From assembly GCA_027335345.1 (NCBI GenBank), contig DAHWOF010000187.1, positions 1 to 33,902 on the forward strand: DNA of 33,902 nucleotides. The letters run 5' to 3'. The notes under the pieces were generated by a model, which worked only from the letters and a program-made list of their open reading frames with translations, had not been told where the DNA came from and did not search any database. This document shows positions 1 to 33,902 of the stretch, in pieces; the stretch's first letter is position 1, and the number at the start of each line of letters is the position of its first letter. The translations under genes were made by a program, and so were the position numbers. The stretch comes from Granulicella sp. (lineage in GTDB: Bacteria > Acidobacteriota > Terriglobia > Terriglobales > Acidobacteriaceae).

Positions 1-1
1 T

Positions 2-214
2 AGCGCCTTGCTCCTCGCTTCTCTTCAAGCCTTTGGCGCAGAGCGTGGAGCGGCCTACGCCGAACTGCCCAAATGGCGACGAAACGCTCGCCGCCCTTCC
101 TGTTTGGACCTCATTACCCTACTACGTAAGGAAATGACCCAACCAACTACCCTGCTCGATCCCTTTGCCCTCAATTTCAGCCCGCCCCAACTGCTCCACG
201 CCGCCGCTGCTTGA
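2..214 (+). pseudogene. Possible C-terminal tail of a transposase, cut by window edge
   Basis: A reading frame is open from the left edge and stops at 212-214. The visible 70 or so residues are basic in the middle (KWRRNARRPS, then LDLITLLRKEM) and end in a Pro/Ala-rich tail. The character of this tail resembles the C-termini of bacterial DDE transposases, but I could not place it in an IS family and most of the protein lies outside the window. An internal TTG at position 8 could start a 68-residue ORF, but no ribosome-binding site supports it. It could instead be the 3' end of an intact gene of another kind. Confidence 0.35.
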
Positions 215-234
215 GCAAATGTAGAAACTCCAGG

Positions 235-257
235 AGTCTGCCGCATAGCGGCAGACT
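235..257. terminator. Perfect 10-bp hairpin after the left-edge ORF
   Basis: AGTCTGCCGC (235-244), a 3-nt loop ATA and GCGGCAGACT (248-257) form a perfect 10-bp stem 21 nt after the stop codon of the left-edge ORF. No T-run follows on either strand, so it is not a classical intrinsic terminator. It could end the upstream transcript, or it could be the remnant of an IS terminal structure. Confidence 0.45.
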
Positions 258-323
258 ATCTCAGATAAGAATTTCCGATTGGACTCACCACTCCGGCAGG
301 TCCATGCTCTAGCTAGGCTTCAC

Positions 324-329
324 TTGACA
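324..329 (+). promoter_or_regulatory. Candidate -35 element upstream of dsrA
   Basis: A perfect TTGACA lies about 150 nt before the dsrA start. At 16-18 nt downstream there is no good TATAAT match (the best is GATCTC/ATCTCC). It is therefore either an activator-dependent promoter or a chance match. Confidence 0.25.
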
Positions 330-349
330 TCCGTCCTGATCACAAGATC

Positions 350-367
350 TCCGCCGAATACGGCGGA
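350..367 (+). promoter_or_regulatory. 7-bp hairpin in dsrA leader region
   Basis: TCCGCCG (350-356), loop AATA, CGGCGGA (361-367): a perfect GC-rich stem-loop between the candidate -35 and dsrA. It could be a leader RNA structure or a protein-binding site. The sequence gives no indication which. Confidence 0.4.
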
Positions 368-416
368 CCTGGAATCGATACTCATCGAGGCGTGCGGAAG
401 AGTTTTGCCTTCAGGA

Positions 417-446
417 CCGTTCAAGTGCGCGCAAACAGTTGAACGG
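417..446 (+). promoter_or_regulatory. 8-bp inverted repeat just upstream of dsrA (candidate operator or leader stem)
   Basis: CCGTTCAA (417-424) and TTGAACGG (439-446) are perfect inverted repeats separated by 14 nt. The half-site centres are 22 bp apart (about two helical turns), which suits a dimeric regulator. The site ends 28 nt before the preferred dsrA start and 15 nt before its ribosome-binding site, so an RNA hairpin affecting translation is the alternative. Confidence 0.45.
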
Positions 447-474
447 ATACGAAATGGAAACGGAGGAACGAATT

Positions 475-1677
475 GTGGCGAGTCCGGAAGATGTAAGCGG
501 CAAGCCAGAGACGCCATTGCTCGATCAGTTGGAGCAAGGGCCTTGGCCGAGCTTTGTGAAAGAGATCAAATCGGCTGCACAGGCCAGTGAAATGCCTGCT
601 GATCTGCTCGGCCAAGTGGAACTCTCCTACAAGCAGAAGAAGGGCCATTGGAAGCATGGTGGCATCGTGAGCGTGCGCGGCTATGGCGGCGGCGTGATTG
701 GGCGCTACAGCGATGAGCCGGAGCAGTTTCCCAAAGTCAGCCAGTTCCACACTATCCGCGTCAACCAGCCCTCTGGATGGTTCTATTCCAGCCAGGCTCT
801 GCGCACCCTCTGTGATATCTGGGAACGTCATGGCTCCGGCCTCACTAACATGCATGGCGCCACCGGAGACATTGTGCTGATGGGCGCCACCACTGCTGAG
901 CTGGAGCCAACCTTCAATGAACTCACTGCGGCGGGATTCGATCTTGGCGGCTCTGGTTCAGCGATGCGCACTCCGTCCTGTTGCGTCGGGGAGGGCCGCT
1001 GCGAGTGGTCATGCTATGACACCATGAAGCTGTGCAATGATCTCACGCAGCAGTACCAGGACGAGATCCATCGCCCGCCCTTCCCTTACAAGTTCAAGAT
1101 CAAGATGTCCGGTTGTCCCAACGATTGTGTCGCGGCCGCCGCCCGCTCTGATCTGGCCATCATCGGCACATGGAAGGACTCCATCCAGCAGGATGACGCC
1201 GCCGTTGCGCAGCACGCCGCCGAAGGCGTCGATATCCAGAAGGACGTGTGCGATCGCTGTCCCACGCATGCCATGGACTGGGACGGCCAACACCTCACCA
1301 TCCGCAATGAAGACTGCGTTCGCTGCATGCACTGCATCAACGTCCTGCACAAGGCTCTGCGCCCCGGCAAGGAGCAGGGAGCCGTCATTCTGGTCGGCGC
1401 CAAGGCGCCTATCATTCAAGGCGCGCTGCTGGCCTCCGTCCTTATTCCCTTTGTTCCCAAAGAGGAGTTGCACGAGACAGTCACCGAACTCGTCTCTCGC
1501 ATCTGGGACTTCTGGGGCGAATACGGAAAGAACCGCGAGCGCGTCGGAGAACTGATTCAGCGTGTCGGTTTGCCGGCCTTTCTGGATGGCATCGGCCTCG
1601 ATCCCGTTCCCGAGATGGTCGCTGCGCCCCGTGATAACCCCTACATCTATGCCCATGAGACCGGAGGTGAAAAGTGA
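475..1677 (+). CDS. dsrA: Dissimilatory sulfite reductase, alpha subunit
   Basis: DsrA with DsrB forms the cytoplasmic alpha2beta2 siroheme enzyme that reduces sulfite and transfers sulfur to DsrC. The N-terminus carries the family block [20 protein letters not shown]. Ligands of the siroheme-coupled [4Fe-4S] are visible as C-x5-C (C170, C176) and C-x3-C (C214, C218). The inserted ferredoxin-like domain has C259/C262 and C281-x2-C284-x2-C287. I chose the GTG at 475 because GGAGG (462-466) sits 8 nt upstream. An in-frame ATG at 454 and a TTG at 439 have no good ribosome-binding site. The resulting 400 residues fit the family. It overlaps dsrB by GTGA, implying translational coupling. Confidence 0.97.
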
Positions 1678-2759
1678 GTACAGCCATTCCTGCAAAGCGG
1701 ATCACGGACATCGGCCCCCCGCATTATGAACAGTTTCTGCATCCTGTCATCAAACGCAACTACGGCAAGTGGCGGTATCACGAGAAGGTTGCGCCCGGCG
1801 TGCTCTGTCATGTGGCTGAGTCCGGGGAGCGTATCTACACCGTGCGCGCCGGATCTCCGCGCCTGCTCAGCATCCAGACCCTGCGCAACTTCGCCGATCT
1901 GGCCGACCGCTACTGCGAGGGGTATCTTCGCTTCACCAGCCGCCACAACGTCGAGTTCCTGCTCGCCAGTCAGGAGAACGTCGAGCCACTCAAAAGCGAG
2001 TTGTTTGCCTTGGGTTTCCCCGTGGGCGGCACCAACAACTCGATCAGTAACATCGTGCATACCCAGGGCTGGGTCCACTGCCACTCAGCCGCCACGGACG
2101 CCTCGGGCGTCGTCAAGGCTGTCATGGATGCTCTCTATGATCGCTTCACTCACGAGGACCTTCCCGGCAAGGTGCGGGTTGCCATGGCCTGCTGCCTCAA
2201 TATGTGCGGCGCCGTCCATTGCTCCGATATCGCCATCCTTGGCGTCCACCGGACGCCGCCTCAGATCAAGCATGACAATCTGCGCAAGGTGTGCGAGGTT
2301 CCCACGCTGATCTCCTCCTGCCCCACCGGGGCCATCCGCGCCGCCACCGTTAATGGCAATGCTTCTGTTGAGGTGGTCGAAGAACAGTGCATGTTCTGCG
2401 GCAACTGCTACACCGTCTGTCCGGCGATGCCGCTCAACAATCCCGAGACCGATGGTTTGTCCATCTGGGTCGGCGGCAAGGTAAGCAACGCGCGCAGCGA
2501 ACCCATGTTCACCAAGCTGGCCGTACCCTTCATCCCCAACAACCCTCCGCGCTGGCCGGAGGTCGTCGAAGCCGTCCTCAAGATCATTGATGTCTACGCC
2601 AAAGGCGCAAGAAAGTACGAGCGCGTCGGAGAGTGGATCGAGCGGATCGGCTGGCCCCGGTTCTTCCAGTTGACTGGATTTGAATTCACGCGTTACCACA
2701 TCGACGACTTCAAACATGCCGGTTTGAGTTACGCACGTTCGGCTCATATCCGCTACTAA
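1674..2759 (+). CDS. dsrB: Dissimilatory sulfite reductase, beta subunit
   Basis: This is the partner of DsrA (361 aa). The GTG start overlaps the dsrA stop, with GGAGG at 1663-1667, 6 nt upstream. Visible family features are the TQGWVHCHS block (C136), the [12 protein letters not shown] cluster segment (C173, C174, C178, C183), SCPTGAI (C216) and the ferredoxin motif [12 protein letters not shown] (C239, C242, C245, C249). In known enzymes the catalytic siroheme sits at the alpha-beta interface. Both subunits look intact with all expected cysteines. Presence of dsrD downstream argues for the reductive type, but oxidative versus reductive clade needs a tree. Confidence 0.97.
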
Positions 2760-2780
2760 GACAGCGAAAGGCTGATCCAA

Positions 2781-3980
2781 ATGGCTCTTTTCAAGCAAGT
2801 CAAGAAACCAGAAATACGCAATGCCGGCGCTGAGAGCGATGTCAGCTCCCATCGTCCGGCCCATATTGAAAAGACCGCTCCGTGCATAGCAGGCTGCACC
2901 ATCAACAACCACGTGCGCGACTGGATCGTTCCCTTGGCGCAACATCAGGCCTACGGACGCACTGAAGACGAAGCCTTCGCTGCAGCATGGAACGCCATTA
3001 CTATCTTGAATCCCTTTCCCGCCGTCAGCGGGCGGGTCTGCCAGCACCCTTGCGAGAACCTGTGCAATCGAAAAGGGAAAGAAGGAGCCGTGGCCATTCG
3101 GGACCTCGAGCGGTTCGTCGGCGACTTCGCCGTCTCCCATCAACTGAAGCTTGCCCGGCAGACAGCCGCAGGTTCGGGCGCCAGGCTCGCTGTCGTCGGG
3201 GCCGGGCCCAGTGGGCTTAGCTGTGCGTACCGATTGGCTCAGCGCGGCCATTGGGTCGTCCTGTTCGACGCAGATCCTCTGCCCGGGGGCATGATGCGGC
3301 GCCACATCTCCCGGGACGTCCTGCCCCTCAACATCCTTGAGTATGAGGTTCAGAACATCCTCGACATCGGTGTCGAGTTTCGCGGTAACTGCGTTGTGGG
3401 TCGCGATCTTTCCACCGAGACGCTCGCCACGGAGTTCCAGGCAGTCATCTATGCCGTTGGGTTGCAAAAGCCGGCCTCCATGGCTTTGCGCCGCCACCCG
3501 AGCGGCGCCTTGATCTGCGGCGAGTTACCCACGGAGCTTCCGGGTCCGGAGGCGGAGGCGACAGACTTTCAGCCGCGGACCCTCAACATGGTCACGCCCT
3601 GTATCGCCCAGGGCGGCAAGGCAGCCGAAGAGATCGATGCCGTGCTCAGGGGGAGTGTCCGCCCGGCCAAGTCCGACGCTGCCGTCATCAAGATGGACCG
3701 GATGAAGCTGGACTGGTATCCGGCGCTGGAAAGATGGACGCCGAGCAACGATGCCGTAACGGCCGCCAGCGACATCACCGCCGCCGAGGCCATTGCGGAG
3801 GCTACCCGTTGCATGTCCTGCGGCATGTGCATGGACTGCGAGTCGTGCTGGATGTATTGCAGCAATAATTGCTTCGTCAAGCTGCCCAAGGGAGAGCACT
3901 ACAAGATCCGCCACGAGCTTTGCAACGGTTGCAACAAGTGCGCTGAGGCTTGCCCGTGTGGCTTCCTGGAGATGCAATAA
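2781..3980 (+). CDS. DsrL-like iron-sulfur flavoprotein, lacking the NAD(P)H domain
   Basis: This 399-aa protein is related to the glutamate-synthase small subunit and DsrL. The N-terminal cluster segment has C35, C39, C87, C91 and C95. The FAD Rossmann motif GAGPSG is at 140-145. The C-terminus carries two ferredoxin-type motifs, one around C344-C364 and one at C381, C384, C387, C391. In GltD/DsrL the FAD part is interrupted by a second Rossmann domain for NAD(P)H. Here the chain passes from AVIYAVG (about 221-227) to the FAD-closing segment GGKAAEEIDAVLRG (about 278-291) with no second GxGxxG. DsrL of sulfur oxidizers is about 650 aa. Its place between dsrB and dsrC suggests electron delivery to DsrAB, but the donor is probably not NAD(P)H bound in the usual way. 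Spacing to dsrB is 21 nt. Confidence 0.8.
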   Translation: MALFKQVKKPEIRNAGAESDVSSHRPAHIEKTAPCIAGCTINNHVRDWIVPLAQHQAYGRTEDEAFAAAWNAITILNPFPAVSGRVCQHPCENLCNRKGKEGAVAIRDLERFVGDFAVSHQLKLARQTAAGSGARLAVVGAGPSGLSCAYRLAQRGHWVVLFDADPLPGGMMRRHISRDVLPLNILEYEVQNILDIGVEFRGNCVVGRDLSTETLATEFQAVIYAVGLQKPASMALRRHPSGALICGELPTELPGPEAEATDFQPRTLNMVTPCIAQGGKAAEEIDAVLRGSVRPAKSDAAVIKMDRMKLDWYPALERWTPSNDAVTAASDITAAEAIAEATRCMSCGMCMDCESCWMYCSNNCFVKLPKGEHYKIRHELCNGCNKCAEACPCGFLEMQ

Positions 3981-4010
3981 ACGCAAGAATGAACCAAAGA
4001 GGAGATAGAA

Positions 4011-4328
4011 ATGCCTGAATTCAAAGTAGGAGAACACACATACGACGTCGATGAGGACGGGTTCCTTACAAACCCCGATATCTGGAACCGCGATGTGGCG
4101 AAAGACCTGGCAACCACCGAGCAGATCACGGATATGACGGACAACCACTGGAAGGTCGTCCAGTACCTCAGGGACTACTATGTGCAGTTCGGCGTCGCTC
4201 CCATGGTGCGCAAGGTCTGCAAGGATACCGGATTCAAACTCAATGAGATCTATGATCTCTTCCCTTCCGGGCCGGCCAATGGAGCGTGCAAGATCGCTGG
4301 CCTCCCCAAGCCAACGGGTTGCGTCTAG
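4011..4328 (+). CDS. dsrC: DsrC, sulfur-carrier substrate protein of DsrAB
   Basis: This small cytoplasmic protein (105 aa) carries the sulfur released by DsrAB as a trisulfide between its two C-terminal cysteines and is re-reduced through DsrK. The C-terminal arm shows the diagnostic pair: the Cys in NGACK and the penultimate Cys in PTGCV, separated by exactly 10 residues, so it is a true DsrC and not a TusE/RspA homologue. AGGAG precedes the ATG. A strong stem-loop follows in the gap to the next gene. Confidence 0.96.
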   Translation: MPEFKVGEHTYDVDEDGFLTNPDIWNRDVAKDLATTEQITDMTDNHWKVVQYLRDYYVQFGVAPMVRKVCKDTGFKLNEIYDLFPSGPANGACKIAGLPKPTGCV

Positions 4329-4385
4329 GCGTCGGTTGCAAGATGCGCCGAAGCCGGCAACAAGGCGCACGCAATTGTGTTCCCG

Positions 4386-4439
4386 AAGACGGATATGCGT
4401 GATGAGTCGAGTTGTCTCCTGGCTGAATATCCGTCTTCT
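4386..4439 (+). promoter_or_regulatory. 12-bp stem-loop between dsrC and the RsbRD-N gene
   Basis: GAAGACGGATAT (4386-4397) and ATATCCGTCTTC (4428-4439) are perfect inverted repeats with a 30-nt loop, 57 nt after the dsrC stop. No T-run follows, so it is more likely an RNA processing or stabilising structure or a partial attenuator than a full terminator. The 134-nt gap that holds it is by far the largest gap between genes of the dsr cluster. Confidence 0.6.
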
Positions 4440-4462
4440 ACAAACTCCCCAGCAACCTTGTC

Positions 4463-4915
4463 ATGCCTTCCTTTGATTCCATCGTCGATGCCTGGTTTTT
4501 GAAGTCGATCGAGATCTATTCGCCAGCAGTGCGCGACACCCTGATACGGACCACGGACCGCTTTCGCAATCCCATGGCCTTCAACCTGCGCCAGTCCCTG
4601 AAAACTCTGGTTAATCAAGTCGCTGGCCAGATGAATCCAGAGGCCGTCAACAAGGCGCTGGATGGAATCGTCCGCCTGCGCGCCGTCCAGGAGTGCAGCC
4701 AGTCGGAGGCAGTCAGCTTTGTGGCGCGGCTGGAAGAGGTGATCCGCGAGCAGCACGCCGAGACGCTCTTCCCCAACCTGAAACAACATATTGGTCAGCT
4801 CACCGAACGCGCGCTTCTGCAGTACAACTCCTGCCGAGAAGAGATCCTTCGCGTCCGCTACCGTAGCGAACAACGTTTGCGGACGCTCGAGCCTTGGATG
4901 AGGCAGTCGTTATGA
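4463..4915 (+). CDS. RsbRD N-terminal-domain protein in the dsr operon
   Basis: This 150-aa, mainly helical soluble protein resembles the N-terminal domain of RsbT co-antagonist RsbRD. The features are a helical start (WFLKSIEIYS), FRNP, a central VRLRAVQECSQSEAV segment and a basic C-terminal helix. In known stressosome proteins this domain is the globin-like sensory half. Here there is no STAS domain. Similar stand-alone proteins sit next to dsrMKJOP in some sulfate reducers, but the function is unknown. It overlaps dsrM by ATGA. No clear ribosome-binding site precedes the ATG. Confidence 0.75.
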   Translation: MPSFDSIVDAWFLKSIEIYSPAVRDTLIRTTDRFRNPMAFNLRQSLKTLVNQVAGQMNPEAVNKALDGIVRLRAVQECSQSEAVSFVARLEEVIREQHAETLFPNLKQHIGQLTERALLQYNSCREEILRVRYRSEQRLRTLEPWMRQSL

Positions 4916-5898
4916 GATACCGGGCCGGCTTCGCTCTTCTGATCGCTCTGGCGCCAGCCTGCTCCGGAGTTGCTCTCGCCTTCCTTCCGAAATCGTTTCT
5001 GGTGCTGGCGCCGGCCGTGGCCTACGCAGCCTGCGCCATCTTTCTGCTTGGCTTACTGGCTCGGTTGTGGCGTTGGACCAGCTCTCCCGTACCTTTTCGC
5101 ATCCCAACCACCTGCGGACAACAGCGCTCGCTGGCATGGATTCCTCCCGCCCGGCTCGACAATCCGTCGACGGGACTCACGGCCGGCGCGCGTATGCTCC
5201 TGGAAGTTCTCACCTTTCGCTCCTTGCTGCGCAACTCGCGCTCCCGCGCCGGAAGTGACGCCGTGACCTCTCACGATAGCCTTGGACTCTGGCTGGGGGC
5301 CATCGTCTTTCACTGGTCGCTGCTGATCATCCTCCTGCGGCATCTGCGCCTTTTCGTTCAGCCGGTTCCAGCCTTTGTCCTTACGCTTCAGAAGCTCGAT
5401 GCGCCCTTTCATACAGGCGCTCATCCGCTCTATCTCAGCGACGTCGCACTCCTTCTCGCCCTGGCGTATCTGCTGCTGCGCAGGCTTGCCAATCCTCTGG
5501 TTCGGTACGTCTCTCTGTTGACGGACTATCTGGCGCTCTGGCTCTTGCTCGAAGTCGCCCTCACCGGCGTGCTGATGCGTTATCTCATCGGCGTGGACGT
5601 TACCTCCATCAAGCAGTTCGCAGTCAGCCTGGCAGCCTTTTCTCCCGTTCTTCCCCGCAACTGCGGCCCATGGTTCTTCGCCCATCTGTTTCTGGCCTGT
5701 TCGCTGGCTGCTTATATCCCCTTCAGCAAGATCGCTCACATGGCCGGAGTCTGGCTCTCTCCCACCCGCAACCTGGCCAATAACAATCGGGCCGTTCGTC
5801 ATATCAATCCGTGGAATGCGCCGGTCAAGACCCATACCTATGCGGAATGGCTGGAAGAGAACAAGGACAAGTTGAAGAGTGCGGGGATCCCTGAGTAG
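4912..5898 (+). CDS. dsrM: DsrM, membrane cytochrome b subunit of DsrMKJOP
   Basis: This integral membrane protein (328 aa) of the NarI-like family oxidizes menaquinol and passes electrons via two b hemes to DsrK. Several hydrophobic helices are visible. The likely heme-ligand histidines are in FHWSLL, LLRHLR, FFAHLF and KIAHM. The start at 4912 overlaps the preceding stop (ATGA). A start 18 nt further upstream is possible but unsupported. The C-terminus (INPWNAPVKTHTYAEWLEEN) is a cytoplasmic tail as in other DsrM proteins. Confidence 0.93.
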   Translation: MRYRAGFALLIALAPACSGVALAFLPKSFLVLAPAVAYAACAIFLLGLLARLWRWTSSPVPFRIPTTCGQQRSLAWIPPARLDNPSTGLTAGARMLLEVLTFRSLLRNSRSRAGSDAVTSHDSLGLWLGAIVFHWSLLIILLRHLRLFVQPVPAFVLTLQKLDAPFHTGAHPLYLSDVALLLALAYLLLRRLANPLVRYVSLLTDYLALWLLLEVALTGVLMRYLIGVDVTSIKQFAVSLAAFSPVLPRNCGPWFFAHLFLACSLAAYIPFSKIAHMAGVWLSPTRNLANNNRAVRHINPWNAPVKTHTYAEWLEENKDKLKSAGIPE

Positions 5899-5920
5899 CC
5901 AGCGGGGCAGGAGTAACAAG

Positions 5921-7525
5921 ATGTCGAGTGATCTTATCCAAATCGAGCAGCATTCTCCTAAAGGGGACTGGGCCTCGACCAAACCGGAGTTCCGCAAAGG
6001 AACCTGGTGTTACAGCGCCACGCCGCAGAACCTTAGCTCTCTCGACCTGCCCAACCCTCGGCCATGGCAGCCGTCTGATCCTGATTGGAAGCTCCCGGAG
6101 AACTGGAAGCAGATCCTGCTGGATGGCATCAAGGAGAGGCTGGAAAAGTATCGCTCTTTCAGGCTCTTCATGGATCTCTGCGTGCGCTGTGGAGCTTGCG
6201 CGGACAAGTGTCACTTCTATCTTGGCTCTGGGGATCCGAAGAATATGCCCGTGCTTCGCGCCGAACTCCTGCGCTCCATCTACCGCAGATACTTCACCGT
6301 CAGCGGTCGCCTGTTTGGAAGGCTGGCCGGGGGAAGAGAGCTTACCGAAGACGTGGTCAAAGAGTGGTTCTACTACTTCTACCAATGTACCGAGTGCAGG
6401 CGCTGTTCAGTCTACTGCCCCTACGGCATTGATACTGCTGAAATCACCATGATCGGCCGGGAGCTGCTGAACCTCATCGGTTGCAATACCAACTGGGTTC
6501 TGGACCCCGCGTCCAAGTGCTATCGCATCGGCAACCACCTTGGCATTCCGCCTCACTCACTCAAGGATAATCTCGATTTTGCCGTCGATGAGTTAGAGGA
6601 GATCACCGGGGTACGCGTGGAAGTTCCCATAGGAAAGAAGGGGGCTGAGGTGCTCTTTGTCGCTCCCTCAGCGGACTACTTCGTCACGCCGCACTACTAT
6701 ACCCTGCTCGGCTATCTTGCCCTCTTTCATGAGATCGGCCTCGACTATACGTTCAGCGCCTATGCCAGCGAAGGCGGCAACTTCGGCCTCTTCAGCTCGC
6801 ACGAGTTGATGAAGCGGCTCAACGCCAAAATCTATGACGAGGCCAAGCGCCTCAAAGTCAAGTGGGTTCTTGGCGGTGAGTGCGGTCATATGTGGCGCGT
6901 AATCAACCAGTACATGGACACCATGAATGGGCCAGCGGACTTTCTTGAGACTCCGGTATCACCGGTGACCGGAACCAGGTTTGATCACGTTCGCTCCACC
7001 AAGATGCTGCACATCGCCGAGTTCTCAGCGGACTTGATACATCAGGGAAAGATCAGGCTCGACCCGCGGCGGAACGACCATTGGCGAGTGACCTATCACG
7101 ACTCCTGTAACCCCGCCCGCGCCATGGGACTGCTCGACGAACCTCGCTACATCCTGCGCAGCTCCTGCAACCACTTCTTCGAGATGCCGGAGAGCACGAT
7201 CCGCGAACACACCTTCTGCTGCGGTAGCGGTTCCGGCCTGGGCACAGACGAGAACATGGAAATGCGTCTTCGCGGCGGCTATCCGCGGGCGATGGCCGTC
7301 AAGCACGTCAAGGAGCGTCACGATGTCAATGCGCTCGCCTGTATCTGCGCGATCGACAAAGCTGTTCTCCCGCCGCTGCTGGAGTACTGGGCGCCCGGCG
7401 TGGAAGTAGCTGGAGTGCATGAACTGCTGGGCAACGCGCTGGTCCTCAAAGGGGAAAAGCAGCGCACCACCGACCTGCGCGGACAGCCAATTCAGACCGC
7501 TGAGGAGGAACCCGCCCATGCGTGA
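5921..7525 (+). CDS. dsrK: DsrK, HdrD-like iron-sulfur subunit that reduces DsrC trisulfide
   Basis: This 534-aa cytoplasmic-face protein is related to heterodisulfide reductase HdrD. Two ferredoxin motifs are visible: CVRCGACADKC (C87, C90, C93, C97) and CTECRRCSVYC (C156, C159, C162, C166). The C-terminal half has CCG-type segments (HDSCNPARAMG, then FCCGSGSG) that in the family bind the noncubane active-site cluster. With DsrM it forms the quinol-to-DsrC electron route. The ATG at 5921 follows dsrM by 22 nt, and the end overlaps dsrJ (ATGCGTGA). A 14-residue upstream extension in frame is unlikely. Confidence 0.95.
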   Translation: MSSDLIQIEQHSPKGDWASTKPEFRKGTWCYSATPQNLSSLDLPNPRPWQPSDPDWKLPENWKQILLDGIKERLEKYRSFRLFMDLCVRCGACADKCHFYLGSGDPKNMPVLRAELLRSIYRRYFTVSGRLFGRLAGGRELTEDVVKEWFYYFYQCTECRRCSVYCPYGIDTAEITMIGRELLNLIGCNTNWVLDPASKCYRIGNHLGIPPHSLKDNLDFAVDELEEITGVRVEVPIGKKGAEVLFVAPSADYFVTPHYYTLLGYLALFHEIGLDYTFSAYASEGGNFGLFSSHELMKRLNAKIYDEAKRLKVKWVLGGECGHMWRVINQYMDTMNGPADFLETPVSPVTGTRFDHVRSTKMLHIAEFSADLIHQGKIRLDPRRNDHWRVTYHDSCNPARAMGLLDEPRYILRSSCNHFFEMPESTIREHTFCCGSGSGLGTDENMEMRLRGGYPRAMAVKHVKERHDVNALACICAIDKAVLPPLLEYWAPGVEVAGVHELLGNALVLKGEKQRTTDLRGQPIQTAEEEPAHA

Positions 7526-7913
7526 ACGCTGGCTGATCACCCTCGGTTACGGAGTCTTCGTGGTCTTCTTCACCTTTCCTCTGTGGCGGGCCGCTGCAGC
7601 AAGGTCGTCCGGATCGATGCCCCGGCTGCAATCGTCCCCTGCGGGCCAGTGCGTTGCGCCCGTCGAACAGATGCGCGTTGCGCACATGAACATGCTGTTC
7701 CAGTGGCGTGAGGATGCTGTGCGCCACAATAACCTGACGTTTGTCGCCTACAACGGCAAGGTGTACCGAAAGAGCCTCGATGGAACCTGCCTCTCCTGCC
7801 ACGATAAGCAGCAGTTCTGCGACCGCTGTCATGCCTACTCCGGCGTCTCTGGTCCAGACTGCTGGAACTGCCACAACGATCCGCGCGCCTTCGCGCCCAG
7901 GGTGATGCCATGA
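7518..7913 (+). CDS. dsrJ: DsrJ, periplasmic triheme cytochrome c
   Basis: This 131-aa protein has one N-terminal membrane anchor/signal (about residues 5-22) and three CxxCH heme sites: CLSCH (91-95), CDRCH (101-105) and CWNCH (115-119). C45 in GQCVAP lies at the position of the conserved cysteine that in Allochromatium DsrJ is an unusual axial heme ligand, followed by QMRVAHMNML. It overlaps both neighbours (dsrK stop at 7523-7525, dsrO start at 7910). Confidence 0.94.
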   Translation: MRERWLITLGYGVFVVFFTFPLWRAAAARSSGSMPRLQSSPAGQCVAPVEQMRVAHMNMLFQWREDAVRHNNLTFVAYNGKVYRKSLDGTCLSCHDKQQFCDRCHAYSGVSGPDCWNCHNDPRAFAPRVMP

Positions 7914-8686
7914 AGATTACCCGCAAGGAGTTTCTCGAACTCAGCGGCCTCTCGGTTTTGGCTGCCGGCGCTTTGCACGCCGTACATGCAGTCAAGGCCG
8001 AAGAGACCTCCCATCCGGCCGGCGCACAGGCTGACCCGCCAAAGAAGCAGATGGCTTTAGCCATCGATCTGCGCAAGTGCCGCCAGAGACTGGGTTGCAA
8101 TCTCTGCAGCGCGGCTTGTAATGCAGCCCACAATGTCCCGCAGTTCTCTGATCCCAGGCATCAGGTCAAGTGGATCTGGAGCGAGCCATTTGCCGAGGTC
8201 TTTCCGCTCGATCAGAATGGTTACACCCGTCGCAACTACACTGGCAGCCCACTGCCTATCTTGTGCAATCACTGCGACCATCCCCCGTGTGTTGAAGTCT
8301 GCCCTACTGGAGCCACCTGGAAGCGCGCCGAGGATGGCGTCGTGATGATGGATTGGCACCGCTGCATCGGCTGCAAATACTGCATCACCGCTTGTCCTTA
8401 CGATGCGCGGAGTTTCAACTTCTCTGATCCCCGGACTGCGCTCCAGCAGGTCAATCCGGACTTCCCCACGCGCACTCTGGGGGTGGTCGAGAAATGCGAC
8501 TTTTGTGCCGAGCGTCTTGCCAAAGGGGAACCTCCGGCCTGTGTCGAAGCCTGTCCAGAGAAGGCGATCGTCTTCGGCGATGTGCACGATGCATCCTCGG
8601 AGATCTCCAAGGCGCTTGAAGAAAGTTACAGCCTCCGGCGAAAGCCGGAGTTGGGCACTGGTCCCAACGTGTTCTATTTCCTGTGA
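7910..8686 (+). CDS. dsrO: DsrO, periplasmic ferredoxin-type subunit
   Basis: This 258-aa protein carries 16 cysteines in four [4Fe-4S] motifs: C57/63/66/70, C119/122/127/131, C152/155/158/162 and C196/199/211/215. It is predicted to relay electrons between DsrJ and DsrP on the outer face. The N-terminus is a Tat-type signal, but the twin-arginine pair reads TRKEFLEL (Arg-Lys), not Arg-Arg, followed by a hydrophobic stretch to about residue 28. The ATG overlaps the dsrJ stop. Confidence 0.94.
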   Translation: MKITRKEFLELSGLSVLAAGALHAVHAVKAEETSHPAGAQADPPKKQMALAIDLRKCRQRLGCNLCSAACNAAHNVPQFSDPRHQVKWIWSEPFAEVFPLDQNGYTRRNYTGSPLPILCNHCDHPPCVEVCPTGATWKRAEDGVVMMDWHRCIGCKYCITACPYDARSFNFSDPRTALQQVNPDFPTRTLGVVEKCDFCAERLAKGEPPACVEACPEKAIVFGDVHDASSEISKALEESYSLRRKPELGTGPNVFYFL

Positions 8687-8696
8687 GGATAAGCCT

Positions 8697-9860
8697 GTGT
8701 CCCTGATCGAAAAGACGTTGGCCGGTGGTCGTCGATACTGGCTTTGGCTGGGTTTTCTGGCTGTCCTGATGGTGATGGCCCTGCTCGGGTGGGTTCAGGA
8801 GCAGCAGGTCGGCCTGGGCATCACCGATCTCAGCCGCAATATGCCCTGGGGACTCTACATCGGTCAGTTCATCTTCTGCGTGGGGGTGGGTGACGCCGCC
8901 CTGGTCGTCATGCTTCCCTACTACCTGCACCATTGGAGGGCCTATGCCAAGGTCGCCCTTCTCGGTCAGATCCTGGGCACAGTAGGCGTGATTCTGGCCA
9001 TGCTGTTCATCTTTGTCAGCATGGGCAAACCGGTTCGGCTGATCAATGTTCTTCTCTATCCTCATCCGAGATCTCTTATCTTCTGGGACATGCTCACTCT
9101 GAGCGGCTATGTCATCCTGACCGCCATCATCATCTTTCGATTGCTCATTGCCGAACAGGAGCACAGCGCGCCACCTCTCTGGACCCAAAGGCTTGTCCTG
9201 CTCTCTTTTCCCTGGGCTGTAGGCATTCATACCGTCACGGCGTTTCTCTTGTGCGGTCTGGTGGCTCGCCCCTATTGGTTCACAGCTCTGCTCGCTCCCC
9301 GCTTCCTCGCCTCTGCTTTGACCGCGGGATCAGCCATGCTGGTGCTCATCCTCCTGCTCCTCAAGCGCCTAGAGCTCTTCGATGCGGAAGAAGACGCTCT
9401 GCGCAGGCTCGCCACAACCGCCGCTTACTGCCTGGTTGTGCATGTCTTCTTCACTCTGGTCGAGTTCTTCAACGTCTTCTACGGTGGAGTTCCGCAAGAG
9501 GTCGAGCATGTGGATTATCTCTATGGAGGCCTCACCGCAACGTCCCCGGTCGCTCCCTGGATGTGGCTCTCCGCAGTTCTTGCTTTGGTGGCCTTGCTGG
9601 TGCTGCTGGTCCCCGCTCTGCGGCAGCGGACTCCACTTCTCCTCGCTGCCTGCACATCCGCTGTCATCTCCATCTGGATCGAAAAAGGTTTTGGCATGCT
9701 CGTCGGGGGCTTTGAGCCGTCGCCGTTCGGAGCCACGCCGCCCTATGTCCCGGACTTCTCCGAGTGGAAGGTCGCTGCCGGAATCTGGGCCTTGGGAGCG
9801 TTCCTCGTCACCCTGATGTACAAGATCGTCTTCTCCGTTCGGAAGGAAGCAGAAAGCTAG
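8697..9860 (+). CDS. dsrP: DsrP, NrfD-like integral membrane subunit
   Basis: This very hydrophobic protein of 387 aa, with about ten predicted helices, belongs to the NrfD/PsrC family. These proteins bind quinone and pair with a DsrO/NrfC-type ferredoxin. Family-like features are MPWGLYIGQFIF near the N-terminus and a charged loop GGVPQEVEHVDYLYGG. The GTG at 8697 is chosen because it lies 10 nt after the dsrO stop with GAGGAT upstream. The longer frame to 8403 is dsrO antiframe sequence. Confidence 0.93.
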   Translation: MSLIEKTLAGGRRYWLWLGFLAVLMVMALLGWVQEQQVGLGITDLSRNMPWGLYIGQFIFCVGVGDAALVVMLPYYLHHWRAYAKVALLGQILGTVGVILAMLFIFVSMGKPVRLINVLLYPHPRSLIFWDMLTLSGYVILTAIIIFRLLIAEQEHSAPPLWTQRLVLLSFPWAVGIHTVTAFLLCGLVARPYWFTALLAPRFLASALTAGSAMLVLILLLLKRLELFDAEEDALRRLATTAAYCLVVHVFFTLVEFFNVFYGGVPQEVEHVDYLYGGLTATSPVAPWMWLSAVLALVALLVLLVPALRQRTPLLLAACTSAVISIWIEKGFGMLVGGFEPSPFGATPPYVPDFSEWKVAAGIWALGAFLVTLMYKIVFSVRKEAES

Positions 9861-10712
9861 GTGAGTATCGTGAACCATCAAATCGGAATGGTATATCTGG
9901 TGGGCGCAGGGCCCGGACATCCGGACCTGCTGACCGTCAAAGCTGTCAATCTCCTGCGCAAGGCGGATGTGATCGTCTATGACCGCCTGATTCAGGAAGA
10001 CGTGCTGGATCTCGGCAATCCTGCCGCCGAACGGATCTACATGGGCAAGTGCGTCGGCGGTCACGCCTCCCGGCAGGACGAGATCGATGCCCTGCTGGTC
10101 GAAAAGGCTCGTGAAGGCAAGATCGTCGTTCGCCTCAAGGGCGGCGATCCCTTTCTGTTCGGTCGCGGCGCAGAAGAGGCCGAGTACCTCATTGACCGTG
10201 GCATCCCTTTTGATGTGATCCCCGGAGTCTCCTCCGCTCTCTCCGCACCGCTCAGCGCTGGAATTCCGGTCACCCACCGCGATCTGGCCTCCGGCATAGC
10301 CATCGTCACCGGTCACTTCTCCACGGACGAGCACGAGCAGGCGCTTGACTTCTCCGCACTCAGCCGAATGCCAACCCTGGTGGTGCTGATGGGCGTGCAT
10401 ACCGTGGCGACAATTGCCTCGCGACTCATCCAGGCAGGCCGCGAGCCGTCTACACCCGCTGCAATGATTCAAACGGCCTTCTGGCCAGGACAGAAGGCGG
10501 TTGTGGCCACGCTCGGAACCATCGCAGAGGAGGCAACCCGGCAGGGCGTCGTTGCGCCAGCCACTCTGGTCATCGGCGAAGTGGTTCGGCTGCACGAAAA
10601 GTTGCGCGTCGCGGCTCGCGAGCTCCAGAACCCAACCGGCGAGTTCTCCTGCTCCGCTCCCACTATCTCTGCCGTGGACGCAGCATTCGCCGGCATGACA
10701 TTCACAAATTAA
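9861..10712 (+). CDS. cobA: Uroporphyrinogen-III C-methyltransferase (siroheme/cobalamin precursor)
   Basis: This SAM-dependent enzyme makes precorrin-2, the precursor of the siroheme used by DsrAB. It shows VYLVGAGPGHPDLLT near the N-terminus, DVIVYDRL, RLKGGDPFLFGRG, VIPGVSSA and the PVTHRD motif, all typical SUMT signatures. The length (283 aa) suits a stand-alone CobA without the CysG dehydrogenase/chelatase part. The start is uncertain among GTG 9861, GTG 9870 (AGGTGA 5 nt upstream) and ATG 9888. It follows dsrP directly. Confidence 0.93.
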   Translation: MSIVNHQIGMVYLVGAGPGHPDLLTVKAVNLLRKADVIVYDRLIQEDVLDLGNPAAERIYMGKCVGGHASRQDEIDALLVEKAREGKIVVRLKGGDPFLFGRGAEEAEYLIDRGIPFDVIPGVSSALSAPLSAGIPVTHRDLASGIAIVTGHFSTDEHEQALDFSALSRMPTLVVLMGVHTVATIASRLIQAGREPSTPAAMIQTAFWPGQKAVVATLGTIAEEATRQGVVAPATLVIGEVVRLHEKLRVAARELQNPTGEFSCSAPTISAVDAAFAGMTFTN

Positions 10713-10730
10713 TCAGGAAAGGAAACTGAC

Positions 10731-10982
10731 ATGGCGGAAGTAACCGTAGCAAGCATCGCTGAAGAGATGTTCCAGTATGTCTCCGAGTGCGCTGGAAAGA
10801 AGAACCTTAAGGCCGGCGACCTGACCAAGTTCGCCATCAGCAAACACGGCGAAGAGGCTTGCACCAAAGATATGTGCAAGCAGGCTATTCGTGAACTTAT
10901 CGACTCCGAGCGCTGCATCTACAGCTATCTGGGCGGGTCTTACATTCAACTACCGCCCACTCCCGGCAGCGAAGTCATCTGA
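10731..10982 (+). CDS. dsrD: DsrD, activator of sulfite reductase
   Basis: This 83-aa protein has the winged-helix-like fold family features of DsrD: an N-terminal helix (EEMFQYVSECAGKKNL), KAGDLTKFAI, CTKDMCKQAIRELI and the wing CIYSYLGGSYIQLP. In sulfate reducers DsrD is an allosteric activator of DsrAB. Its presence is widely used as a marker of the reductive pathway, although exceptions exist. AGGAAAGGAA precedes the ATG. It sits between the siroheme genes cobA and dsrN. Confidence 0.93.
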   Translation: MAEVTVASIAEEMFQYVSECAGKKNLKAGDLTKFAISKHGEEACTKDMCKQAIRELIDSERCIYSYLGGSYIQLPPTPGSEVI

Positions 10983-10999
10983 CCATCACGGAGGCGGAG

Positions 11000-12424
11000 A
11001 TGAGCGCTCCTCATAATCCATCTCGGCTCGTGATCGCCGGCCTGGCCGGCGACTCGGGAAAATCCATCGTCTCTCTGGCGGTTCTGCGCAGGCTATCCTC
11101 CACCGGCTCGTTCGTTCGCGCCTTCAAAAAAGGACCGGACTATATCGACTCCGCATGGCTGTCCTGGGCATCGCAGCAACCTGCAAGGAACCTCGACACC
11201 TGGATGATGGGCTTTGACCGCGCTGCGCTCTCCTTTCAGCGCCACGCCACGGCCGATGGTCTCAATCTCATTGAAGGCAACCGTGGCGTCTTCGATGGAT
11301 CCGATGCCGCCGGTACGCATAGCACTGCCGAGCTGGCAAAGGCGCTTCAGGCCCCCGTACTGCTGGTCGTCAACGTCGCCAAGATGACCCGCACCGCCGG
11401 GGCGCTTGTCCTCGGCTGCCTGCGACTCGATCCTGCGTTGAACTTGGCTGGCGTCATCCTGAATCGTGTCCATGGATTACGCCACGAAGCGGTTGTGCGG
11501 GCCTCGATCGAAGCAGCTACCGGCCTTCCCGTCGTTGGCGCTGTTCCGTCCTTCGGTGCGGATATCCTCCCGGACCGGCATCTCGGACTCGTGACCCCGT
11601 CTGACTTCAAAGGAATCGATCGTCTGCCGGAGATCTTGGAGAAGGTTGCGGGAAACCTCGACATGGATCTGATTCTCTCGATCGCCGCTCAGGCGCCGCT
11701 TCTTTTGCCTCCGGCGTCTGGCCCGAGCCTTCCCCTGTCTTCTGGCTCCAGCCATGCCCCACGCATCGTCGTTCTTCGCGATGCCGCCTTCAACTTCTAT
11801 TATCCGGAGAATCTGGAAGCCCTCGCCGCTGGCGGCGCCGAACTGGTCTTCCACTCCTCCATGGAAGACGGCGCACTGCCCGCAGCTGCGGACGCCATCT
11901 ACATTGGAGGAGGTTTCCCGGAGGTCCACGCAGCCAGGATCAGCGCGAACAACAGCTTTTTAAACTCGTTGGCTGCAGCCGCCACACGCAACGTTCCCAT
12001 CTACGCCGAGTGTGGTGGCCTGATGCTCCTCAGCAGATCCATCGAGTGGGGAGGGAAGCAGCATCCCATGGCCGGCGTTCTGCCCATTGATGTGACGCTG
12101 GAAGACACGCACCAGGGGCATGGCTACGTGGAGATGATCGTGACTGAACCCAATCCGTTCTTCCCCCAGGACACGTTGCTGCGCGGCCATGAGTTTCATT
12201 ACTCCAGTATCGAAACGAAGACCGGAAGGCCGACGACGGCCTGCGCTGTTCGCCGTGGTACAGGAGCGTTTGACAAGCGTGACGGCCTCATCCTGAACAA
12301 CGTTTGGGCCAGCTATACCCACCTGCATGCATCCTCATCTCCTGAGTGGGCTGAAGGGATGATGCTGGCCGCGCGCCGTCATCTCTCTGGCCGGAACGTC
12401 TCCGCGCAACGGAGTTCTCTGTGA
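11000..12424 (+). CDS. dsrN: DsrN, siroheme amidase (CobB/CbiA-like)
   Basis: This 474-aa protein is homologous to cobyrinic acid a,c-diamide synthase. The N-terminal ATP-binding domain has AGLAGDSGKS (P-loop-like). The C-terminal type-I glutamine amidotransferase domain has YIGGGFPE and the nucleophile segment YAECGGLMLL, with a late histidine segment GHEFHYSS. In dsr operons this enzyme amidates siroheme for DsrAB. GGAGG lies 9 nt before the ATG. A cobalamin role is less likely given the neighbours. Confidence 0.93.
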   Translation: MSAPHNPSRLVIAGLAGDSGKSIVSLAVLRRLSSTGSFVRAFKKGPDYIDSAWLSWASQQPARNLDTWMMGFDRAALSFQRHATADGLNLIEGNRGVFDGSDAAGTHSTAELAKALQAPVLLVVNVAKMTRTAGALVLGCLRLDPALNLAGVILNRVHGLRHEAVVRASIEAATGLPVVGAVPSFGADILPDRHLGLVTPSDFKGIDRLPEILEKVAGNLDMDLILSIAAQAPLLLPPASGPSLPLSSGSSHAPRIVVLRDAAFNFYYPENLEALAAGGAELVFHSSMEDGALPAAADAIYIGGGFPEVHAARISANNSFLNSLAAAATRNVPIYAECGGLMLLSRSIEWGGKQHPMAGVLPIDVTLEDTHQGHGYVEMIVTEPNPFFPQDTLLRGHEFHYSSIETKTGRPTTACAVRRGTGAFDKRDGLILNNVWASYTHLHASSSPEWAEGMMLAARRHLSGRNVSAQRSSL

Positions 12425-12458
12425 GTGTGAGTTTCCCGCGAATGATTGGAGGTTCATG

Positions 12459-13367
12459 ATGACCTTGCTGCTGCCCATCGCAATCTACGTCGGGCTGGGC
12501 GTCTCCCTTCTCGGCTGCCTGCTCCGCATCTTTCAGTACGCCAGAACCCCCGTCCCTTTGGTCTGGGATCTGCTTCCGGCTTCTGGCGAAGAAACCGATC
12601 ATGCCGAGCATCGCGGATCTTACTTTGAGGAGACCAACTGGTCGAAGCACCCGCACCACGAACATTCTTTCTGCGAGATCAGCGCAATGCTTCAGGATAT
12701 CTTTCTGCTGCATGGCCTCTGGAGGATCAATCGACCCCTCTGGCAGTGGTCGTTTCCCTTCCACGCCGGTCTGTACCTGCTCCTGGCCGGCGGCTCTCTC
12801 TCCGGCCTCGGCGTACTCTTTCACCCCTACGCGATTGCCGCAGTCATCTTCTTGCTGGCGCGGATCTGCGCCTGGGCCGGCTTGTGGTTGACGCTCTTTG
12901 GCAGCATCGGCCTCGCGTGGCGACGAATCACCGATGCGAACCTGCGACCCTATACCGTGCCCGGCGACCTGATCAACCTTGGCGGTTTTGCCCTCGCCTG
13001 TCTATTGATTCTGGCTGGCAGCTTGAGCCGAACCATGCCGCCGTTCCAGGAGACAGTTTTTGCTCTGCTCACCTTTCAGAAGATCCTGCAACTGCCTGTT
13101 CTCACCCAGGTTGGCATCGTGATTGGCTCTGCCATGGCAGGGTATATTCCGTTTACACAGATGGCCCATTTCATCGCAAAGTACATTACCTACTTCCTGG
13201 AGCGCCGCGAGGACGCTGCGATGAAAGCAACCATCCAAGCCGAAATGGCCCGGAACCTCGCCTATCATCCCACCTGGTCCGCCTCCCATATCGCTGCCGA
13301 AGGCAACAAAAGCTGGGCGGAGATCGCTATCTCCAATCCAATCTCCGCGGAAAGGATCTCCAAATGA
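12459..13367 (+). CDS. Second DsrM-like membrane cytochrome b (DsrM2)
   Basis: This 302-303 aa NarI/DsrM-like membrane protein has about five to six helices. Candidate heme ligands are the histidines in FLLHGLWR, FPFHAGLY and QMAHFIAKY, near the pattern in DsrM (4912-5898). A hydrophilic segment rich in His/Glu (about residues 40-70, including KHPHHEHSF) precedes the second helix. Two ATGs are possible (12456, 12459), and GGAGG at 12448-12452 is spaced better for 12459. The stop overlaps the next start (ATGA), so it is the partner of the DsrK-like protein. TmcC/HmcE-type identity is an alternative. Confidence 0.8.
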   Translation: MTLLLPIAIYVGLGVSLLGCLLRIFQYARTPVPLVWDLLPASGEETDHAEHRGSYFEETNWSKHPHHEHSFCEISAMLQDIFLLHGLWRINRPLWQWSFPFHAGLYLLLAGGSLSGLGVLFHPYAIAAVIFLLARICAWAGLWLTLFGSIGLAWRRITDANLRPYTVPGDLINLGGFALACLLILAGSLSRTMPPFQETVFALLTFQKILQLPVLTQVGIVIGSAMAGYIPFTQMAHFIAKYITYFLERREDAAMKATIQAEMARNLAYHPTWSASHIAAEGNKSWAEIAISNPISAERISK

Positions 13368-14971
13368 AAGATGTCATACGAGTCAGTGATATGTCGCGTC
13401 GGAATAGCGACTCGCTATGCACCTTGGATGAGCCCGATCTGAAGCCTTCACCTTCCAGCCTGGGTTCGGTAAAGGAAGGTCCCGCGCTTACGCCCTTGAA
13501 GCCCGAGGTGATCCAGTGCTGCGAGTGCAGCCTGGACGGAACCTGCGCGCTCAACATCGCTCGTCCAAAATCGCGCGAGGAGGAGGACCGCCTCGTCGCC
13601 TCGTTCCTCTCCGGACTGGAGAAGCTCTTCACCCGAGAGAACAACTGGACCTTTCTTCGCTTCCTCGTCTACACCATGGAAAACTGCACCCGCTGCCAAA
13701 GCTGCTCGGATGCCTGCCACATCTATGAAGCCAGCGGGCGCCAGGAGATCTATCGCCCCACCTATCGCACTGAGGTGCTGCGGCGTCTCTACTTCAAATA
13801 CGTCAAGCATGGTGGCCTGCTCAGCGCATGGCAGCACGGCGACATCGAGTTGAACTGGCCCTTGGTTGCACGGCTTGCCGAACTCTCCTACCGTTGCAAC
13901 CTCTGTCGGCGCTGCGCCCAGGTATGCCCCATCGGCGCTGACAACGGTCTGCTAGCCCATGAACTGCGCAAGATCTTCAGTCAGGAGATGGGCATCCATC
14001 CCAAAGAGCTGCATGACAAGGGAACCATGTTGCAACTCAAGGTCGGCTCAACCACCGGTATGCCCGCCGCCGCCGTCAAGGACAACGTCGAGTTCATCGA
14101 TGAGGACATGAGCGAAAGAACAGGCCTCGAAGTCCATACTCCATGGGACGTCGAAGGAGCCGATGTCTTGCTGATTCATAACGCCGGCGAGATACTGGCG
14201 TGGCCAGAGAATCCCGGGGCGTACGCCGTCGTCCTGAACGCCGCGGGCATCCGCTGGACCCTCTCCTCGGAGCTGGCAGGCTACGACGCAGTCAACTACG
14301 GCCTCTGGTATGACGACGCTCAGTTCACACGGGTCGCGCTGAAGCAGCTAGAGGTGGCGCGCAAGCTCAAAGTGAAGAAGATCGTCATCGGCGAGTGTGG
14401 CCATGCCCACAAGTCACTTCTCGTCAATGTGAACCGGATCGCTGACGACGAGCTCAATATACCTCGCTTCAGCTCGATTGATCTCTTGCGGGACATCGTC
14501 TTCAGCGGCAAGCTCAAACTGGATCCCTCGCGCAACAACTTTCCCATCACCCTGCAGGATCCCTGCGCCATCGTGCGCCTGATGCGAATCATCGAACCGC
14601 AACGGGAGATTCTGCACGCGATCGCTCCCCGCTTTCGCGAGATGACGCCCCATGGAGTCGACAACTATTGCTGCGGAGGAGGCGGAGGGCTCGCCATCTT
14701 GAATGCAAATAACTTCGGCGACTGGCGTTCTGAAGTAGCCGGACGCAAGAAACTCGATCAGATTCTGAATGCCTTTTCGGATTCGCTCGGTTCCTCCATC
14801 CCCAAGTACGTCTGCGCCCCTTGCAGTAACTGCAAAGGGCAGATACGCGACCTTTTCTCCTATTGGAATATATGGGAGCGGAATCGCATCCTGTATGGCG
14901 GCCTGGCCGAACTGGTCGTGAACGCCATGGCGGAGGTAAAACCTGGCTTTCTTGACTGGGAGTGGCGTTGA
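13364..14971 (+). CDS. Second DsrK/HdrD-like iron-sulfur protein (DsrK2)
   Basis: This 535-aa protein resembles DsrK: two ferredoxin motifs (C108/111/114/118 and C178/181/184/188), the CCG segment DNYCCGGGGG and a later CAPCSNCKGQ. It differs from the first DsrK in an N-terminal motif with C52, C53, C55 and C61 (CCECSLDGTC), suggesting one more metal site. No J/O/P-like genes follow. It probably forms a two-subunit quinol-linked disulfide/trisulfide reductase with DsrM2. The acceptor could be DsrC or another thiol protein. TmcB-like function is possible. It is the last gene of the cluster. Confidence 0.82.
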   Translation: MKDVIRVSDMSRRNSDSLCTLDEPDLKPSPSSLGSVKEGPALTPLKPEVIQCCECSLDGTCALNIARPKSREEEDRLVASFLSGLEKLFTRENNWTFLRFLVYTMENCTRCQSCSDACHIYEASGRQEIYRPTYRTEVLRRLYFKYVKHGGLLSAWQHGDIELNWPLVARLAELSYRCNLCRRCAQVCPIGADNGLLAHELRKIFSQEMGIHPKELHDKGTMLQLKVGSTTGMPAAAVKDNVEFIDEDMSERTGLEVHTPWDVEGADVLLIHNAGEILAWPENPGAYAVVLNAAGIRWTLSSELAGYDAVNYGLWYDDAQFTRVALKQLEVARKLKVKKIVIGECGHAHKSLLVNVNRIADDELNIPRFSSIDLLRDIVFSGKLKLDPSRNNFPITLQDPCAIVRLMRIIEPQREILHAIAPRFREMTPHGVDNYCCGGGGGLAILNANNFGDWRSEVAGRKKLDQILNAFSDSLGSSIPKYVCAPCSNCKGQIRDLFSYWNIWERNRILYGGLAELVVNAMAEVKPGFLDWEWR

Positions 14972-15107
14972 GTAGCTGCCTCCCGCGGGGCTTGGGGCTC
15001 TGCTGGGTATGGCAAATCCGATCGCAGGCGTTCGTGCTTTGCTGGGGCAGCGCATCCTTGGTCGCCTTGATCTGTGGACTGGCCGACGGAAGCCGGGAGC
15101 CAGTATC

Positions 15108-17654
15108 TCAACTGGCGAGAACTCGGATGCTCTGCATCGTTCGCAGCTCATTCGCCTCGAAGCGTATGGCATTCCGCATCAGACTCCCGGCCGATGCATG
15201 CTCCAGTGGCCTCCCATCTGGCGGATGCACGTGGATGAGGAGGGTTCCCGTAAACGCCCGCTCGAAGTCAACCTGAATCTCCCACTCGCGTTCGCTACGC
15301 GCCACCGTCGACCAGCTCACATGTCCGAATCGGGTTGGACATCTTTCCACGCGAATGCGCTCGCCCACGGCGAACCAATGTTTGGGCGCAGCCTTCTGCA
15401 GATGGCACACATCTGCATGGTTCTCCTCGTAGCAAAGCAGCCACCGCAATCCCAGCGTTGGCTGCAGCACACTGTTTACTACGGCCGACCATCCATACCG
15501 GCTGCCCTGGCCGGGCGCGCCACCGGGAATCCACGCGTCTTCCGGAGCGTAGCGGTTTCCGGAGTCTGCCGCAAAGCATACCAGCGCATAGAGCGCCAGC
15601 AGAAATGGCCGATAATCCTGCTGCCGGATGTGTACCGCCAGCGTGCCGTGCTCCATGAAGTTGGAGACGCGCTGTTCCGCTCCGTCCGTACCGAGTTCCA
15701 TAAGCTGCATCTCGGCAAGCTGGCGATGCCGAAGATGGCCGGCGTCCAGCGCCTCGTCACCCCAGTCGGCGGTGAAAAAATCCATCATGAAGCGGTGGTT
15801 CTCGTAACTCTCCAACTGCTTCGGATCGTGATGCGTGTCTTCTGGAGTAAATGGCGTGATGCCGGTCGCCTTCATCTCCGGCGAACAATGTTCCAGGGTC
15901 ATTGCCAGCGACCGCTGAATCAGAGTCCGCATCTCGGCAGCCACGCCAGCGTAGTGATCGCCCAGCGCCTGCCATTCACGGTTGCCCTGTTCCATCCCGG
16001 CGCGATGCAGACAGCGCGCATGCTCTGCCAGGCCTCGCCAGGTCCATGTCGCGTTCTGGAAATAATATGGATGCGACTGAGGAAAATCGTTCTGTGGATC
16101 GCCAAGATCAGCCTCCGGCGAGCCCCAGATCAACCCTCGATGCGGATCGCCTTCGGGAAACTGTTCTTTGCTGTACTCATAGCGTGCCAGAACATACCCC
16201 AGCATCTTCTCCAGAACCGGCAGCCGCGCGGCAAAGGCTGCCGCATCGCCGGTGTAGTCGTAGGCTCTTGCGGAGTTGGCAAGGATCACGCCGGTATTGA
16301 GCGGCGCCTCCACTTGATCCTGTGTGTTATAAAGAAAGTTTCCGTCGGGCAGAATGTAGTGATCCAGGTAGTACTGAAAGTATGGATCGGACTCTGCAGT
16401 CAGATTCCAGAGTTGCTGCGCCCAGATGAACTCATAGTGCGCTACAGGAAACAGCGCATGGCTCCGCTCCGGAATCTTGGTGTACGCTCCTTCTCCTACT
16501 TGATACGACGGCCGCAGTCCGCGGTAGCTCACCCGAGAAAGCGTTATTCCTGCACGCGCGGCATCCAACAACCACGGATCGGGAATCTCCACGGGCATCG
16601 CCGTCTCGTAAAGATCATGCCAGCGGTTCCAGATCCCCGCCAGTGCGGCGTAGAACTCCTGTGGCGAACATTGGAAATAGCGATCTTCTTCGTGCGAAAC
16701 TTCCGGATGCTCGTGGTCGCTCCCGTCAAGCGCTGTAGATCGCACGCGTCCTAGCACTCTGCCATCCTCGCCCGGCGTCACCAGAACAATGCACTCGTAC
16801 CCAGCCCTGTGCTGCGGGTTCCATACAGCAACATCGGCTACCGGGAGAAACCCTCCCAGCAACGTCCGCTTGCTGTACCCCGGCAGATACTCGAACACCA
16901 GTCCGCCTTCCGTCGCCAGATACTCCCGCGGATCAAAGAGAGCTCCGCTGATATCCGGATCCCATAGCTGTTCGTCCTCGGTGTTCCGTTGCCGGCTCAC
17001 CCCTCGTGCGTCCAAAAACACGGACTTCAGCGGACCATCCTCCTCGTTTCCTGCCAGCGCCCAGCCAATGAACTCCGGGCCGAGGGCGGCAACATTCTCA
17101 TAGCACGGGTCCTCGTCGGAGTTCAGAATGTACTTGCCCGCAACGTCGGGCCCCGGCGCATAGTGCAGCACCCGCTTTAGCTGCACGTCCTCCGGCGCCG
17201 CAATCTGCCGCGGCCGGATGCTGGCCAACTGGCCCACGGCCTTAGGGATGCGGGCAATCACGCCGCCATCCCTAGTCACGTAGGCAATCATGCCGCGATG
17301 CGTGACATGCTTCTCGAAGATCGCCGTGTCTGCGCCGTTGAAATGGGCAACGGCAACCAGCTTCCACCCATCCTCGGACTCGCCTACCTTGATCTCGCGA
17401 CCCAAGCTGGCCAGCACCACGCGATTCGACGACAGCTCCGCCACGAGCGGAGGGTTGGCAAGCGCCTCCTTTTCTCCAGGGAGAAACAAGCTGTATTCGT
17501 TGTCGATTCGTCCGGGCCGGTAGCTTCCGCGGTTTGCAGACTGGCCCACAAGGGCGCGCGCCATCGGAGTCAAGCGTGCAAACTCCACCGCTCCCGCAAG
17601 GGCTACACCCTGCAGAAAGGCGCGGCGATCGATCTCCCCTCTTTGCTTCCGCAT
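15108..17654 (-). CDS. Tat-exported six-hairpin glycosidase-like protein
   Basis: This 848-aa protein has a good Tat signal (DRRAFLQGVALAGAVEFARL) in its first 40 residues. An N-terminal beta-rich part of about 350 residues is followed by a helical repeat region with aromatic motifs (YEFIWAQQLWNL, GLIWGSPEADLGDP, YYFQNATWTWRGLAEHA) typical of (alpha/alpha)6-barrel glycosidases such as the GH63/GH78-like groups. I cannot assign a GH family or substrate. The start at 17654 is chosen for the signal peptide and upstream GGAAGGAAG. It is the last gene of the minus-strand unit after the TPR protein and TonB receptor, which suggests carbohydrate processing. Confidence 0.75.
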   Translation of the reverse strand: MRKQRGEIDRRAFLQGVALAGAVEFARLTPMARALVGQSANRGSYRPGRIDNEYSLFLPGEKEALANPPLVAELSSNRVVLASLGREIKVGESEDGWKLVAVAHFNGADTAIFEKHVTHRGMIAYVTRDGGVIARIPKAVGQLASIRPRQIAAPEDVQLKRVLHYAPGPDVAGKYILNSDEDPCYENVAALGPEFIGWALAGNEEDGPLKSVFLDARGVSRQRNTEDEQLWDPDISGALFDPREYLATEGGLVFEYLPGYSKRTLLGGFLPVADVAVWNPQHRAGYECIVLVTPGEDGRVLGRVRSTALDGSDHEHPEVSHEEDRYFQCSPQEFYAALAGIWNRWHDLYETAMPVEIPDPWLLDAARAGITLSRVSYRGLRPSYQVGEGAYTKIPERSHALFPVAHYEFIWAQQLWNLTAESDPYFQYYLDHYILPDGNFLYNTQDQVEAPLNTGVILANSARAYDYTGDAAAFAARLPVLEKMLGYVLARYEYSKEQFPEGDPHRGLIWGSPEADLGDPQNDFPQSHPYYFQNATWTWRGLAEHARCLHRAGMEQGNREWQALGDHYAGVAAEMRTLIQRSLAMTLEHCSPEMKATGITPFTPEDTHHDPKQLESYENHRFMMDFFTADWGDEALDAGHLRHRQLAEMQLMELGTDGAEQRVSNFMEHGTLAVHIRQQDYRPFLLALYALVCFAADSGNRYAPEDAWIPGGAPGQGSRYGWSAVVNSVLQPTLGLRWLLCYEENHADVCHLQKAAPKHWFAVGERIRVERCPTRFGHVSWSTVARSEREWEIQVDFERAFTGTLLIHVHPPDGRPLEHASAGSLMRNAIRFEANELRTMQSIRVLAS

Positions 17655-17741
17655 CGGCTCTCTTCCTTCCTTGTTTGTATGCGCTGCCCGCAGGTCCGGC
17701 ATCAACACCTCCAGCTCGGGTCAGCTCTCGCGACTGCGCTT

Positions 17742-19313
17742 TCAAGGTCCCGAGGCTCTCGCCGCTACGCCAGCCGACCCCTGCTCATACAAGCGGTATA
17801 CCGGCTTGGACCTCCTACCGGCCTTCGCTTCTGAACGCAATTCCAGCAGCTCCTGAACCAAGGCGCTCGCTTGCCGGTTATGGCCTAGATGACGCTGCGC
17901 CAGCATCAAGTGATATACCGCTTGCTCGTCCTTGGGATCGATTGCAATCGCCGCCTTGCTCTGCCTTATGGATGCTTGGATATTGCCCTCTTCGAAATAC
18001 GCTCCGCTTAATAGATCCCTTGCAGCTACCAACTTCGGATCCAGTTCTACTGCCGTCGTCGCAGCATGCATCTCCTCCAGCTGCTCTGCGCTACCTTTCG
18101 GTGCACCTTCGCTTGAGAGGGCTTCCGCGAGCAAGTACCAGCCATACGCCTCTTGCGGATGTGCTTTCACTGCAGCTCGAAACCTGGACAACGCCGCAGC
18201 GGAATTATGCTCCTGAGATTCGACAAGACCCTGCGAATCTCGAAGAAACTCCAGCCGCGGATCCAGTTTGGCCGCCTTATCGAAGTCCCCCGCTGCTTGT
18301 GCAAACTTGCCTATCTGCGCCAGTAAAATTCCGCGAACCAGGTAAAGCCGTGGCTGATCCGGCATCTGGCCAATCCCCTCATTTAGGATATCCACCCCTA
18401 CCTGAGGCGACGCATGATCAAATGACAGCGAGGCAAATTGCATATAAGCATCCAAATCTTCTGGATTCGCAAGGAGTGCGCTCCTGAGATCCGTCACGGC
18501 TCGCTCAGTGTCGCCTTTGGCCTCCTCAATCTTCGCGGCGAGTACTAAAGCGTTCGCGTGTGTGGAGGATCCTACGACTAAGGGGCTGAGCGTGAGGAGC
18601 GCCTCGTCTAGATCGTGCGCATCAAACTCCGCCAGGGCTAGGTTATATTGCGCAAAGCTGGCCTCAGGAGCCAGAGTCAACGCTTCGCGAAGGACACGAA
18701 CTGCCTCCTTGGGCCTATCCACCGAAGCCAGGCACACCCCGTCGTCGGTCAGGGCCTCTGGGTCATGGTCTATAACCACTTCTGCTTTATGAAAATGATC
18801 CACAGCTCTGGAGCAGTTCCCATATCTACTGTCTAGAATCCCTAGCAGCATGTGGGCGTTCGGATCGCCAGGTCGCTGCGATAGGACCTGCCTAAGCACC
18901 GGCCGCGCATCGCGGCCCATCTGGAACTCTGTCTGCGCTGCCCCTTCCTCAGCGGCCAGATAACCAGGCCGCAACCTTAAGGCATGCTGATAGGCAACTA
19001 GCGCCCCCGTCAGGTCGCCATTGCCTCCAGATGCCATCCCCCGCAGCGTCCAGATGCGATAATCTCCCGGACTCACAGCAAGCGCAGACCGGCTCATCGC
19101 TATGGCTTCCGCGAAATCGTGACTGCGCAACGCCTGGAGAATTGGAACTGCGGCGTCCTGCTCTGCCACAACAGGAATTTCTGAACCGCAGAGAATTATG
19201 AGCGACCCGAGAAGAACAACAGCGTAGAAAACGCACCACCTTGGCCAGGAATAGATACAGCGTTGATTTGTCGCCGCAGCTCTGCTTCTAGTCCCTTGCA
19301 AGTGACCCCACAT
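17742..19313 (-). CDS. Membrane-anchored TPR-repeat protein
   Basis: The protein has an N-terminal hydrophobic segment (CVFYAVVLLGSLIILC), then about ten tetratricopeptide-like repeats (for example GALVAYQHALRLRPGYLAAE and RAVTDLRSALLANPEDLDAY) to the end. TPR proteins of this kind are common beside TonB receptors in Acidobacteriota and probably act as periplasmic scaffolds. The start is uncertain. ATG 19313 places the signal segment near the N-terminus. ATG 19421 and GTG 19430 give 36-39 extra residues of unremarkable sequence. A GGAGG farther upstream drives only a 4-codon mini-ORF at 19463. It lies between the TonB receptor and the glycosidase-like gene. Confidence 0.8.
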   Translation of the reverse strand: MWGHLQGTRSRAAATNQRCIYSWPRWCVFYAVVLLGSLIILCGSEIPVVAEQDAAVPILQALRSHDFAEAIAMSRSALAVSPGDYRIWTLRGMASGGNGDLTGALVAYQHALRLRPGYLAAEEGAAQTEFQMGRDARPVLRQVLSQRPGDPNAHMLLGILDSRYGNCSRAVDHFHKAEVVIDHDPEALTDDGVCLASVDRPKEAVRVLREALTLAPEASFAQYNLALAEFDAHDLDEALLTLSPLVVGSSTHANALVLAAKIEEAKGDTERAVTDLRSALLANPEDLDAYMQFASLSFDHASPQVGVDILNEGIGQMPDQPRLYLVRGILLAQIGKFAQAAGDFDKAAKLDPRLEFLRDSQGLVESQEHNSAAALSRFRAAVKAHPQEAYGWYLLAEALSSEGAPKGSAEQLEEMHAATTAVELDPKLVAARDLLSGAYFEEGNIQASIRQSKAAIAIDPKDEQAVYHLMLAQRHLGHNRQASALVQELLELRSEAKAGRRSKPVYRLYEQGSAGVAARASGP

Positions 19314-19481
19314 ATGTACTAGACCTTCGCCTCGCCTATTCCAACACTGTCCAGAGGATGGAGAATTCTGCCTTCGGCCATGGTGCTGCTCCTGAGAGCT
19401 CATCCTTAGTATGTCTCGCATCGAGAGCACCCCGTCACCGTCTCCGGTTCAACGCTCTTGCATGGAACTCACACCTCCGTG

Positions 19482-22400
19482 TTAGAAATTTAGTCGGCCA
19501 CTCACCACTAGATGACGCGGGGGTAGATTGCCCGTGGTCGTCCCGAAAAACGCGCTCGCATCTCCGTAGTTATTGTCAACTCCATCGAGATTTACCCGGT
19601 TGAACAGGTTGAAGGTGTCGAGACGTAATTGAAAGTTGACTGTCCCCGTAATAACTATCGTCTTCTTAATCGTAAAGTCTGTGTCAGCGTATCCGGGATT
19701 GCTGAACCGGTCCAGCTTCTCATTGCCTTCTGTCCCGCTCGCGACGAAAGTCGGCTGGGCGAACTGAGTATGCGAAACGACACCACTATTTAGCACTCCC
19801 GTGTATTCGTAAGCCTTGCGATTTTTCTTCTGAGCATAACTGACAACGTTTGGCACGTTGAAGTTATCGCCATCCGCAGAGTAATTGCCGCTACTTGGCG
19901 AGAATGTGATGTGACCGGCAGCGAGTTCACTCTCGTAGTTAGACTCTGTCACTGTCACCCCAGCCGTATCTATCAATGCCAACGGATTGGTATTGTCCAC
20001 AAAGAATGGGTTGCCAGACTGTAAAACTACAGTGCCCGCCAGGTTGAATCCATCTGTGATGCGTTTCACAAGGCCATTACCGCCGCTAATGCCTGGAACG
20101 TCGTAGCTGAACCCTATAGATACTCTGTTTGGTGCGTTCAAAGCAGACGGGCTGTACCACTGGCTTACGTCATAGCTGGTCCCCTTGGTGGCCACATACC
20201 CTTCGGGGTAGTTACCCCAGTCGTCCATCGCCGAGGAACGAGTATATGAAGCCGTGAGGAATCCGCGCTTCCCTATTTGCCCCTTGATTGCAGCAATGAA
20301 GGCATAATAGTTGGCGCGGGAGCCATTGAACGCATAAGTGATAGCGCCAAAGCTTGAGTTCAGGCGCGTCTGTGCGCCATTCCCCGTCCAGACGCCATTT
20401 GGGTTAAAGGTTGGATGCTCTATGAGATCTCCGGGGAAGATGTTCACGTCTACGCCATAGCTGGTGTTACCCGGATTCTCGCCACCTATCACCAAGTTCC
20501 AGGAATGGGTCCCCGAGTATCCGAAGCTGGCCACGAGATTCTTCGTAAGCTCCCTTTCAACTCCCCCCGACCACGTAATCGTCGGCTGTGACGACATGTT
20601 GACAGCCGTGCCGCCAACGTTAATTTGTGATCCGGCAATTCCTCCTTTGGCGTCAAGCGGGTGACCAACAAAGGCCGGAGCAGGAAATCCAAACGGTGGA
20701 GTGTTCTGCGTCCCGTAGCCAAAGATGGGCGCAGCCGTAGAGCCGTTGTTATAGAAGGTCGGCTCCACATAGCCAGGCGGATTCCCTTTCAATCCGTTTT
20801 CAGCGTTGCCTAGCGTGAATTCGTTATGGAAGAGGCCAATTCCGCCACGCACAACCCACTTGCCATCTCCTCGAGGATCCCATGCTACGCCAGCGCGGGG
20901 ACTGAAGATCCAGTTGATGTCGTGATTGAACACATGTGGCTGTTGAGTCATAACGCCGTTTGCTACTTGTTGTGAGAAATTGCCTCCTGTTCCCAAATGA
21001 AAATTGGCAAGGACTGTCCCTGGGAGCGCAATATACGGATTGCCGAAGTTGTCGTAGCGCATCCCGTAGTTCACAGTCAACCTTCGCGTCACTTTCCATG
21101 TATCCTCCGCAAATGCACCGAAGGTGGTCTCCTTATATCCATAGTTTGCTGGTTCATAGGCGCCAGTAACTGGATTGTACGAAATTCCCGTCTCGGAGTA
21201 TGGGTTGTTGGCAATGAAGTCAATCATGTTTGTGAAGAACAGGTTGGGCTGATCGTACGCACCAGCAAAAAGGGCTATATCATCGCTGCGCCATGCCTCG
21301 AAGCCGGCCTTGACACTATGAGAACCTGCTACATGAGTAAGCACATCCCTCCAATGATAGCTATGCTGGATGAAATTGCCATCCGCGAAGCCGTCGCCCC
21401 ATCCAGTGCCTAATTGGAAGACGCTAACAATCGGCACGGTGAACAGACCTGTCTGCGGTGTGATTCCTTGGACACGATTGTACCCGAACATTCCCTCGTT
21501 TAGAGTGTCTGGAGAAAACATGTGGGTTTCATTTGCCTGTATCGAGAATTCGTAGTAATTATCTGTTTCGTTAAAGGCTGGGCGCAAAGACGGTCCGCCC
21601 TCGTTAATCGTGTTACGGAAGAATTGGCCGTAAAGACGATCGTTCTTCCAATATTTATCTACACGGATGTTGTACTGCTCGGCGTTCTCGTAGCTCGACG
21701 AGTTGAAGTTTCCAGAATCAAACACCGGGGTCGAACATGGTATTGTCACCCCATCGTATGCTGTCACGTTTCCGGTCCCATTAGCGCATGCTTGCTGCTG
21801 GGCTGGCGTAGCAAGCGTGTTGCTCCACAGGTCGCCCGCTGTAGAGGCAAGCTTTACGTTGACCACCTGTGCCACGGGGTACTTGGCCATTAGTTGAACT
21901 TCCGGGCTGTTCGGCTCTGCAGCTTCGGCAAATTTGGTAAATGCCGGGTCTTCGAAACCAACAAGGGCTGTGCCATTCGAAGTCAGGGAGAGGTACGGCT
22001 CGTACCCGACGAAAAAGAAGAGCTGTTTATGAGGAATGATCGGACCACCCACTGCGAAAGACATGTTGTCGCTGTGAAACGGGCTCAGCGGGATGGGCTG
22101 TGGAACCCCGAATTCACCGCGCGCCGTCAGGCCCTGGTAGGTGTAATAGTCGCTCGCCAACCCGTGGAAGGCATTCGCTCCCGATTTGGTTGTCATCACC
22201 GTCTGAATTGATCCAGCACGGCCGTAGTCCACTGTGTAGGTATTTGTCTGGACGCTAATTTCTTGAACCACATCAGCATTCGGCGTCAGGTTGAGGACTC
22301 CTGGTCGGATGGTGCTCGTCACATCCAATCCGTCGACGATGTACATATTGCCATTCTGGCCCTGCCCGTTTGCACTTATGTCGACATAGTTCTCGGTGTT

Positions 22401-22913
22401 GAAGTTCAACGCACCGCCCGACCCAGTTCCAGTTACTCCCGGCACGATATCCAGCTCCGATGTGGGGTTACGGCCGTTCATTGGTAGGTCCTCAAGCGCT
22501 GTCGCCCCGAGGGTCTCTTGAAAGCGGCTATCGGAGGTATCGAGGAGGGGAGCCTGTGACGTCACAGTCACTGTCGAAGCCACTTTTCCAACAGCCAGCG
22601 TCAGCGAAATGTTGCGCACCTGGTAAGTCGTTAGTTTGAAAGAGACCTGTGCTTGGGAGAATCCCTGGGCGGTAGCAGATACCGTATAGTTGCCAGGTGC
22701 AAGGCTATCAATATGGTAGATGCCTTCGCCATTGCTCGTTGTCTTCTGGGTCACGCCTGTATCCACCATCACCAGCGTAATCGAAGCGCCCGGGATTGCC
22801 GCGCCCTTGGTGTCTTGCACGGACCCTTGGAGACTACCATTGAACTGAGCGTAGCACGCTGTTGAAACCATGATTTGCAGCATCATGAAAACTCGTATGG
22901 CTCTTGTTCTCAT
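19482..22913 (-). CDS. TonB-dependent outer-membrane receptor with carboxypeptidase-regulatory-like domain
   Basis: This 1143-aa protein has a signal peptide (to about ACYA, residue 22), a CarboxypepD_reg-like beta-sandwich (FNGSLQGSVQDTKGAAIPGA to about residue 110), a plug domain (DLPMNGRNPTSELDIVPGV onward) and a long beta-barrel ending in a terminal Phe (VVSGRLNF). This is the Oar-like receptor type abundant in Acidobacteriota, thought to import oligomers. GAGG lies 7 nt before the ATG. By eye the gene is less GC-rich than the dsr genes. It heads a minus-strand unit with the TPR and glycosidase-like genes and is divergent from the sensory genes at 23116. Confidence 0.92.
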   Translation of the reverse strand: MRTRAIRVFMMLQIMVSTACYAQFNGSLQGSVQDTKGAAIPGASITLVMVDTGVTQKTTSNGEGIYHIDSLAPGNYTVSATAQGFSQAQVSFKLTTYQVRNISLTLAVGKVASTVTVTSQAPLLDTSDSRFQETLGATALEDLPMNGRNPTSELDIVPGVTGTGSGGALNFNTENYVDISANGQGQNGNMYIVDGLDVTSTIRPGVLNLTPNADVVQEISVQTNTYTVDYGRAGSIQTVMTTKSGANAFHGLASDYYTYQGLTARGEFGVPQPIPLSPFHSDNMSFAVGGPIIPHKQLFFFVGYEPYLSLTSNGTALVGFEDPAFTKFAEAAEPNSPEVQLMAKYPVAQVVNVKLASTAGDLWSNTLATPAQQQACANGTGNVTAYDGVTIPCSTPVFDSGNFNSSSYENAEQYNIRVDKYWKNDRLYGQFFRNTINEGGPSLRPAFNETDNYYEFSIQANETHMFSPDTLNEGMFGYNRVQGITPQTGLFTVPIVSVFQLGTGWGDGFADGNFIQHSYHWRDVLTHVAGSHSVKAGFEAWRSDDIALFAGAYDQPNLFFTNMIDFIANNPYSETGISYNPVTGAYEPANYGYKETTFGAFAEDTWKVTRRLTVNYGMRYDNFGNPYIALPGTVLANFHLGTGGNFSQQVANGVMTQQPHVFNHDINWIFSPRAGVAWDPRGDGKWVVRGGIGLFHNEFTLGNAENGLKGNPPGYVEPTFYNNGSTAAPIFGYGTQNTPPFGFPAPAFVGHPLDAKGGIAGSQINVGGTAVNMSSQPTITWSGGVERELTKNLVASFGYSGTHSWNLVIGGENPGNTSYGVDVNIFPGDLIEHPTFNPNGVWTGNGAQTRLNSSFGAITYAFNGSRANYYAFIAAIKGQIGKRGFLTASYTRSSAMDDWGNYPEGYVATKGTSYDVSQWYSPSALNAPNRVSIGFSYDVPGISGGNGLVKRITDGFNLAGTVVLQSGNPFFVDNTNPLALIDTAGVTVTESNYESELAAGHITFSPSSGNYSADGDNFNVPNVVSYAQKKNRKAYEYTGVLNSGVVSHTQFAQPTFVASGTEGNEKLDRFSNPGYADTDFTIKKTIVITGTVNFQLRLDTFNLFNRVNLDGVDNNYGDASAFFGTTTGNLPPRHLVVSGRLNF

Positions 22914-23024
22914 CTCTCAGCCTCTTCAGGAAATTGAACTGGCAAGTCTGAAACCGATTGCACGCGGTTACAAGGCTAACCTTGAGGGAGGACGTTCGCA
23001 TGAGTCGTTGGTGCTAAGTCCGGG

Positions 23025-23040
23025 TAGTTCATGTGAACTA
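23025..23040. promoter_or_regulatory. 16-bp near-palindrome in the divergent promoter region
   Basis: TAGTTCA (23025-23031), two central bases, TGAACTA (23034-23040): perfect 7-bp half-sites. It lies about 112 nt upstream of the TonB receptor start and about 76 nt upstream of the binding-protein start. It is a candidate operator, possibly for the NarL-type regulator encoded at 26299. Confidence 0.45.
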
Positions 23041-23057
23041 TGATCGAGCAGTAAGCG

Positions 23058-23087
23058 TTGACAAGCATCTCTTGCTGAGCGTACACA
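23058..23087 (+). promoter_or_regulatory. Candidate sigma-70 promoter for the sensory genes
   Basis: TTGACA (23058-23063) is a perfect -35, with TACACA (23082-23087, 18-nt spacing) as a weak -10. It lies 29 nt before the ATG at 23116 and 18 nt after the near-palindrome. Confidence 0.35.
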
Positions 23088-23115
23088 CCGTTGCGTGGGG
23101 GTTTGTAGCATTGGA

Positions 23116-24126
23116 ATGGGGTTAGGCGGTGAGAGTGTGTGCATTTGGCGGGCTGGGACTTCGGCGTTTGTAGCATGTCTTGCGCTCGGAGCAGTTTGCG
23201 CCTCCGGTTGCCACTCACCTGAGACCATCGCCGTGGTCCCGCAGACCGAGGGAACGCTGCGTTGGGAAGCTGCTCACGTGGGTGCTGAGGAGGCGGTTCA
23301 AGGAACCGGGGCATTCATCTATTGGAATGCGCCGATGCGTGACGGTGATGTCGAGGCGCAGATTGCCGTAGTCGACCGGATCGCTTCCGGAAACTATAAA
23401 GGGCTGGTCCTAGCACCCGATCAGGCGCTTGCCCTTGTGACGCCGGTGCGTCGCGCGGTCGCCAGGGGCATTCCCGTGGTGATCATCGCTTCTCCGCTCG
23501 ACGTGCCTCCGGGCGGTAATCTCTTCTATGTAGTGAATGACGACGCAGTCGGCGGCCGGATCGCAGCAGAGCGTGTTGCCGAGGCACTCCATGGCTCTGG
23601 ATCTGTCGCCATCCTGGGAGTTGATCCTGATTTTGCCGGCATCCTTGAAAGAGTCCGAATATTCGAGAGCGTTCTCGCAGCGCGGTATCCCCACATCTCA
23701 GTGATTGAAAAGCGCCTCGGCTCGCCCAACGCTGCGCATGAGCAGCAGGTTGCACAGGAGACCATCGACGAACACCCCCACCTTGACATGATCGTTGCCA
23801 TGAACGGCTCGAGCATAGATGGCGCACTCTCCGCATTGAGTTCCGAGCCATCCAGCCGGCATATTCTGCTCGTCGGATTTGACACGGATAATCCAGCTAA
23901 TATCGACAATCCCCACGTCGTTTGCATCATCCAAGAAGATACGCGGTCCATGGGCCGTGACGCGGTGCGCGCCATTTTGGACAAACTTGACGGAAGACCG
24001 GTTCAACCGCAGACATTGATCCCGCCGGTGGTGATTACTCGCAGCAACCTGAACTCCGCTCAAGTAGTACGGATGTGGTCGCAGGACTGGACCCTGGGAC
24101 GCATGCAATGGAGCAGACTCCCATGA
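23116..24126 (+). CDS. Lipoprotein-type periplasmic sugar-binding protein
   Basis: This 336-aa protein of the type-1 periplasmic binding protein family (ribose-binding/LacI-like) shows family-like segments: GLVLAPDQALALVTPVRRAV, GIPVVIIASPLD, a hinge-type VVNDDAVGGRIAAERV, and ILLVGFDTDN near the C-terminal lobe. The N-terminus is a signal peptide ending in CASGC, an approximate lipobox. No ABC permease or ATPase is nearby, and the stop overlaps the start of a histidine kinase (ATGA), so a sensory role is more likely than transport. The start is uncertain among GTG 23095, ATG 23116 and GTG 23137. Confidence 0.8.
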   Translation: MGLGGESVCIWRAGTSAFVACLALGAVCASGCHSPETIAVVPQTEGTLRWEAAHVGAEEAVQGTGAFIYWNAPMRDGDVEAQIAVVDRIASGNYKGLVLAPDQALALVTPVRRAVARGIPVVIIASPLDVPPGGNLFYVVNDDAVGGRIAAERVAEALHGSGSVAILGVDPDFAGILERVRIFESVLAARYPHISVIEKRLGSPNAAHEQQVAQETIDEHPHLDMIVAMNGSSIDGALSALSSEPSSRHILLVGFDTDNPANIDNPHVVCIIQEDTRSMGRDAVRAILDKLDGRPVQPQTLIPPVVITRSNLNSAQVVRMWSQDWTLGRMQWSRLP

Positions 24127-26345
24127 CCTCCGTACTGCATTTCTGTCGCCGCCGAAGCGCCAGCCTCTTCGCCGGCCTTTTTGGGCTTGCGCTTGCTGTG
24201 TGCGCCATAGTCGCTCTGCTCGCGTGGAGACGCAGTCCGCGTCGCGGGCTTCCATACCACGACTCTTTTGCTGCAGGCAAGGCGGACGAGTGGAAGGCGT
24301 TTGGCGGTACCTGGGAGTTGGCTGATGGCGGCATCCGCAATGATTCCGACGAGCGCGGGGCCAAGCTCGTAACTGGTTCTCCGTGGTGGCGCAATTACAC
24401 CATTGAGGCCGACGTCTACTTGCTGGGAGTGAGCGGCGATGCCGGCCTACTGATCCGTTCCAGCAAAGAAGAGGAGGGAGTTAACGCCTATAGCGGGTAC
24501 TACGCCGGGGTGCGGACCAGCGATAATTCTCTCGTCCTGGGGCGCGCCGACCACGGCTGGCAGGAAGAGACGCAGCGTTACCCTGTCGCCAACGGCATCC
24601 ACCCCTTTCAGTGGTACCACCTCAAGCTCGTGGCAGTGGGCTGCGAGATCGCCGTTTCAGTTGGCACAACTGCGCAACACGATCAAACCGCCTTCGGCAT
24701 CTCTGATCCTCAATGCATCGCTTCCGGCCGCGCTGGGCTGCGCTCATACTCTTCCGGCAGCATCTGGCGCAACGTCTTCGTTCGCCCCGCCACGCATCAG
24801 GACATCGTAGAGATGCTTCGCAAGGGCTCAAGCCACGAGCCTTTGCTGGCAAACACGTCCGAAGCGCTAAGTCCTAATTCACCTGAAGCATTGCGGGACC
24901 TAGAACGCGAACAGGGTCTGGATGCTCCGGTCGACCGGAATGTGGGCAACACAAGAGCACAAAGCATCCATAGTCTGCTCCTTGCCTCCTCTGCGAAGCC
25001 GGTGAGAGCCATGGTTCGCGGGGTCGTCGTTTTGACAACGCCACGACTTTATGTCCAGGACTCGAGCGGCGGCATGTACGTTTCGCAGTATTCTGGTCCG
25101 CCTCTTAGAGTAGGTGACGATGTTGAAGTCAGAGGAGAAGTTCACCCAGGTAATTTCAGTTCACGAATGGATCACTCTGCCGTTCAACTCCTGTGGGGGC
25201 GCAGCCCTGTGCCCCCGCTATCAGTTACCGCATTACAGGCATCCACCGGCCGCTACGATTCAACCTTTATCGAGTTGCATGGCCTGCTTACTGCAAAAAG
25301 CCGTGGCCCCAACGATAAACTGATCCTCGATCTCAATGACGGGTCGCAGTCATTTCGAGCCATTCTCAATCCTGGACGTAGCGGCGCCTTGCTGTCAAAG
25401 CTGCAACTGAACAGCCTGCTCCGCCTGCGCGGCATCTGCGTCAGCGATCCCAGCCTCACCCACAACCTCACTCCCTTCGTTTTGTTGCTGCCATCGAACG
25501 AGGATCTTGACGTTATCTCCGGTCCGCCCTGGTGGAGTACCGGACACATCCTTGCGCTCGGCATATCCACTGCTCTGCTGGCCATCATCTCGGTGATTCT
25601 TTATCACCGCATTGTGGACTGGCGTCTGCGCGCGATTCTTGACGAGCGCAGTCGTTTGGCTCATGAAATGCACGATACTCTTGCGCAGAGCTTCGCCGGA
25701 ATTGGCTTCCAGCTACAAGCTATCAGCAACGGAGTACCCAAATACATGTCGCAGCTACACGAACAAGTCGAACTGGCGCGCGATTTGGTGAGACATAGCC
25801 ACGAGGAAGCGCGTCGTAGCATTGCTACACTTCGTGCCGAAGCGTTGGAATCTGAAGATGTTCTCGGGGCCCTCGAGCACTGTGCTCGGCGCATGGTGGG
25901 CAACCATATGGTAGTGGTAGCCACAGAAACCCAGGGAGACCGCAGACAGATCCCCCTTAGAACCAAAGACACCCTGTTTCGCATTGGCCAGGAAGCCGTG
26001 GCCAACGCCATCCGTCATGCGGAGTCGTCACGTATCAGCCTTCGCATGGTTTGGGCAGACGACAAGGTCACCCTATACATCGAGGATGACGGCATCGGTT
26101 TTGATCCGGGCAGCACATCTTCCGGATTCGGGATACGCGGCATGCGCCGGCGGGCCCACGCCATCGCCGCCACGCTTCACATTGTGAGCCGAGCAGGCGC
26201 CGGCGCAAGTGTGTGGATTGAAGCCCCTTTGCCGCCACGGGTTACCCTGGCTTCGTGGCCCCGCATTTTATGGAAAAGCATGATGGAGGCGTGGAGGCAT
26301 GCAAGAACAGCGAGAACTATTGGTTCGCATCTTTATCGCGGATGA
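24123..26345 (+). CDS. Sensor histidine kinase with LamG-like and OB-fold-like ectodomain
   Basis: This 740-aa protein has TM1 at about 15-35, then a concanavalin/LamG- or 3-keto-disaccharide-hydrolase-like beta domain (about 40-215; DEWKAFGGTWELADGG, YSGYYAGVRTSDN), an OB-fold-like domain (about 285-400; VRGVVVLTTPRLYVQDSSGG) and TM2 at about 475-498. The cytoplasmic part is a HisKA_3 kinase: phospho-His about 517 in HEMHDT, N-box EAVANAIRHA, G-boxes EDDGIGFDPG and GFGIRGMRRRA. The start at 24123 overlaps the preceding stop, with GGAG 9 nt upstream. It overlaps the regulator gene by 47 nt. The ligand is probably a carbohydrate, presented directly or by the binding protein (inference). Confidence 0.88.
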   Translation: MTSVLHFCRRRSASLFAGLFGLALAVCAIVALLAWRRSPRRGLPYHDSFAAGKADEWKAFGGTWELADGGIRNDSDERGAKLVTGSPWWRNYTIEADVYLLGVSGDAGLLIRSSKEEEGVNAYSGYYAGVRTSDNSLVLGRADHGWQEETQRYPVANGIHPFQWYHLKLVAVGCEIAVSVGTTAQHDQTAFGISDPQCIASGRAGLRSYSSGSIWRNVFVRPATHQDIVEMLRKGSSHEPLLANTSEALSPNSPEALRDLEREQGLDAPVDRNVGNTRAQSIHSLLLASSAKPVRAMVRGVVVLTTPRLYVQDSSGGMYVSQYSGPPLRVGDDVEVRGEVHPGNFSSRMDHSAVQLLWGRSPVPPLSVTALQASTGRYDSTFIELHGLLTAKSRGPNDKLILDLNDGSQSFRAILNPGRSGALLSKLQLNSLLRLRGICVSDPSLTHNLTPFVLLLPSNEDLDVISGPPWWSTGHILALGISTALLAIISVILYHRIVDWRLRAILDERSRLAHEMHDTLAQSFAGIGFQLQAISNGVPKYMSQLHEQVELARDLVRHSHEEARRSIATLRAEALESEDVLGALEHCARRMVGNHMVVVATETQGDRRQIPLRTKDTLFRIGQEAVANAIRHAESSRISLRMVWADDKVTLYIEDDGIGFDPGSTSSGFGIRGMRRRAHAIAATLHIVSRAGAGASVWIEAPLPPRVTLASWPRILWKSMMEAWRHARTARTIGSHLYRG

Positions 26346-26940
26346 CCATCCAGTCGTCGTGGCCGGCCTCACCAGCATGCTGGGCACACAAGAGGGGATG
26401 GTTGTCACCGGATCCGCTTCCAGCGGCGAGGAAGTTGTTGAAATGTTGCGTACCCACCCCGCCGATCTCCTACTTCTAGACCTCCGAATGCCCGGCAGGA
26501 ACGGCGTCGAAACCCTGCATGCTCTTAATCGCAGCGGTATTCCCATACGTTCCATCATCCTTACCAGCTATGAGACCGACGAGGATATCTATCGCGCGGT
26601 GCAGGCCGGTGCGCAGGGTTACCTTCTCAAGGGAGCTCCCCAGGCCGACTTGATTGAGGCTATCTGGACCGTATACGGCGGCAAGCGTTACCTTCCCCGG
26701 CACATTGCAGAACACCTCGCGGAACGCATGATGCGAAGCGAGCTCACAGCCCGCGAAATTGAAGTGCTACACATGCTCGCCCGCGGCCTCACCAACAAGG
26801 AGATCGGCTCTGCGCTCCGCATCAGCAGCAACACTGTTCGCAACCACGTGAACAATATCATCGAAAAGCTCGAAGTATCAGATCGTACAGAGGCCGTAAT
26901 TACCGCCATTCATCGCGGCATCATTGATGTATATAGCTAG
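26299..26940 (+). CDS. NarL/FixJ-type response regulator
   Basis: This 213-aa protein has a receiver domain with acidic pocket ADDHP, phospho-acceptor D61 (LLLLDLRMPG), Thr in ILTSYE and Lys in YLLKGAP, then a LuxR-type HTH (LTAREIEVLHMLARGLTNKEIGSALRISSNTV). It is the cognate partner of the overlapping kinase. It is likely to control the divergent TonB receptor unit and/or its own operon (inference). The ATG at 26299 follows GGAGG closely. Confidence 0.93.
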   Translation: MQEQRELLVRIFIADDHPVVVAGLTSMLGTQEGMVVTGSASSGEEVVEMLRTHPADLLLLDLRMPGRNGVETLHALNRSGIPIRSIILTSYETDEDIYRAVQAGAQGYLLKGAPQADLIEAIWTVYGGKRYLPRHIAEHLAERMMRSELTAREIEVLHMLARGLTNKEIGSALRISSNTVRNHVNNIIEKLEVSDRTEAVITAIHRGIIDVYS

Positions 26941-27328
26941 CACTACCGGGTTACCCGCCATGCCGAGGGAGCGAGAACGCCGAAGCAATAACCGTGAAGG
27001 GTCGTGACGGCACACCTCGCACAGCTTGCGGCTGATACAGGGCGTAGCGGTACAAATGCGCCACAAAGCAGCGCGGCAACGCCCGTCGGTGACCGAAGGA
27101 ATGTAGTCCTCTCTGCCGGATAGTATCCGCCGGTCGCTGCGGCGATTCTCAACGAGCCCCAAAGATGGAGAAGATTATGATGCTGCACTGCCGTAGAGTC
27201 CGCTGCAGGCGCAGAGTGATTGAAGCTGGAGGCTCGCCGACTCGTCTTGGAGACGGGGGCGACCGAAGAACGGTTGAAGAGCCACCGCGCGGAGAGTGGG
27301 AGCCGTGAAGAGTTGAAGGCCGGCCTTT
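26941..27328. other. 388-bp stretch without a recognised gene
   Basis: This lies between the response regulator and the convergent aminotransferase gene. Short ORFs exist on the minus strand (for example 26943-27188) but show no family features or ribosome-binding site. There is a 13-bp palindrome CGGATA-G-TATCCG at 27117-27129 and AAGGCCGGCCTT followed by TTT at 27316-27330, a weak terminator-like element for the + strand. Nothing else is recognised. Confidence 0.5.
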
Positions 27329-28591
27329 TTATCTGCTGAGAACAGCCGCTGCATCTGGGATTTCAGCTTCGGCGGCCTGGGCTGACTCATCGCTAAGAAC
27401 TTCTTCGATACGGTCGAGTCCCCACTCCAGATCCTCGCGGCTGATGCTCAGCGGCGGCGCGATGCGGATCACCCGCTCATGGGTCTCCTTGCACAGCACG
27501 CCTCGCCGGCTGAGGGCCTCACAGACCGGCCGCGCGGGCTGGTTGAGCTCGATGGCCAGCCACAGGCCGCGACCCCGCACCGCGACGATGCGGGAGCTGC
27601 GCAACGCCTGCAATCTGGCTAGGGCATAGGCTCCGAGCTCTGCGGAGCGATCGGCGAGCCGTTCCTCCACGATGACACGCAGCGCGGCGCGCGCCACGGC
27701 GCAGGCCAAGGGATTGCCGCCAAAGGTGCTGCCGTGGTCGCCAGGCTGGAAGACGCCCAGCACCTGGGTGGAGCTGAGCACCGCCGACACCGGATAGAAG
27801 CCTCCGGAGAGCGCCTTGCCCACGATCACGACATCCGGGCGGATCTGCTCATGCTGGTAAGCGAAGAGCTTGCCCGTGCGGCCCAGGCCGGACTGGATCT
27901 CATCCACGATGAGGAGAACGTTGTTCTGCTTGCAGACCTCCACAACCTGGCGTAGATAACCCTGGGGCGGGATGATGACGCCGGCCTCACCCTGGATGGG
28001 CTCGACGAGGAACGCTGCGGTTTGGGGCGTGATGGCCTGGCGAAGCGCCTCGGCGTCCCCAAAGGGAACAGTGCGAAGACCCGCGGGGAACGGGCCAAAG
28101 CCGGAGCGGTACTGAGGCTCCGTGGAGAGCCCCACCACAGCGATGGTGCGGCCGTGGAAGTTGTTGGCGCAGGCGATGATCTCGGTCTCACCGGGCGCGA
28201 TTCCCTTCACTGTCTCGCCCCACTTGCGGGCAGCCTTCAGCGCGGTTTCCACCGCCTCGGCTCCGGAGTTCATCGGCAGCGCGCGCTCGTACCCGGTCAG
28301 CTCATGCAGGTCACGCAGCAGCAGCGGCAGTTGATCGTTGCGGAAGGCACGCGAGGTGAGCGTGACCCGCTGCGCCTGCTCCACCAGAGCTCGAAAGATC
28401 GCCGGATGGCAGTGGCCCTGGTTGACTGCCGAATACGCCGAGAGAAAGTCCAGGTAGCGCCGCCCCTCCTCGTCGGTAACCCACGCGCCCCTGGCGCTGT
28501 GGATAACCACATCCAGAGGATGATAGTTGTGAGCTCCGTACTGCTCTTCCAGATCCCTCAGATCACTCTCGAATCCCCGACTCTGTTCCAC
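27329..28591 (-). CDS. rocD: Ornithine--oxo-acid aminotransferase
   Basis: This 420-aa class-III PLP aminotransferase converts ornithine plus 2-oxoglutarate to glutamate-5-semialdehyde plus glutamate. Family features: [14 protein letters not shown] near the N-terminus, [20 protein letters not shown], the D230 motif [14 protein letters not shown], the PLP lysine K259 in [14 protein letters not shown] and [10 protein letters not shown]. The GTG start at 28591 has GGAGG 6 nt upstream and lies 1 nt after the stop of the upstream amidinohydrolase gene, so the two are coupled. Confusion with other class-III enzymes (acetylornithine aminotransferase) is possible but the N-terminal block favours ornithine. 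Confidence 0.9.
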
Positions 28592-28592
28592 A

Positions 28593-29576
28593 TCACACCT
28601 CCAGAAGCTCCGCCCGCATCGGGTCATCGGCGTTGGACCCGCAGTGCAGGGACGGGGTGAGTTTAAGCACCAGACACTTGGCCGCGCCGCCGGCCTTGAG
28701 AAACTCATCCAGCTCGATCTGCGTCACCTCAAAGCCCCGCTGCCGCAGCTCCTCTTCCAGCTCAGCGCTGATCCGGTTGAGGACGATCCTGCGGCCAAGG
28801 TTGACGGCGTTGCAGGCAAAGGCCAGGCCATCCTGCTCGCTGACGGCGATGCGCTTTTCGGCTGGGTAGAAGGCTTCGATCTTCCGCAGAGACGCATGAT
28901 CAAAGGCTGCGGGAACGTACAGCAGCGAGCCATCCTCCAGCGGAGCGAAGCAGGTATCCAGGTGGTAGAAGCGCGGATCCACCAGATGCAGCCCCACCAC
29001 CTCCACGTGCCAGATGCGCTGCAGCGCCGCATGGCTGGAGAGTGCGGTGCGGAAGCCATAGCCGGCCCACAGGCGCATACCATCGGCGGAGAAGAGCGCA
29101 TCTCCCTCGCCCTCAAAGGGCGTCTCGCGGGGCATATCGATCACCATGTATCCGGCCTCTTCAAACCATCTGCGGAAGAGCGGCTCTTCCCCCTGCCGCT
29201 CACGATACGCAAAGCTGCTGAGCGCCACCACGCCATCTCTGGCCAGGCCCGCATTAGCGGTAAAGACCATATCCGGCAGGCCGGCTCTGGGCTCGACCAG
29301 ACAGATTTGCGCTACGGATGAGAGAGCTTGGTAGAGGTTGCGCCACTGCCGCAGGGCGCGCTGCCGCGAGGAGTGTCCCAGGTTGCCTTCCATCCAAGGA
29401 TTGATCACATAGCTCACTTCGTAGACCTTTGGCGCGCACATCAGCAGCGCGGGCCTCGGCGACGGCTGCGCGTGCGGCGCCTGCCGCCGCAACGCCGGCA
29501 GATTCGACACAGACGAACTTGAAGTTGGGAGCTTCGGATTGGGATTGGATCTTGCAACGAGCGCTTCGGCTGGCAT
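28593..29576 (-). CDS. Arginine dihydrolase / dimethylargininase-family amidinohydrolase
   Basis: This 327-aa protein of the pentein (amidinotransferase) superfamily has [17 protein letters not shown] at about 46-62, substrate-loop [10 protein letters not shown] (101-110), EGEGDA (155-160), catalytic His about 205 in HLDTCF and catalytic Cys about 301 in [11 protein letters not shown]. The block VSYVINPWM is typical of the ArgZ/AgrE arginine dihydrolase and DDAH groups. The ornithine aminotransferase directly downstream favours an enzyme that yields ornithine from arginine; dimethylargininase would yield citrulline. The start at 29576 is preferred; a GTG at 29633 adds 19 residues. The first 40 residues are Pro/Ser-rich. 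Confidence 0.78.
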
Positions 29577-29635
29577 GGCGAAATTCTTCTCCTGTTCTGG
29601 AGCATGGCAGGATGCGAATAGGCGCGTCAACACTA

Positions 29636-29818
29636 ATGATTATGCGCAGATCGATGCATAGATATACGTTCGACAAAGGCCATACGCAGGGCTTCGACGA
29701 AGGCCATCCGGAGGAACCAATTCCGGCGGGGAACGACGCGACGCTGGGTTCCACGACACTCGACGAAGAAGCGCCGGCGGCGAAAGACGAGGCTCGAAGA
29801 GAGCCCGATGCCGCTTGA
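29636..29818 (+). CDS. Possible small acidic protein with a short internal repeat
   Basis: A 60-aa ORF lies in the gap between divergent genes. It is hydrophilic and acidic after a short basic start. FDKGH and FDEGH reflect a 15-nt direct repeat (29669-29683 and 29693-29707, one mismatch, 24-nt period). Third codon positions are moderately GC-rich, as in neighbours. No ribosome-binding site is clear and no family is recognised. ATG 29642 is an alternative start. It could be non-coding. Confidence 0.3.
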   Translation: MIMRRSMHRYTFDKGHTQGFDEGHPEEPIPAGNDATLGSTTLDEEAPAAKDEARREPDAA

Positions 29819-29845
29819 TGCCGCACGAAGACAGCCGATGCGGCA
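29819..29845. repeat. 7-bp inverted repeat after the small ORF
   Basis: TGCCGCA (29819-29825) and TGCGGCA (29839-29845) with a 13-nt loop follow the small ORF stop immediately. There is no T-run. It could be a weak transcript end or a binding site. Confidence 0.3.
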
Positions 29846-29924
29846 GCAACGCGCCCTCCCTGGCCCTTCAACCCGCATCCGGGTGAATCCTCTTGCGGAA
29901 CCCTCGGCCATCCAGCCGGTCCAC

Positions 29925-29930
29925 TATAAT
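29925..29930 (+). promoter_or_regulatory. Candidate -10 element of the orphan kinase gene
   Basis: A perfect TATAAT lies 35 nt before the kinase ATG. No convincing -35 is found 16-18 nt upstream (the region reads CCTCGG/TCGGCC). Confidence 0.4.
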
Positions 29931-29965
29931 CGGGCACGGGGGCGGATCCGGCCCCATAGCTTGCC

Positions 29966-31855
29966 ATGCAACTCTTCTACAAGCGCTTTGGCGTCATTAC
30001 GGGCTTTCTTCTGCTGCTTGGCCTGTTGGTCGTCAACGCGCTCATCACGCAACGGCAGCTCCGCGGCATGATCGAGTATCAGGCGCGGGTGGAGTTCACC
30101 GAGCAGGTGCTGCTCGCGGTGAACCAGACGCAGTCTCTGGTGGAGGATGCGGACACCGGCGAGCTGGGCTATCTTTACACGTCGAACCTTCAGTATTTGA
30201 GGCCCTATACCCAGGCCTTTCAGGAATTGGGTCCGCAGCTCGACCTGCTGAAGAAGATGACCGCGGCTCATCCTCTCGAGGCTGGCGAGGTGGAGCAACT
30301 GCGCGTTCTCGTCGAGGCCAAGCTGGGGGGCCTGGCCAGCAACATCCTGCTCTATCAATCCGGCTACCCGGATGCGGCCCGGCAGGTGATCCTCTCCGGA
30401 CATGACCACCTGCTGACCATGGAGATCAACAACCTGATCGGCGAGATTCTGCTCCAAGAGACCTCGCTGGAGTCCTCGCGCACAGAGTCGGCGCAGCGCA
30501 GCGTTCGGCGGGCATACATCTCCATCGATCTGGCCACGCTGATCGCCATTCTGGGCCTGTGTTTTCTGGCGTACTACATCTTCAAGACGATGGCCCTGCG
30601 CGACCTGTACGCGCACCAGTTGCAGGAGCGCGAAGAGTGGTTTCGCACCACCCTCACCAGCATGGGTGACGCCGTGATCGCCACCGACAAGCGCGGCCGC
30701 ATCACCTTTGTGAACTCGATGGCCGAACGGCTGATCGGCATCCCCTCCAACCAGGCCCTGGGCCGCGCGATCGGCGAGGCCTTCCCGCTGTTCCATGAGA
30801 CCACCGGCAAGCCGATGGAGAATCCCTTCCGCAAGGTGATGGAACAGGGCTTCGTGATCGGCATGGCCAGTCACGCGATGCTGGCGAACAGTGACGGCAG
30901 CCGCATCGCCATCGACCAGAGCGCGGCTCCCATCCGCGACGCACAGGGCAGGCTGGTGGGCATGGTGATCGTCTTCCGCGACGCCACCCAGGAGCGCAAG
31001 TCGCAGGAGGTGCTGCGCAAGACCGAGAAGCTGGCTGCGGCCGCTCGCCTGGCGGCTACAGTCTCCCACGAGATCAACAACCCGCTGGAGGCCATCGGCA
31101 ACCTGGTCTACATCGCCAAGACCACGGAGAACCTTCCGGAGTCAGCGGTGGCGCATCTCTCCATGGCGGAAGAGGAGTTGATCCGCGTCTCTCACATCAC
31201 CCGGCAGACGCTGGGCTTCTATCGCGAGTCGAAGCTGCCGGAGAGGGTCGATCTGCCCACCCTGGTGGAGTCGGTTCTGAGCATCTACTCCAACAAGTTC
31301 CGCACCAAGCATATCCATGTGCAGAGCGAGTTTCAGCCATGCCCGTCGATCTATGGGCTCTCCGGGGAGCTGAATCAGGCCATCGCCAACCTGGTCTCCA
31401 ACGCTGCTGACGCGGTTTCCAACGGAGGCTCCATCCGGGTGAGGATCGACTGCCAGAGAAGGGGCGAAGAGGATGTGGTGCGGGTGATCATCCAGGACAA
31501 CGGCCCGGGGATCGCTCCCGAACATCGCGACCGGATCTTCGAGCCCTTCTTCACAACGAAGAAGGACGTCGGCACCGGCCTTGGGCTGTGGGTGACAAAG
31601 GAGATCATCGAGCGCCACGGCGGCAGCGTCGAGGTCCATTGCGGCAGCGCTGATGCGGGGCAGGGCGAACCTGCCACCACCTTCACCGTTACGCTGCCAG
31701 TGCGTCCAGAGGCGGAGAGTCTGGCCACAGACGATGCGAGCCCAGAGAATGGAAGGGCAGAGAACGCAGACCCTGCGGACGCTGCGTCCGTGGGCGGCGG
31801 GCCGGCAGACGGCGGCCAGAGTGAGCCGGAGTCGCCCGAGATGAGATCGAGATGA
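29966..31855 (+). CDS. Orphan sensor histidine kinase (CHASE3-like, PAS, HisKA)
   Basis: This 629-aa protein has TM1 at about 8-27, an extracytoplasmic helical domain (about 30-175; VEDADTGELGYLYT is CHASE3-like), TM2 at about 183-203, a PAS domain (about 220-340; GDAVIATDKRGRITFVN) and a HisKA domain with phospho-His about 368 (SHEINNPLEAIGN). The HATPase domain shows N-box NLVSNAADAV, DNGPGIAPEHRDRIFEPFFT and GTGLGLWVTKEII. The last 50 residues are a low-complexity Ala/Gly/Pro/Glu/Asp tail. No response regulator gene is adjacent, so its partner lies elsewhere. Confidence 0.92.
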   Translation: MQLFYKRFGVITGFLLLLGLLVVNALITQRQLRGMIEYQARVEFTEQVLLAVNQTQSLVEDADTGELGYLYTSNLQYLRPYTQAFQELGPQLDLLKKMTAAHPLEAGEVEQLRVLVEAKLGGLASNILLYQSGYPDAARQVILSGHDHLLTMEINNLIGEILLQETSLESSRTESAQRSVRRAYISIDLATLIAILGLCFLAYYIFKTMALRDLYAHQLQEREEWFRTTLTSMGDAVIATDKRGRITFVNSMAERLIGIPSNQALGRAIGEAFPLFHETTGKPMENPFRKVMEQGFVIGMASHAMLANSDGSRIAIDQSAAPIRDAQGRLVGMVIVFRDATQERKSQEVLRKTEKLAAAARLAATVSHEINNPLEAIGNLVYIAKTTENLPESAVAHLSMAEEELIRVSHITRQTLGFYRESKLPERVDLPTLVESVLSIYSNKFRTKHIHVQSEFQPCPSIYGLSGELNQAIANLVSNAADAVSNGGSIRVRIDCQRRGEEDVVRVIIQDNGPGIAPEHRDRIFEPFFTTKKDVGTGLGLWVTKEIIERHGGSVEVHCGSADAGQGEPATTFTVTLPVRPEAESLATDDASPENGRAENADPADAASVGGGPADGGQSEPESPEMRSR

Positions 31856-31969
31856 GCGAGCGATGATGCTTGTCGGGAGGCCTGCTGCGCGACCCTGACC
31901 GGCGGCGGGCCAGGCGGCGGCGCTCTGAGGGTGGAGTGGCAGGATGCATTATGCTGGCAGAAAGCTACC

Positions 31970-32668
31970 ATGCGAGACGCGCCCAAGCGGGGAGCACCCC
32001 ACAGACTCTCTCTTCGAAGCCTTGCGGGCTGGCTGCTCCGCGCCGCGGTTCTGCTCTGGCTTTCGGCCGCGCTCACCCTGGCCGCCATGCGCTGGGTAGA
32101 CCCGCCCACCACGGCGGTGCAGATCGAGCGCCGTATTCAGGCCACGCTGGCAGGCAAGCCCTACACCAGGCGCTACCAGTTCGTCCCGCTCCAGCGCATC
32201 GCTCCCGACCTTCAGCATGCGGTGATCGCCGCCGAGGACGCACGCTTCTACCAGCACCACGGCTTTGACTGGCAGGCCATGGAGATCGCCGCCGAAGGTG
32301 ACATGCATGGCCGTCGGCTACGCGGCGGCTCCACGCTCACCCAGCAACTGGTGAAGAACCTGTTGCTGGGCGCCGAGCGCTCCTACCTGCGCAAAGGCGT
32401 GGAGGCCACGCTGGTTCCCATCGCGGAGCTGGTGCTGGGCAAGCGGCGCATCCTGGAACTCTACCTCAACGTAGTCGAGTGGGGGCCGGGCGTCTACGGA
32501 GCGGAAGCGGCCAGCCGCTATCACTTCCACACCTCCGCCCGCCGCCTCAGCCGCACCCAGGCGGCGGAGCTGGCTGCGATTCTTCCTGCCCCGCGCCGCC
32601 GCCGTCCGGAGCGCATGGCCCGCTACAGCGCCATCATCCAGCAGCGCATGCGCCAGATGGGCTGGTGA
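31970..32668 (+). CDS. mtgA: Monofunctional biosynthetic peptidoglycan transglycosylase
   Basis: This 232-aa GT51 enzyme polymerises lipid II glycan strands. It has a single N-terminal membrane anchor (WLLRAAVLLWLSAALTLAAM) and the family motifs AAEDARFYQHHGFDW (catalytic Glu), RGGSTLTQQLVKNLLL, KRRILELYLNVVEWG and GVYGAEAASRYHF. There is no transpeptidase domain. ATG 31970 gives a typical MtgA N-terminus; the GTG at 31931 would add 13 residues. It lies about 115 nt after the kinase gene, same strand. Confidence 0.94.
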   Translation: MRDAPKRGAPHRLSLRSLAGWLLRAAVLLWLSAALTLAAMRWVDPPTTAVQIERRIQATLAGKPYTRRYQFVPLQRIAPDLQHAVIAAEDARFYQHHGFDWQAMEIAAEGDMHGRRLRGGSTLTQQLVKNLLLGAERSYLRKGVEATLVPIAELVLGKRRILELYLNVVEWGPGVYGAEAASRYHFHTSARRLSRTQAAELAAILPAPRRRRPERMARYSAIIQQRMRQMGW

Positions 32669-32686
32669 GGGACGATGGAGGCCCGC

Positions 32687-33031
32687 TCACGCCGCGGTGC
32701 GCAAGGTGAAATCCACCCGGATGGCATCATAAGGAAACACCACCCGGCCGCTTTCCGCGCGGTTCAATACCCCTGCCAAGATCAAGGCCTGCACGTCGCC
32801 ATGTACGGCCTTCACGTCGCGGCGAACCCGGCGAGCAACCTCGCGAATGCTCATCTCCCCTTGCCCGGTCATCGCCTGCAGAATCTTCCATCGCTTTGCC
32901 GTCAGCACCTTCCATAGCAGCTCGACGGAGGAAAAGCTGATCGAATCACCCGCCCCCTCACCTCGGAACGCGGCGGACAGTCGCCTCCTCGTCTCCTTGA
33001 GCGAGGACACGCCCAGAGTTACGGTTCTCAT
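32687..33031 (-). CDS. TumA-like winged-helix antitoxin
   Basis: This 114-aa DNA-binding protein of the HVO_A0114/MarR-like winged-helix type has LTAKRWKILQAMTG, the HTH EMSIREVARRVRRDVKAVHGDVQAL and a wing GRVVFPYDAIRVDF. It is the partner of the upstream TumE-like gene. ATG 33031 overlaps the toxin stop (ATGA) and has GGAGGAG upstream. An ATG at 33046 would give five more residues and a 19-nt overlap. Such antitoxins usually repress their own promoter. Confidence 0.82.
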   Translation of the reverse strand: MRTVTLGVSSLKETRRRLSAAFRGEGAGDSISFSSVELLWKVLTAKRWKILQAMTGQGEMSIREVARRVRRDVKAVHGDVQALILAGVLNRAESGRVVFPYDAIRVDFTLRTAA

Positions 33032-33315
33032 CGTTCTCTCCTCCACCTTTCTACGTCCTGCCAGAAGTCATCCTGCAGCCGGTTCAGATCGACGAGGCGG
33101 TACGCCGCCTCTCGTCCGCCGATGTGCCTGTGATCCCCCTTGCCGGCCTCGTTGTCATAACGCAAAACGCAGACCCCTTCCACGATCAGTGCAAGTCTGT
33201 ACTTGAACCCGTGCGTGTTGCCGCGAACAGGCTTCGGAAGCCTCCAAACCACCATCTCAACGAACGCAGTCTCTCGCAATACCAGCCGCTTGCGCGGCAA
33301 CAACTCTGCATCCAT
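33028..33315 (-). CDS. TumE-like toxin
   Basis: This 95-aa protein of the TumE/DUF6516 type is recognised by VVWRLPKPVRGNTHGFKYRLALI, then VLRYDNEAGKGDHRH and the C-terminal YRLVDLNRLQDDFWQDVERW. The toxin gene precedes the antitoxin gene in one operon, as in known tumE-tumA pairs. The activity of TumE toxins is not well defined. The pair lies next to a decayed IS256-family transposase, consistent with mobile origin. The upstream region (33333-33355) has short inverted ends CATTC/GAATG that might be the operator. Confidence 0.82.
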   Translation of the reverse strand: MDAELLPRKRLVLRETAFVEMVVWRLPKPVRGNTHGFKYRLALIVEGVCVLRYDNEAGKGDHRHIGGREAAYRLVDLNRLQDDFWQDVERWRRER

Positions 33316-33508
33316 GTCGGAGTTTGTACCAACATTCTTCCGATGTTGTCGAATGCTCCATCAAGCTTGCCTTCGGCTACGTCTCCGCCTCTTTCGTGCC
33401 AGCCATCAACAGGAGAAGACCGATGGGCTCAGCCACCCTCCGGCGCCCCTCAAAGCGCCATCGAATGCATCTTTCGCAGCAGCCCGGAGCGGTCAGGGCC
33501 ATGCTCTG
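33316..33508. other. Gap between the toxin gene and the transposase remnant
   Basis: No coding features or terminal inverted repeat could be recognised. It should contain the promoter of the toxin-antitoxin pair on the minus strand, and perhaps unrecognisable transposase C-terminal sequence. Confidence 0.4.
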
Positions 33509-33902
33509 TCACCCGCTTGCAAAGTGTGTGCCAGCAAGGCCACGCTGGCCGAGTTGGAACAGGCGACGCTCCGCAAAAAGCTGGGCCGCCGCCTGCGGAT
33601 ACTTTTGGTCCAGCCACGCGGCCAGTTGCTTGATCCGCGCGATGCCTTTGTCGGCGTCCAGCTTCCAGGCCGCTCGCAGCAGACTTTTGGCCTTTGCCCT
33701 GTCGTCTTTGGGCAGGTAATGAGCACATTCCACCCACGGACGAAGACCTGTCCGTGGGGATCCCGGCATTGCGCAGCTTGTGGGCGCGGCAGCGTTGCAC
33801 CTTCTGGTCGGAGCCGAAGACGGCGTTGATGGTGGTGCGCAGCGCCTTGGAGCCATCGATGACGAACAGCATCTTGCGCTAGGGATCGACGCCACGCGCG
33901 AC
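33509..33902 (-). pseudogene. Decayed IS256-family transposase, 5' part beyond the window
   Basis: In minus-strand order the remnant reads RGVDP, an in-frame TAG (33879-33881), then RKMLFVIDGSKALRTTINA and VQRCRAHKLRN, which are typical IS256 transposase blocks. After KLRN the frame is lost and resumes in another frame as YLPKDDRAKAKSLLRAAWKL to QKYPQAAAQLFAERR, ending at 33509. The usual conserved C-terminal region of the family (NPIES-type motif, RW-rich part) is not found. Three lesions are visible: a nonsense codon, a frameshift with insertion, and 3' truncation. Confidence 0.85.
33733..33758. repeat. Hairpin element inserted in the transposase remnant
   Basis: CCCACGGAC (33733-33741), an 8-nt spacer, GTCCGTGGG (33750-33758): a perfect 9-bp inverted repeat exactly where the transposase frame is interrupted. 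The interrupting segment (33727-33767, 41 bp) is bordered by AAT on the minus strand, as if a 38-bp element had inserted with a 3-bp duplication. It resembles REP-type palindromes. Confidence 0.6.

Follow-up and report, generated by a model that had tools for sequence, protein, structure and literature searches.

The gene at positions 2781–3980 of the window encodes a descendant of DsrL that lacks the NAD(P)H-binding Rossmann domain; the window is the whole stretch of DNA analysed, 33,902 nucleotides long. In published descriptions, DsrL serves DsrAB as its NAD(P)H:acceptor oxidoreductase. When the short protein was aligned with the long DsrL of the host's family and phylum, both ends were matched and the middle was missing. 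We give a probability of about 0.5 to the reading that short DsrL, which arose by domain loss from an acidobacterial type 2 DsrL, works for DsrAB as an NAD(P)H-independent iron-sulfur relay.

The gene and its dsr operon

The window is one contig of a 3.65-Mb acidobacterial assembly estimated to be 84.9 percent complete, and its dsr cluster runs from dsrA through dsrK2 over positions 439 to 14971 (Table 1). The dsrL frame is open, starts with ATG, codes for 399 amino acids and lies between dsrB upstream and dsrC downstream. Its best NCBIfam match was PRK12771 (305.7 bits, under the cut-off of 516), which aligned in two stretches, as expected for a GltD/DsrL-type protein with a hole. The N-terminal iron-sulfur domain (Pfam Fer4_20), one dinucleotide-binding motif (GAGPSG, residues 140–145) and a C-terminal 4Fe-4S domain were detected, in agreement with the preliminary description, which had reported this motif between two iron-sulfur regions.

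Table 1. Features of the dsr cluster and of short DsrL in the window
Feature	Position	Strand	Evidence
dsrA (frame; start codon not settled)	439..1677	+	TIGR02064, 553.3 bits, cut-off 392.85
dsrB	1674..2759	+	TIGR02066, 516.5 bits, cut-off 341.5
short dsrL, 399 aa, without NAD(P)H-binding domain	2781..3980	+	ORF, domain search, alignment
short DsrL, N-terminal Fe-S domain, residues 22-110	2844..3110	+	predicted ligands after Loffler 2020, conserved in 17/17
short DsrL, FAD-type Rossmann half, residues 132-232 (GAGPSG)	3174..3476	+	domain search, alignment, model, fold match
short DsrL, junction in place of NAD(P) domain and GGD motif, residues 233-268	3477..3584	+	alignment
short DsrL, retained segment behind lost GGD, residues 269-292, holds IAQGGKAAEEIDA	3585..3656	+	alignment; model helix 268-289
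short DsrL, C-terminal ferredoxin domain, residues 337-399, 12 cysteines	3789..3977	+	domain search, alignment
dsrC, both C-terminal cysteines present	4011..4328	+	PF04358, 127.1 bits
small protein with RsbRD N-terminal domain	4463..4915	+	PF14361
dsrM	4894..5898	+	NF038037, 403.5 bits
dsrK	5879..7525	+	NF045796, 710.9 bits
dsrJ (frame; profile match from residue 35 on)	7419..7913	+	NF038038, 122.5 bits
dsrO	7910..8686	+	NF045797, 285.1 bits
dsrP (frame; profile match from residue 102 on)	8403..9860	+	NF045798, 341.7 bits, slightly below cut-off 350; PF03916
uroporphyrinogen-III C-methyltransferase (siroheme)	9861..10712	+	TIGR01469, 293.3 bits
DsrD-like small protein (candidate), adjoins dsrN	10731..10982	+	homologue of dsrB-dsrL intergenic ORF in G114, L011, L012 and L017
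dsrN-like cobyrinate a,c-diamide synthase	11000..12424	+	PF07685, PF01656
dsrM2 paralogue	12456..13367	+	PF02665
dsrK2 paralogue (frame; profile matches from residue 311 on)	12746..14971	+	PF13183, PF02754

In the accessible parts of Hausmann et al. (PMC6018796), the pairs dsrD-dsrN and dsrL-dsrC are reported from peat Acidobacteria, an arrangement shared by the window, and acidobacterial DsrL is described as shorter than that of A. vinosum. On synteny and the dsrD-dsrN pairing given there, the small ORF beside dsrN is probably DsrD-like. Using a synteny-based query, such an ORF was recovered in all 26 dsrB-bearing genomes of the host's family; in three long-form genomes (G114, G276 and G314) dsrB and dsrL are separated by small ORFs. 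The Pfam profile DsrD (PF08679) was found in 0/26 genomes, in a search that matched nowhere, two scanned homologues had no match to it, and the PDB profile search returned none. If the ORF is DsrD, Pfam-based calls of DsrD absence in this family would be wrong. Both C-terminal cysteines of DsrC are present in 26/26 family rows, and together with the DsrD-like ORF they would fit a working, reductive pathway. Two of the DsrD-like matches (G308:C83:3989-4222 and G338:C277:5563-5796) contain one TAG each.

Some further genes of the window were recorded. The RsbRD-domain gene between dsrC and dsrM belongs to an ORF cluster found in 22/29 loci, short and long alike. Directly behind dsrK2 is a 581-aa frame (15009–16754) with no Pfam match at 0.001. 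At 24075–26345, histidine kinase domains and a domain of the 3-keto-disaccharide hydrolase type (PF06439) share one frame, and a LuxR-type response regulator comes next (26299–26940).

Distribution

In a draw of 398 genomes from the host's family, 26 carried dsrB, and every one of these 26 has DsrL, in a short form in 17 genomes and a long form in nine. A search for further short homologues next to dsrB, proposed in the preliminary description, thus recovered the form in most dsrB-bearing genomes of the family. The short forms align over their full length and come from genera g1, g9, g34 and g56, the long ones from g7, g29, g39 and g63. L009 and L010 from the scan of relatives were taken to be the same genomes as the G393/G273 pair, two of the 17. 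The order dsrB-dsrL-dsrC holds in 17/17 short loci, with the start of dsrB on a separate contig in G346, and no genome among the 26 carries both short and long dsrL.

A draw of 396 genomes from the phylum gave 33 with a match at 1e-50. Five were short, all from the host's family; the other families contributed 28 genomes, 27 with frames of 551–721 aa and one (G729) with a 167-aa fragment. Of these 28, 25 entered the tree; G439, G566, G729 and second copies in G537 and G658 were left unaligned. All 24 matches in a draw of 397 genomes from the order fell within the host's family. The contig scan was run with patterns from the window protein and reaches close relatives only. One long relative with a very long branch (L136, G465:C11:24723-25397) has one TGA within the match.

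What the deletion removed

Between K230 and N269, 38–40 residues are present in the 17 short forms vs 168–197 in 37 long rows, so that short DsrL has about 145 residues fewer. The long rows comprise nine from the host's family, 25 from the phylum draw and three from the scan of relatives, of which L012 is identical to one phylum row over the columns used. The NADP motif GGGDTAIDAA/YRR is absent from all short forms, and the YRR signature, a feature of the DsrL-2 subgroup, is found in 0/17 short vs 33/37 long rows. Absent in the same 17/17 is the embedded second Rossmann domain for NAD(P) by which Loffler 2020 recognises DsrL; in the NfnB/GltD family an NAD(P)H domain sits between two FAD segments, and short DsrL has none there. 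The proposal that the second GxGxxG domain had been lost cleanly, without a frameshift, is supported by 17 genomes whose short DsrL aligns at both ends and forms one clade.

The loss is larger than first reported. The preliminary description held that the FAD-closing segment had remained; the helix GGKAAEEIDA is indeed in place, but the GGD motif before it occurs in 0/17 short forms vs 37/37 long rows. As the GGD motif, which we take to close the FAD site in this fold class, is gone from every short form, the alignment indicates that the deletion also took part of the FAD domain, and FAD binding by short DsrL is uncertain. Two residues that never vary in the 37 long rows have also largely or wholly disappeared: G175 survives in 1/17 short forms and R180 in 0/17. 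The GxGPxG and GG of the Rossmann-type FAD domain are retained in 17/17, and so are I275, Q277 and G278 behind the lost GGD. Position 163 has changed from E to D in 13/17 and is acidic throughout, position 228 from A to L in 17/17, and N269 is a new residue, invariant in the short forms. The interval 293–336 measures 37–47 residues in short and 49–53 in long DsrL, with boundaries that differ from those of the linker of about 100 residues in Loffler 2020.

Erosion of the NADP site was also seen in long DsrL. Four of the nine long family forms (L084, L083, L080 and L087, from G193, G230, G288 and G381, respectively) have kept the NADP domain and lost YRR, with GGGDTA changed to GAGGTA or GAGLTA, whereas YRR is intact in the remaining 33 long rows. 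With the site eroded in these four as well, the host's family seems to have become able to dispense with NADPH use on more than one occasion.

Iron-sulfur sites and selection

The N-terminal ligand positions, including the Ser and Arg of reductive DsrL-2, are listed in the parts of Loffler 2020 (PMC7596348) that we used. The corresponding predicted ligands S22, R25, C35, C39, C87, C91, C95 and E110 are conserved in 17/17 short forms, where S22 and R25 were assigned to NfnB Cys39 and Cys42 by spacing. By these positions the N-terminal domain should be able to bind two [4Fe-4S] clusters. All 12 cysteines of the C-terminal domain (C344 to C393) are likewise conserved in 17/17; four further cysteines of the window protein, which lie elsewhere than in the iron-sulfur regions, are not conserved. 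Short forms resemble each other most in the C-terminal ferredoxin domain (mean pairwise identity 0.84), followed by the FAD half (0.63) and the junction (0.42). C364 (3870–3872) and C393 (3957–3959), present in 17/17 short vs 25/37 and 30/37 long forms, respectively, became more fixed, not less, following the domain loss.

Nei-Gojobori estimates of dN/dS were 0.076–0.258 for short DsrL (nine pairs), close to the 0.063–0.204 of long DsrL (seven pairs). These values are rough, owing to synonymous saturation in part of the pairs and to a few upstream codons that were included in certain frames. Short DsrL is on these rough estimates under purifying selection, and neutral decay is disfavoured. dN/dS of dsrL exceeded that of both dsrA and dsrB in nine of nine short pairs, and that of dsrB in six of seven long pairs; some relaxed constraint on DsrL is possible.

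Structure models

In the AlphaFold model of short DsrL one Rossmann unit was predicted confidently (about residues 132–250), followed by a weak junction and a helix at 268–289. Two complete dinucleotide-binding domains, which would have spoken against the domain loss, were not seen. The models, built from 11 sequences each, are modest (mean pLDDT 65.7 and pTM 0.69 for the short form, mean pLDDT 64.4 for the long), and the N-terminal ends and C-terminal iron-sulfur parts are poorly modelled.

NfnABC, NfnL, GltD and DPD were returned as matches of the short model by Foldseek and VIA-align. With VIA-align it paired over 223–237 residues with four NfnL/NfnB-type chains, for which the long model gave 437–449 Foldseek columns; 232 of the 463 residues of NfnL (5jfc_L) were aligned (Z 22.9, rmsd 2.2). 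Short DsrL thus covers about half of the NfnL chain and lacks its NADPH domain. Trimethylamine dehydrogenase (2tmd_A) matched over 142 residues (Z 13.1, rmsd 3.3). When the C-terminal 245 residues were searched against PDB sequences, only generic matches of the ferredoxin and Nfn/GltD types came up.

Evolutionary history

On the shared DsrL columns the 17 short forms made one clade (100/100) nested within long acidobacterial DsrL, on a long stem of 0.43 changes per column. DsrB alone and concatenated Dsr proteins instead split the short operons into three groups, which were named after the trees had been seen; most trees were quick trees under LG+G4. The concatenated tree, also a quick one, was based on eight proteins, 2742 columns and 27 rows, with G346 and L017 dropped as too incomplete. 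Group I consists of G000, G273, G393 and G254, group II (g56) is sister to long G038, and group III (g9/g34) stands apart from both, placed by the concatenated tree beside a long set from g29/g7 (support 81).

Each data set rejected the arrangement of the other. The concatenated columns reject one short clade (p-AU 0.00025); the shared DsrL columns reject group II with G038 (p-AU 0.008) and group III with g29/g7 (p-AU 1e-7), and the FAD columns alone do the same (p-AU 0.0002 and 0.0001). This conflict between the dsrL and operon trees suggests that short dsrL moved between dsr operons. Six pairs of junctions from different groups were compared and proved homologous, with 0–5 of 2000 shuffles as good. 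We therefore read the history as a single deletion, after which dsrL was either exchanged between operons or duplicated and reciprocally lost. A history with two deletions and one exchange is possible: the iron-sulfur columns alone leave group II with G038 unrejected (p-AU 0.62), in line with two origins, and give the short clade no support (10), although they too reject group III with g29/g7 (p-AU 0.0015). Three independent deletions, hinted at by the operon tree, are disfavoured by the homologous junction and by the change of A228 to L and the presence of N269 in 17/17.

In genus g1, dsrB was found in G000 and G273 only, among 22 genomes listed, and their operons group with those of two g9 genomes (G393 and G254). 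In g1 the dsr genes thus look accessory and acquired.

Genomic context

Gene order and content beside short and long dsrL are much alike in the 29 loci compared. Within the stretches compared, a number of which are cut off by the end of a contig, no ORF cluster was common to most short loci and absent by the long ones. Among the clusters confined to short loci and lying on the dsr strand, the most widespread covered four loci (G254, G273, G391 and G393). ORF clusters were built by connected components, and some antisense frames were retained. Genes for 2-oxoacid:ferredoxin oxidoreductase do not adjoin short dsrL, the flanks of which are dsrB and dsrC. A match to dsrM2 at 1e-50 or better was present in 17/17 short and 3/9 long genomes, with three weak matches and three without any among the remaining long genomes; the four with eroded NADP sites have no strong match. 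In the 17 short genomes no stand-alone NADP-domain frame was found at 1e-6, all matches lying in frames of at least 451 aa.

A tie of short DsrL to full sulfate reduction was considered and none was seen: aprA was detected in 11/26 genomes (6/17 short vs 5/9 long), counts in which assembly gaps are possible, and the incomplete genome to which the window belongs gave no match.

Comparison with known systems

Short DsrL is closest to DsrL type 2 as given in the accessible text of Loffler 2020 (PMC7596348) and, for DsrL-2C, of Diao et al. 2023 (PMC10591310), where DsrL-2C occurs in reductive operons. It likewise lies beside dsrAB and shares the N-terminal ligands including Ser/Arg, one Rossmann motif and the C-terminal ferredoxin; it differs in the absence of the NAD(P) domain, YRR and GGD and in a somewhat shorter linker. 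With the NfnB/GltD/dihydropyrimidine dehydrogenase family it shares the N-terminal iron-sulfur domain and the FAD Rossmann half. HdrA/QmoA-type proteins are iron-sulfur flavoproteins that are described as working without NAD(P)H and have a different domain order; HdrA-type chains were far weaker fold matches (8rwn_A, Z 12.7; 5odh_A, Z 12.5) than NfnABC (Z 26–29), and the resemblance is one of working principle only.

Of the DsrL features in Loffler 2020, a complete gene in a dsrAB-bearing organism is present here, dsrAB lying directly upstream, and one defining feature, the NAD(P) domain, is absent. On its sequence features we therefore call the protein a DsrL-derived, NAD(P)-domain-less variant and not a canonical DsrL. 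The published curation, as described in the portion of PMC7596348 consulted, admitted a protein only if it had the embedded NAD(P) domain, so a form like this one would have been left out. No DsrL without the NAD(P) domain is described in the portions consulted of PMC7596348, PMC10591310, PMC6018796, PMC8528874, PMC11406059 and PMC10564751; the portion of PMC9448743 consulted does not mention dsrL.

Discussion

A donor other than NAD(P)H, proposed together with the domain loss in the preliminary description, probably follows from the anatomy of short DsrL. In the relay that we favour, a low-potential one-electron donor, most simply reduced ferredoxin (a guess), would reduce the iron-sulfur clusters of short DsrL, from which the electrons would reach DsrAB by way of the C-terminal two-cluster domain. 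DsrAB as acceptor is taken over from homology with long DsrL; for DsrC, named earlier as a further acceptor, the support is gene order alone. The iron-sulfur ligands and 12 C-terminal cysteines, conserved in 17/17, and the C-terminal ferredoxin domain, the most conserved part, speak for the relay, and NADPH input looks dispensable from the 4/9 long family forms without YRR and part of GGGDTA. Against it are the long stem, the higher dN/dS than in DsrA and DsrB, the lack of a short-specific partner gene and the non-exclusive dsrM2; moreover, the flavin, and hence the normal internal electron path, could have been lost with GGD, G175 and R180. A stronger statement would be that short DsrL is a naturally occurring separation-of-function form with neither NADPH nor a working flavin left, in which an iron-sulfur wire alone, driven by ferredoxin or an equivalent, feeds DsrAB, having arisen once and spread by exchange of dsrL; we regard this as doubtful.

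The fate of the Rossmann half bears on the same point. Somewhat less doubtful, though still tentative, is that the flavin was lost and the half-site kept, holding ADP or another nucleotide structurally, which would be compatible with the relay. The retained GxGPxG, GG and acidic residue at 163 (17/17), beside the missing GGD and R180 and the mostly missing G175, would suit such a site, and trimethylamine dehydrogenase, which binds ADP, is among the fold matches. That match is generic, however, with many FAD-binding chains scoring alike, and I275, Q277 and G278 are kept in 17/17, while the new invariant N269 could replace the lost contact. If the same losses and the stem of 0.43 changes per column are taken further, short DsrL might be a structural or allosteric subunit without electron transfer to DsrAB, its clusters serving folding or sensing; ligands and 12 C-terminal cysteines intact in 17/17 and a C-terminal ferredoxin as the most conserved part make this unlikely. 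The donor might also be quinol, reaching DsrAB through DsrM2, DsrK2 and short DsrL. The strong dsrM2 matches in 17/17 short vs 3/9 long genomes and the position of the two genes adjoining the dsr cluster in the window (12456–14971) point that way, but three long genomes have dsrM2 too, no strong match accompanies the four long DsrL whose NADP sites are eroded, the genomes are related, so that 17/17 are not 17 independent cases, and a low-potential relay is poorly served by menaquinol as its donor. We consider this route improbable. Still less probable is that another protein supplies the NADP domain in trans and NADPH remains the donor: other GltD-like proteins with NADP domains were matched in 17/17 genomes, yet none was a stand-alone frame, no new gene is common to the short loci, and the adjacent GGD motif has been lost as well. 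As for an error of assembly or gene calling, or a pseudogene in decay, the named relatives (L009–L012 and L017) are metagenome assemblies, but 17 genomes of four genera, 17 matches without internal stops, a junction of constant length (38–40 residues) and dN/dS well below 1 under purifying selection leave it next to no credence.

The relay reading can be set beside what is reported for A. vinosum, where, in the part of PMC7596348 consulted, NADH oxidation and NADH-to-sulfite transfer were independent of the iron-sulfur clusters, whose role was called 'enigmatic'. Short DsrL is the mirror image, with the cluster sites kept and the NAD(P)H site gone. Transfer from NADH that does not need the clusters, together with a form that keeps them without an NAD(P) domain, would point to a second electron route, and if short DsrL is an iron-sulfur-only adaptor, the clusters of ordinary DsrL would be a second electron entrance. 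Since short DsrL separates the cluster sites from NAD(P)H, the clusters can be tested in it without NAD(P)H interference. The acidobacteria that carry it probably power sulfite reduction from an electron source other than NADPH, and a dsrL gene in an acidobacterial genome does not alone imply NADPH-driven sulfite reduction.
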